Assembly (NCBI GenBank): GCA_903869075.1
Contig: CAIPXZ010000190.1
Span: 1 to 35,990 of the forward strand
Source: an uncultured Myxococcales bacterium
GTDB lineage: Bacteria; Myxococcota_A; UBA9042
Direction of reading: 5' to 3'
Length of the DNA stretch: 35,990 nt
Part shown: in pieces, positions 1 through 35,990 of the stretch
How positions within the stretch are numbered: the stretch's first letter is position 1
How the letters are laid out: the number at the start of each line of letters is the position of its first letter
The notes under the pieces: generated by a model
Told to the model about the DNA's origin: nothing
Seen by the model: the letters and a program-made list of their open reading frames with translations, nothing else
The model's database searches: none
Made by a program: the position numbers and the translations under genes

Positions 1-2
1 GC

Positions 3-719
3 AACCCGTGCACCGTGGACAGCTGCGACGCCAAGACCGGCGCCTGCAGCTCGACCGTCGCCGCCACCGGCACCGCCTGCAGCGACGGCAACCCGTGCAC
101 GAGCGGCGACGTTTGCGTGGTCGACGTGTGCGACGGCGTGGTTGTCACATGCAACGACGGCGACCCGTGCACCGTCGACGCCTGCAACCCCGGCAACGGC
201 CAGTGCGTCTTCAAGAACGAGCCGAAATGCGGCAAAAAGTGCAAGACCAACGCGCAGTGCGACGACGGCTACGCCTGCACCGCGGACGCGTGCACAAACG
301 GCGCCTGCGCCTTCACCGCGCTCAGCATCGGCGCCTGCGACGACAACAACGCCTGCACGACCGGCGACGCCTGCAGCGGCGGCGTCTGCACCGGCACGAC
401 CGTGGCGTGCGACGACAAGAACGCGTGCACCAAGGACTTTTGCGACAAGCAGTCCGGCGCCTGCGCGTATCAACTCATCGCCGGCTGCGGCGCCATCTGC
501 GCCGTGGACAGCGACTGCAGCGACGGCGACCCGTGCACGCAGGACATCTGCAACCCGTTCACCGGCAACTGCGTGTACCAGAAGCTGGCGCAGTGCGTGG
601 CCAACCCGCAGTGCACGACGGCGGCGCAGTGCGACGATGGCAATGCGTGCACGGCCGATACCTGCAATCCGTTCACGCAGGCGTGCGTGCACACGGTGCT
701 TGTGGGCTGCGTGCCGTAG
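3..719 (+). CDS. Cys-rich repeat protein, 5'-truncated by window edge
   Basis: The reading frame is open to the left edge, so the true start and any signal peptide lie outside the window; 238 residues are visible. They consist of about eight imperfect repeats built on the pattern C-x-D-G/N-x-x-C-T-x-D-x-C followed by a G-x-C, for example CNDGDPCTVDAC, CSDGDPCTQDIC and CDDGNACTADTC. Some units have a short spacer with extra cysteines (CGKKCKTNAQ). Such repeats resemble the slime-mould/myxobacterial Cys-rich repeats found in large secreted or surface proteins, where the cysteines probably pair as disulfides and the Asp/Asn residues may bind calcium; that role is inference. The protein ends in HTVLVGCVP with no recognisable sorting tail such as MYXO-CTERM. 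The function is unknown; an extracellular adhesive or structural role is most likely. Confidence 0.85.
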   Translation, partial: NPCTVDSCDAKTGACSSTVAATGTACSDGNPCTSGDVCVVDVCDGVVVTCNDGDPCTVDACNPGNGQCVFKNEPKCGKKCKTNAQCDDGYACTADACTNGACAFTALSIGACDDNNACTTGDACSGGVCTGTTVACDDKNACTKDFCDKQSGACAYQLIAGCGAICAVDSDCSDGDPCTQDICNPFTGNCVYQKLAQCVANPQCTTAAQCDDGNACTADTCNPFTQACVHTVLVGCVP

Positions 720-1037
720 CGGCAGGCGGGGCGACGCAGCGAGACGTGTCCCAAGGTGTCTCACGGTGTGTCGCGCGACTGGGAGCGGGCGTGTCTCACC
801 TGCGGGCGCGCGCGCCGCCCATGAGCCGGCCGTCCCGGCAAACGCAAATACCAATCAAGACCTTGTATCAACAAGGCAATACACAATTATTGGCGCGCTG
901 GCGCACTTCGTGCTCTGCCACTGCGTAGGCGTGACGAACGCGGCGGATACGGGCGTCAGGGCGACCGCCGTCCAGAAACCGGCGGGCGAGGACGGCATTT
1001 CGCCGTGCAGCCCCCGACCGCAAACCGAGGAGCCAGC
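720..1037. other. intergenic region, 318 bp, with AT-rich island
   Basis: No convincing gene is seen here. Most of the stretch is GC-rich, but about 840-893 is markedly AT-rich for this genome and contains the palindromic element listed separately. It probably carries the promoter and leader of the LamG-like lipoprotein gene that starts at 1038. Confidence 0.5.
851..893. promoter_or_regulatory. AT-rich nested inverted repeat, possible operator/promoter
   Basis: A perfect 6-bp inverted repeat, CCTTGT (861-866) and ACAAGG (871-876), flanks a 4-nt centre. Around it lie CCAAT (851-855) and ATTGG (889-893). The block is the most AT-rich piece of the region and sits about 150 bp before a lipoprotein gene. 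A weak -35/-10 pair can be read (TTGTAT at 864, AATTAT at 885, 15-bp spacer). A dimeric regulator site overlapping a promoter is a reasonable guess. This is a visual call only. Confidence 0.3.
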
Positions 1038-2234
1038 ATGACCACAGCGATCGAATCCAAGTCCATCCGGCGGCCGAACAGTCGCGTTGCAGCGACGGTC
1101 TGCGCTTGGGCAGCAGCGTTTGTCGCCGTTGCCGCGTGTACCGCGACAAGTGGGCCGCGCACGCGCCAGTGGCATGACAGCGTGCCGCTCCCGGACAACA
1201 ACGCGGGCCACGTCATGCCTGGCCAGACGGCCTGTGGCGGGCCGGGCCAATGCGCGTGCGACTATCAGGACGACACGACGATCCTGCTGTGCCCGCAGTG
1301 TCCGCAAACTCCGACCAGCTGCAACTACTGCCAGAGCGACCAATGGTGCAACCCGGACCCGTGCTCCGAGAATTACCTCATCGGCGAAGGGTGCTTCTCG
1401 CGCACCACCTTGCCATGCCCGGACGGCTACGCGCACGACTGCAATGACGGCTACTGTTGCCCATCCGCCTTCCCGGTTTGCTGTGCGAACGGGACCGGCT
1501 GCGGTCAGATCGCGTCAGACTGCAACGGCGGGCCTGGAACGGGTGGCACAACCGGCAATGATGCAGACACGGGATCGTGTCCCGTCGTCGCCCCGGTCGC
1601 CTGGCTCAAGTTTGACGAACCGTCCGGCAGCACGACGTTCGTTGATAGCACCGGCCATGGGCTCGATGGCGGCTGCTACCAAAACTGTCCCCAAGCCGGT
1701 GGCCTCGGCGTCCATGGAAACGCAATCGTTCTCAATGGATCCGGGGCCGTTGCAATCCCGGACAACCCGCAACTCGACTTCACCCAGGCGTTTTCGATCT
1801 CAATTTGGGCGAAGACGCCGAATCCGAACGCCGGGTTCGCGGCGTTTTGGGGCAAGCACGACGACCAATGCAACCGGGCGTATGACCTGTACACAACCCA
1901 GTCCGGCGCATTGCGCGCCCAAGTTTGCGCGAAGCCGTGCGAGTGCCCCGAAGTCAACGGCGGGATCCAGTTGACGGCCAACACATGGCATCACTTGGCG
2001 GTCACCTGGGATGGATCGACGGCGATTGACTACATCGACGGTGTAGCAAGTTCTTCGTCGCCCATTGCCGGGCCGCTGAATCACAGCTCGCTGCCACTGA
2101 CGATCGGCTCGATTACCGGCGAGTGGTTTCTTGTGGGTTCCTTGGACGATTTCCGCGCGTATGCCCAAGCGCTCACGTCGAGTCAAATTGCCGCGCTCTA
2201 CGCCGGCGACGAGGCCCGCGCCTGCGCGCCTTGA
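1038..2234 (+). CDS. lipoprotein with LamG-like (concanavalin A-type) domain
   Basis: The 398-residue protein starts at the ATG at 1038, chosen because GAGGAG lies 5 nt upstream; an upstream GTG at 1005 lacks this. The N-terminus is basic, then hydrophobic, and ends in the lipobox VAAC at about residue 33, so it is a predicted lipoprotein. Residues ~55-170 are rich in Cys and Gly (CACDYQDD, CCPSAFPVCC), suggesting a disulfide-knotted spacer. Residues ~185-390 form a LamG/jelly-roll domain: it opens with VAWLKFDE, has VDSTGHGLDG and FSISIWAK typical of LamGL, continues with TWHHLAVTWDG and YIDGV, and ends in LDDFRAYAQALTSSQIAALYAG. Such domains bind carbohydrate or protein ligands outside the cell. 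The ligand is unknown. It appears to be a single gene. Confidence 0.85.
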   Translation: MTTAIESKSIRRPNSRVAATVCAWAAAFVAVAACTATSGPRTRQWHDSVPLPDNNAGHVMPGQTACGGPGQCACDYQDDTTILLCPQCPQTPTSCNYCQSDQWCNPDPCSENYLIGEGCFSRTTLPCPDGYAHDCNDGYCCPSAFPVCCANGTGCGQIASDCNGGPGTGGTTGNDADTGSCPVVAPVAWLKFDEPSGSTTFVDSTGHGLDGGCYQNCPQAGGLGVHGNAIVLNGSGAVAIPDNPQLDFTQAFSISIWAKTPNPNAGFAAFWGKHDDQCNRAYDLYTTQSGALRAQVCAKPCECPEVNGGIQLTANTWHHLAVTWDGSTAIDYIDGVASSSSPIAGPLNHSSLPLTIGSITGEWFLVGSLDDFRAYAQALTSSQIAALYAGDEARACAP

Positions 2235-2444
2235 TTCAGGGCCGCGGCAGCAGCAGCGACGGGGCGTTTCAGCTGGACTCGATTCCCGTCTCCGCGGCGC
2301 GCCCAGCCGGCACCGCGCCCGAACCCGCCTGACTGGCCCGCTTGTGGCGCGCAGGACGGACAGCGCCAAGATTTCCACCTTGACCCCGCCGGCAAACCCG
2401 GCGACCTTCCCACCCGTGCCCCGCCTCGGCACCGGAGTCTCGTC

Positions 2445-2906
2445 ATGCGCCCTGTCACATTTTGCCGCTGGTTCTTCCTCGCGCAGCTGCTGACCTTCGC
2501 ACTGCCCTGCCTCGCAGTCGCGGGTGACGCGCCGGCGGAGGCGCTCACCGGCAAGGAGCTCATCGGCGCGTGGTGGACGCCGCGCAACGAGAGCCGGATC
2601 GAGTTTTTCGCGCAAGGCGGCAAGTATTTTGGTCGCATCGCCTGGATGCTGCCGGCGGCGGAGCACCTGCTGGACAACCACAATCCGGATCCGGCCAAGC
2701 GCGCCGAGCGGCGCCTGGGCATGGTGATTTTCCAGAATTTCCGCTTTGACGGCGAGGACGAGTGGGTCGACGGCACGGTCTACAACCCGGACGACGGCCG
2801 GACGTACTCCGCGAAATTTTCACTCGAATCCAAGAATCGCCTGCGCGTGCGCGGCTTCTTTGGCATTTCGCTGCTCGGTCGCACGGAAATCTTCGTGCGG
2901 CAATAG
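2445..2906 (+). CDS. DUF2147 domain secreted protein
   Basis: The 153-residue protein has an N-terminal signal peptide (hydrophobic run FFLAQLLTFALPCLAVAG, cleavage near residue 27). The mature part matches the DUF2147 family in order: GAWWTPRNESRIEFF, GGKYFGRIAWM, NHNPDPAKRAERRLG, WVDGTVYNPDDGRTYSAK and a C-terminal RLRVRGFFGISLLGRTEIF. The length is usual for the family. DUF2147 proteins are periplasmic, lipocalin-like beta-barrel proteins of unknown biochemical role. It is followed after about 140 bp by a VOC-fold gene; joint transcription is possible but not shown. Confidence 0.85.
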   Translation: MRPVTFCRWFFLAQLLTFALPCLAVAGDAPAEALTGKELIGAWWTPRNESRIEFFAQGGKYFGRIAWMLPAAEHLLDNHNPDPAKRAERRLGMVIFQNFRFDGEDEWVDGTVYNPDDGRTYSAKFSLESKNRLRVRGFFGISLLGRTEIFVRQ

Positions 2907-3047
2907 CGGGCGACCGGCGGCCGCCGCGCCTGACCCTTGACGCCGCTTCCAGCCGCGGCAAACTGGTGCCAGCGCGGCGGTTTGGAAGGTGCGGCGGCCG
3001 CGGAATTGCCGGCGGCCGGCGTCCTCCCCACAATTTCGGAGCGGCAG

Positions 3048-3431
3048 ATGAGGCGAGTCACTGGCATCGGCGGCGTATTCTTCAAGGCCAAGGATCCCAA
3101 GGCGTTGGGCGAGTGGTACCGCACGCACCTCGGCATGAATGTCGAAGCGTGGGGCGGCGTCGCGTTCCGCTGGGCGGACGACAATCCGGGCGCGACCGGC
3201 ACCACGGTGTGGAGCACTTTCAAGCAAGACACGACGCATTTTGCGCCAAGCACCGCGAGCTTCATGATCAATTATCGCGTGGCGGATCTGCACGGCCTGC
3301 TGGCCAAGCTGCGTGAGGAAGGGTGCGCCGTGGAGGAGAAATTCGACGACTCGGAGTACGGCAAGTTCGGCTGGGTGATGGATCCCGAGGGCAACCGGTT
3401 GGAGCTCTGGCAACCGCCGGAGGGGCAGTAG
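3048..3431 (+). CDS. VOC-fold (glyoxalase/bleomycin-resistance type) protein
   Basis: The 127-residue cytosolic protein starts at the ATG at 3048, where homology begins (GIGGVFFKAKDPKALGEWY); the frame stays open further upstream but encodes low-complexity sequence there. It has the paired beta-alpha-beta-beta-beta modules of the vicinal oxygen chelate fold: first module with HLGMNVEAWGG and AFRWAD, second with FMINYRVADLHGLLAKLREEG, ending in FGWVMDPEGNRLELWQPPEG, whose Glu is the usual second-module metal ligand. Family members include glyoxalase I, dioxygenases and antibiotic-binding proteins; the substrate cannot be told from sequence. It has no signal peptide, unlike most of its neighbours. 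Confidence 0.85.
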   Translation: MRRVTGIGGVFFKAKDPKALGEWYRTHLGMNVEAWGGVAFRWADDNPGATGTTVWSTFKQDTTHFAPSTASFMINYRVADLHGLLAKLREEGCAVEEKFDDSEYGKFGWVMDPEGNRLELWQPPEGQ

Positions 3432-3583
3432 GTTGGCGTGGCGCGGCGAGGATGTCGCTCAGGACTGTGACCCGGACGTCGGCTGAGCGTAGCCACCGCC
3501 AGACGCTGCCTGGCCGGCAGCGACGTTGGGCGCCCGCATGAATGAACCGTGACAAACAGACCCAACGACGCCAGCAGCACGCC

Positions 3584-3611
3584 TTGACGAACGGGATGAA
3601 TACGCCACACT
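3584..3611 (+). promoter_or_regulatory. candidate sigma-70-type promoter for the three-gene envelope operon
   Basis: TTGACG (3584-3589) is followed after 16 bp by CACACT (3606-3611), 48 nt before the ATG of the first operon gene. The -35 is close to consensus; the -10 keeps only the key A2, A4 and T6. A similar arrangement (TTGACC-N17-CACAGT) occurs before the VWA gene, giving modest support. Confidence 0.3.
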
Positions 3612-3658
3612 AAGCCGCAAGCCGATCTAAACAACGTTTCGAACTCGGCGGAGGCCGA

Positions 3659-4993
3659 ATGCGCGCACCACGGGCCCCGACGTCACGCCACGCAAAATTC
3701 TGCACAGGTTTGGCCCAGATCGGCCTTCTGGCAACCTTGTACTCGGTTGATGTCCTCGCGCAGGAAGCGTTTTCCAGCGCCGACGAGGCCCGTCAAGCCG
3801 CAGCGGACGGCCAGCGTACGTACGACGAGAACCAACGCTGCACGCAAACGACTCAGGAACAGCTGGCGCAACTGCAGCGTGGCACGGCGGAGTCGTTCGG
3901 GCGCTTGAAGACCGCGAGCGGCGTGTGCCAGCAGGCCCTGAACGAGTTTGGCCAAGGTCGGTACTGTGCCCGCTGTTTGCGCAGCGCAAGTGAAGTCGTC
4001 GCCCAGACGAACCAAGCGTTTGAGTCGCATGTGAGCAATCCGCAGGCGCGCCCGGTGCCGGCGTCGTCGCGGGACGTCGGCCTCAAGCTGCAATCGTGCC
4101 GTCAAGAGGTGACCGATGCCGCCGCGCGGGTGGGGGAGCTGCGGCGGCAAACCGAGAGCGCGGCCGGCCAGTGGCAGACCTGCGAAGCCGCGCGCGTGGC
4201 TGCCTGGACGCCGACCCGCACGGCTGAAGCGTGGCACCTTTACCTGACGAACCGCGAACGGCTGGGACGGACGCGCGAGCAGGCGGCGCGTCGGGAGGAG
4301 CTGCGGCGGTTGCAGCGGGAGAACGCGACCCAGCTTGAGGCGCTGTTGGCGGCGCGGGCCAAAGGGCCGTCGCCGGGCGTCGAGGCCCAACAGGCTGAGC
4401 TGCTGGGGCAGTGGAGTCGGTCGCGCCAGGAGTTGGACGCGAGCCTGGGGCAGCTCGCGCGGGACCTGGGCGGTGACACGCAGGAGGATGTGCTGCAGGC
4501 CCAGGCCTTGGTGTTCGCCAACGCGCTGGCGCAGCGCCTGGCACCCGCGGGCAACGCGGCGGCGGAGAGTTCCGTAGCGTGGAAGCCGCCGTATCCGGAC
4601 GCGCCGTTGCCCGACTCCCTCGCAGCGGAGGTGCGCGCGGCTTGGGAACACCTGCGCGCTTTGCCGCGGTTGCGCGCGACGCCGCCCGCCGCCCCGCGTC
4701 CCGGTGCGGACGGGTATGTCTCGCCCGCAGCCGCGTGCCTGGCGGCGTTGCCGGCGCCAAATGGCGCGTCGATCGACGAGGCGCTTGGCGCCATCTTGCG
4801 TGACGCCGTCCCGCCACCCGGCGATCCGAAACAGCACGATCGCGCGGACGTGGCCGTGAACCGCTACTGGCGTTTGCTGGCCGCGGCGCCGGGCGGCGTG
4901 CCGGCGGTGCGTCGGGCGCTGCACAGGGTGCAAGCACACCGTGTCTCTTTGCTGATCAAGGAGTTGGATCAGACCACGGAGGTGACGCCATGA
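3659..4993 (+). CDS. secreted coiled-coil protein, first gene of a three-gene operon
   Basis: The 444-residue protein starts at an ATG preceded by GGAGG. A signal peptide is likely (hydrophobic TGLAQIGLLATLYSVDVLA, cleavage before QEAFSS). The mature protein is mostly charged and Gln/Arg/Glu-rich helix: residues ~35-75 and ~130-270 look like coiled coil (for example RREELRRLQRENATQLEAL). A C-terminal part (~300-444) is richer in Pro and Ala. Several cysteines (NQRC, SGVC, RYCARC, LQSC, QTC) suggest disulfides in the periplasm. No family is recognised. Its stop codon overlaps the next start in ATGA (4990-4993), so the genes are translationally coupled. Confidence 0.75.
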   Translation: MRAPRAPTSRHAKFCTGLAQIGLLATLYSVDVLAQEAFSSADEARQAAADGQRTYDENQRCTQTTQEQLAQLQRGTAESFGRLKTASGVCQQALNEFGQGRYCARCLRSASEVVAQTNQAFESHVSNPQARPVPASSRDVGLKLQSCRQEVTDAAARVGELRRQTESAAGQWQTCEAARVAAWTPTRTAEAWHLYLTNRERLGRTREQAARREELRRLQRENATQLEALLAARAKGPSPGVEAQQAELLGQWSRSRQELDASLGQLARDLGGDTQEDVLQAQALVFANALAQRLAPAGNAAAESSVAWKPPYPDAPLPDSLAAEVRAAWEHLRALPRLRATPPAAPRPGADGYVSPAAACLAALPAPNGASIDEALGAILRDAVPPPGDPKQHDRADVAVNRYWRLLAAAPGGVPAVRRALHRVQAHRVSLLIKELDQTTEVTP

Positions 4994-5925
4994 ACGCAAC
5001 TTCCTTGCTGCGCGCGGCGACCGCGGCTGGACTGCTTGTCGCGTCAGCCGTCTCGGGCGCCGAGCCCAAGGTCTCCGCCAAAGCCGCGGTTGAAGCACAC
5101 GAAGCGCTGACGCAAGCCCGGCACGCGCTGCTTGTGCATCACGACGTTGCCGCCGCGGAGGGTCATTTGGCGCACGCGGCCGAGCTGGAGCCGGGTCGGC
5201 GCGATACGCTGATCCAGCTGGCGTGGGCGGCGTACGCGCGACGCGACTGGCCGGCGCTCGAGGCCAGACTCGCGGCGCTGGACAAGCACAGCCCGCGCAA
5301 GCCCAAACCAGGCAAGCCAAACGGCAAAGTGGCCCCGCTGGACGACGTGGCTGACATGCACGCGGTGCTGACGGCGCCCGACCGGGACGCCGCGCTGCAC
5401 GCACAGGCAGCGGCGTCGTTGCTGGCCGAAGGCGCAGCGCTCTTTGACCAAGGGCACCTCCAGGAGGCGGCCTACCTGTTTGCGTTGGCGAGCGCGAACC
5501 AGGAGGATCGGTGGCAGAGCGACGCGTACCTCGCGCGCGTGGCCGTGCGCATGGGCGAAAATTCGGACGCGATTGTGTTGCTGGAACGCGCCGCCAGCCG
5601 CGCGCCGGCGGCCAGCGCTGACGTCTTGCGCGCGCAAGCGGCGCGTCTGCGCGGTGACCTCGCGGCAGCGGCGGCGGCAACGCAAGCGCAGGCGCTGGTG
5701 CAGAAACGACAGCTGGCGGCCGCGTCAGAGCGCTACTGGCAGGCGTGGAATGGCGCCAAGGACCACCCGGAATTCCTGGTCGGCGCGGTTGCGACGGCGG
5801 TGGCAGCGCGCGACTCGGCGGCGGTCGAACGCTACCTCGAAGCGGCCGGGACGACAATTGCCCCGGCGACGGCGGCGGTCCTGGCGCAAGTGTTGCCGGC
5901 CCCCAAACCCGCGGAGGCGAAATGA
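4990..5925 (+). CDS. secreted TPR-like repeat protein, second operon gene
   Basis: The 311-residue protein starts at an ATG overlapping the upstream stop by 4 nt. A signal peptide is visible (AATAAGLLVASAVSGAE, cleavage near residue 24). The rest is alanine-rich helical repeats in the TPR/Sel1 style: AAEGHLAHAAELEPGRRD with TLIQLAWAAYARRDWPALEARL, later AEGAALFDQGHLQEAAYLFALAS, and AIVLLERAASRAPA. A Lys/Pro-rich loop (SPRKPKPGKP) breaks the array near residue 100. TPR-type repeats usually scaffold protein complexes; here the site would be the periplasm. The stop overlaps the next start in ATGA (5922-5925). The specific partner is unknown; the neighbouring lipoprotein is the obvious candidate. 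Confidence 0.75.
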   Translation: MNATSLLRAATAAGLLVASAVSGAEPKVSAKAAVEAHEALTQARHALLVHHDVAAAEGHLAHAAELEPGRRDTLIQLAWAAYARRDWPALEARLAALDKHSPRKPKPGKPNGKVAPLDDVADMHAVLTAPDRDAALHAQAAASLLAEGAALFDQGHLQEAAYLFALASANQEDRWQSDAYLARVAVRMGENSDAIVLLERAASRAPAASADVLRAQAARLRGDLAAAAAATQAQALVQKRQLAAASERYWQAWNGAKDHPEFLVGAVATAVAARDSAAVERYLEAAGTTIAPATAAVLAQVLPAPKPAEAK

Positions 5926-7901
5926 GCGGGGCGTTTGTACGGTTGACGAACATGGTGACGCGATGCACGCCGCGCCGCCTGCTGTGCAGCTGGCTGCTGG
6001 CAGTTGCCGCATGCGGTGGCGCCCAGCGCGGTGAGCAGGCCACGGCGGAGCCCCCGAATCCACCGCCGGTCGTGGAAGCGGCGCCGGTCGTTGAAGCCGC
6101 GCCGCCACCGCCGATCGCTGAGGCGCCGTCACCACCACCGCGGCCGTTGACCAAGTCGGAAGCTGCGGCCAAAGCCCGCGCCGAACAAGCCGCGCGCCGT
6201 GCCGAGGCGGCCCGCGTTGCGAAGGAGAAGGCTAGCCGCGACAAAGCGGAACGCGACAGGATCGCCAAGGAACGTGCCGCAACGGCGGCGGCAGCCAAAG
6301 CCACTGCCGACGCGGCCAAGGCCGAGGCCGCGCATATCGCCAAGGACAAGGCGGACCGAGCCAAGGCGGAGAAGGACCGCGTCGCCAAGGAACGCGCGGA
6401 GGCAGCGGCGGCAGCCAAAGCCACTGCCGACGCGGCCAAGGCCGAGGCCGGGCATATCGCCAAGGACAAGGCGGACCAGGCCAAGGCGGAGAAGGACCGC
6501 GTCGCCAAGGAACGCGCGGAGGCAGCGGCGGCAGCCAAAGCCGCGGCGGCGGCGGCGAAAGCAGAAGCGGCCCGCGACGCCAAAGACCGCGCCGAAGGGG
6601 CCAAGGCCGAGAAGGCGCGAATGGCAGGAATACCAAAAGAAATTATCAAGTTGCGGCAATCAATGACCGTGCTGCGGGCGGACGCATTGCGCACGAGCGA
6701 CTGGGCGGACTGCAAGTCGACGCTGGAATCGCGCCTCGATTTGGTGGAATGCGCGCCAGACCTCGCGTGCGAGCTGGCGAAATATCGCGTGACGGCTGGC
6801 GAATGGGCTGATGCCGACGCGATTGTGGCTGGGGCGCTGCGGCAAAAGCCGGACGCGGCGGCGACGGAACGGCTGGAGAGCGTGCGGCTGCTGCTGGCGA
6901 CGACGACCGCCGCCGATGACTCCGCGAACTTGGCCGCGGCGTACGGCGCCCTGGACGCGGGAAACCTCCGCCTTGCTGCACATTTTGCCGCGCTTGCGAA
7001 GCGCGAGCGGCCGTCGGACTGGCGGCCTGTCGCGGTCCTTGCCGACGTCGCCGTCGCGCACCATGACTGGGGTGATGCGGCCAAACATTTTGACGAAGCG
7101 GCAACGCTGGCTGGCGATGAGGCCGGCGACTTGCCGGAACGCGCCCAGCGCTGCCGGGATGAAGCCGCCTATCGCGACGCGACCGCGGCGGCGGATGAAG
7201 CGTGGCATCACGCCGACTTGCCGACGGCGGCGTTGCAACTGCGCGCCGCGCTTGCGCTTTTTCCAGAGCGCACCGAGCACGCAGCGCTCGCCATCTGGGC
7301 TTTTGCCCTGACCGGCGCGACGGAAGAGGCAATTGCGGCGGCCGAGCGCATTCGCCACTACGGCCAGACGGCAGAACTGCAAGAGTCCGTGGCGCTGGAG
7401 GCCATCTTGCCGCTGCTCGCCAAGGGGCAGGCGGCGATCGCCGCGGCGGCCGAGTCGCAAGCGCCTGCAGCGAGCCTCGATCCGGCCGCGCTGACCAGTG
7501 CCGGCGGCGATGCCGGGGAGCTGGTCCGGCAGTTTGAGACGCTGGCGTCCTACGCCTTGCAGCGCGCCCAAGGCCGCGAGACCGCCATCGCCGAGCTGCG
7601 CCAGAAAGTGCCAGCGCTGCTTGCCGAGGCGCAGTCGCTGGAGGAGAGCGCCGCGGTCAAGGAAGCCGAGGCGGATCAGCTGGAAGCGCATCAGGCGGAG
7701 ATCAAGGCGGCGGCAAATCGCCTGGGCAGTTGGGGCGGCCTGATTGCCGGTGCGGCGACGGCTGGTGGTGGCGCTGCCTTGCGGATTTCCGCAGCCCAGT
7801 CGCGCGCCGAGGCACAAGGCAAGCGCGCCGAAGCGGGTCAGGCGCAGGCGCAGCTGACGCGCTTGGGCGCGGACCTGCCGCCGTATGCGGGACTGGATTG
7901 A
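5922..7901 (+). CDS. TolA-like Ala/Lys coiled-coil and TPR lipoprotein, third operon gene
   Basis: The 659-residue protein starts at the ATG at 5922 (GGAGG four nt upstream, ATGA overlap); a second ATG at 5952 would give a more standard signal. The lipobox VAAC ends at Cys31, followed by a Pro-rich linker (PPNPPPVVEAAP). Residues ~85-235 are an Ala/Lys/Glu coiled coil like the TolA stalk, built from near-identical 40-residue repeats (separate entry). Residues ~245-540 contain TPR-like helical pairs (WADADAIVAGALRQKPDAA, LPTAALQLRAALALFPERTEHAAL). The C-terminus has another coiled coil, then a Gly/Ala-rich hydrophobic stretch (residues ~602-621, GGLIAGAATAGGGAAL) that could enter a membrane. 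The probable job is an envelope-spanning scaffold acting with the two preceding proteins; this is inference. Confidence 0.75.
   Translation: MSGAFVRLTNMVTRCTPRRLLCSWLLAVAACGGAQRGEQATAEPPNPPPVVEAAPVVEAAPPPPIAEAPSPPPRPLTKSEAAAKARAEQAARRAEAARVAKEKASRDKAERDRIAKERAATAAAAKATADAAKAEAAHIAKDKADRAKAEKDRVAKERAEAAAAAKATADAAKAEAGHIAKDKADQAKAEKDRVAKERAEAAAAAKAAAAAAKAEAARDAKDRAEGAKAEKARMAGIPKEIIKLRQSMTVLRADALRTSDWADCKSTLESRLDLVECAPDLACELAKYRVTAGEWADADAIVAGALRQKPDAAATERLESVRLLLATTTAADDSANLAAAYGALDAGNLRLAAHFAALAKRERPSDWRPVAVLADVAVAHHDWGDAAKHFDEAATLAGDEAGDLPERAQRCRDEAAYRDATAAADEAWHHADLPTAALQLRAALALFPERTEHAALAIWAFALTGATEEAIAAAERIRHYGQTAELQESVALEAILPLLAKGQAAIAAAAESQAPAASLDPAALTSAGGDAGELVRQFETLASYALQRAQGRETAIAELRQKVPALLAEAQSLEESAAVKEAEADQLEAHQAEIKAAANRLGSWGGLIAGAATAGGGAALRISAAQSRAEAQGKRAEAGQAQAQLTRLGADLPPYAGLD
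6301..6540 (+). repeat. two near-perfect 120-bp tandem repeats within the TolA-like gene
   Basis: Bases 6301-6420 and 6421-6540 are two copies of a 120-bp unit that differ at only three positions (6331/6451 and two adjacent bases at 6358-6359). A partial, more diverged unit precedes (about 6241-6300) and follows (6541-6620). Each unit encodes 40 residues of Ala/Lys/Glu coiled coil, so gain or loss of a unit keeps the frame and changes stalk length by about 6 nm if fully helical. Confidence 0.9.
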
Positions 7902-7902
7902 G

Positions 7903-7951
7903 GCGTGCGGGGCGGATTGCAAACCGCGACAACCCGTCCCAAACCGCACGC
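7903..7951 (+). other. 8-bp inverted repeat in the leader of the Cys-rich lipoprotein gene
   Basis: GCGTGCGG (7903-7910), immediately after the stop of the TolA-like gene, is exactly complementary to CCGCACGC (7944-7951), just before the AGGAGG ribosome-binding site of the next gene. It could be a weak terminator for the operon or a leader hairpin limiting read-through. The 33-nt loop and lack of a T-run make the terminator reading uncertain. Confidence 0.3.
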
Positions 7952-7966
7952 GGACAGGAGGAAAAA

Positions 7967-8452
7967 ATGGGACGCAACCGACAGTATTCGGTGAACGGTT
8001 CGCCAACACACGATACGCAATGGCGCGATGGCCTGCTGGCGTTAGCCGCACGGCTGCTGCTGGTTGGCTTGGCGGGGTGCCAGCCCTCCTCGCCCACCGC
8101 GTCGTCCAGCTGCCCGACCGGCAAGCCCGTCGACTGCGGTGACTGGTGCTGCGGCTCCGGCTACGGCTGCGATCCCAGCGGCCCTGTCGGCTATCGGTGT
8201 AAGGACCTGACGTGCAAGGCAAATGGCGACTCGACGTGCCAAATTGGCAACCCAGGCGACTGCTGCGAAGGGCTGATCTGCCCCGATCCAACCGGCACCA
8301 TCAACCGCCAAGCGTGCTGCATCCCATCGCACAACGCGCAAGCGCCGACGAGCGCTGGGTGGGCCAAGTGCACGAGCGACCTGGACTGCTGTCACGATTG
8401 GAACGTGACCGTGGACACCGGCGCGTTGTGCCATGACGGTTTGTGCTACTGA
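7967..8452 (+). CDS. small Cys-rich lipoprotein
   Basis: The 161-residue protein starts at the ATG at 7967, set by AGGAGG five nt upstream. A polar N-region is followed by a hydrophobic LLALAARLLLVGLAGC, whose LAGC is a good lipobox. The mature part has about twenty cysteines, many paired as CC (DWCCGSGYGC, GDCCEGLIC, QACC, DCCHDW), a pattern typical of disulfide-knotted 'dickkopf-like' or conotoxin-like domains in myxobacterial secreted proteins. It ends in ALCHDGLCY. No function can be named; a small disulfide-rich surface protein is the safe call. The hairpin before it may separate its expression from the upstream operon. Confidence 0.75.
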   Translation: MGRNRQYSVNGSPTHDTQWRDGLLALAARLLLVGLAGCQPSSPTASSSCPTGKPVDCGDWCCGSGYGCDPSGPVGYRCKDLTCKANGDSTCQIGNPGDCCEGLICPDPTGTINRQACCIPSHNAQAPTSAGWAKCTSDLDCCHDWNVTVDTGALCHDGLCY

Positions 8453-8566
8453 CGCTGACGGATTTGCCGCATCGGCAATGGCTTCCGCGCGTTCCGAGCC
8501 CTGTACGCCTCCATGGGCAAGCGGTACTGTGGGCGCTGGCGGCGCGGCAGCGCAAGTGGAGGCGGC

Positions 8567-9307
8567 ATGAGCCGATTCTGGCTATTTTGGACGTGTTACG
8601 TCGGCATCGGCCTCGTCTGCTCCGTCATCGAGCACTACCGGCCGGCGCGCAAGCTGCAGTTCTGGCGTCTGGACGCGCTGCCGCTCGACCTCGTCGCCGC
8701 CGCGCTTTTTCAGCTTGTCTTTTTCTCCGCTGCGAGCCAGCTCGTCGACCGAATTCCCGTCAGATTCACAGCGACGCAGATGATGCTGGCATTTCCCTTG
8801 CCATTGCGCGTGGTTGCGTACTACCTGCTGGGCGATTTCGGCTCGTACTGGATGCACCGCTTGATGCACAAGCAACACTTGTGGCGGGTGCACAAATTCC
8901 ACCATTCCGTGACACAGCTGTGGTGGCTGTCGGGCGTGCGGGCGACGATCCCGCAGCAATTCCTGTTTAATTTGCCGTACATGATGTGGGCGCCGCTGCT
9001 CGTCGGCGCCGGTCAGGACGTGTTTCACGGCCTGATGGTCGCCGGCATCGTGACGAACCACTGGATGCACATGAACGTGGCGTGGCAGTCGCGCTGGCTG
9101 GAGAAGATCATCATCACGCCGCGGTACCACCACATCCACCACAGCGCGAACACCAAGGCGCACGACGGCAACTACGGAACTGTGTTCACTTTTTGGGACC
9201 GCATGTTCGGCACGTACATCGACCCGGACAAGACCGAGGTCAAGGTCTTCGGTCTGGGGGAGCCGCTGCGGCCGTTGGCGTTGCTGCGGTACGTCATCGG
9301 CGTGTAG
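8567..9307 (+). CDS. fatty acid hydroxylase / sterol desaturase family membrane protein
   Basis: The 246-residue integral membrane protein starts at the ATG at 8567 with GGAGG five nt upstream. It has hydrophobic segments at ~3-20, ~40-62, ~70-92 and ~125-160. The di-iron histidine clusters of the superfamily are all present: HRLMH (His97, His101), HKFHH (109-113) and HHIHH (188-192), plus NHWMHMN around 165. The C-terminal NYGTVFTFWDRMFGTY is a family hallmark. Members use O2 at a non-haem di-iron centre to hydroxylate or desaturate lipids or sterols; the substrate here is unknown, but sterol or carotenoid/fatty-acid modification is plausible in myxobacteria. The gene stands alone between unrelated neighbours. 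Confidence 0.9.
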   Translation: MSRFWLFWTCYVGIGLVCSVIEHYRPARKLQFWRLDALPLDLVAAALFQLVFFSAASQLVDRIPVRFTATQMMLAFPLPLRVVAYYLLGDFGSYWMHRLMHKQHLWRVHKFHHSVTQLWWLSGVRATIPQQFLFNLPYMMWAPLLVGAGQDVFHGLMVAGIVTNHWMHMNVAWQSRWLEKIIITPRYHHIHHSANTKAHDGNYGTVFTFWDRMFGTYIDPDKTEVKVFGLGEPLRPLALLRYVIGV

Positions 9308-9475
9308 CGCGCCGTCGCACTGCAGCTGTGCCTGGCGCCGCCGAGCACCACCGCGACGCGACGGCCCCCTCTCTGGTCCCGGCGGCGGCACGCGGCGGCC
9401 TTGACCGTCCGGTCCCGGCGCGTAGACTGGCTGGGAGGCTGGCCTGACGGCTGTCTGTTCCGGAGGAAAAGGCTG

Positions 9476-9613
9476 ATGGCACGCGAGCTTGGCCTGTTGC
9501 GCACCGTGAAACCGTCCGCCGTCCCACCGCGGATCCTGCTGGCCTGCGCGCTGCTGCTGCTCGCGGTGCCGGCGTGGGCGCGCCCGCCGCAAGTGGAGCA
9601 CGCGCTGCGCTGA
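9476..9613 (+). CDS. 45-residue ORF, signal peptide with almost no mature part
   Basis: An ATG at 9476 preceded by GGAGGAAAAGG opens a 45-codon frame. The product is basic, then strongly hydrophobic (ILLACALLLLAVPAWA), with a good AWA cleavage site followed by only nine residues (RPPQVEHALR region) before a TGA. It may be a genuine micropeptide, a decayed remnant of a secreted-protein gene, or a chance frame. Downstream sequence in this frame belongs to the antisense of the GAF-PAS-GGDEF gene, so no continuation is visible. Confidence 0.35.
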   Translation: MARELGLLRTVKPSAVPPRILLACALLLLAVPAWARPPQVEHALR

Positions 9614-9628
9614 CGGCAACCGCTGGCG

Positions 9629-11416
9629 CTAGCCGGCAAAGACCCGCAGGCAATTGCGGCCGGCGGCCTGGGCCGCGTGCATCGCCGTCTCCGCTTGTTG
9701 CAGCAAGGGATCACCGACGGCGTTGTCGTCGGGATAGACACTGAGGCCGATGCTGAACGATACCGATGCCGCGCGGCCGTTGACGAGCAACGGCTCCTGT
9801 AGCTGGTCCAGCAGCCGGGCGGCGTGCAGCACCGCGCTGGCGTTGTCGGCCACGGGCGTCAGCAGCACGACGAATTCCTCAGGCGCCATCCGCCCGGCCG
9901 TGTCGCTGCCGCGCACGGACGCCTGCAGCCGCTGCGCCACCGCCCGCGACACTGCGTCGCCCGTGCCGTCCGCCGGGTCCGACGGCGCGCGGCTGAACCA
10001 ATCCACGTGGATGCAAAGGACCGCGAACCGGCCGTTGTCGCGGCGCGCGTCCTCGACGGCCTGCTCCATGCGGTCCAGCAGCAGCAGCCGGTTCGGCAGA
10101 CCGGTCAGCGCATCCTGGTGCGCCAGCCGCGCCATGCGAATCGCCAGCGCGCGGGCCTCGCTGACGTCGTGCGCCACCACGACCACACCTGACGGCAGGC
10201 CGGCGGAGTCGTGCAGGGACGACAGCGAATACTCGACGGCGAGCTGCGACCCATCCCGCCGCAGCAGCCACGCCGCGCGCTTGTGCGGACCGGCATTTTG
10301 CCCGGCGATCGCCGCGCGCAGGTGATCCGCCTCCAGCTCGCCGGAGAACGCCCGCAGCGCCAGCACCGCCACGAGCGGCTGACCGATCGCCTCCGCCTGC
10401 GACAAGCGCGTCAGCGCCTCCGCCACGGGGTTCAGGTAGACGACGCGGCCCGCGGCATCCGCCGTCAATACCGCCTCGGTGATCGCCCCCAGCGTCGTCC
10501 GCGCCGCTTCCTTCTCGGCGTACAGCGCGTTTTCGGCAGTGCGGCGCGCGGTGATGTCCGTGAACATCACAAAGAAACCCTGCACTTCGCCGTCGCGCAC
10601 GTCCGGCACATAGGACGCCTGCGAATACACGACCTTGCCGTCCAGGCTCACGACGTCGCGGTAGAACACTTGCGCCTCGCCGCGCAGCGCCGCCTCGATG
10701 TGCGGCAGGTTCGCCCGGTACATCGGTTCGCCGACGACGTCGCGGATATGCTGGCCGCGCAGCGACTCCGGCGGGATGCCGAACCAATCGTAATACGCCT
10801 GGTTGGCGTGGCGGTTGCGCAGGTCGCGGTCCCAGTAGCCGATCAGCGCCGGCATGTGGTCCAGCACCATCCGCAGCTCGGCGGTCAGCCGTGTGCGCTC
10901 CGTCTCCGCCTGCTCGTACTCCACCGTCCGCCGCCGCAGCGTCAGCAGCTGCAGCACCTGCCCCGCCAGCAGCTCCAGCTGCCGCAGCGTGTCCTCGTCC
11001 AGCGGCCGCGGCACCACGTCCATCGCGCACAGCGCGCCCAGCGGGTAGCCCTCCGGCGAGCGCAGCGGCACGCCCGCGTACGCGCGCACGTGCGGCGGGC
11101 CAAGCACCAGCGGGCTGTCGGCGAACCGCGGATCCGCCAGCGTATCGGGCACCAGCAGCGGCGCGTTGTCGTGCACGACGTGGGCGCAAAACGCCGTGTC
11201 GCGCGGCGTCTCGCGGGTCAGTGCGCCGTGGTGCGCCTTGAACCACTGCCGGTCCGCGTCGACAAGCGAGATGAACACGAGCGGCACATTCAGCAGCCGC
11301 GCCGCCAGCTCGACGAGCGCGTCAAAAGCCGGCTCCTCCGCCGTGTCCAGGATGTGATACCGCGCCAGCGCGGCGAGGCGGGCCGCTTCATCGGCTGGTT
11401 TGGCGGCAACCTGCAT
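9629..11416 (-). CDS. GAF-PAS-PAS protein with degenerate GGDEF domain
   Basis: The 595-residue protein has no signal peptide or membrane segment. Residues ~15-160 are a GAF domain of the type that starts ARYHILDTAEEPAFD and contains GVPLRSPEGYPLGALC. PAS domains follow at ~185-295 (MLDHMPALIGYWDRDLR-like start, YDWFGIPPESLRG) and ~300-420. Residues ~432-595 are GGDEF-like (LTGLPNR at ~436), but the signature is A511-P-E-E-F instead of GGDEF and the first metal Asp is His (IHVDWF). The inhibitory-site motif RxxD (R502, D505) is kept at the correct five-residue distance. It is therefore probably a c-di-GMP receptor or regulatory pseudo-cyclase rather than an active diguanylate cyclase. It lies 86 nt downstream of the NACHT-like gene, so co-transcription is possible. 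Confidence 0.85.
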   Translation of the reverse strand: MQVAAKPADEAARLAALARYHILDTAEEPAFDALVELAARLLNVPLVFISLVDADRQWFKAHHGALTRETPRDTAFCAHVVHDNAPLLVPDTLADPRFADSPLVLGPPHVRAYAGVPLRSPEGYPLGALCAMDVVPRPLDEDTLRQLELLAGQVLQLLTLRRRTVEYEQAETERTRLTAELRMVLDHMPALIGYWDRDLRNRHANQAYYDWFGIPPESLRGQHIRDVVGEPMYRANLPHIEAALRGEAQVFYRDVVSLDGKVVYSQASYVPDVRDGEVQGFFVMFTDITARRTAENALYAEKEAARTTLGAITEAVLTADAAGRVVYLNPVAEALTRLSQAEAIGQPLVAVLALRAFSGELEADHLRAAIAGQNAGPHKRAAWLLRRDGSQLAVEYSLSSLHDSAGLPSGVVVVAHDVSEARALAIRMARLAHQDALTGLPNRLLLLDRMEQAVEDARRDNGRFAVLCIHVDWFSRAPSDPADGTGDAVSRAVAQRLQASVRGSDTAGRMAPEEFVVLLTPVADNASAVLHAARLLDQLQEPLLVNGRAASVSFSIGLSVYPDDNAVGDPLLQQAETAMHAAQAAGRNCLRVFAG

Positions 11417-11502
11417 CGCGTCAACCCCGGGCCGAGCGTTGGATCACTCGCCACTGCTTGCGGAGTCTAGCGAACCAAAATCTGCTGGCAAGTTGCGGCG
11501 AT

Positions 11503-13038
11503 TTACGGCGTGCTGATTGTGCCTTCCATCGAGCTGATTGTGTTCTTGGTGCACAACTTCCAGTGCGTCGCCTCATAACCGCTGCGCATTTGTTGAATAA
11601 TCTGCGGCCGCGCCTTGCCAATGGGCAAACCAGCATCGAGTATTTCCACCTGATCCGCCTTCAAATTCTTGATCCGGCTGCAGCGGTCGTCCAGCAGCGG
11701 CATCAGACATTTCAGGCCAGCCGGCTCGGCGATCAGGAAGCGGAACACCTCGTCATCCTTGATAAACTCCGCGTGCTTGAAGGCTGCGCTGCAGTTGCCA
11801 GCTTTTTGCGTCGCCAGCTCGGCATCGATCCACCGTGCCACAAATAGATCCGCGAGGCTGGTGCTGGCGAACGCGACGGCCGGCTCGCCGGCGATCGGCC
11901 GGAACAGCGCGGACTGGAACAGTTTTTCGCAGACGCGCTCGTGATTCTCGTCTGAAGTCTGGCTAGCCGTGTCGACAACTGCCTTGCAATCCGCCAGATC
12001 GAGGCGGACGTCCGCGCGCTCCTCGCGGCGCAATTTCGGCGCCACAAGCCGATCGACAAGCGTCAACGCCTGCGCCTCGTTCCAGCCCAACTCCCGCAAT
12101 TCCTTGGTCAACCGCGCGCCGACGAGCGCCTCGTGCACATGCGCCCGGCTGACAATCAGCTCGGATTTGGGTTCCATCGATTTGTGGTGAAAATCAATCA
12201 GCGTCTTGATGTCGCCAAAGCTGGCGAGGTACGGATATGTGCAATCATCCGCCACGGTCGCCCGTTCATCCAAGCCATAGCGGTGCAGGAATTGCAGGAA
12301 TTGTTGGCGCGCCGTCGCGTCTTTGATGGCCGTGGCGATAAACGCGTCGGTGTCCTTGCACTGCAACGTGTGGATGGCAAAGTGCGCGTCCAGCGCCGTG
12401 AAGCCGTAGTCCGCGTCCAGCACCGGCGGCCGCGCCAGCAAAATGAACTGCGCCGCCGGCAGCTTGGCCACGGCGTCATTCCAGGCCAGCAGCACCACGT
12501 TGCGCCGCGCGGTCTCGACCTCGTCCACGCCGTCCAGCAGGAACAGCGCGCGGCCGGCCGCGACCTCCTGGACAAACGCCGCCACGTCCGGCCCCGTCTC
12601 CGCCTGCACCGCAGCGAACAACGGGTTGCCGGCGCCGCTGGAATTCGCCACCGCCTTGGCGTCCACCAAAAACACCGGCAGCTTGCCGCACAGCTGGCCA
12701 CGCAGGGACTCCGCCAGCCGCGACTTGCCCAGCCCGCCGCGGGCAAAGATCGACGCGCGCTTGACCTCGCCCTTGGCCAGCACGTCCACAAGCTGCGCTT
12801 CGCTGAGCATCGTCTCGGCGTGCCCGGGCCACTGCGCGACAACCAGCGTCATCGGCGTGTAGTTGTTCTGCGCCTTCTCATGGCGCTGCGTGCCGGCATT
12901 GAATTCGCACTTTTTGCCGTACGCCAGCGCCTGCGGACTCTGCGGCCCGCTGACTTGCGCCGTACCGCCGCCGCACCCCGTCAACGCCGCCGCCGCCAGC
13001 AGCGCCGCGACGTTTTGCCTCCAAGCCATCGCCGTCAT
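11503..13038 (-). CDS. predicted lipoprotein with NACHT-like STAND NTPase domain
   Basis: The 511-residue protein starts at an ATG with GAGG six nt upstream, 21 nt after the SurA-like gene. Residues 1-22 form a lipoprotein signal (basic start, hydrophobic AALLAAAALTGC; lipobox LTGC, Cys22, followed by Gly, not an inner-membrane-retention Asp). Residues ~93-235 are a NACHT-type NTPase: P-loop FARGGLGKSRLAE (Lys105, Ser106), Walker B ALFLLDGVDEVE (residues 164-175, the DGxDE hallmark), and a sensor-1-like FILLARP (198-204). Residues ~235-400 are helical, as after other NACHT modules; the last ~110 are unclassified. Ten cysteines after Cys22 fit an oxidising compartment. NACHT proteins are normally cytosolic signalling ATPases, so export is puzzling. 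Later in-frame ATGs (residues 63, 77) lack a clear ribosome site. Function unknown. Confidence 0.75.
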   Translation of the reverse strand: MTAMAWRQNVAALLAAAALTGCGGGTAQVSGPQSPQALAYGKKCEFNAGTQRHEKAQNNYTPMTLVVAQWPGHAETMLSEAQLVDVLAKGEVKRASIFARGGLGKSRLAESLRGQLCGKLPVFLVDAKAVANSSGAGNPLFAAVQAETGPDVAAFVQEVAAGRALFLLDGVDEVETARRNVVLLAWNDAVAKLPAAQFILLARPPVLDADYGFTALDAHFAIHTLQCKDTDAFIATAIKDATARQQFLQFLHRYGLDERATVADDCTYPYLASFGDIKTLIDFHHKSMEPKSELIVSRAHVHEALVGARLTKELRELGWNEAQALTLVDRLVAPKLRREERADVRLDLADCKAVVDTASQTSDENHERVCEKLFQSALFRPIAGEPAVAFASTSLADLFVARWIDAELATQKAGNCSAAFKHAEFIKDDEVFRFLIAEPAGLKCLMPLLDDRCSRIKNLKADQVEILDAGLPIGKARPQIIQQMRSGYEATHWKLCTKNTISSMEGTISTP

Positions 13039-13059
13039 GATTTGCCTCGCCCGCGGCCG

Positions 13060-14118
13060 CTACAGCCGGACGTCAATGTGGGCACTGCCGCGCATCTCAT
13101 CCAGCCAGGCCTTGTAGAGCTTGGTGAACTGCTCTTCCTGCAGGCGCGCGCGGACAAATTGCTCCAGCACTTCCTTGTCCTTGACCGGCACCCGCCGCCG
13201 CTCGAGGAACTGGATGATGTGAAAGCCATACGGCGTCTGGACCACCGTCGAGATTTCGCCCGGTTGCAGCGACCACAGCTTGCCGCCAAAGGTCGGATCC
13301 AGCGTCCAGCGCTTCTGCCAGCCCAGGTCGCCGTGGCCCTCGGACGTCGCCGAGTCGTCATTGCAGTCGTCCGCCACTTCGTCCCACGGCTTTTTGTGCA
13401 CCGCCACGTCGTCGTAGCAATGCCAGGCGCGGTCGCGCAGCTCGGTCACGCGCTGCGGGCTGGCGTCATCGGGCACGCCGATCAGCATGTGCCGCGAGTG
13501 CACCTCGTCCTCAAACTGCCCGCCGGCGTATTCCTGGTCGATGATGCGCTTGACCTCGTCCTCGGTCACCCGCAGCTTGCCGGCGATCTTCGCCCGCAGC
13601 ATCTGCACCCGCACCATCTCCGTGCGCACGTGCGCGCGGTACGCCGCGAGCGTCGGAAAGCCCATGTTGCGGACGATCTCCTCGAATTCGTCCAGCGTCT
13701 TGTGCATCCGCTTGCGCGTCTGGTCGATTTGCCCGTCGACCTCGCCATCGCTGACGACGAGGCCCAAGTCTTTCGCGGCCTTGGCTACCAGCGCGTTGTC
13801 GATCAGCGTGTCCAGCGTCTGCTTGCGCAGCGCCTCGGGGCTGCGCGGCTCGGCGGTCTGGATCGGGTCATTGCCGCCGCGCGTCTGGCCCATCGCCCGG
13901 CGCAGCTCGCTCTGCAAAATCGCCGTATCGCCGACGGTGGCGACGACGCCGTCCACCTCCTGATAGCCCTGCGGCAACGTCGCGCGGCGCACCGCCAGCA
14001 CCGGCTTCTGCGGCTTGGCCGGCTCTTCCTTGCCCGGCGGCGGCGGATCCGCGGCAAACGCCGCCAGCGGCACAGCCAGCAGCGCCAGCGCCGCCAGCGT
14101 AGGGGTCAGTTTGCACAT
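13060..14118 (-). CDS. SurA-like periplasmic parvulin peptidyl-prolyl isomerase
   Basis: The 352-residue protein has a Sec signal peptide (TLAALALLAVPLAAFAA, cleavage near residue 23). A SurA-type N-terminal chaperone region spans ~55-200 (VDGVVATVGDTAILQSELRRAM, LRKQTLDTLIDNALVAKAAKD). One parvulin domain spans ~203-310: HSRHMLIGVPDD, DLGWQKRWTLDPTFGGKLW, LQPGEISTVVQTPYGFHIIQFLERR. A cysteine pair lies inside the isomerase domain. SurA-like proteins chaperone outer-membrane proteins and catalyse proline cis-trans isomerisation. There is one isomerase domain where E. coli SurA has two. The start lies 3 nt after the upstream parvulin-lipoprotein stop, so the two are translationally coupled; the NACHT-like lipoprotein follows after 21 nt. 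Confidence 0.88.
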   Translation of the reverse strand: MCKLTPTLAALALLAVPLAAFAADPPPPGKEEPAKPQKPVLAVRRATLPQGYQEVDGVVATVGDTAILQSELRRAMGQTRGGNDPIQTAEPRSPEALRKQTLDTLIDNALVAKAAKDLGLVVSDGEVDGQIDQTRKRMHKTLDEFEEIVRNMGFPTLAAYRAHVRTEMVRVQMLRAKIAGKLRVTEDEVKRIIDQEYAGGQFEDEVHSRHMLIGVPDDASPQRVTELRDRAWHCYDDVAVHKKPWDEVADDCNDDSATSEGHGDLGWQKRWTLDPTFGGKLWSLQPGEISTVVQTPYGFHIIQFLERRRVPVKDKEVLEQFVRARLQEEQFTKLYKAWLDEMRGSAHIDVRL

Positions 14119-14121
14119 GGC

Positions 14122-15237
14122 TTACAGCTCAGACGGCGTCGGATCCGCCGGTTGCTTGTTGTTGGAGACGCCTGGCGGCACGGCGCCCTGGCCCGGCGCG
14201 CCCTTGCCCTTGCCCGCTGGCGGTTGCACCGGCAGCAGGCGCAGCGCGTCGTCGTTCAGGTCGATCTTCGCCGCGGCGCGCAGGTCGTCGACCAGCTTCT
14301 GGCGGCGCAGGTCGCGCTCGCGCTTGACGATGCGGGTGCGAATGGAGTCGCGGACATCGGCAAAAGCCTTGTCCACAGCTGGAATTTTCGAGGTCACCAT
14401 CAGCACATGCCAGCCCTGCGGCGACTGCACCGGCGTGCCGATGGTAAAGATTTCGCGGCCCATCGCCGCCTCAATGACCTGCGCCGGCACCCGCGCCAGC
14501 CGCTCGAGATCTGCCGGCGCCGCGCCCGACGGCGGCGTCCGCGACACAAGCCCCAGCGAGCCGAGGTACGGAATCGTCGCCTGATCCTGCGACAGCCGCC
14601 CGACGTAGTCGTTCCACGCCACCACGAGCTTGGCCGACGCGCCTTCCGACGCCGACCGCAGTTCTTTGGCGATGCGCTCTGCCGTCGCCGCGTCCGCGAC
14701 AAGGATGTGGCTGACCTCGACCTGCTCCGGCTTGTGGTACAGCCCGGGATTGGCGTCGTAATACTTCTGCAAGTCCGCGTCCGTAAAGCTCTCCGGCTTG
14801 ACAGCTTCCACCGCCGTGTCCGCCAGGAACTTGCGCACCATCGCCTGCTTGGCGGCTTCCAGCACTTCCGGATCGCTCGCCAGCCCGCGCCGCGCCGCTT
14901 CCGCCGCCAGCAGCTCGAACTGCACGAGACTCGTCAGGTATTCCTTGCGCTTTTGCGTGCTGGCAAACTGACTGCGCACCACCGCCGGCTCATGCGCCAG
15001 CCGCGCCTCGATCTCGCCCAGCGTGATCGTGTGGTCGCCAATGCGCGCCACCACGGTCGCGCGCTGCTCCGCGGTCAGCTGGGAATCGTCGAGGTTGATG
15101 TGCGCGTTCGGCACCTGTTCCACCGTCGCCTGCTGCGCTTTCTCGGTGATGCCGGGACCCGCCGGATGCGGCCGCGCGGGCTTGCCGCACGCGACGGTGG
15201 CGAGGAGGAGGGGCAAAAGGGCGAAGTTTCGGCGCAT
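14122..15237 (-). CDS. PpiC-type parvulin lipoprotein (PrsA/SurA-like foldase)
   Basis: The 371-residue protein starts at the ATG at 15237, chosen for the GGAGG just upstream and the lipoprotein signal that follows (NFALLPLLLATVAC, lipobox TVAC at about residue 17); the frame extends further upstream without coding character. A SurA_N-like region (VVARIGDHTITLGEIEARLA, then LVQFELLAAEAARRGL) is followed at ~170-310 by a parvulin domain: QVEVSHILVAD, YLGSLGLVSR, FTIGTPVQSPQGWHVLMVTSK. The tail is Pro/Gly/Lys-rich. It should act as a lipid-anchored periplasmic prolyl isomerase and chaperone. It is the first gene of a minus-strand run with the SurA-like and NACHT-like genes. Confidence 0.88.
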   Translation of the reverse strand: MRRNFALLPLLLATVACGKPARPHPAGPGITEKAQQATVEQVPNAHINLDDSQLTAEQRATVVARIGDHTITLGEIEARLAHEPAVVRSQFASTQKRKEYLTSLVQFELLAAEAARRGLASDPEVLEAAKQAMVRKFLADTAVEAVKPESFTDADLQKYYDANPGLYHKPEQVEVSHILVADAATAERIAKELRSASEGASAKLVVAWNDYVGRLSQDQATIPYLGSLGLVSRTPPSGAAPADLERLARVPAQVIEAAMGREIFTIGTPVQSPQGWHVLMVTSKIPAVDKAFADVRDSIRTRIVKRERDLRRQKLVDDLRAAAKIDLNDDALRLLPVQPPAGKGKGAPGQGAVPPGVSNNKQPADPTPSEL

Positions 15238-15325
15238 GCAAACCTCCGCCCAAGGGGACGGCGGGTGTGTTTTGGCAGGTTTGGCGCAGCGGCGCAACCT
15301 CCGATGCACCGAGCCCGAGGACATC

Positions 15326-15354
15326 TTGACACGATCCGGCGCAAGCCCCAGCCT
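15326..15354 (+). promoter_or_regulatory. candidate promoter in the divergent region before the STT3-tail-like gene
   Basis: TTGACA (15326-15331), a perfect -35 consensus, is followed after 17 bp by CAGCCT (15349-15354), which keeps only A2 and T6 of a -10. It lies 40 nt before the ATG at 15394 within the 156-bp divergent intergenic region shared with the parvulin lipoprotein gene on the other strand. The -10 is poor, so this is a weak call. Confidence 0.25.
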
Positions 15355-15386
15355 CAGCCGGCCCGGGCCACCGCCCGCTGTCCATG

Positions 15387-15454
15387 CTGACCGATGTCCA
15401 ACGTCCCAAACTTCCCGGTCAGACCTGTCGCATTTCGGAGTAGATCCGGGCGCG
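15387..15454 (+). repeat. imperfect direct repeat, copy A (overlaps gene start)
   Basis: CTGACCGATGTCC (15387-15399) is identical to 16215-16227. The following ~55 bp align with copy B with one 1-nt gap; the last 35 bp match at 27 positions (CAGACC-GT-GCAT-TCGGA-T-GATCC pattern). Copy A contains the ATG of the STT3-tail-like gene. Confidence 0.75.
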
Positions 15455-16209
15455 TCCACCGCCTGTGCTTGCTGCTGCTCCTCGGCAGCGCGGCCGCCTG
15501 CGCCGCCAAACCCGCGCCCGTGATGGTGCCGCCGGAGTTGGCCGAGATCGTGACCTGGCTGCGCGCGCATCCGCCAGCGGCCAACGTGCTGACGCTGACC
15601 GAGACCGGCGCGGCTGCCGTGCGCCAGGCCGCGCACACGCCGGTTGTCGACGGCCAAGGCCAGCTGGGGCTGCTCGGCCGTGACGCCAAGGCGCTGCTGC
15701 AGACGATGGCCGACAAGCGCCTGGACTACCTGCTGACCACCGAGCCGGACCTGCATGACGCGCCGGCGCTGACCAAGGACAAGGCCGTGCTCGTGCCGTC
15801 GGTGCTGCAGCACCTGATCAGCCTCTACGGCACCGGGACGCGCGACCAGGCCTGCGTCGACGGCTTGCAGCTCGTGGCGACGTCGAGCGCGATTCGCAAC
15901 GTCGGCGGCCGGCACCTGCCCGCAGCGATGCTGTTCCACCGCGTGCCGGGCGCGCGCCTGCAGCTGCACAAGCTAGTGCCGGGCATTCCGGTGCGCGTGG
16001 AGACGACGCGGACGTTCGCCGGCCAGGTCTTCGTGTTTGACTGCCAGACGCGCGCGGACGCCACCGGCAACCTCGACATGCGCTTTCCGTACCCGAGCTT
16101 GCCGACCGCGCCGGTGCGCATGTGGACCGCGGTCAGCAAGTCCGGCGACCCGATCGCCATCAGCGCCGAGGCCGTCGACAAAGGCCAGATCGTCGATCTC
16201 TCGCTCTGA
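15394..16209 (+). CDS. lipoprotein-like protein resembling the periplasmic tail of STT3/AglB-type GT-C enzymes
   Basis: The 271-residue protein starts at an ATG with a poor ribosome site; no better start exists before the hydrophobic segment. Residues ~24-36 (LCLLLLLGSAAAC) look like a lipoprotein signal with a weak lipobox, Cys36. The rest has no membrane helix. EIVTWLRAHPPAANVL, then HTPVVDGQG, then KALLQTMADKRLDYLL follows the order of the soluble domain of STT3/AglB oligosaccharyltransferases and related GT-C enzymes (helix, substrate-loop strand, DYxx strand). The end (LFHRVPGARLQL, PGIPVRVETTRTFAG, a FPYPS strand) resembles AglB's terminal beta domain. The catalytic WWD motif of STT3 is absent (TLTETG in its place) and there is no 13-helix membrane domain, so it cannot be a transferase by itself. 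The relationship is my reading and is tentative. Confidence 0.5.
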   Translation: MSNVPNFPVRPVAFRSRSGRVHRLCLLLLLGSAAACAAKPAPVMVPPELAEIVTWLRAHPPAANVLTLTETGAAAVRQAAHTPVVDGQGQLGLLGRDAKALLQTMADKRLDYLLTTEPDLHDAPALTKDKAVLVPSVLQHLISLYGTGTRDQACVDGLQLVATSSAIRNVGGRHLPAAMLFHRVPGARLQLHKLVPGIPVRVETTRTFAGQVFVFDCQTRADATGNLDMRFPYPSLPTAPVRMWTAVSKSGDPIAISAEAVDKGQIVDLSL

Positions 16210-16214
16210 ACATC

Positions 16215-16281
16215 CTGACCGATGTCCCAGGCCAAGTTCTTCCAGCCAGACCAGTTGCATCTCGGACTGGATCCACGAGCG
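16215..16281 (+). repeat. imperfect direct repeat, copy B (just past the gene end)
   Basis: This is the partner of the repeat at 15387-15454, starting six nt after the stop codon of the STT3-tail-like gene. It contains an ATG at the same place as copy A, opening a 32-codon frame (16222-16320) that ends in TGA. That frame (FFQPDQLHLGLDPRA) has a faint look of a transposase N-terminus but is too short to assign. The pair suggests duplication of the 5' region of this gene, or the ends of a decayed element. Confidence 0.7.
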
Positions 16282-16346
16282 TGCGCCGAAGGTGGCACGC
16301 CGCAGCTGAAAACGGTTTGATCGCGAAATTCGCTCGGCGTGTTTAG

Positions 16347-19300
16347 TCAGCGCCGCCCGACCATCCGCAGCCGGCCGCTGTGGCGCGGATCGACCGTCAG
16401 CTGGCGCGGCGCCTCCGGCTCCGGCATCACGTCAATCACCACGTCCGCCGGGTTCTCCGACCACCGCCGCAGCGTCCGCAGCAGCTCTTTTGTCGCCGCC
16501 ACAGGCGCTTCCTGCTCGCGCGGCGTCAGCGTCTTGGTCAGCACCATGTCCGGCGTCAGCCGATACAGCGAGCCGCGCTGGTTGATGAGCGGCAGCAGCG
16601 TCTCCGGCTGCAGCTTGCCGCGCTCGTGCAGCGTCAGCGCCACCGCCATCGGACCTTGCTCGACTTTTTGCACGCCCAGCGCGATCGCCAGCACGCGCAG
16701 CTCCAGCGTCTCGAACAGCGCCTGCCCGGGCGGCGGCAGCCGGCCGTAGCGGTCGACAACAGCGCGCATCGCCGCGTCCAGCTCCGCCTCATTGCGCACG
16801 CCCGCCAGCCGCTTGTACGCCGCCAAACGCTGCGTCGGATCCGGCACATACGTCTCCGGCAGGAACGCCGTCAGCGCGACCTTGATCTCCGGATCCACCG
16901 GCGCGCCCAGGTCCTCGCCGCGGATTTCCTGCACCGCCTCTTCCAGCAGCTTGACGTACAGCTCGTAGCCGATCTCGGCGATGTGGCCGGTCTGCTCCTC
17001 GCCCAGCAGGTTGCCGGCGCCGCGGATCTCCAGGTCATGGCTGGCAATTTGCACGCCCGAGCCCAGCTCCGAGAACCGCTCCAGCACCGCCACGCGCCGC
17101 GCGCCGTCAGTCGTCATCCGCTCGCGCTCCGGCACGGTCAGGTAGCACCACGCGCGCACGCTCGATCGCCCCACGCGTCCGCGCAGCTGGTACAACTGCG
17201 CGAGGCCAAACGTGTCGGCGCGCTCGATGAACATCGTGTTGGCGTTGGGAATGTCCAAGCCCGACTCAATAATCGTCGTTGAAATCAAGACGTTGCATTC
17301 GCGGCGCATGAATTTCAGCATCGCGTCTTCCAGCTCGCCTTCCTCCATCTGGCCGTGCGCCACCACCGGCCGCACGCTCGGCACCAGCGACTTCAGGTGC
17401 TCCGCGATCTCCGGCAGCCGCGCGATGCGGTTGCAGACGTAAAACGCCTGGCCGCCGCGGTTCAGCTCGCGCTCCAGCGCCTCCTGCAGCACGTCATCGG
17501 CGCCGCGGCAGACGATCGTGCGCACCGACTTGCGGTTCTCCGGCGGCGTGGCGATCAGCGATAAATCGCGCAGCCCCAGCGTCGCCAACTGCAGCGTCCG
17601 CGGGATCGGCGTCGCGGACAGCGTCATGCAGTCGATGTTGGTCCGCCATTTCTTGATGGCCTCCTTGTGGCCGACGCCAAAACGGTGCTCTTCGTCGATG
17701 ATCAACAGGCCCAAATCGCGGAAATTCACGTCCTTGGAAAGCAGCCGGTGCGTGCCGACGATGATGTCGATCTCGCCCTTGTTCAGCGCCTCGATCGTCT
17801 CGCGCTGCTCCGCGGCGCTCAAAAACCGCGACAGCGACGCGACCTTGATCGGCAAGCCCTGGCAGCGCTCGGCGAACGTCAGGCGATGCTGCTCCGCCAG
17901 GACCGTCGTCGGCGCCAACACCGCGACTTGCTTGCCGTCCAGCGCCACTTTCACCGCCGCGCGGATCGCGACTTCGGTCTTGCCATAGCCGACGTCGCCG
18001 CACACGAGCCGGTCCATCGGCCGCGGCAGGCTCAGGTCAATCAGCACGTCGTCGATCGCCCGCTGCTGGTCCGGCGTCTCTTCCCACGGGAACGACGCCT
18101 CCCACTCGCGGTACACTTCATCGGGCGGCGAAAACGCGTGACCCGGCCGCGCCGCGCGCTCGGCATACAGCCGCACCAGCTCCTGCGCCGCCTCCGCCAC
18201 GGCCTTTTTGGCCCGGCGCTTGGCCTTCAGCCAGCGATCGTGGCCGAGTCGATCCAGCTGCGGCGACGCGTCCTCACCGGAGACGAACTTTTGCACGCGC
18301 TCCAGGCTCGTCACCGGCACGTACAACCGCTGGTCTTCCTTGTAGATAATCAGCAGGAAGTCCTGCTCGATGCCGCCCGCCGCCATGCGCTGCAGCCCGA
18401 CGTAGCGGCCAATGCCGTGGTCGACGTGCACGATGTAGTCGCCCTCGGTCAGCTCCGCCATGTCGCGAATCAGCTGGCCGGCCGAGCGTTTTTTGCGCAG
18501 CTGCTGCGGCTTGACGGTCTTGTGGCCAAAAATCTCGTCCTCGTCGATCACGACGAGCTTGAGCGCCTCGATGTGGTAGCCTTCGCCCGAGCCGCCCAGC
18601 ACCAACAGCGCGTCCAGGTCCTTGCGCAGCCGCAGCGTCGGCATATCCGCCGGCCGCAGGGGGCCCTGGTGGAACTCGCTGCCGATGCCGTAGTGCCGCA
18701 AAATCGTCGCCAGCCGCTCGCGGCCGCCTTCGGAGTGCGCGGCAATCACCACCAATTCCTGCAACTTGCGCGCCATGCGGATGCGCTGCACAAGTGGCCG
18801 CAGGCCCTCGTCGCGGCCGCGCGCCTCGTGCAGCTCGCGCGCCACATCGCGGTTGTTGCCGACGTCCAGCTGGAACGTCGGCGCCGTACGGCCCTCCTCA
18901 AAAATCGCGAACGGCCGCACATATAGCTGCGTATGCGTCTGCAATTGCTGGCGAATCTCATCCGGAGACGCCGCCAGCTGCTCGGGCGGATAGCACAGCC
19001 GCTGCGCCGCCTGCGCCTCGGCGTACTGCAGCCGCAGCTGCTGCCACGCCGCTTCCAGCGCCTGGAAACAGGCGTCCGGCTGGTCCAGCACCACGATCGG
19101 CGAGGCGTTGCCGGTCAGCGGCGCGAGCTGCAGGATCGTCGCCTGGTCCGGCGTGATGCCGGCGCGCAGCGCTTCCAGCCCCGGCACCACGTGGCCGGCG
19201 CGCAGCTCGTCCAGGATCGCCCGCAGCTCGACGTTGCCGACGTCGTGCAAATCCGCCAAATCCGTCAGGTTCTTGCCCGCGAGCGCCAGGCTGCCCGGGT

Positions 19301-20009
19301 CGATCAGCAGCTCGCGCACCGGCGGCAGGATCACGTCCAGCAGGCTGTGACCGGTCGCCGCTTGCGTTTCCGGGTCAAAAAAGCGGATGGCGGTCACGTC
19401 GTCGCGCGTCAAGTCGATGCGCGTCGGCTCCAGATACAGCGGACTCCAGACGTCGATGCCGTCGCCGCGCAGCGTGAAAGTGCCCTGATCTTCGCAGACT
19501 GGCACCTGCTCGTAGCCGCCAGCCAGCAGTTGTTCGACAAGTTCCACGGTATCCAGGTTCGCGCCCACCGACGCCATCGCCGTCGCCCGATCCAGCTGGC
19601 CCGCCGCCAGGGTGCGGTGCAGCAGCGCGTCGGCCGTCACAACCACCGCCGCCAAGCCCAGCCCGAGGTTCAGCCGATAGCCCGCGGCGATGCGCGCCTG
19701 CACGTTCTGCCGCAGCGGCGACACGTCGTGGTACGGCGACACGTCATTGGCTTCATATGCCAGCACCGGCCCGAGACCGGGCCACAGCTCCGCCTCGAAA
19801 GCGCTCAGGCCTTCGACAATTTGCGCCATGCGCTGGGTCGTCGGCGCGACGATCAGCAGCGGCCGATCCACCCGCGCCCGCAGCACCGCCAGCAGCAGCG
19901 GCACCACGCCCGCCTCCGCCGTCGCCAGCACCTGCAGCGGCGTGCGGTGCTCGAGCGACAGCACGAGCCCCTCGAAGTCAAAGCGGCGCGGCTGGTGCAA
20001 AGTGGCCAT
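16347..20009 (-). CDS. mfd: transcription-repair coupling factor Mfd
   Basis: The protein is 1220 residues from the ATG at 20009; an in-frame ATG at 20048 would add 13. Mfd is a DNA translocase that removes RNA polymerase stalled at lesions and recruits UvrA. The UvrB-like N-terminal half is followed by the RNA-polymerase-interacting domain (DYIVHVDHGIGRYVGLQ, about residue 530) and a RecG-like SF2 motor: P-loop GDVGYGKT (Lys677), DEEH box (772-775), TRG region including RGRVGRSSVRAWCYL, and the C-terminal UvrA-masking domain with FLPETYVPDPTQRLAAYKRLA. The length is slightly above the E. coli protein (1148). All key motor motifs are present. It is transcribed alone, convergent with the STT3-tail-like gene and divergent from the VWA gene. 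Confidence 0.97.
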   Translation of the reverse strand: MATLHQPRRFDFEGLVLSLEHRTPLQVLATAEAGVVPLLLAVLRARVDRPLLIVAPTTQRMAQIVEGLSAFEAELWPGLGPVLAYEANDVSPYHDVSPLRQNVQARIAAGYRLNLGLGLAAVVVTADALLHRTLAAGQLDRATAMASVGANLDTVELVEQLLAGGYEQVPVCEDQGTFTLRGDGIDVWSPLYLEPTRIDLTRDDVTAIRFFDPETQAATGHSLLDVILPPVRELLIDPGSLALAGKNLTDLADLHDVGNVELRAILDELRAGHVVPGLEALRAGITPDQATILQLAPLTGNASPIVVLDQPDACFQALEAAWQQLRLQYAEAQAAQRLCYPPEQLAASPDEIRQQLQTHTQLYVRPFAIFEEGRTAPTFQLDVGNNRDVARELHEARGRDEGLRPLVQRIRMARKLQELVVIAAHSEGGRERLATILRHYGIGSEFHQGPLRPADMPTLRLRKDLDALLVLGGSGEGYHIEALKLVVIDEDEIFGHKTVKPQQLRKKRSAGQLIRDMAELTEGDYIVHVDHGIGRYVGLQRMAAGGIEQDFLLIIYKEDQRLYVPVTSLERVQKFVSGEDASPQLDRLGHDRWLKAKRRAKKAVAEAAQELVRLYAERAARPGHAFSPPDEVYREWEASFPWEETPDQQRAIDDVLIDLSLPRPMDRLVCGDVGYGKTEVAIRAAVKVALDGKQVAVLAPTTVLAEQHRLTFAERCQGLPIKVASLSRFLSAAEQRETIEALNKGEIDIIVGTHRLLSKDVNFRDLGLLIIDEEHRFGVGHKEAIKKWRTNIDCMTLSATPIPRTLQLATLGLRDLSLIATPPENRKSVRTIVCRGADDVLQEALERELNRGGQAFYVCNRIARLPEIAEHLKSLVPSVRPVVAHGQMEEGELEDAMLKFMRRECNVLISTTIIESGLDIPNANTMFIERADTFGLAQLYQLRGRVGRSSVRAWCYLTVPERERMTTDGARRVAVLERFSELGSGVQIASHDLEIRGAGNLLGEEQTGHIAEIGYELYVKLLEEAVQEIRGEDLGAPVDPEIKVALTAFLPETYVPDPTQRLAAYKRLAGVRNEAELDAAMRAVVDRYGRLPPPGQALFETLELRVLAIALGVQKVEQGPMAVALTLHERGKLQPETLLPLINQRGSLYRLTPDMVLTKTLTPREQEAPVAATKELLRTLRRWSENPADVVIDVMPEPEAPRQLTVDPRHSGRLRMVGRR

Positions 20010-20118
20010 AGCGGGAGCCAGAATAGGCGCTGCCTGCCGGTTGGGCAACGCCCGCGGCCGTTTCCGCTGCGATCGGCGTGGATTGCGCGGCCGGGGCGGC
20101 AGGTGCCGGTGCGGCTAC

Positions 20119-20147
20119 TTGACCGCGACGGCGCGCAACCGCACAGT
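20119..20147 (+). promoter_or_regulatory. candidate promoter of the VWA lipoprotein gene
   Basis: TTGACC (20119-20124), 17-bp spacer, CACAGT (20142-20147). The predicted transcript would begin near 20154, only about 7 nt before the ATG at 20161 but about 49 nt before the GTG at 20203, which supports the GTG as the start. The -10 is poorly matched. Confidence 0.3.
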
Positions 20148-20202
20148 GGACGGCAACGGAATGCGCGGCGCCACTGCGGCGTTGTGCCCGGTGGGAGCCG
20201 TT

Positions 20203-21819
20203 GTGAACCGATTCTGGACAAGCCAAAACCGCGCGTGGGCAGCCGTCATCGCGGTGGTCGTCAGCCTGTGCGCCTGCGAACCGACGTACCCGGCGGACGA
20301 CGCCACCGCCGGTGACGCCAGCGGCGACGCCGACACCAGCCACTTGCCGCCCAATGGCGGCACCATCTACGGCGACGACGACACCTGCGGCACAAGCTGC
20401 CCGACGCCCGCGCACGCCGACCCAACGTGCGCCGAGAGCGTGTGCGGCTACGCCTGCAGCGGCGACTTCCTGGACTGCAACGGCAAGCCCCTCGACGGCT
20501 GCGAAATCAGCATCAAGAGCGACCCGGCGCACTGCGGCAGCTGCGGCAACAACTGCGGCAACGTCGTGAACGGCACGCCGATTTGCGTCAATTTTCTCTG
20601 CCGCGCGTCCTGCGACCCGGGCTGGGGCAGCTGCCAGAACAACCCGGCGCAGTGCGAGACGCACACCGACGTCGACCCGCTGCACTGCGGCGGCTGCACG
20701 ACGCAATGCACCGGTAGCATCAACGCCGCGCCGCACTGCGAGGGCGGCCAATGCACGTTCCACTGCTCGCCTGGGTACTCGGATTGCAACAGCAATTCCG
20801 ACGACGGCTGCGAAATCAACACCGACAGCGACCCGCACCATTGCGGCAGCTGCAACCTCGACTGCAAGGGCCTCGGCTGCTCGCAGGGCACCTGCACGTG
20901 CGCGTCCAGCACGCAGACGGCCTCGCTGTCGCCGCTGGACTTGTACATCATGATGGACCAGTCCGGCTCGATGGACCTGACCACCGGCACCGGCGTGACA
21001 AAATGGGCAGCGATCTCCGCGGCCATCAAGGGTTTTGTCAATGACGCCAAGTCCGTCGGCATCGGCGTCGGCATCCAGTATTTCCCGCTGACGACCTGCG
21101 CATCGTCCGAATACGCCAAGCCGGAGGTGCCCATCGCCGACCTGCCGGCCAACGCGACGACAATCATGGCGTCAATCGCCAAACATGGCCCCAACGGCTC
21201 GACGCCGACCGCGGCGGCGCTGGACGGTGCGATCACCTATGCGCAATCCGTGGCCGCGACAAAGCCCGGTCACGTCATCGCTGTCGTCCTCGCCACGGAC
21301 GGCGTGCCGACCGGCTGTGCGCCGCTGGACACCATCCCCGCCGTCGCCAAGATCGCCGCCGCCGGCTTGACGAGCTCCGCTGCGGTGCACACCTTCGTCA
21401 TCGGCGTCGGCACCGAGACGGCCTCGCTCAACGCGATCGCCGTCGCTGGCGGCACCAAGTCGGCGCTGATCGTCGACGTCGCCGGCAACGTCGAGCAGCA
21501 ATTCGCCGCTGACTTGAAGGCCGTCCAGGGCACCGCGCTTGCATGCTCGTACGCCATCCCGGTGGCGCCCGCCGGCCAAAACGTCGACTTCAACAAGGTC
21601 AACGTGCAGATCACGCTCAGCGGCGGCAAGCCGCAGATGCTCAACTACGTCGCCACCGAGGCCGACTGCAGCGCGACGACCGGCGGCTGGCACTTCGACA
21701 ACGCCGCCGCGCCGACCAAGATCCTGCTGTGCGCCACAAGCTGCGCCGTGCCGCTCAGCGCGTCGACCGCCAAGGTCGAGATTTTGCTGGGCTGCGCGCG
21801 CACGACCGCCAATCCGTAG
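20203..21819 (+). CDS. VWA-domain lipoprotein with Cys-rich N-terminal repeats
   Basis: The 538-residue protein starts at the GTG at 20203 (GGGAG upstream, compact signal); the ATG at 20161 would add 14 residues. The signal ends in VVVSLCAC, a lipobox. An acidic linker (DDATAGDASGDADTS) is followed by three or four Cys-rich repeats of the form DG-C-E-I-x-(S/T)-D-P-x-H-C-G-S-C-x-x-x-C, up to about residue 245, a motif common in myxobacterial surface proteins. The VWA domain (~248-445) has a complete MIDAS: DQSGS (Asp252), a Thr in NGSTPTAAAL and Asp in LATDG. A final ~90 residues with several cysteines complete the protein. It is probably a metal-dependent protein-binding surface lipoprotein. 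Ligand unknown. Confidence 0.88.
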   Translation: MNRFWTSQNRAWAAVIAVVVSLCACEPTYPADDATAGDASGDADTSHLPPNGGTIYGDDDTCGTSCPTPAHADPTCAESVCGYACSGDFLDCNGKPLDGCEISIKSDPAHCGSCGNNCGNVVNGTPICVNFLCRASCDPGWGSCQNNPAQCETHTDVDPLHCGGCTTQCTGSINAAPHCEGGQCTFHCSPGYSDCNSNSDDGCEINTDSDPHHCGSCNLDCKGLGCSQGTCTCASSTQTASLSPLDLYIMMDQSGSMDLTTGTGVTKWAAISAAIKGFVNDAKSVGIGVGIQYFPLTTCASSEYAKPEVPIADLPANATTIMASIAKHGPNGSTPTAAALDGAITYAQSVAATKPGHVIAVVLATDGVPTGCAPLDTIPAVAKIAAAGLTSSAAVHTFVIGVGTETASLNAIAVAGGTKSALIVDVAGNVEQQFAADLKAVQGTALACSYAIPVAPAGQNVDFNKVNVQITLSGGKPQMLNYVATEADCSATTGGWHFDNAAAPTKILLCATSCAVPLSASTAKVEILLGCARTTANP

Positions 21820-21909
21820 CCGCGCCGGCGCATTGGACTTGCGCGCGGACGCCACCTGCGCTATTGCCTTTGGCAACTGCGGGTGGGTACGCGGTTGTCT
21901 GGGAATTGC

Positions 21910-22803
21910 ATGACCGCGCCACTGCCATTGGGTTGCCGTGAACGCACGATCGCTACGGCGACGCTGTCGACGATGCACATCGTCGAAGCCGGCGATCCCC
22001 ACGCGCCGCTGATCGTGCTGCTGCACGGCTTTCCGGAATTCTGGTACTCGTGGCGCCACCAACTAACGGCGCTGGCCGCGGATTTCCACGTCGTGGCGCC
22101 GGATTTGCGCGGCTATGGCGGCACGGAAAAGCCGGATTCTGGCTATGACATCGGCACGCTGGCGGCCGACATCGACGCGCTGCTGGCGACGCTGACCGCC
22201 GGTGAAGTGACGCCGCGGCCGGTGACGCTCGTCGGCCACGACTGGGGCGGCGTTGTGGCGTGGTCGGTGGCGTCGCTCCACCCGGAGCGCATCACCAAGC
22301 TTGTGGCGATCGACGCGCCGCACCTGCTGGCCTACCTGCGCAGCGCGCGGCAGCACCCGGGCCAGCTGCTGAAGTCGTGGTATATCGGGCTGTTCCAGGT
22401 GCCGGGGCTGTTTGAGTGGCAGTTCCGCCGCAACCCGTACGCGGCGATGGCGCAGATGCTGCGCGGCGCGGCGTTCCAGCGCGACGTGTTCACCCGCGAG
22501 GAGATCGGCCACTATGTGGCGGCGATGGCCGACCCGCGCGTGCTGCCGCGGGCGCTGGCGTATTACCGGGCTTTGCCGAGTGTTTTCGCGCAGTTGGATG
22601 ATTTGCGCGCGCCGGTGACAGCGCCGACGCTCGTGCTGTGGGGCGCGCACGACCCGGCGCTGGGGCTGGAGCTGATCGAGGCGTGCCGCACCGTCGTGGA
22701 TGCGCCGTTTGAATCGCAGGTTTTTGCCGACGCGGGCCACTGGCTGCAGCAGGAAAAGCCGGCTGAAGTGAGCGCGGCGATCGCCGCTTTTGCGGCGCGT
22801 TGA
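21910..22803 (+). CDS. epoxide hydrolase-like alpha/beta hydrolase
   Basis: The 297-residue cytosolic enzyme starts at the ATG at 21910, close to where homology begins. It shows the soluble epoxide hydrolase signature: oxyanion HGFPEFWYSWR (His39-Glu43), nucleophile VGHDWGG (Asp111), the lid tyrosine region SWYIGLFQVPGL, a second lid tyrosine in ALAYYRALP, and catalytic His277 in DAGHWLQQEKP. The acid residue is probably in WGAHDPALG. These enzymes open epoxides to diols through an Asp-ester intermediate; haloalkane dehalogenases are close relatives but usually differ in the oxyanion motif, and the two tyrosines favour an epoxide hydrolase. The substrate is unknown. It is 24 nt upstream of the haem-propeller lipoprotein start. 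Confidence 0.9.
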   Translation: MTAPLPLGCRERTIATATLSTMHIVEAGDPHAPLIVLLHGFPEFWYSWRHQLTALAADFHVVAPDLRGYGGTEKPDSGYDIGTLAADIDALLATLTAGEVTPRPVTLVGHDWGGVVAWSVASLHPERITKLVAIDAPHLLAYLRSARQHPGQLLKSWYIGLFQVPGLFEWQFRRNPYAAMAQMLRGAAFQRDVFTREEIGHYVAAMADPRVLPRALAYYRALPSVFAQLDDLRAPVTAPTLVLWGAHDPALGLELIEACRTVVDAPFESQVFADAGHWLQQEKPAEVSAAIAAFAAR

Positions 22804-22827
22804 CAGCGGGTGAGGAGAGGTCGGGCA

Positions 22828-24561
22828 ATGAAGCAGGACTCGAAAAAGCTAGTGATTTTGCTGCTCGTGGCGGCGCTGGGCGCTTGCAGCTCGCCCAAGA
22901 GCGACGTCGGCGCGGGCAATGCGGATACGGCGGTGGGCGATACCGCGCCAGCGACGGACGTGACGGCGGTGACGCCGACCGACGCAGCGGTGGAAACCAG
23001 CGATGTCGCGCCGGACGTGGCGGCGGTGGACGTGGCGCCAGACGTCGGTCCGCCGATCGACGTGACCTACATCACCAACGTTGACAACGCCGCGGATCCG
23101 ACCGGCGCAGCGGCGACCGTCGGGCAAAATGCCCAGCTTTCCGGGGACTTGACGCTGGTCTATCCGCCCGACAACGCGATGGCGCCGCGCGATTTTGCGC
23201 CGATCACCGCGCAGTGGACCTACACCGGCACGCTGCCGACGGTCTTCGTCGTGCGGTTTTCGACGGCGGAAGCGGAGGTCGACGTCATCGGCGATCCGGC
23301 GAAATTCGACGTCGGCCAAGGCTACGCTGTCACGATTCCCGACGGCATCTGGGCGGAGCTGTTCAAGCACCCGGACTACCAGGACTGGAGCGTGCGCGTG
23401 CTGGCGGCGGACATCGCCGGTGACAAGCTGGTGGGGACGATGCGCTCGTCGGCGCCGATCACCTTTCACGTGACAAATCAGAAGGTTGGCGGCGCAATTT
23501 ACTACTGGAACACGACGATGGCGACTGTGCGCGTGCTGCCGCAGGGCTCCCTGACGCCGACTTCGATCCCCGGCATGGGCGGCATGATGGCCTGCGCTGG
23601 CTGCCACAGCATCAGCCCGGACGGCTCAACGGTCGCCGTCAGCAAGTTCTTTGACCTGAGCGGCGGCGGCCTCGGCGGCTCGATGGGCATGTCGCTCGTC
23701 ACCGGCAAGAGCGGTACGCCGCCCGCGTGGCTCAGCCCCAAGGCCGCGTCCCTGCTGGCCGGCTCCTTCACGATCGCCGCGGCGTTCTCGCCGTCGTACT
23801 TCACGACGCAGTCCAAGTGGCTCGTCGTTCCGCAGGGCGGCAAGCTGCGCTCGGTCAACCTGCTCACCGGCGCGTCGTTCGCGATGGTCCAAGGCGGCGA
23901 CCTCGGCCAGCAGGCCTTCCCGACGTGGGCGCCCAACGGCGAGACCGTCGTGTACGCCTCGGCCAAGGACGTCGGCAGCGGCTTTCAGGGCGCCGTGCCC
24001 ACCGCGCTGTACACGGTGCCGTTCGGCGATGGCGCGGACATCGGCAAGGGCGGCACCGCGACGCCGATCCCCGGCGCCGACGAGCCCGGCATCTTCCACT
24101 ACTACCCCGCGTTTACGCCGGACGGCGGCTACGTCGTCTACAACCGCGCCGATCCGGCTGGTCCGGCGTGCCCCAGCACCGGCGGCGGCGGCGGTCCCGG
24201 CAGCGGCAGCGGCGCCTCGACGTACGACAACTGCAACGCCGAGGTCTGGATGATCCCGTCCGCCGGCGGCCAGGCCATCCGCCTCGACAATGCCAACCAG
24301 TCCAAGGATCCGCTGACCAAGTCCTGGCCGACTTTTGGCAACCTGGTTGGCCAATACTCCTGGCTGGCATTTTCCTCGCGCCGCAACTATGGATTCTTGC
24401 ACACCGGCGCGCCGGCGGAGCCGCAGGTCTACATCGCCGCCGTCGACCCGCTCAAGCTGCAGCAGGGCCTGGACGGTTCGTACGCCGCGCTGTGGCTGCC
24501 GGGTCAGGACATGAACTCCGGCTGCCACATTGCGCGCTGGAGCGCGCCACCGCGCGATTGA
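22828..24561 (+). CDS. lipoprotein with haem c motif and TolB-like beta-propeller
   Basis: The 577-residue protein starts at the ATG at 22828 (GAGGAGAGG seven nt upstream). The lipoprotein signal LVILLLVAALGAC is followed by an acidic/Ala/Val linker to ~residue 85. Residues ~95-220 look like a beta-sandwich (YPPDNAMAPRDFAPITAQW). At 256-260 is CAGCH, one haem c attachment motif, placed directly before SISPDGSTVAVSKF, the first blade of a WD40/PD40 (TolB-like) propeller that continues through FPTWAPNGETVVYAS, HYYPAFTPDGGYVVYN and SYAALWLPGQD. Haem and propeller combinations occur in periplasmic electron-transfer or catalytic proteins of Myxococcota and Planctomycetota. The distal haem ligand is not evident; role unknown. 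Confidence 0.8.
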   Translation: MKQDSKKLVILLLVAALGACSSPKSDVGAGNADTAVGDTAPATDVTAVTPTDAAVETSDVAPDVAAVDVAPDVGPPIDVTYITNVDNAADPTGAAATVGQNAQLSGDLTLVYPPDNAMAPRDFAPITAQWTYTGTLPTVFVVRFSTAEAEVDVIGDPAKFDVGQGYAVTIPDGIWAELFKHPDYQDWSVRVLAADIAGDKLVGTMRSSAPITFHVTNQKVGGAIYYWNTTMATVRVLPQGSLTPTSIPGMGGMMACAGCHSISPDGSTVAVSKFFDLSGGGLGGSMGMSLVTGKSGTPPAWLSPKAASLLAGSFTIAAAFSPSYFTTQSKWLVVPQGGKLRSVNLLTGASFAMVQGGDLGQQAFPTWAPNGETVVYASAKDVGSGFQGAVPTALYTVPFGDGADIGKGGTATPIPGADEPGIFHYYPAFTPDGGYVVYNRADPAGPACPSTGGGGGPGSGSGASTYDNCNAEVWMIPSAGGQAIRLDNANQSKDPLTKSWPTFGNLVGQYSWLAFSSRRNYGFLHTGAPAEPQVYIAAVDPLKLQQGLDGSYAALWLPGQDMNSGCHIARWSAPPRD

Positions 24562-24610
24562 GGTGACGGCGAAGCGCGCAACCGCGCGATAGACCGTCGC
24601 CTTGCCACCT
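24561..24610 (+). terminator. stepped hairpin after the haem-propeller gene, possible terminator
   Basis: Starting at the last base of the stop codon, three stems nest: AGGTG (24561-24565) with CACCT (24606-24610), GGCGA (24568-24572) with TCGCC (24597-24601), and GCGCG (24574-24578) with CGCGC (24583-24587) around a CAAC loop. There is no T-run after it, so intrinsic termination is uncertain; an RNA-stabilising 3' structure is an alternative. Confidence 0.35.
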
Positions 24611-24684
24611 GTGCCGTTGCGGCGCACAATCCCGCCTCCGTGCGTCGTTGACGCTCGCCCACTTCCCTGCCTGATGAGGACCTG

Positions 24685-25713
24685 ATGTTCGGCAAAAAGC
24701 TCCTTCCTTTCGCCTGTTGTGCGCTGCTCGCCGCGGCCTGCCAGAAGCCCGCTGAGGCGCCGCCACCTGCGCCTGCACCCGCGCCCGCGCCTGCACCCGC
24801 GCCCGCGCCTGCGCCCGCGCCGGAAGCTGCCAAGCCGGTGCCGCCGCCCGCGCCGGTCTCACCGAGTGCGTCGCCTGGCCTGCCGCCGCCGGCTGGCGCG
24901 GCTGTGGAAAAAGTGCTGAACGACCCGTGCCCGGCGCCGGGTGAAGATCCCGCCGCGTGCCCGGCCAAGCCGGCGACCGTGGACGACAACATCAAGGTCG
25001 CGCACGTGCTCGTCGGTTGGCAGGGTTCACTGCCAGGCAAGGCCACGACGCGCACCAAGGCCGAGGCGCTCAAGCTGGCCTCGGAGATCGCCCACGAGGC
25101 GCGCAAGCCGGGCAATGACTTCATCGGCCTTGTGTGGAAGCACTCGGACGACAACGGTCCCGGCGTGTACGACGTGACGCCGCCGATGCGCGGCCGCTAT
25201 GTGCCGCAGTTCACCGCGCTGGCGACTTCGCTGGGCGTGGGCCAGGTGGACATCGTGGAGACGCGCTTTGGCTACCACGTGATGAAGCGCGTGCCGTTCG
25301 ACTTCAAGGCGCCGGACAAGCCGCTGATCAAAGTGCTGACCGACGCCTGCCCGCTGCCGGGCGAGGATCCGACGACCTGCCCGACCGAGCAGAATCCCAA
25401 GCCGACCAAGACGACGGTCAGCCACATCCTCATCGGCTTCCAGGGCTCGCTGCCGGGCGAGAACGTGCCGCTGACCAAGGAAGAGGCCAAGAAAAAGGCC
25501 ATTGAAATCGCGCATCAGGCCCGCAAGAAGGGCGCCGACTTTGGCGTGCTGATGAAAGCCAACAGCAAGGACCCGGGTCCGGGCACCTACCCCGTGGACG
25601 CCAACGCGCAGCTGGTGCCGCCGTTCAAGCAGCTGGGCCTGTCGCTGGGCAAGGGCCAGATCGACATCGTCGAGACGAGCTTTGGCTACCACGTGATGAA
25701 GCGCGTCGAATAA
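24685..25713 (+). CDS. lipoprotein with two tandem parvulin domains
   Basis: The 342-residue protein starts at an ATG at 24685. The signal LLPFACCALLAAAC gives a lipobox (AAAC, about residue 19), followed by a Pro/Ala linker (~residues 23-70). Two parvulin (PpiC) domains follow, ~95-208 and ~235-342. Each is preceded by a matching Cys-pair segment (DPCPAPGEDPAACP and DACPLPGEDPTTCP) and each shows AHVLVGWQGSLPG or SHILIGFQGSLPG, an AxxxAxEIAHxAR helix, and an end VDIVET-FGYHVMKRV. The two copies clearly arose by internal duplication. It should act as a lipid-anchored periplasmic prolyl isomerase; the Cys pair could be a disulfide clasp. It is 15 nt before pheS, so transcription may be shared. 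Confidence 0.88.
   Translation: MFGKKLLPFACCALLAAACQKPAEAPPPAPAPAPAPAPAPAPAPAPEAAKPVPPPAPVSPSASPGLPPPAGAAVEKVLNDPCPAPGEDPAACPAKPATVDDNIKVAHVLVGWQGSLPGKATTRTKAEALKLASEIAHEARKPGNDFIGLVWKHSDDNGPGVYDVTPPMRGRYVPQFTALATSLGVGQVDIVETRFGYHVMKRVPFDFKAPDKPLIKVLTDACPLPGEDPTTCPTEQNPKPTKTTVSHILIGFQGSLPGENVPLTKEEAKKKAIEIAHQARKKGADFGVLMKANSKDPGPGTYPVDANAQLVPPFKQLGLSLGKGQIDIVETSFGYHVMKRVE
24772..24823 (+). repeat. 18-bp tandem repeat encoding the Pro/Ala linker
   Basis: CCTGCACCCGCGCCCGCG occurs at 24772-24789 and again exactly at 24790-24807, with a third, partial and slightly changed copy from 24808. It encodes alternating Pro-Ala, a stiff spacer lifting the parvulin domains from the membrane. Such a repeat is prone to in-frame length change. 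Confidence 0.85.
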
Positions 25714-25728
25714 AGGCAGCCGACCGTC

Positions 25729-26766
25729 ATGAGCGAACTGCCTGATTGGCAAATTGAAATCGACCAAGCGGCCATCCGCTGGCAAGCCGAAATCGACGAC
25801 GCCGCGGCGCTGGAGGCGCTGCGGTCGCTGGAAGTGCGCGCGCTGGGCAAGGCGGGCGAAATTCCCGGGCTGATGAAGCGGATTCCGCAGATTCCGCCGC
25901 AGGATCGCAAGGCTTTTGGCCAGGCCGTCAACGCGCTGCAGGCGCACGTCGCGGCGACGATCGAGGCGCGGCGGCAGGTGCTCGTGGAGGCGCTGATCGC
26001 CGCGGAGCTGCAGGACGCGACGTTTGACCCGGCGGCGGTGGCGCTGCCGCTCAAGCTCGGCCACCCGCATCCGCTGTCGACGGTGCAGGCGGACATCGAG
26101 GCGATCTTCACGTCGATGGGCTTTCACGTCCTGGACTATCCGGAAATCGAGAGCGAATTCGATAACTTCGAGGCGCTCAACATTCCCGGGTGGCACCCGG
26201 CGCGCGAGATGCAGGACACGTTCTGGCTCGAAAGCGGGCACTTGCTGCGCACGCACACGTCGGCCGGCCAGGTCCGCGCGATGCATCAATTTCCCGCGCC
26301 GTTCCGCGCCATTTTCCCCGGCAAGGTCTACCGCTACGAAGCGACCGACGCCAGCCACGAGCACACGTTCCATCAGGTCGAAGGGCTGATGATCGACCGC
26401 AAGGTCAGCGTCGGCCATCTGCTGGACTCGATGCGCACGCTGCTGAGCGCGATCCTGCAGCGCGAAGTGGAAATCCGCTTGCGTCCCGGATACTTCCCGT
26501 TCGTGGAGCCGGGCTTCGAGCTGGACATCCGCTGCCAGGTCTGCGCCGGTGACGGCTGTTCGGCGTGCAAGCGCCGCGGCTGGCTGGAGCTACTGCCGTG
26601 CGGGCTTGTGCATCCGAATGTGCTGCGCGCCGGCGGTCTGGACCCGGAAGAGTGGCAGGGCTGGGCGTTTGGCCTCGGACTGTCGCGGCTTGTGATGATG
26701 CGCTACGGCGTGCCGGACGTACGGCTGCTGATGGGTGGCGATCTGCGATTCTTGAGTCAATTCTAG
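25729..26766 (+). CDS. pheS: phenylalanyl-tRNA synthetase alpha subunit
   Basis: The 345-residue catalytic subunit of the (alpha-beta)2 enzyme that charges tRNA-Phe starts at an ATG 15 nt after the tandem-parvulin gene. The N-terminal ~90 residues form the helical tRNA-binding arm (LEVRALGKAGEIPGLMKRI). The class II core has HPLSTVQADIEAIFTSMGF, motif 2 region RAIFPGKVYRYEATDASHEHTFHQVEG, FVEPGFELDI, and motif 3 GWAFGLGLSRLVMMRYGVPD. A four-cysteine cluster C269-x2-C272-x4-C277-x2-C280 is present, an insertion known in many bacterial PheS proteins and possibly zinc-binding. The length is normal. pheT follows after 9 nt. Confidence 0.97.
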   Translation: MSELPDWQIEIDQAAIRWQAEIDDAAALEALRSLEVRALGKAGEIPGLMKRIPQIPPQDRKAFGQAVNALQAHVAATIEARRQVLVEALIAAELQDATFDPAAVALPLKLGHPHPLSTVQADIEAIFTSMGFHVLDYPEIESEFDNFEALNIPGWHPAREMQDTFWLESGHLLRTHTSAGQVRAMHQFPAPFRAIFPGKVYRYEATDASHEHTFHQVEGLMIDRKVSVGHLLDSMRTLLSAILQREVEIRLRPGYFPFVEPGFELDIRCQVCAGDGCSACKRRGWLELLPCGLVHPNVLRAGGLDPEEWQGWAFGLGLSRLVMMRYGVPDVRLLMGGDLRFLSQF

Positions 26767-26775
26767 AGGTTCCCC

Positions 26776-29109
26776 GTGCTCGTCTCCTGGCGATGGTTGT
26801 CGCAGTTCGTCGATACGCGCGGCGTGGATCCGCTGCACTTTGCCGGGAAATTCACGACGACTGTCGCGGAGATCGACGACGTCGTGCAGTGGGGGTTTGG
26901 CCTGCGCGAGGTGCGGGTGGCCGATGTGATCGCCGTGGCGCCACACCCGAACGCCGACAAACTCCGCTTGGCGACTGTGGATTTGGGCGAGCGGACCGTG
27001 CAGGTCGTCTGCGGCGCGCCCGATTTGGCCGTTGGCATGCGCGTGCCGTTCGTACCGCCGGGCGTGACGCTGCCGTCGGGCATTACGGTGCGCGATGGTG
27101 AAGTGCGCGGCGTGGCAAGCCCGGGCATGTTGGCGTCGGAAAAGGACCTTGGGCTGTCCGACGAGAACGCCGGCTTGCTGAGCTTGGACGGCTGTGACGC
27201 GCCGGCAGGCACGCCGCTTCATCTGGCGATCGAGCTGGAAGATGTGCTGTACGACGTCGACAACAAGGCCATCACGCACCGTCCGGACCTCTGGGGCCTG
27301 TACGGCGTGGCGCGCGAAGTCGCGGCGATGCTGGACAAGCCGCTGAAACCGTTTGATTTGTCGCTGGATTTCGCGTCGCCGGCACCGCTGACCATCGCCG
27401 TGGAAGCGCCCGAGGCGTGCCCGCGCTACACCTGCGCGCGCGTGGCGGGTGTGGCGGTGCAGCCGGCGCCGGTGAACGCGCGGCTGCTGCTGCGGCGGCT
27501 GGGCACGCGACCGATCTCCAACCTCGTGGACGCGACGAACCTGGTGATGCTGGAGACTGGCAACCCGCTGCACGCCTTTGACGCGCGCTTTCTGCGCGGC
27601 AACGCCATCACCGTGCGCCGCGCGCTGCCGCACGAGACGCTGACGACGCTCGATGGCCAGCTGCGGCACCTGCAGGCGCACGACTGCGTGATCTGCGACG
27701 CCGTGGGACCGGTGGCGCTGGCCGGCATCATGGGCGGCGCGGACTCGGAAATTCGCCCGGACACGACGGAAGTGGTCCTGGAGGCTGCGAATTTCGACGC
27801 GCCGACGATTCGCCGTACCGCGATGCGGCTCGGCATGCGCTCAGAGAGCTCGGCGCGGTTTGAGAAGGCGCTGGACCCGGCGCTGGCAGCAGTGGCGGCG
27901 CGGCGGTTCCTGAAGCTGTGCCTGGCGTGGAGCCCGGATGCGCAAATCGTCAGTCATTTGGCGGACGTCGGCCCGTTCAGCGCGGAGGCCAAGCCGCTGA
28001 CGGTGCTGCGCACGACCGGCAGCTACCTGCGCGAGCGCCTGGGCGTGACCGCGGCGGAGCTGCCGGACGCCTGGCTGGACGCCTGCCTGACGCGCCTTGA
28101 ATTCCAGGTCGCCCGCGATGGCGACGCGCTGGCGGTGACGATCCCGAGCTTTCGCGCCACCAAAGACGTCAAAATCGCTGAAGATTTGATCGAGGAGCTG
28201 GGCCGCCACTACGGCTACGACAACGTCCGCAGCGAGGCGCCCAGAGTCGCCGCGCGGCCGCCGTACACGCCGCCGCTCAAGCTGCTGGAGCGCCAGGTGC
28301 GGACGACGCTTGTCCACGCCGGGCTGACCGAACAGGTGCTCTACGGCTTTGACGACGAGGACACCCGCAAGCGGCTGGGGCTCGCCGAGCCGGCGCCGCT
28401 GACGCGCGTGGCGGTGCGCAACCCGATCGCGTCGGCGCATACGCACATGCGCCGCAACGTGCTGCCGAACTTGCTGGCGGTGGCGGAAAAGGGCCTCGTG
28501 CAGGGCGACGACGGCCAGCCGGCGCGCAAGGGCTTGAATATTGGCGTGTTTGAGATTGGCCGCGTGTTCGTGCCGGAAAAGAGCAACGACCGCGGGCTGC
28601 CGCCGGTGCTGGTGAACGGCACCGCCGACGACCTCGCCGCGTACACCGCTGGCATGGAAGGCGAGATGCTGCGTGGCGTGCTGGACGCCCGCGCTGGCAG
28701 CACGCCGCTGCCGCTGCAGCCGATTCGCCTTGGCATTGTCATCGCCGAGCGCCTCGGCGGCGGCGCGGAAGGTTCCAAGCTCGTGTTTCCGGCGCCGGAA
28801 GTGACGCACCGCCTGCTGCAGCAGCTGATCGCCACGCTGCACCATCTGCTGAAGTGGCTGGGCAAGGAGCCGCTGACGCTGCAGGCGCGCGGTCCGGCGG
28901 CGAGCCTCGGCGCGCCCGATGCGACGCCGTCGTGGCGCAGCGATCTGGGCTTTGACCTTGTGGCGACAACCGGTGAAACCATTGGCTTTGTCGCGGCGCT
29001 ACACCCGCGGGTGCGCATCGCGCTGGACCAGCCGGCGCAAGCCGTCGTCGCGGAGCTGGACCTGACGGCGCTGGAGCGCGTGCCGGCGTTCAAGCGGGTG
29101 AATCCATGA
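26776..29109 (+). CDS. pheT: phenylalanyl-tRNA synthetase beta subunit lacking the FDX-ACB domain
   Basis: The 777-residue protein starts at a GTG (MLVSWRWLSQFVDT), nine nt after pheS. Domains in order: N-terminal B1, EMAP-like OB fold (~42-135, VIAVAPHPNADKLRLATVDLG), B3/B4 editing domain (~205-385, NLVDATNLVMLETGNPLHAFDA, GIMGGADSEI), B5 (~400-485, IPSFRATKDVKIAEDLIEELGRHYGYD), and the catalytic-like core to the end. The chain stops at LTALERVPAFKRVNP, the point where the anticodon-binding FDX-ACB domain (about 95 residues) normally begins; no such domain is encoded after it. The core appears longer than in E. coli, so total length is near normal. The last codon and stop overlap the next start as ATGA. 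Identity is certain; the missing domain is my alignment by eye. Confidence 0.95.
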   Translation: MLVSWRWLSQFVDTRGVDPLHFAGKFTTTVAEIDDVVQWGFGLREVRVADVIAVAPHPNADKLRLATVDLGERTVQVVCGAPDLAVGMRVPFVPPGVTLPSGITVRDGEVRGVASPGMLASEKDLGLSDENAGLLSLDGCDAPAGTPLHLAIELEDVLYDVDNKAITHRPDLWGLYGVAREVAAMLDKPLKPFDLSLDFASPAPLTIAVEAPEACPRYTCARVAGVAVQPAPVNARLLLRRLGTRPISNLVDATNLVMLETGNPLHAFDARFLRGNAITVRRALPHETLTTLDGQLRHLQAHDCVICDAVGPVALAGIMGGADSEIRPDTTEVVLEAANFDAPTIRRTAMRLGMRSESSARFEKALDPALAAVAARRFLKLCLAWSPDAQIVSHLADVGPFSAEAKPLTVLRTTGSYLRERLGVTAAELPDAWLDACLTRLEFQVARDGDALAVTIPSFRATKDVKIAEDLIEELGRHYGYDNVRSEAPRVAARPPYTPPLKLLERQVRTTLVHAGLTEQVLYGFDDEDTRKRLGLAEPAPLTRVAVRNPIASAHTHMRRNVLPNLLAVAEKGLVQGDDGQPARKGLNIGVFEIGRVFVPEKSNDRGLPPVLVNGTADDLAAYTAGMEGEMLRGVLDARAGSTPLPLQPIRLGIVIAERLGGGAEGSKLVFPAPEVTHRLLQQLIATLHHLLKWLGKEPLTLQARGPAASLGAPDATPSWRSDLGFDLVATTGETIGFVAALHPRVRIALDQPAQAVVAELDLTALERVPAFKRVNP

Positions 29110-30263
29110 GCGCGCCGACCCGCCGCGTCCTGTACCTCTCGGCGCCGGTCGAGCCGCCGTGGACGCGTTCAGACAAGAACCTCGTGCGCGGCGTGGCGGC
29201 GAACCTGCGGCGCTACCGCGGCTGCGTGCTGACCCACGAAGGCGTCACGCTGGCGGAGCCTAACCTCGACACGGAGCCGGCGTGGGGGCCACGCACGGCG
29301 GTCGAGACGCCGCTGGCCAAGCGCATCGGCCTATTTGGCCAGCTGATCGCCCAGCGCGAGACGGCGCTCGTGCACCTGTTCTGGCCGGCGGATTTGCTCG
29401 TCGCCAACATCGTGCGAACGGCGGCGCGGCTGCGCGGGCTGCCGGTTGTCCACACGCTTGTGCGGGCGCCGCGGACGACCGTCGGCATCAAGCAGGCGCT
29501 GGCTGGCGCGCCGGTTGTCTGCCTGACGCAGGAGACGCAGCACCGCCTGATCGCCGAGGGCGTGCAAAACACGCTGTGGGTGCCGCCGGGCATCGCGCTG
29601 CAGGCGCCGATCGCCGCGGGCGACAAGGCCGGAATCCGCCGCAAGTACCGGATACCGTTGGACGAACCGGTTGTCATCTACGCCGGCGACTACCGCCACT
29701 CCAACGCCGCGCGGACTTTTGCCGCCGCCATGCCGCGCATCCTGCGGCAGACCGACTGCCACTTCATCCTCGCCTGCCGCATCCGCAACGAAGCAGACCG
29801 CGAGGAAGAAGCGCGCATCAAGGGCGCCATCACCGCCGACGGCATCGCCCACCACGTCACTTTTCTCAATGAAGTACCGAGCTTGCGCGAGCTGTTCGCC
29901 ATCGCCGCGGTCCAGGTCTTCCCCGCCGACAGCCACCACGAAAAGATGGACCTGCCGATGGTGCTGCTGGAAGGCATGGCGGAGGGCGTGGCGACCGTCG
30001 TCGCGCAAAAGCCACCGCTGACCGAGCTTGTGCAAGCCGGCGTGGTGCTGGGCGTGCCGCCGATGGAGCCGGTGTCGCTGGCGGTGGCGGTCGGCGAGCT
30101 GCTGCTGCGCGAGGAGCGGCGCCAACAGCTGGCAGAAGCCGGTCAGCGCCATGTGCGGACGCGGCACGACATCCAGCTTGTCGCGGCGCAATACGAAGAG
30201 CTGTATGACGAAGTGCTGGCCATCGCCAAGCGGCCGCGCTCCGGCGCGTGGGGGATCGGGTGA
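29106..30263 (+). CDS. GT4-type glycosyltransferase (GT-B fold), coupled to pheT
   Basis: The 385-residue protein starts in the ATGA overlap with pheT. The N-terminal half is a Rossmann-like acceptor domain (VLYLSAPVEPPWTRSDKNLVRGV, typical of glycosyltransferases that bind lipid- or glycan-linked acceptors). The C-terminal half is a GT1/GT4 donor domain: VVIYAGDYRHSNAA, HFILACRI, HHVTFLNEVPSLRELFAIAAVQVFPADS and the E-x7-E motif in EKMDLPMVLLEGMAEG. It should transfer a sugar from a nucleotide sugar at the cytosolic face, in polysaccharide or glycolipid synthesis. The C-terminal overlap with the hydrolase gene (GTGA, 30260-30263) indicates coupling. Exact sugar and acceptor unknown. Confidence 0.85.
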   Translation: MSAPTRRVLYLSAPVEPPWTRSDKNLVRGVAANLRRYRGCVLTHEGVTLAEPNLDTEPAWGPRTAVETPLAKRIGLFGQLIAQRETALVHLFWPADLLVANIVRTAARLRGLPVVHTLVRAPRTTVGIKQALAGAPVVCLTQETQHRLIAEGVQNTLWVPPGIALQAPIAAGDKAGIRRKYRIPLDEPVVIYAGDYRHSNAARTFAAAMPRILRQTDCHFILACRIRNEADREEEARIKGAITADGIAHHVTFLNEVPSLRELFAIAAVQVFPADSHHEKMDLPMVLLEGMAEGVATVVAQKPPLTELVQAGVVLGVPPMEPVSLAVAVGELLLREERRQQLAEAGQRHVRTRHDIQLVAAQYEELYDEVLAIAKRPRSGAWGIG

Positions 30264-31342
30264 CGGCAAGCGCAACCGGCGCCTGGACGCCGTGGCTGGT
30301 TTCACTCGGCGCGCTGGCAGTGCTGCTGCTGGCGACGTGGGCGCATGTGGCGTTTTGGCGCCGCAAGCTGAGCTTGCCGCTCACGTACGACGAGGAACTC
30401 CGCGTGCCGGTGGACGGCAACAGCTGGTGCGAGCTGCGACGCTTGAAGCCGGCGACGCCGTCCGCCCTGCCGCCGGTGCTGATGGTCCACGGCATCGCGA
30501 TCAACCACCGCAACATCGACGCCCGCGAGGACGTGTCGCTGGCGCGCGCGATGCGCGATACCGGCCGCGACGTCTGGCTGCTGACGCTGCGCTCCGGCCG
30601 CCGCGACCTGACGTGGCGCGAGCGCCACAGCATCGACTTCACAACGCTGGCGCAGCACGACATCCCGCAAGCGATCACCACAGTGCTGGCCAAGACCGGC
30701 GCCAAGCAGCTGGATTACCTCGGTTTTTCGATGGGCGGCATGCTCGCCTACGCGGCGTTTGGCCGCACGGTACCGCTCGAACAGATCCGCCGGGTCGTCA
30801 TCATGGGCTCGCCGGGCATCGTCGGCGCGGTGTTGCCTGGCACCAAAATCGCCGCGCAGATTGGCCGGGTGTGGAAGCCGATCGTGCCGTCGCGGCTGTT
30901 CACGTCGCTGTTCGCCTTCGTCGCCGAGATCGTCGTGACGCCGCTGCAGCACCTGTTCCTGAACCCGCACAACAACCTGCCGGGCTTGCTGCACACGTTC
31001 ATGATCGACGCGACGGCCGACATTCCTGGGCCGCTGGGCATGAACATGGTGCAGTGGGCGGCCAAGGACGGCGTCGTGCGCTTTGCCGGCGAGCCGGTGC
31101 TGCCGGGGCTGGCGCAGGTCCACGCGCCGGTGCTGTTCCTCGCCGGCGGCGCCGACAAGCTGGGCACACCCAAGTCCCTGCGCGCCGCGTACGAGGCGTG
31201 GGCGGGGCCGAAGCAGTTCATCCTGCTGGCAAAATCCGCTGGTTTTTCAGCTGATTACGGGCACATGGACATGGTCACCGGGCCCCAAGCGCCGGCCGAG
31301 GTCTTCCAGCCCATCATCCGCTTTTTCGCGGAGCCGACGTGA
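30260..31342 (+). CDS. membrane-anchored alpha/beta hydrolase
   Basis: The 360-residue protein starts at the GTG in a GTGA overlap; a GTG four codons earlier is the alternative. One N-terminal membrane helix (residues ~13-32, LVSLGALAVLLLATWAHVAFW) precedes the enzyme domain. The lipase-like/PHA-synthase-like alpha/beta hydrolase signature is VLMVHGIAINHRN, DVWLLTLRSGR, nucleophile LGFSMGGM (Ser157), acid in GGADKLGT (Asp299) and His335 in YGHMDMVTGPQAPAEVFQPIIRFF. The conserved C-terminal pattern is that of lysosomal-lipase-like and PhaC-like hydrolases. It is probably an esterase or lipase acting on a lipid or lipid-linked intermediate of the neighbouring glycosyltransferases. The stop overlaps the next start (GTGA). 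Confidence 0.85.
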   Translation: MTASATGAWTPWLVSLGALAVLLLATWAHVAFWRRKLSLPLTYDEELRVPVDGNSWCELRRLKPATPSALPPVLMVHGIAINHRNIDAREDVSLARAMRDTGRDVWLLTLRSGRRDLTWRERHSIDFTTLAQHDIPQAITTVLAKTGAKQLDYLGFSMGGMLAYAAFGRTVPLEQIRRVVIMGSPGIVGAVLPGTKIAAQIGRVWKPIVPSRLFTSLFAFVAEIVVTPLQHLFLNPHNNLPGLLHTFMIDATADIPGPLGMNMVQWAAKDGVVRFAGEPVLPGLAQVHAPVLFLAGGADKLGTPKSLRAAYEAWAGPKQFILLAKSAGFSADYGHMDMVTGPQAPAEVFQPIIRFFAEPT

Positions 31343-32457
31343 AAATCCTCGTCGACGTCACGACCTGGTGCCCGGGGCGCACCGGCGTCGGGCTCTACAC
31401 CGAGCACGTGCTGCGCGCCTGGCAGGCCACTGGCCAGGACGAGCTGATCTTCGCAACCAACAAGGATTTCAGCGAGTTCAGCGACATGCCGGTACACAAG
31501 ATCGGCCCGCGCATGCCGATCCGCGCCGCGTGGATGCAGACAGCGCTGGCGGTGCAGGCGGCCAAGCTGCGCCCAGACGCCGCGTTTTTTCCCAACTACA
31601 TGGCGCCGCTGACGCTGAGCGCCGGGCTGCCGCGGATCCCGTACGTCATCACCGTCCATGACCTGGCGATCTTCCTGTATCCCGAGACTTTCACCTTTAA
31701 AAAGCGCGTGTTGCAGCGCCTGCTGCTACCGACCTTGGCGCGCGGCGCGGCCGCCATCCTGACGCCGTCGGAGGCGACGCGGCGCGACGTGCTGCGGATC
31801 CTGCCGGTGCAGCCGGAGCGCGTCGTCGCGGTGCCGCTGGCTGCTGACGCGCGATTTCACACGCCGCCGGACGCGCTGACGATCGCCCGCGAGCGCAAAA
31901 ACCTGCAGCTGCCCAAGCACTTTTTGCTGGCGGTCGGGACGCTGGAGCCGCGCAAGAACCTGGTGCGGCTGATCGAGGCGTTCGAGCGCGTGGCGCCGGC
32001 GCACCCGGACATCGCGCTGGTGCTGGCCGGTGGGCGCGGCTGGAAGGACGAGGGCATCGCGCGGACGCTGAACGCCAGCCCGCTGAAAAACCGCATTCAT
32101 CCGGTGGGTTACGTCAGCCCCGACGCGCTGAAGGTGCTGTACCACGAGGCGATCGCGCTGTGCTACCCGTCGCTGTACGAGGGTTTTGGCCTGCCGGTCG
32201 TCGAGGCGATGGCGTCGGGCGCGCCGGTGCTGACGTCGCGCGGCAGCTCGCTGGATGAGGTCGCTGCCGGCGCGGCGGTGGCGGTGGACCCGCTGGACGT
32301 CGCCGAGATCGCCGCCGGCATGACGCAGCTGATCAGCGACGGCGACCTGCGCGCGCGCCTGCGGGCGCTGGGCCTGGCGCGCGCCGCCGAGCTTTCCTGG
32401 GCCAAAACCGCCACAGGCACACGCGCTGTGTTCGCCCAGGTGACCGGCAAGCCGTAA
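31339..32457 (+). CDS. GT4-family glycosyltransferase
   Basis: The 372-residue protein starts at a GTG overlapping the hydrolase stop. It is a classic GT4 GT-B enzyme: N-terminal ILVDVTTWCPGRTGVGLYTEHVLRAW (Gly-rich loop), middle VITVHDLAIFLYPETF and AAAILTPSEATRRDVL, donor domain FLLAVGTLEPRKNLVRLIEAFERV, HPVGYVSPDALKVLYHEAIALCYPSLYEGFGLPVVEAMASGAPVLTS (E-x7-E), and a terminal helix. Related enzymes (mannosyltransferase type) build lipopolysaccharide, exopolysaccharide or glycoprotein glycans. It is the last gene of the pheS-pheT-GT-hydrolase-GT run, and a 45-nt gap separates it from the SGNH gene. Confidence 0.9.
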   Translation: MKILVDVTTWCPGRTGVGLYTEHVLRAWQATGQDELIFATNKDFSEFSDMPVHKIGPRMPIRAAWMQTALAVQAAKLRPDAAFFPNYMAPLTLSAGLPRIPYVITVHDLAIFLYPETFTFKKRVLQRLLLPTLARGAAAILTPSEATRRDVLRILPVQPERVVAVPLAADARFHTPPDALTIARERKNLQLPKHFLLAVGTLEPRKNLVRLIEAFERVAPAHPDIALVLAGGRGWKDEGIARTLNASPLKNRIHPVGYVSPDALKVLYHEAIALCYPSLYEGFGLPVVEAMASGAPVLTSRGSSLDEVAAGAAVAVDPLDVAEIAAGMTQLISDGDLRARLRALGLARAAELSWAKTATGTRAVFAQVTGKP

Positions 32458-32502
32458 ACGCCGCCGCTGGCACAAACCCGCACCGCGGTGCATCATCTGG
32501 CC

Positions 32503-34173
32503 ATGCCGCTGCCTCGCCGCCATCTGTGGACGCTCGCGCTGCTGCTGCTGGCGCTGCCGGCCGCGGCCGCCGAGCCGGTGCTGCTACCCACCGCCGGACC
32601 AGCGCTGGAGCAGGTGTTTGCCGCCAGCCACGGTGCCTGGACGCTGCCGGACGCGCAGATCCAGCCGCACCGCATCGTCGGCAAGGCGTGCGCGGCCGAT
32701 GGCACATGCTTGGAATTCCAGCTGAATCCGCCGTCGCCGACGTGCCCGGGCGCGCAGCTGCCGGCCGGCTGCCTGACGACGCGCACGCCGGCGCCGGCGC
32801 TGGCGACGCTGCTGACCGCGCTGGCCAACCCGTGGCAGCAGGTGCACGATCCGCCGCCCACGCCGCCGCCGCCGCTGTGGCCGGGGCTGCTGCTGTGGCT
32901 GCTCGCGCCGGTCCTGCTGGCCTCGCTGACCGCGCAGCTGCTGCGCCGCCTGACACCGCCGCGGCGGCTGACCTGGCTGGCCGGCGCGCTGGCGTGGCCG
33001 CTGCTGCTGGCGGTGGCGAGCGTGTACGGCGGCTGGTGGCCGCTCTGGGATGGCCTGGGCATGGGCATGCTGGCGGCGCTGGCGTGGCTGCTGCAGGCGA
33101 GCCCGACGCGGGTGGCGTGGCGCGGGCTGCTGCTGTCGGGGACGGTGCTGGCGCTGGGGCTGGTGGCGCTGGAGGTCGCGCTGGCGCGGCTGGCACCCCA
33201 TCAGGCGGCGGTGGCGACGCCGACGACGCCGCCGTTCCGCTGGCAAGGCGACGTTCTGGTGCGGCTACGCGTGAACGAGCCGGGCTTTTGCCCGCAGTGG
33301 GGGCCGCCGCTGGGCGAGGCCATCGGCTGTCCGCCGGGGCCGCCGGTGCCGGAGCAGCATCCGGCGGTGCTGCACATCGGCGATTCGCTGCTGCAAGCGC
33401 CGGGGCTGCCACGCTCGCAGACGGTGACCGCGTGGCTGGAGCGGCTGCTGCCGGGCACGGCGCACGTCAACACCGGCGTGGGCGCGACGAGCCTCGACCT
33501 GCAAGCCGCGATCGCCAATCGCTGGCTGGCGCGCACGCCGTTCGACGCGCTCGTGTTCCACGTCTACCCGTGCAACGACCTGGGCGAGATCGACGAGCCG
33601 CGGCTGTACTGCGGCGATGCGCCGGTGCTTGTCAATGACCGCGGCACGCCGCGCTTGCGCTGCCCGCAGCCCCGACCGGAACAGCCGCGCCTGACGACGC
33701 TGCTGCGCTACAGCCCGCCGCCGTTTCCGCTGCAGCTGGCGGCGGCGGATGTGCGGCTCGCGCGCGCGGGCGTGCGGCTGTTCGCGTGGCTGGCGCGGGC
33801 GCTGCGGCCGGCGACGGACGAGACGGCGCAGACCTCGGCGGCGTCCTACCAGCGCGCGCTGCAGCTGCTGCTGACGGAGACAGCGGCGCGGCATGTGCCG
33901 GTCGCAGCGGTGGTGATGCCGGCGCGCGAGAGCGCCTGTGCGATCGGCAACGTCGCCGACGGCCGGGTGTTGCGGCAGATCCTGCAACAGGCGCACGTCA
34001 CGACTTTTGACAGCCAGCCGCTTTTTGACAGCATCACGCAAACAAGCAATGAAAGTGCAGTGTTTGGCGAGGATCCGCCCGGCGATCCGCACCTGAATCC
34101 GGCCGGGCTTGAGCGCCTCGGCCGCTGGCTGGCGCCACAGCTGCAAGCCTGGCTGGCGGCGCAAGCGCGCTGA
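32503..34173 (+). CDS. membrane protein with periplasmic SGNH hydrolase-like domain
   Basis: The 556-residue protein starts at the ATG at 32503 (a GTG five codons earlier is possible). An N-terminal signal (LWTLALLLLALPAAAAEP) precedes a ~100-residue periplasmic stretch with three cysteines, then four hydrophobic helices (~128-150, ~160-180, ~190-205, ~212-232). The C-terminal domain (~285-550) is SGNH/GDSL-like: block I LHIGDSLL (Ser295), block II Gly/Asn region NTGVGATSLD, block III YPCNDLGE (Asn), and a Ser-His-Asp-type final motif GDPHLNPAGLERLG (Asp528, His530; D-x-H spacing). Such enzymes deacetylate or acylate glycans; O-acyl transfer on a polysaccharide is plausible near two glycosyltransferases. 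It is convergent with the last gene, with six nt between stops. Confidence 0.8.
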   Translation: MPLPRRHLWTLALLLLALPAAAAEPVLLPTAGPALEQVFAASHGAWTLPDAQIQPHRIVGKACAADGTCLEFQLNPPSPTCPGAQLPAGCLTTRTPAPALATLLTALANPWQQVHDPPPTPPPPLWPGLLLWLLAPVLLASLTAQLLRRLTPPRRLTWLAGALAWPLLLAVASVYGGWWPLWDGLGMGMLAALAWLLQASPTRVAWRGLLLSGTVLALGLVALEVALARLAPHQAAVATPTTPPFRWQGDVLVRLRVNEPGFCPQWGPPLGEAIGCPPGPPVPEQHPAVLHIGDSLLQAPGLPRSQTVTAWLERLLPGTAHVNTGVGATSLDLQAAIANRWLARTPFDALVFHVYPCNDLGEIDEPRLYCGDAPVLVNDRGTPRLRCPQPRPEQPRLTTLLRYSPPPFPLQLAAADVRLARAGVRLFAWLARALRPATDETAQTSAASYQRALQLLLTETAARHVPVAAVVMPARESACAIGNVADGRVLRQILQQAHVTTFDSQPLFDSITQTSNESAVFGEDPPGDPHLNPAGLERLGRWLAPQLQAWLAAQAR

Positions 34174-34179
34174 CGGCGG

Positions 34180-35990
34180 TCACAGCGCCAAGACGGCTTG
34201 GGCGAGGCGAGGCAGCACCGTCGGCGGCGGGTACCAGTCAAAACCGCGCTCACCGACGTTGGCGACCGTCTCCTGCCACAGCGGCGCGCCTCGGGCGTGC
34301 TGCCACAGCGTCTGGCAGGCGGCGTGCGGCGCCAGCGGCTCGGGAATGGCGGCATCGGCGTTGGCCAGCGCCGGCACGCGCGCATGACAGCGGACGTCAA
34401 TCACCGCCAGCACGCGCTCATCGGGCCGCACCTTGCCGGTTTGCCAGTCGTTGACGGACAGCCAGCGGTCGCCCGGCTCCAGCGCGTACTGCGGCCAGAA
34501 CAGGTGGACGCCGATTCCGTCCTCGTCGTCATAACCGCGCACAATCAATGCTGTTTTTTGACCATCGCGCGCCAGCTGCGCGGCGTGGGCAATCACCCGC
34601 TCGGACTGGTCGGACAGCTGCGGCGCCAGCACCCGCGGCGCCGTCGCCAGCAGCCCCAGCGCCGTCACCGCCGCCACCGGCCAGCGCCACCGGCTCGATG
34701 CGACGGTCACCGCCGCCGTCACCGCCGCCGCCAGCAGCACCAGCAGCCCGGACGGCATGTGCAGGCGCAGCTCCGAAGTCTCGTTAAAATCCAGCAACAT
34801 CGGCGCCGCCCACAGCGCGCTCGCCAACCACAGCAGCGCCACCGGCCTGCGGGTGCGCGGCGACGCCAGCCCGGCCAGCGCCAGCGCCGTCAGCGGCAAC
34901 GGCCAATAGCGCCAGTCCAGCACCAGCCAGCCATGGCCCAGCAGCACGGGCAGTTGGCGGACGAAATCGCGGTTCAGGCGCGGCAGGTTGCCCGCCGCCA
35001 GATCCTCCACGGCGCGGTCGCGCAGGAACAGCGCACCGGGCACCGACAGCAGCACGACGCCCAGCACGACGCCCAACAGCGCCAGCACCTGCGAGCGCTG
35101 CCGCGGCAGCGCCTGCGCCGCCACCAGACAGAGCGCCGTCGGCAGCGCCATCAGCATGCAATCCGGTCGCGCCAGCCCGCACAGCGCCAGCAGCACCACC
35201 GCGCCCAGCAGCGGCAGCGCCCGCCGCGCCGCCAGGCCTTCCAGCAGCAGCAGCGTCCCGGCGCTCCACCACAGCAGCGCCGGCACCAGCATCGACTCCG
35301 AGCCGTGGTCCAGCAGCGCCACCGGCAGCACCGCCAGCGTCACCGCCAGCAGCCGCCCCGCCAGCGGCCCGCCCAGGCGCTGCGCCAGCGCCGCCAGCGG
35401 CAGGATCGTCAGCGCGCCGAGCAGCGCGTGCAGCTGCTGGACGGTGGCGTGGTGCGCCGGCAACAGCGCGAAAAGCGCGTGGTCCAGCAGCGTGGTCGCC
35501 GGGCCGTAGCGCGGCAGCTGCTGCAGCGTAACCGCCTGATCGACGTGGAGAAAGCCGAAATACACCATCACCATCCGGTGCGGCAGCAGCGCCCGCAACA
35601 GCCACGCCGCAGCCACGCCCGCCAGCCACAGGCCCGGCGGCCGCAGGTCGCGCAGCGCCACGCGCGCCGCCAGTGCCAGCGCCAGCAGCGAGAGCGCCAG
35701 CAGCGCCCAAGTCAGCGGAATCAGGCTAGTTGGCGGCGGCGCCGGCGGCGGTTTTTGCCGGTTCGGCGGCGAGCGGAACTGGCCGTGGTCCAGCGCCGTG
35801 ACGTACGTCCGCAGGCTCGCCAGCGCCGGCTGCCACGCCGCCACCGGCGTGTGCGGGTCGGTCAGCCACATCAGCGACGCGAGCCGCTCCCCGCGCTGCT
35901 GCGCCGGTTCGGTGGGAAATTCAGTCAGCAGCACGCGAAGCTTGTCGCTCGGGCCGCGCTGCAGCGTGACCGCCAATTCGCCTTCCGACA
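34180..35990 (-). CDS. polytopic membrane protein, GT-C-like, 5' end beyond window
   Basis: The reading frame runs from its stop at 34180 to the right edge without a convincing start (a TTG at 35976 is the earliest in-frame candidate start, but coding continues beyond it), so the N-terminus is missing. At least 603 residues are visible: a ~90-residue soluble N-terminal part with a Pro-rich linker (PPPAPPPTS), about ten to eleven hydrophobic helices (residues ~90-450), then a ~140-residue soluble C-terminal domain (RVIAHAAQLARDGQKTALIVRGY, DRWLSVNDWQTGK). Topology resembles GT-C glycosyltransferases and the similar membrane proteins of polysaccharide clusters, but the acidic catalytic pair is not certain; HVDQ in the first loop is the only candidate. 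No specific function is assigned. Confidence 0.65.
   Translation of the reverse strand, partial: SEGELAVTLQRGPSDKLRVLLTEFPTEPAQQRGERLASLMWLTDPHTPVAAWQPALASLRTYVTALDHGQFRSPPNRQKPPPAPPPTSLIPLTWALLALSLLALALAARVALRDLRPPGLWLAGVAAAWLLRALLPHRMVMVYFGFLHVDQAVTLQQLPRYGPATTLLDHALFALLPAHHATVQQLHALLGALTILPLAALAQRLGGPLAGRLLAVTLAVLPVALLDHGSESMLVPALLWWSAGTLLLLEGLAARRALPLLGAVVLLALCGLARPDCMLMALPTALCLVAAQALPRQRSQVLALLGVVLGVVLLSVPGALFLRDRAVEDLAAGNLPRLNRDFVRQLPVLLGHGWLVLDWRYWPLPLTALALAGLASPRTRRPVALLWLASALWAAPMLLDFNETSELRLHMPSGLLVLLAAAVTAAVTVASSRWRWPVAAVTALGLLATAPRVLAPQLSDQSERVIAHAAQLARDGQKTALIVRGYDDEDGIGVHLFWPQYALEPGDRWLSVNDWQTGKVRPDERVLAVIDVRCHARVPALANADAAIPEPLAPHAACQTLWQHARGAPLWQETVANVGERGFDWYPPPTVLPRLAQAVLAL

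Follow-up and report, generated by a model that had tools for sequence, protein, structure and literature searches.

The window, i.e., the whole stretch of 35,990 nucleotides analysed here (contig CAIPXZ010000190.1 of an uncultured Myxococcales bacterium), encodes a predicted lipoprotein, P0001, that on balance is likely to be an envelope-anchored, disulphide-braced NACHT-like NTPase responding as a switch to nucleotide encountered in the periplasm or extracellularly (Table 1). Judged from its sequence relatives, it is part of a new clade of NACHT-like NTPases that is exported. STAND/NACHT NTPases are otherwise known to act as switches inside the cell. If an entire family of orthologues is exported, lipid-anchored and braced by disulphides but keeps the catalytic residues, either such switches would be able to draw on nucleotide beyond the cytoplasm or the fold would serve some non-canonical purpose as yet undescribed.

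Table 1 P0001, its predicted features and its upstream neighbours, in window coordinates.
Feature	Position	Strand	Basis
Exported NACHT-like lipoprotein gene, P0001, 511 aa	11503..13038	-	ATG at 13038, stop at 11503-11505
Predicted signal peptide, residues 1-21, MTAMAWRQNVAALLAAAALTG	12976..13038	-	Equivalent in 79/79 members
Lipobox Cys22, Gly at +2	12973..12975	-	Cys 79/79; -1 A/G/S 79/79; +2 never Asp
Cys44, invariant	12907..12909	-	Family alignment
NACHT-like nucleotide-binding domain, about residues 79-205	12424..12804	-	hhalign to cytosolic NACHTs; AF2 alpha/beta order
P-loop ARGGLGKS, residues 99-106	12721..12744	-	K105 99%, S/T106 100% (79 members)
Walker B DGVDE, residues 169-173	12520..12534	-	D169 100%, D/E172 98%, E173 97%
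Sensor Arg203-Pro204	12427..12432	-	R203 100%, P204 99%
Cys227, putative disulphide partner of Cys266	12358..12360	-	Joint loss in the same 3/84 members
Cys266, putative disulphide partner of Cys227	12241..12243	-	Joint loss in the same 3/84 members
Winged-helix motif FASTSLADLFVARW, residues 390-403	11830..11871	-	Aligns with FxHxSFxEYFAA of cytosolic NACHTs
SurA-like periplasmic peptidyl-prolyl isomerase, directly upstream, gap of about 20 bp	13060..14118	-	Pfam Rotamase 1.5e-16, SurA_N_3 1.5e-16
PPIC-type isomerase lipoprotein (MRRNFALLPLLLATVAC), first gene of an apparent three-gene operon	14122..15237	-	Pfam Rotamase_2 1.5e-16

The open reading frame singled out by an earlier, sequence-only reading proved to be real and lies on the minus strand. 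Each of the four further species searched in the genus has an orthologue with 73–81% identity to it, and dN/dS values of 0.14–0.24 among the five orthologues within the genus indicate purifying selection, so that P0001 can be regarded as a functional coding gene. Matches to the family were obtained in 22/22 genomes searched of the bacterial family (10 genera), at 2–6 copies per genome; the genome of the window (89% complete) holds the window copy and four further relatives, one of which is ended by a contig edge and one of which is divergent. The order-level search returned the same 22 genomes. At class level, full-length members appeared in just two further genomes (G051 of family f12 and G033 of family f3), and one additional genome gave a weak match confined to the nucleotide-binding domain (NBD). 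Profile searches were confined to the phylum Myxococcota, where 379 genomes yielded a split member in G272 and remaining matches that were mostly weak, NBD-only and located in open frames of roughly 670–1570 aa. A quick tree resolves several subfamilies, every one of them drawn from many genera, and the copies therefore look vertically inherited and individually retained. Pfam NACHT proteins proper were found in 4/21 of the same genomes, compared with 22/22 for the exported family; the exported family is core to its lineage, whereas Pfam NACHTs show the patchy pattern of defence genes. An anti-phage NACHT/Avs defence system was considered and rejected, since PADLOC models gave scattered weak matches to one or two members (best E 0.0021) and presence in 22/22 genomes is not patchy. 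No relative of the family was found on viral contigs, NCBIfam returned nothing for the window protein beyond a weak LptM signal-sequence match, and Rfam gave no match over window positions 11000–16500. Two family members lie side by side in several genera (L036, L037, L050, L023/L035, L038, L044), with gaps of about 40–110 bp in most cases and larger or interrupted ones in L038 and L044; this arrangement suggests that adjoining members form heteromeric pairs.

The motifs named by the sequence-only reading (LTGC with Cys22, GGLGKS with Lys105, DGxDE at residues 169–173 and LLARP) are present as described, LLARP at residues 200–204. The P-loop conforms to the Walker A pattern GxxxxGK[ST], though Ala99 replaces the textbook first Gly, and its GK is 99–100% conserved; FLLDGVDEV conforms to the Walker B pattern of hhhhD with an acidic pair. 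Of the family's 22 most conserved positions, the majority are catalytic residues or cysteines. With K105, D169, E173 and R203 conserved at 97–100% across 79 members, most of which share about 20–45% identity with the window protein, the nucleotide site does not appear vestigial. It is nevertheless conceivable, if unlikely, that the P-loop is a relic and that the exported protein, having given up the use of nucleotide, serves as a disulphide-rich scaffold, a chaperone-like helper or a structural lipoprotein. Little nucleotide is available beyond the cytoplasm, the ADP-contacting winged-helix His is absent in most members, and the subclade of L074 and L089 has a degraded Walker B, reading DSLHE (DSLHEV) and DSLHD (DSLHDL), respectively, with the P-loop Lys also lost in L089, an apparently truncated protein. 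Decay within this one subclade, however, shows that the residues can go when they are not needed and implies that the site is kept by selection in the remaining members. A vestigial P-loop, one of the options of the sequence-only reading, thus does not fit as a general case, the catalytic residues being among the most conserved positions.

The NTPase groups with NACHT rather than with AAA or ArsA, an assignment for which profile comparisons provide strong support. Comparison profiles for hhalign were built from the related genomes' own proteins, the NACHT profile from 23 cytosolic NACHTs. The full family profile matched NACHT at 7.6e-18, AAA at 4.5e-9 and ArsA/Get3 at 2.1e-5, and the NACHT alignment spanned 304 columns, reaching into the winged-helix motif, while that to AAA covered the NBD only and that to ArsA/Get3 52 columns. 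An ArsA/Get3-like or AAA+ P-loop protein unrelated to NACHT could explain why the P-loop, RGGxGKS, resembles the deviant motif of ArsA, and why a profile search of the PDB returned P-loop matches only, with ArsA chains best (E 0.0019); a search with the window protein alone gave no match. With the P-loop removed (residues 1–113), however, NACHT remained at 3.9e-13, whereas AAA fell to 2.5e-4 and ArsA to 0.72, and the hhhhDGhDE, ARP and winged-helix motifs fit NACHT. We consequently dropped the ArsA assignment and hold either non-NACHT class to be very unlikely; the NACHT-like core proposed by the sequence-only reading is supported.

The family nonetheless appears to be a remote or new clade relative to Pfam PF05729, against which the window protein scores 15.8 bits, below the 26.7 cut-off, and which 12/79 members match at E<0.01, the best of them at 2.1e-7. 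The region after the NBD alone matched NACHT over 22 columns at the winged-helix motif with E 0.0075, compared with 0.07–0.8 for thirteen unrelated controls, aligning W.F..qsl.DLFlARW with F.H.sf.EylAA; given that this match covers just 22 columns, a winged helix is probable, short of proven. In NLRs the winged-helix His contacts ADP. At this position 15/79 members have His, the others mostly Asn or Asp, and the window protein Ser. AF2 modelling of the full-length protein from a three-sequence alignment gave a mean pLDDT of 46, and truncation to residues 60–411 raised the mean to 56, with improvement in the NBD only, the best-modelled part at about 59–88 per block. Because of this low confidence, fold and disulphide geometry rest on the sequence profiles. 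Foldseek on these models ranked NLRC4/NAIP5 first (E 2.6e-3, none below E 1e-3), followed by Avs4, NLRC4 and NOD2 among others (E 7e-3 to 4e-2), a ranking that is consistent with NACHT while not reaching significance. No sensor repeat or effector domain was recognised in the window protein.

Members of the window's subfamily lie 6–39 bp downstream of the SurA-like isomerase gene in 5/5 species of the genus (for the copy L007 in G006 this neighbour was read from coordinates), and the PPIC-type isomerase lipoprotein precedes the SurA-like gene in all five. In another subfamily, the next gene on the same strand at twelve loci in several genera is c2, whose product has a signal peptide, looks beta-rich by eye, matches ImpL63 weakly and has no Pfam domain; at eight of the twelve it is followed by c9, encoding a lipoprotein-like product also lacking a Pfam match. 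Other subfamilies adjoin genes for a PPC-domain lipoprotein and TldD, or ThiF/rhodanese and SRPBCC genes, and because the latter neighbours look cytoplasmic, adjacency is a weak guide to function. Downstream of the P0001 gene, the window encodes a GAF-PAS-PAS-GGDEF protein (9632–11416, minus strand) in which the cyclase motif reads RMAPEEF, whereas orthologues in other species have RMGGDEF or RFGGDEF; this copy is therefore probably devoid of cyclase activity. A very cysteine-rich protein of NPCTxDxCDxxxGxC-like repeats (38 Cys in 238 aa) is cut by the window edge at positions 2–716 of the plus strand.

Export of P0001 and its lipid anchoring, as the sequence-only reading had suggested from the lipobox LTG-Cys22, are strongly indicated by comparison across the family. 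In 79/79 aligned members a hydrophobic N-terminal segment (median KD of the core 2.4) ends in an invariant Cys, followed at +2 by Gly in 57/79, Ser in 14/79 and Asp in 0/79, and the n-region is net positive in 73/79. These 79 are the members whose sequence extends to the N-terminus, their starts being assigned by rule relative to the lipobox Cys; all but one of those excluded run into the end of a contig or locus, the exception being L070, in which MSC occupies the expected position. Homologues do not begin near residue 63 without the lipobox, and an internal start at Met63 was discarded, as Met occurs there in 4/79 members and the upstream Cys22 and Cys44 are invariant. A twin-arginine-like N-terminus in just 3/79 members led us to reject Tat export of a nucleotide-loaded fold. 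The lipobox is replaced in three divergent relatives, by a transmembrane anchor preceded by basic residues in L077 (a second paralogue in the window's genome) and L135 (G272) and by an ordinary signal peptide in L133 (G033). Since these relatives would still be exported by another route, export, beyond the lipobox alone, seems to be the conserved trait. The divergent paralogue L077 (G000:C262, 1–1673), TM-anchored, keeps eight of the ten cysteines.

The mature part contains ten cysteines besides Cys22 (44, 117, 227, 266, 351, 370, 416, 444, 453 and 496), the number already counted from the sequence, and their behaviour across the family agrees with the oxidising location that had been proposed on that basis. 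All ten are 97–100% conserved and 70/79 members have exactly ten. Among 84 near-complete members the sole genuine losses concern Cys227 and Cys266, apparent losses at Cys351 and Cys453 being alignment shifts with a Cys nearby. This pair is absent together in L074, L132 and L077, which come from separate lineages (G001, G051 and the divergent G000 paralogue, respectively); three joint losses are what a disulphide between them predicts. About five disulphide bonds would brace the mature domain. Median Cys content is 2.20% in the family vs. 1.15% in neighbouring genes as called automatically. DsbA domains occur in 21/21 genomes, and in the window's genome VKOR and a DsbA domain share one open frame of 951 aa, which indicates that oxidising machinery is present. 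The number of DsbA-domain matches ranges from 8 to 28 per genome (G000–G021), many of them in multi-domain frames of 500–900 aa.

These properties bear on two further explanations. If P0001 were an effector lipoprotein delivered to other cells, by outer-membrane exchange like SitA or by vesicles, it would meet ATP in the recipient, and myxobacteria do pass polymorphic lipoprotein toxins by outer-membrane exchange, as far as the cited accounts of SitA go (PMC5562445, PMC8546572). We consider this role very improbable, however: members have neither a recognisable toxin domain nor a consistent immunity-like neighbour, orthologous copies occur in every genome instead of being polymorphic and patchy, and the disulphides would be lost once exposed to a reducing cytosol. 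An uncleaved N-terminal anchor, which the sequence-only reading allowed for, would keep the NTPase domain on the cytosolic side in the manner of ordinary membrane-tethered STAND proteins and would make the ATP problem disappear. It is extremely improbable, however: the lipobox is invariant, the positive n-region directs the C-terminus outward, the ten cysteines are conserved and include a co-lost pair, and the same outward orientation applies to the relatives that carry a TM anchor or a plain signal peptide.

We therefore favour an exported NTPase that still uses nucleotide. P0001 would be a Sec-exported lipoprotein, probably of the outer membrane, the mature part of which forms a compact NACHT-type NTPase consisting of a short N-terminal helical part, the nucleotide-binding domain, a winged-helix-like region and a C-terminal helical part. 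ATP or a related nucleotide reaching the periplasm or cell surface would presumably be bound; speculatively, it may have leaked, arrived in vesicles or come from lysed neighbours or prey. Binding could then induce a conformational change or oligomerisation and thereby an action on envelope proteins, both the switching and the partners being speculative, and the window copy may act with the SurA-like folding factors of its apparent operon. The earlier statement that the periplasm lacks ATP was too strong: for E. coli, a review gives about 24 µM (per 10^10 bacteria) of steady-state periplasmic ATP when external ATP is provided, and also reports ATP in outer-membrane vesicles, noting the route of ATP from the cytosol as unknown (PMC7432876). 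The question of periplasmic and extracellular bacterial ATP raised there (PMC7432876) becomes directly testable with one purified protein. More tentatively, and as a doubtful extension, this lineage of myxobacteria may have taken a NACHT immune-type switch out of the cytoplasm and diversified it into several sensors in the envelope for extracellular nucleotides, which would make it a bacterial analogue of purinergic danger sensing.

We know of no NTPase among the SitA toxins of Myxococcus. Going by the cited accounts, these are likewise myxobacterial lipoproteins, but they are toxins transferred between cells, whereas the exported NACHT-like family is devoid of a toxin domain (PMC5562445, PMC8546572). 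The likeness to ArsA/Get3 ATPases consists of the short GGxGK[ST] P-loop, with none outside it. In the open-access literature we found one predicted periplasmic NACHT domain and no lipid-anchored NACHT family, in agreement with the sequence-only reading, which likewise knew of none described. The former is NACHT-CLec, the second target of DGR 3 (a diversity-generating retroelement) in Thiohalocapsa PB-PSB1, where the periplasmic placement of the NACHT domain is, in the account cited, a prediction without experiment (PMC10907252). According to that account it is one target protein, a hypervariable lectin fusion with a sister target predicted to be cytoplasmic, and its description there mentions neither a lipoprotein nor conserved cysteines (PMC10907252). 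The best profile match of the exported family is the NACHT clade of STAND NTPases (NLRC4, NAIP, NOD2; bacterial NACHT and Avs; PF05729), with which it has in common the P-loop, hhhhDGhDE, the Arg-Pro sensor and, probably, the winged-helix FxxxSxxDLFxAR motif. In contrast to that clade, its members are predicted to be lipid-anchored and disulphide-rich, measure about 500 aa with no LRR/TPR/WD40 sensor or effector domain, usually lack the winged-helix His, and are core to their lineage rather than patchy.

What the first reader, a model, noticed from the sequence alone, without database searches (positions are those of the whole stretch)
11503..13038. NACHT-type NTPase with a lipoprotein signal peptide
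The protein has a near-textbook lipobox (LTGC, Cys22) at its N-terminus and a complete NACHT-like core: P-loop with GGLGKS (Lys105), Walker B/DGxDE (169-173) and LLARP sensor. NACHT and other STAND ATPases are cytosolic switches that depend on ATP, which the periplasm lacks. Ten cysteines in the mature part fit an oxidising location. Either the export prediction is right, which implies an unusual non-ATP ligand, a vestigial P-loop, or a nucleotide source in the envelope or target cell; or the N-terminal helix holds a cytosolic domain at the membrane in an atypical way. I know of no described lipid-anchored NACHT protein. It could be a previously undescribed class of envelope sensor or an effector delivered outside the cell.
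Basis: partly seen in the sequence, partly recalled or inferred. Interest (0 to 1): 0.85.

Follow-up and report, generated by a model that had tools for sequence, protein, structure and literature searches.

The report
Lipid-anchored, exported NLR-like NTPase family
A group of freshwater myxobacteria carries a family of proteins shaped like the ATP-driven core of animal NLR immune sensors (NLRC4, NLRP3, NOD2), but built to work outside the cytoplasm on a lipid anchor and held by conserved cysteines, and in several lineages the gene sits beside an ATP/ADP-translocase-like gene that could supply nucleotide there.

Summary
The ORF (13038..11503, minus strand, 511 aa) has a lipobox, an intact Walker A, a DGVDE Walker B and a sensor-1 Arg. 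It belongs to a family of about 90 loci: 2-6 copies in all 22 genomes of its own family (freshwater 'Myxococcales' MAGs), rare elsewhere. Across sequences down to about 20% identity, the lipobox Cys (83/85), all ten mature cysteines, Walker A Lys (85/86), Walker B Asp (87/87) and sensor Arg (87/87) are conserved. Exceptions to the lipobox carry a signal-peptidase-I-type signal or an N-terminal TM anchor. AlphaFold (pLDDT 91) gives the complete NBD-HD1-WHD-HD2 module of NLRC4/NLRP3/NOD2, without effector domain or LRR. New here: the gene is linked to, and co-occurs with, a gene whose N-terminal domain has the ATP/ADP-translocase (NTT) fold, fused to HEAT and cNMP-binding domains: 30-38 bp away and co-oriented in two other taxonomic families, within 0.1-8 kb in eight genomes of the window's family; 22 of 25 genomes with the NACHT lipoprotein have it, against 7 of 336 without. 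This gives the 'no ATP in the periplasm' paradox a testable answer. Export is near certain on sequence grounds; nucleotide use and the transporter link are inferred.

The parts
11503..13038 (-). Gene of the lipid-anchored NACHT/NLR-module protein (511 aa, stop included)
   Evidence: orthologues in the same context in four other genomes of the genus
13045..13048 (-). Shine-Dalgarno-like GAGG, 6 nt before the ATG
   Evidence: read directly
12973..13038 (-). Type II (lipoprotein) signal peptide, residues 1-22; lipobox LTGC, Cys22; Gly at +2 (no Asp)
   Evidence: fast-evolving signal region with conserved Cys
12721..12744 (-). Walker A ARGGLGKS, residues 99-106
   Evidence: G102, G104, K105 invariant in the 74-sequence alignment
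12520..12546 (-). Walker B strand and DGVDE, residues 165-173
   Evidence: D169 87/87, E173 85/87
12427..12441 (-). Sensor-1 motif LLARP, residues 200-204
   Evidence: R203 87/87
12211..12243 (-). HD1 motif C266-T-Y-P269-Y-L...D276 (Pro at the position that contacts adenine in NLRs)
   Evidence: C266 84/87, P269 64/87, D276 85/87
11506..12006 (-). WHD and HD2 part (residues 345-511) with C351, C370, C416, C444, C453, C496
   Evidence: model aligns to NLRC4 up to residue 603; cysteines invariant or nearly so
13060..14118 (-). SurA-like periplasmic PPIase directly upstream (about 22 bp gap), probably co-transcribed
   Evidence: Pfam SurA_N_3 and Rotamase; conserved next to the gene in the genus
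14122..15237 (-). PPIase lipoprotein (lipobox TVAC), same direction
   Evidence: Pfam Rotamase_2; start
9629..11416 (-). GAF-PAS-PAS-GGDEF protein downstream, conserved neighbour in three of four other same-genus genomes

Best explanation
The protein is an outer-membrane-type lipoprotein whose mature part is a complete NLR-type nucleotide-binding oligomerisation module (NACHT NBD, HD1, WHD, HD2), stabilised by about five disulfides and working in the periplasm or at the cell surface. The P-loop is functional: it binds, and probably hydrolyses, a nucleotide that reaches the envelope. The nucleotide is most likely delivered by the inner-membrane NTT-HEAT-cNBD exchanger whose gene co-occurs with the family and was ancestrally in the same gene cluster. 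Nucleotide exchange then drives an NLR-like opening and clustering of lipid-anchored subunits, perhaps of several paralogues, that controls an envelope process. Shown by sequence and model: export signal, conserved cysteines, NLR module fold, intact nucleotide site, transporter linkage. Inferred: that disulfides form, that nucleotide is bound outside the cytoplasm, that the transporter supplies it, that subunits oligomerise, and what is controlled.
For: Export: lipobox Cys 83/85 and ten conserved cysteines. The non-lipobox members are exported otherwise: G051 has MTRLIMFAIPFLLLLPAGQAGA, a signal-peptidase-I-type signal; G000:C262 and G272 have an N-terminal TM segment and still keep most of the cysteines. 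C227 and C266 are absent together in L096, L102, L037 and G272, as expected of a disulfide pair. VKOR, a disulfide-forming enzyme, is in 22/22 genomes of the family. Fold: pLDDT 91.3, pTM 0.88; NLRC4 6b5b_B Z 17.2, 409 residues, 4.4 A, spanning model 33-509; the top 44 Foldseek hits are all NLRs. Active site under constraint: K105, D169, R203; dN/dS 0.15-0.25. Nucleotide source: linked NTT gene; its domain matches the AtNTT1 ATP/ADP translocator (9j3m Z 36.3, 417 residues, 2.8 A; best non-NTT Z 28.1), and the sequence profile finds only the two NTTs in the PDB (E 2.5e-7 and 3.5e-5). Co-occurrence 22/25 against 7/336.
Against: No experiment. The periplasm is generally held to lack ATP. The window's own copy and its genus orthologues are not next to the NTT gene, which lies on another contig. 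Seven genomes have the NTT fusion without the NACHT lipoprotein, and three with it lack a confident NTT fusion: G005 (84% complete), G019 (67%) and G272, which has only a weak 26% match. The co-occurrence statistic is not corrected for phylogeny. The transporter's substrate and direction are unknown. The MHD-type His is replaced by N, D or S in most members, so ADP/ATP switching may differ from NLRs. Disulfide geometry could not be measured, as no model coordinates were available.
Confidence: 0.5

Rival explanations
1. Exported NLR-like sensor that responds to extracellular nucleotide, for example ATP spilled from lysed prey, phage-lysed neighbours or breached kin, acting as a danger sensor. 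The NTT would then be a nucleotide importer or salvage system rather than a supplier.
For: Same export and active-site evidence. Characterised NTTs of intracellular bacteria import nucleotides (PMC5381601). NACHT proteins elsewhere are sensors (PMC12169576, abstract).
Against: No ligand-sensing repeats follow HD2, and no effector domain or consistent effector neighbour was seen. +2 Gly does not tell periplasmic from surface location.
Confidence: 0.22
2. An ATP-driven envelope chaperone or assembly machine rather than a sensor: the NLR module as a remodelling ATPase for outer-membrane proteins or lipids.
For: The window copy sits behind two SurA/PpiC-type PPIases, conserved in the genus. The ancestral cluster has three other apparently exported proteins: c5 (weak ImpL63 similarity), lipoprotein c14, and c9 (weak VolA/Pla-1 lipase similarity).
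Against: STAND proteins are usually switches rather than processive remodellers (general knowledge). Other paralogues sit beside unrelated housekeeping genes.
Confidence: 0.15
3. The lipoprotein is a delivered protein, like the SitA toxins of Myxococcus, which travel as lipoproteins by outer-membrane exchange and act in the recipient's cytosol, where ATP is available.
For: SitA precedent for lipoproteins acting in recipients (PMC5562445, PMC8546572; abstracts). Explains an ATP site on an exported protein.
Against: No toxin domain and no polymorphic C-terminus; the C-terminus is conserved to C496. The cysteines fit a stably oxidised protein. The NTT linkage is unexplained. TraA was not searched for.
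Confidence: 0.06
4. Exported, but the P-loop binds something other than ATP or GTP, or holds a nucleotide as a structural cofactor without turnover.
For: The MHD-equivalent position is not a conserved His. ADP-bound inactive NLR structures exist (NOD2 entries).
Against: Sec export normally needs an unfolded protein, so loading before export is unlikely (general knowledge). Sensor-1 and Walker B acid are near-invariant.
Confidence: 0.07

Closest known systems
Animal NLRs: NLRC4, NLRP3, NOD2, NAIP5
   Same: Whole NBD-HD1-WHD-HD2 module, Walker A and B, sensor-1 Arg, HD1 proline; best superposition with activated NLRC4
   Different: No CARD/PYD and no LRR; bacterial; exported; ten conserved cysteines; 10-15% identity
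Bacterial NACHT and Avs STAND anti-phage proteins
   Same: NACHT/STAND NTPase core; weak profile matches in about 1000-aa ORFs of the phylum
   Different: Those are cytosolic with effector and sensor domains; no PADLOC model matches this family
Thiohalocapsa PB-PSB1 DGR 3 target 2 (PMC10907252)
   Same: A NACHT domain predicted to be periplasmic, mentioned in passing there
   Different: Has a lectin-type CLec domain diversified by a retroelement; lipobox, cysteines and nucleotide supply are not discussed in the passages read
NTT-HEAT-cNBD fusion proteins (PMC5381601)
   Same: Same three-domain architecture as the linked partner; function described there as unknown
   Different: No NACHT partner mentioned in the passages read
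Torsins and other ER-lumen ATPases of eukaryotes (general knowledge)
   Same: ATPases in an oxidising non-cytosolic compartment fed by an ATP transporter
   Different: AAA+ or Hsp70, not NACHT; eukaryotic
SitA lipoprotein toxins (PMC5562445)
   Same: Myxobacterial lipoproteins with an activity outside the usual envelope role
   Different: Toxin domains, transferred between cells

Membership tests
NACHT NTPase / NLR NOD module | Walker A GxxGxGK[ST] and Walker B hhhDGxDE | tested here: met
   K105 85/86, D169 87/87, E173 85/87; Walker A begins with A or G, residue 170 is S, G or A
NACHT NTPase / NLR NOD module | NBD-HD1-WHD-HD2 fold | tested here: met
   AF2 pLDDT 91; NLRC4 Z 17.2 over 409 residues
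NACHT NTPase / NLR NOD module | Pfam NACHT profile above the curated cut-off | tested here: inconclusive
   15.8 bits against a cut-off of 26.7 for the window protein; 26 of 74 family members match at E<=1, best 2.1e-7
NACHT NTPase / NLR NOD module | MHD-type His in the WHD | tested here: inconclusive
   column assigned by eye: N 38, D 21, H 15, S 7
Tripartite STAND/NLR receptor | N-terminal effector or adaptor domain | tested here: not met
   only signal peptide, linker and one helix before the NBD
Tripartite STAND/NLR receptor | C-terminal sensor repeats (LRR, TPR, WD40) | tested here: not met
   protein ends with HD2; the NLR alignment runs to residue 509-510 of 511
Bacterial lipoprotein | n-region, h-region and lipobox Cys within about 15-40 residues | tested here: met
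   82 family members, Cys at 17-39
Bacterial lipoprotein | Lipidation of the Cys and envelope location | not testable with these tools
   needs palmitate labelling or fractionation
Disulfide-bonded exported protein | Conserved even number of cysteines with paired absence | tested here: met
   ten cysteines; C227 and C266 absent together in four sequences; the number of independent losses is uncertain
NTT nucleotide transporter (partner gene) | 12-TM NTT/TLC fold | tested here: met
   AtNTT1 Z 36.3, PF03219 E 2.5e-6 in L094, 9-12 TM segments by hydropathy in complete copies of the window's family
NTT nucleotide transporter (partner gene) | Transport of ATP/ADP | not testable with these tools
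   substrate not assayed
Known anti-phage defence system | Match to PADLOC models | tested here: not met
   no match at E<=1 for three family members

The most novel reading that the evidence does not exclude
A categorically new extracytoplasmic, ATP-powered switch in bacteria: lipid-anchored, disulfide-bonded NLR modules on the outer membrane run on ATP exported into the periplasm by a dedicated NTT-HEAT-cNBD translocase under cyclic-nucleotide control.
Probability: 0.35. Interest if true: 0.95.

Novelty: new variant of a known kind. Interest (0 to 1): 0.85.

Why it matters
NLR/STAND proteins are taken to be cytosolic because they need ATP. A whole family of exported, cysteine-conserved NLR modules with an intact and conserved nucleotide site contradicts that rule, and a linked ATP/ADP-translocase-like gene makes the question 'can the bacterial periplasm be supplied with ATP?' directly testable. 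It also offers a first candidate partner for the NTT-HEAT-cNBD fusions, whose function is unknown (PMC5381601), and a minimal effector-free and sensor-free NLR core.

Tried and rejected
Cytosolic protein with a false signal: rejected (conserved lipobox and cysteines, alternative export signals in relatives). Vestigial P-loop: rejected by conservation. Start at Met63: rejected, upstream residues conserved. The overlapping + strand ORF 12133-15390: rejected as an antisense frame of GC-rich coding DNA. Mobile or phage origin: no match in phages or plasmids. Known defence system: no PADLOC match. A single fixed neighbour for all paralogues: not found, neighbours differ by paralogue group. The first genome-contig search with the 74-sequence alignment failed for lack of a conserved stretch and was repeated with 13 closer sequences. 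A sequence profile against the PDB found no NLR, only the P-loop of ArsA, so the NLR assignment rests on structure comparison. Disulfide geometry could not be measured: model coordinates are not exposed. SignalP, LipoP and DeepTMHMM were not available; the signal call rests on the family alignment and simple rules.

Full report
What is there. The ORF lies on the minus strand (13038..11503) and encodes 511 residues. A GAGG sequence precedes the ATG by 6 nt. It follows two PPIase genes in the same direction (SurA-like 13060-14118; a PPIase lipoprotein 14122-15237), with a gap of about 22 bp, and precedes a GAF-PAS-GGDEF gene. This order is kept, at least in part, in the other four genomes of the genus. 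The overlapping long + strand ORF is an antisense frame of GC-rich coding DNA.

Relatives. The own genome holds five copies. A search of 90 related genomes finds 2-6 copies in all 22 genomes of the same family; in the same class it is otherwise found only in G026 and G051, and a wider draw of 379 genomes of the phylum added only a copy split over two contigs in G272. Named records are MAGs labelled Myxococcales, Deltaproteobacteria or Proteobacteria, many from lakes such as Baikal. The scan of 84,980 genomes used two short peptide patterns, so it would miss divergent relatives. No phage or plasmid match. Weak NACHT-core matches in about 1000-aa ORFs of the phylum are probably ordinary STAND proteins.

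Export. In 88 aligned sequences the lipobox Cys is kept in 83 of 85 and all ten mature cysteines in nearly all. The window protein has no other mature cysteine. The signal region evolves fast while the Cys stays. By one automatic rule 67 of 82 family members have a lipobox signal against 58 of 404 neighbouring genes; by alignment 82 have a start codon and Cys placed as in a lipoprotein. The exceptions are informative: G051 has a signal-peptidase-I-type signal, and the C262 copy and G272 have an N-terminal TM segment, all predicted here to leave the NACHT module outside. C227 and C266 are absent together in four sequences; three of these fall in one poorly resolved basal group, so the number of independent losses is unknown. 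VKOR is present in all 22 genomes. +2 is mostly Gly or Ser, never Asp, which fits outer-membrane sorting by the E. coli rule (general knowledge).

Fold and active site. AlphaFold on 74 family sequences gives pLDDT 91.3 and pTM 0.88. Foldseek's first 44 hits are all NLRs. VIA-align gives NLRC4 in its activated form Z 17.2 over 409 residues at 4.4 A, covering model residues 33-509 and NLRC4 95-602, that is NBD-HD1-WHD-HD2 without CARD or LRR. Walker A Lys, Walker B Asp and sensor-1 Arg are near-invariant and the HD1 proline is common. The MHD-like position is mostly N, D or H (column assigned by eye). One copy (L111) has lost the Walker Lys and the C-terminus and looks like a pseudogene. dN/dS of 0.15-0.25 shows purifying selection on the window gene.

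Partner. In G051 the gene follows, 38 bp downstream on the same strand, a gene for a protein with NTT (TLC ATP/ADP transporter), HEAT and cNMP-binding domains, and is followed by a small cNMP-binding protein; in G026 the same order is seen with a 30-bp gap. G026 also shows c5-c14-c9-NTT on the contig that carries the other half of the NTT gene. In the window's family, G010, G013, G020 and G009 show the gene and an NTT cluster on one contig 6-8 kb apart, G011, G014, G015 and G017 have a convergent copy 99-282 bp from NTT, and G014 has three family members (groups II, I and III) around it on one contig. The window gene belongs to group II, but its own locus is not linked to NTT. The NTT domain model matches AtNTT1 (Z 36.3) well above other MFS folds (Z 28 or less), and the sequence profile finds only the two ATP/ADP carriers in the PDB. 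NTT fusions with HEAT and cNBD are known and of unknown function (PMC5381601).

Co-occurrence. Of 361 genomes, 29 have the NTT fusion at E<=1e-40. Counting 25 genomes with the NACHT lipoprotein, 22 have it; of 336 without, 7 have it; Fisher p 4e-26. This is not corrected for phylogeny: most positives are one family. The more independent support is G026 and G051, where the genes are also adjacent. G005, G019 and G272 lack a confident NTT fusion.

How it works, with probabilities. Exported: 0.95. Disulfides formed: 0.9. P-loop functional for a nucleotide: 0.8. Nucleotide supplied through the linked NTT: about 0.45. NLR-like oligomerisation: about 0.4. What it controls is open: an envelope sensor, or an assembly factor as the PPIase neighbours might suggest.

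Known against new. It meets the fold and motif definition of a NACHT/NLR NOD module and, by sequence, of a bacterial lipoprotein, and fails the tripartite STAND receptor definition (no effector, no sensor repeats). The only earlier mention found of a periplasmic NACHT is a passing prediction in Thiohalocapsa PB-PSB1 (PMC10907252). The paper library is incomplete, so an unseen report is possible. Class: new variant of a known kind, with a real chance of being categorically new if extracytoplasmic nucleotide use is shown.

Noticed in passing
L094:1-3003, L096:6446-8032, L059:9733-12909, L082:1664-4825, L083:1675-4866: NTT-HEAT-cNBD genes linked to the family; in 14 of the 20 NTT loci examined the next gene belongs to one conserved, methyltransferase-like family.
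   Followed up: partly
window 3-716 and loci L037, L039-L041, L064, L076, L100, L105, L106: Cysteine-rich proteins with CDDGNPCT-type repeats recur near family members (cluster c8).
   Followed up: no
L059:651-3916: Two family members in tandem (groups II and I), also in G009, G011, G015, G017 and G019; possible hetero-oligomer partners.
   Followed up: partly
L111:4914-6212: Degenerate copy: Walker A Lys replaced by Thr and C-terminus missing, a likely pseudogene.
   Followed up: no
window 24685-25710: A further PPIase with two rotamase stretches and a lipobox-like N-terminus followed by a Pro/Ala-rich stretch.
   Followed up: no
G201:C534:11406-14417 (NTT domain part is L245): NTT-HEAT-cNBD relative at 37% identity in a genome without the NACHT lipoprotein.
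   Followed up: no

Follow-up and report, generated by a model that had tools for sequence, protein, structure and literature searches.

Phenylalanyl-tRNA synthetase (PheRS) of bacterial type carries an FDX-ACB domain (B8) at the C-terminus of its beta subunit, PheT. The pheT gene studied here appears to end before this domain begins. This raises the question of whether B8 has really been lost, by which route, and how the remaining enzyme could recognize tRNA-Phe. We examined the gene within the whole 35,990-nucleotide stretch of DNA analyzed (hereafter, the window), in the genomes of its genus and family, and in wider samples of its class and phylum.

The pheT locus and the missing domain

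The window is contig 190 of a draft metagenome-assembled genome (MAG; G000, 806 contigs, 88.9% complete). According to its list of open reading frames and their Pfam matches, it carries ppiC, pheS, pheT, a family 4 glycosyltransferase gene, an alpha/beta hydrolase gene, and a second glycosyltransferase gene; all features described below lie on the plus strand. The pheT gene (26776..29109) is an open reading frame for 777 residues with a GTG start and a TGA stop (29107-29109), and its product scores 450.9 bits against TIGR00472, above the cut-off of 402.65, with the best stretch covering profile positions 1-583 of 798. The adjacent pheS (25729..26766) encodes a 345-residue alpha subunit with an N-terminal, coiled-coil domain (PF02912) and a catalytic core (PF01409), and is of the bacterial type (TIGR00468, 264.1 bits vs a cut-off of 237.45). 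Within PheT, four domains exceed their Pfam cut-offs and follow the order of bacterial PheT: the B2 tRNA_bind domain (residues 46-145, 26911..27210; PF01588, E = 6.1e-14), the B3/B4 editing domain (residues 214-382, 27415..27921; PF03483, E = 1.5e-53), the B5 domain (residues 418-481, 28027..28218; PF03484, E = 4.3e-13), and the catalytic-like module (CLM) B6-B7 (residues 487-763, 28234..29064; PF17759, E = 2.8e-19). The chain then ends with ...ELDLTALERVPAFKRVNP. At this junction (29089..29109), which comprises the final PheT residues and the stop/start overlap, relatives have approximately 100-120 codons of FDX-ACB. The downstream family 4 glycosyltransferase gene (29106..30263; PF00534, E = 8.5e-18) occupies the same place in relatives by synteny, and its ATG (29106-29108) overlaps the pheT TGA in a four-base ATGA.

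A preliminary description of this DNA had claimed that PheT stops before FDX-ACB and that the next gene, encoding a glycosyltransferase, begins inside the pheT stop codon. The second claim corresponds to the ATGA overlap at 29106-29109, and the first is confirmed by Pfam, a family-specific profile, alignment, and gene order. A Pfam search of the whole window PheT at E ≤ 1 found no FDX-ACB, including within residues 650-777, where the description had proposed to look for it. PF03147 was also unmatched anywhere in the 88.9% complete source genome at E ≤ 10, and was found in 0/5 genomes of the genus, all of which are drafts with estimated completeness of 89-95% (four at 94-95%). A Pfam miss alone is insufficient, since the nearest relative, L041 (the same genome as G007), fails PF03147 at E ≤ 1 and yet carries the domain according to the family profile. 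This profile (A3) was assembled from the FDX-ACB C-termini of 15 family genomes and of five class members with ordinary domains. It detected no FDX-ACB in the five genus genomes, where the best score (E = 0.097) fell elsewhere in the genome; for three of these genomes, 150 candidates were scored out of 182 (G000), 164 (G002), and 172 (G004).

The profile matches solved FDX-ACB domains of Mycobacterium tuberculosis (E = 9.6e-19) and Thermus thermophilus (E = 1.3e-15), matches that its five ordinary class domains help, as they do those to the best-80 loci described below. The first row of the profile, from a family member, was modeled with AlphaFold2 (AF2; pLDDT 88.8); against Escherichia coli B8 the model gives Z 12.7 over 95 residues (rmsd 3.7), compared with Z 9.1 for the best unrelated rows.

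In an alignment of 25 PheT sequences, the five genus members stop at one common column, and the 20 others run on for 99-121 residues; the 15 complete PheT from elsewhere in the family exceed the window PheT by 112-155 residues. When aligned, the AF2 model of the window PheT (pLDDT 86.8, pTM 0.62) reaches residue 682 of T. thermophilus PheT (785 residues; Z 43.5, rmsd 8.2, 656 aligned) and residue 698 of E. coli PheT (795 residues; Z 42.0, rmsd 7.0, 681 aligned). With rmsd values this high over chains of several domains, the model is not a reliable guide to how the domains are placed. The predicted structure thus covers everything in solved PheT except B8, and the structure alignment places its end at the B7/B8 border. 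Alignment and gene order both indicate that the segment encoding B8 in relatives is missing here; B8 is therefore physically absent rather than merely divergent.

Distribution and route of the loss

The short pheT without the domain is present in 5/5 genus genomes, including that of the window. These five make up the whole genus sample; the other four are MAGs of uncultured Myxococcales (loci L035-L038, which are G003, G001, G002, and G004 and not extra genomes), and all encode a 777-residue PheT lacking the domain. Elsewhere in the family, the family profile finds a divergent FDX-ACB in the PheT of 16/17 genomes (E ≤ 1.4e-26), among which only G013 is independent of the profile; in the 17th, G015, pheT is cut by a contig end. 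Loci L035-L053 are from the same genomes as the G handles and do not form a second sample. PF03147 reaches E ≤ 1e-3 in only 6 of these 17 genomes (E from 8e-4 to 9e-8), so the Pfam model is nearly blind in this family.

Outside the genus, 71/71 complete PheT open reading frames carry FDX-ACB among the best 80 of 340 loci retrieved from the GTDB collection with an alignment of the window's family as query. These 80 comprise four genus loci and 76 others (71 complete, five running off their contigs); 15 of the 71 come from family members that the profile or alignment already includes, and other phyla are covered solely through these best 80. At the class level, PF03147 was matched in 22/35 genomes, which are the same genomes as in the genus and family search. 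In a phylum sample of 372 genomes, requested at a completeness of at least 90%, it was matched at E ≤ 0.01 in 338, the window's own genome being part of the sample. The 34 negatives (20 read from the listing, 14 inferred from gaps in its numbering) consist of the five genus genomes, five family genomes in which the family profile finds the domain, and 24 others, of which 18 have a B5 match and six do not. Among those 18, 14 have an archaeal-type PheT, two run off the contig (L159 and L160), and two, L153 and L167, have a bacterial-type PheT whose C-terminus is weakly FDX-ACB-like (E = 0.0014 and 0.00059) and was missed by Pfam. We saw no second clean loss of B8 from a bacterial-type PheT in the 372-genome sample. 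The suggestion in the preliminary description of a lineage-specific form thus agrees with what we find, the domain being gone from 5/5 genus genomes and present in all 71 complete outside frames among the best 80 of 340 loci.

Up to the contig ends, the genus and its relatives share the gene order ppiC-pheS-pheT-glycosyltransferase. The relatives have their FDX-ACB codons between the end of the CLM and the glycosyltransferase gene; the genus has lost these codons, and no leftover FDX-ACB DNA was found between the two genes, which upholds the earlier statement that the domain is not simply frameshifted. The genus glycosyltransferase aligns with those of relatives from residue 1 (8/15) or from residues 6-7 (7/15). 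The ATGA overlap is kept in the window and in 4/4 genus relatives, and a four-base overlap occurs at the same place in 7/15 other family loci, as ATGA in L041, L044, L045, L046, and L052 and as GTGA in L042 and L053 (the glycosyltransferase starts of L041 and L053 were placed by reading the sequence). L051 could also have such an overlap, given a longer N-terminus. The retained overlap fits an in-frame deletion that left the gene's end in place, which we infer to be the simplest account of the loss. In a tree of 30 chosen rows, with the last 110 residues trimmed from non-genus proteins, the genus is monophyletic (100/100) and nested in the family within a 15-row group (99/98); the position of L041 as its nearest relative (90/87) is below the threshold for a sure branch. 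Since the genus forms a single clade inside the family, one loss is sufficient.

A chain 112-155 residues shorter than 15 complete family PheT is also what an assembly error, a frameshift, or a decaying pseudogene could produce. Against this stand the identical end in 5/5 genomes, the lack of any FDX-ACB remnant DNA, and the dN/dS among the five genus species (pheT 0.12-0.16, pheS 0.08-0.14). The pheT gene is under purifying selection, with its last 78 codons less constrained than residues 1-486 (pN/pS 0.29 vs 0.18). We therefore rejected this explanation, whose probability we regard as negligible; the comparison with close relatives that the preliminary description had called for points the same way, because the PheT proteins of the same genus likewise lack a normal C-terminus.

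Use of the short enzyme and recognition of tRNA-Phe

The PheS core (PF01409) and B5 of PheT are each matched once per genus genome (5/5) at E ≤ 0.01. Consequently, no PheRS other than the one with the short PheT is seen in the genus. Unassembled parts of these drafts might still hide a separate FDX-ACB gene or another, full PheRS, given that G000 is 88.9% complete in 806 contigs and that, in three genus genomes, 150 profile candidates were scored out of 164-182. No such gene was found in any of the five genomes, four of them at 94-95% completeness, by PF03147 or by the family profile. Together with the single PF01409 and B5 matches per genome and the purifying selection on the lone pheT, this makes such a hidden gene very improbable, and the preliminary description's check for a free-standing domain likewise came back empty in these drafts. 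The single copy and the purifying selection suggest an enzyme in use, which would be active and would phenylalanylate tRNA-Phe as an (alpha-beta)2 tetramer.

In T. thermophilus, B8 binds G34, the first anticodon base, through Asp729, Ser742, and Arg780, and G34 stacks on Tyr731 (PMC9976931). When these positions are mapped by alignment, the Ser742 equivalent is found in 3/15 family domains vs 5/5 class domains, and an aromatic residue at 731 in 8/15 vs 5/5. The Asp729 equivalent is found in 0/20 domains and, being absent from all those compared, is uninformative about decay. As for Arg780, we take it to lie in the Leu-Arg motif near the C-terminus of T. thermophilus PheT; such a motif occurs in the last 16 residues of 0/15 family and 3/5 class sequences. 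Judged from these alignments, the G34 pocket is partly decayed in the family, and was so before the genus lost B8.

This erosion also fits a family-wide shift of PheRS toward little dependence on the anticodon, with B8 as a near-neutral appendage, a reading that is compatible with our main account. Besides the eroded G34 contacts in the 15 family domains and the missing Leu-Arg motif in their last 16 residues, it would explain why PF03147 reaches E ≤ 1e-3 in only 6/17 family genomes and scores poorly in most f35, f51, f52, and f54 genomes of the phylum. However, the domain is kept in 16/17 other family genomes, and the one model examined has a good B8 fold (pLDDT 88.8, Z 12.7), which argues that something maintains B8 in the other genera. 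We consider this shift possible but unlikely.

The preliminary description had proposed that extra length between B5 and the PheT C-terminus may compensate for the missing domain. As stated, this is not supported: the CLM insertions responsible (window PheT residues ~574-582 and ~605-645, as seen in the alignment of 25 PheT) are common to the 15 aligned family members that still have FDX-ACB and therefore predate its loss. Eight columns (25, 131, 160, 356, 456, 722, 723, and 725) are conserved in at least 18 of the 20 other PheT and lost in all five genus members, and three of them cluster in a six-residue W-x-H-P-x-R motif (residues 720-725, 28933..28950), which reads W-R-S-D-L-G here. His722, present in 20/20 others, is Ser in 5/5 genus sequences; Pro723 (18/20 others) is missing from 5/5; and Arg725 (19/20 others) is Gly in 5/5. 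The same test on a control clade of five family members found no such changes, but its stem is shorter (0.13 vs 0.51 for the genus), so that fewer changes are expected and the clade is a weak control for their number. It is better suited to judging the clustering of three of eight in one motif. The motif may have been part of the surface that met B8.

The Phe identity elements G34, A35, A36, and A73 are described as conserved across the five organisms studied (PMC9976931). In the genus, tRNA-Phe is matched once per genome (E ≤ 1e-9), and 5/5 genomes have the GAA anticodon, U20, G44, U45, U60, and A73. Retention of GAA does not decide whether the synthetase reads the anticodon, since decoding alone needs it. 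The combination G44+U45+A73 is exclusive to tRNA-Phe among the 43 tRNAs of one genus genome (G003), which makes recognition without the anticodon possible in principle. Position 59 was considered as a co-evolved change, being A in 5/5 genus genomes and U in 11/14 other family genomes (26 of the 27 loci compared yielded a tRNA-Phe, L218 of G027 yielding none), and was dropped because A also occurs in the domain-bearing G008. Altered tRNA-Phe recognition in the genus, as the sequence data stand, is plausible, and the choice of tRNA by its PheRS may rest on features other than the anticodon.

Alternatively, the anticodon could still be read by the family's CLM insertions or by a helper that is not an FDX-ACB domain, which would have taken over before B8 was lost. 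The insertions at ~574-582 and ~605-645 are family-wide and older than the loss, this is also the family in which the B8 pocket decayed, and the GAA anticodon is unchanged, all of which speak for such a takeover. On the other side, the insertions give no sequence sign of RNA binding and, going by domain order, would lie in the CLM, away from the position of B8. On balance, we find this explanation decidedly doubtful.

We instead favor, with moderate confidence, an account in three parts: decay of the pocket, in-frame deletion of B8, and charging of tRNA-Phe without anticodon contact by B8. First, the G34 pocket partly decayed in the family, so that the domain was probably of little use before its loss. 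An in-frame deletion on the genus branch would then have removed the B8 segment of pheT, leaving the rest of the gene and the gene order intact. The resulting (alpha-beta)2 tetramer would charge tRNA-Phe with no anticodon contact through B8: the acceptor end (A73, G1-C72) would be recognized, the body of the tRNA would be held by the PheS coiled coil and the B1/B5 domains, which are sites of tRNA contact in PheRS, and the B3/B4 editing site would limit charging errors. In principle, the G44-U45-A73 combination could single out tRNA-Phe. Retention of B8 in 16/17 other family genomes and its well-folded model count against this account, since the domain seems useful in the other genera. The stronger statement, that this is a bacterial tetrameric PheRS with no reading of the anticodon at all, reached via pocket decay, clean in-frame excision, and a linked change in W-x-H-P-x-R, we put forward tentatively, at slightly less than an even chance.

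Significance and comparison with known PheRS

Among the listed titles and abstract openings of open-access PMC articles, none describes a bacterial PheT that lacks B8. A genus genome is approximately 6 Mb and hence not strongly reduced, and yet B8 has been dropped from the only PheRS seen. The genus therefore offers a natural experiment, relevant to the field of tRNA identity, on how far a synthetase can lean on editing and on the body and acceptor end of its tRNA. Within one family, matched enzymes that keep B8 or lack it can be compared directly, and the genus PheRS offers a more compact tetrameric scaffold on which tRNA specificity could be engineered.

Compared with the PheT of TIGR00472, as found in E. 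coli, T. thermophilus, and M. tuberculosis, the window PheT has the same domain order, the same pheS neighbor, and the same fold up to the B7/B8 border; it differs in lacking B8, in its altered W-x-H-P-x-R motif, and in its family CLM insertions. The PheT of other genera in this Myxococcota family (L039-L053) are 50-63% identical to it and share the CLM insertions and gene order, but keep a divergent FDX-ACB, predicted to fold well as B8 in the one that was modeled. In Mycoplasma pneumoniae, pheT is reported to be essential along its length except for a B1/B3 linker (PMC12494982), which argues that B8 matters elsewhere and counts against charging without it.

Human mitochondrial PheRS is described as a monomer of catalytic module and B8, an instance of domain loss in a bacterial-derived line (PMC3275996); it keeps B8 and loses other domains, whereas the window PheT loses B8 alone. 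The beta subunit of archaeal and eukaryotic PheRS (TIGR00471) is described as also lacking B8 (PMC3275996), a feature it shares with the window PheT. Nonetheless, the window PheT is not a member of TIGR00471: it scores 48.9 bits, below the cut-off of 282.65, and, unlike the archaeal/eukaryotic type, has the bacterial tRNA_bind domain, and its PheS partner shows the N-terminal domain of bacterial PheS without any extension ahead of it. The enzyme of this genus may work without B8 as archaeal and eukaryotic PheRS does.

PheT motif and tRNA-Phe in the genus

The W-x-H-P-x-R motif of the catalytic-like module of PheT (B6-B7), which lies at window positions 28933-28950, is altered in all five members of the genus. 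Among 20 other PheT proteins that we compared, the His of this motif is conserved in every one and the Arg in 19. We note that this genus-wide change accompanies the loss of the C-terminal B8 domain.

In tRNA-Phe (L136, L128, L131, L211, and L212), nucleotide 59 is an A throughout the five genus genomes and a U in 11 of the 14 other family genomes. Family genome G008 also has A at this position, although it retains FDX-ACB.

PheS and neighboring genes

Residues 269-280 of PheS (window 26533-26568) form a Cys-rich CxxCxxxxCxxC segment, CQVCAGDGCSAC, and this pattern of residues could possibly constitute a metal site. The adjoining gene, ppiC (window 24685-25713), encodes two PPIase stretches after an Ala-Pro-rich N-terminus; its repeats seem more numerous in some relatives (L042, L046, and L052) than in the window. 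Upstream of ppiC, an ORF at 22810-24561 combines lipoprotein-like sequence with a CAGCH motif, which resembles the haem c motif CxxCH. Seven of the ten long ORFs scanned had no Pfam match at E ≤ 1e-4 (window 3659-7901, 10211-15390, and 17667-20315), and some of the unmatched ORFs are perhaps not genes.

The record of locus L043 (CAMDBH010000048.1) is titled as a Klebsiella pneumoniae MAG. Both its PheT and its synteny group it with the window's Myxococcota family, and the title looks wrong.

Archaeal-type PheT in the phylum

Outside the window's family, 24 genomes of the phylum sample are PF03147-negative, and 18 of these bear a PheT. Since this PheT is of the archaeal type (TIGR00471) in 14 of the 18 (loci L151, L152, L154-L158, L161-L166, and L168), the bacterial enzyme has likely been replaced repeatedly by the archaeal type within the phylum. 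In the bacterial-type PheT of L153 (genome G308) and L167 (G323), Pfam matched no FDX-ACB to the C-termini, and at L153 the tRNA_bind domain was not found either (Pfam, E ≤ 1).

One genome, G254, holds the archaeal-type PheT of L168 alongside a bacterial-type frame, L169 (positions 595-1680). This 362-aa frame comprises only the B3/4 editing domain and most of B5. It may be what is left of the bacterial gene after its displacement, or else a free-standing editing protein.
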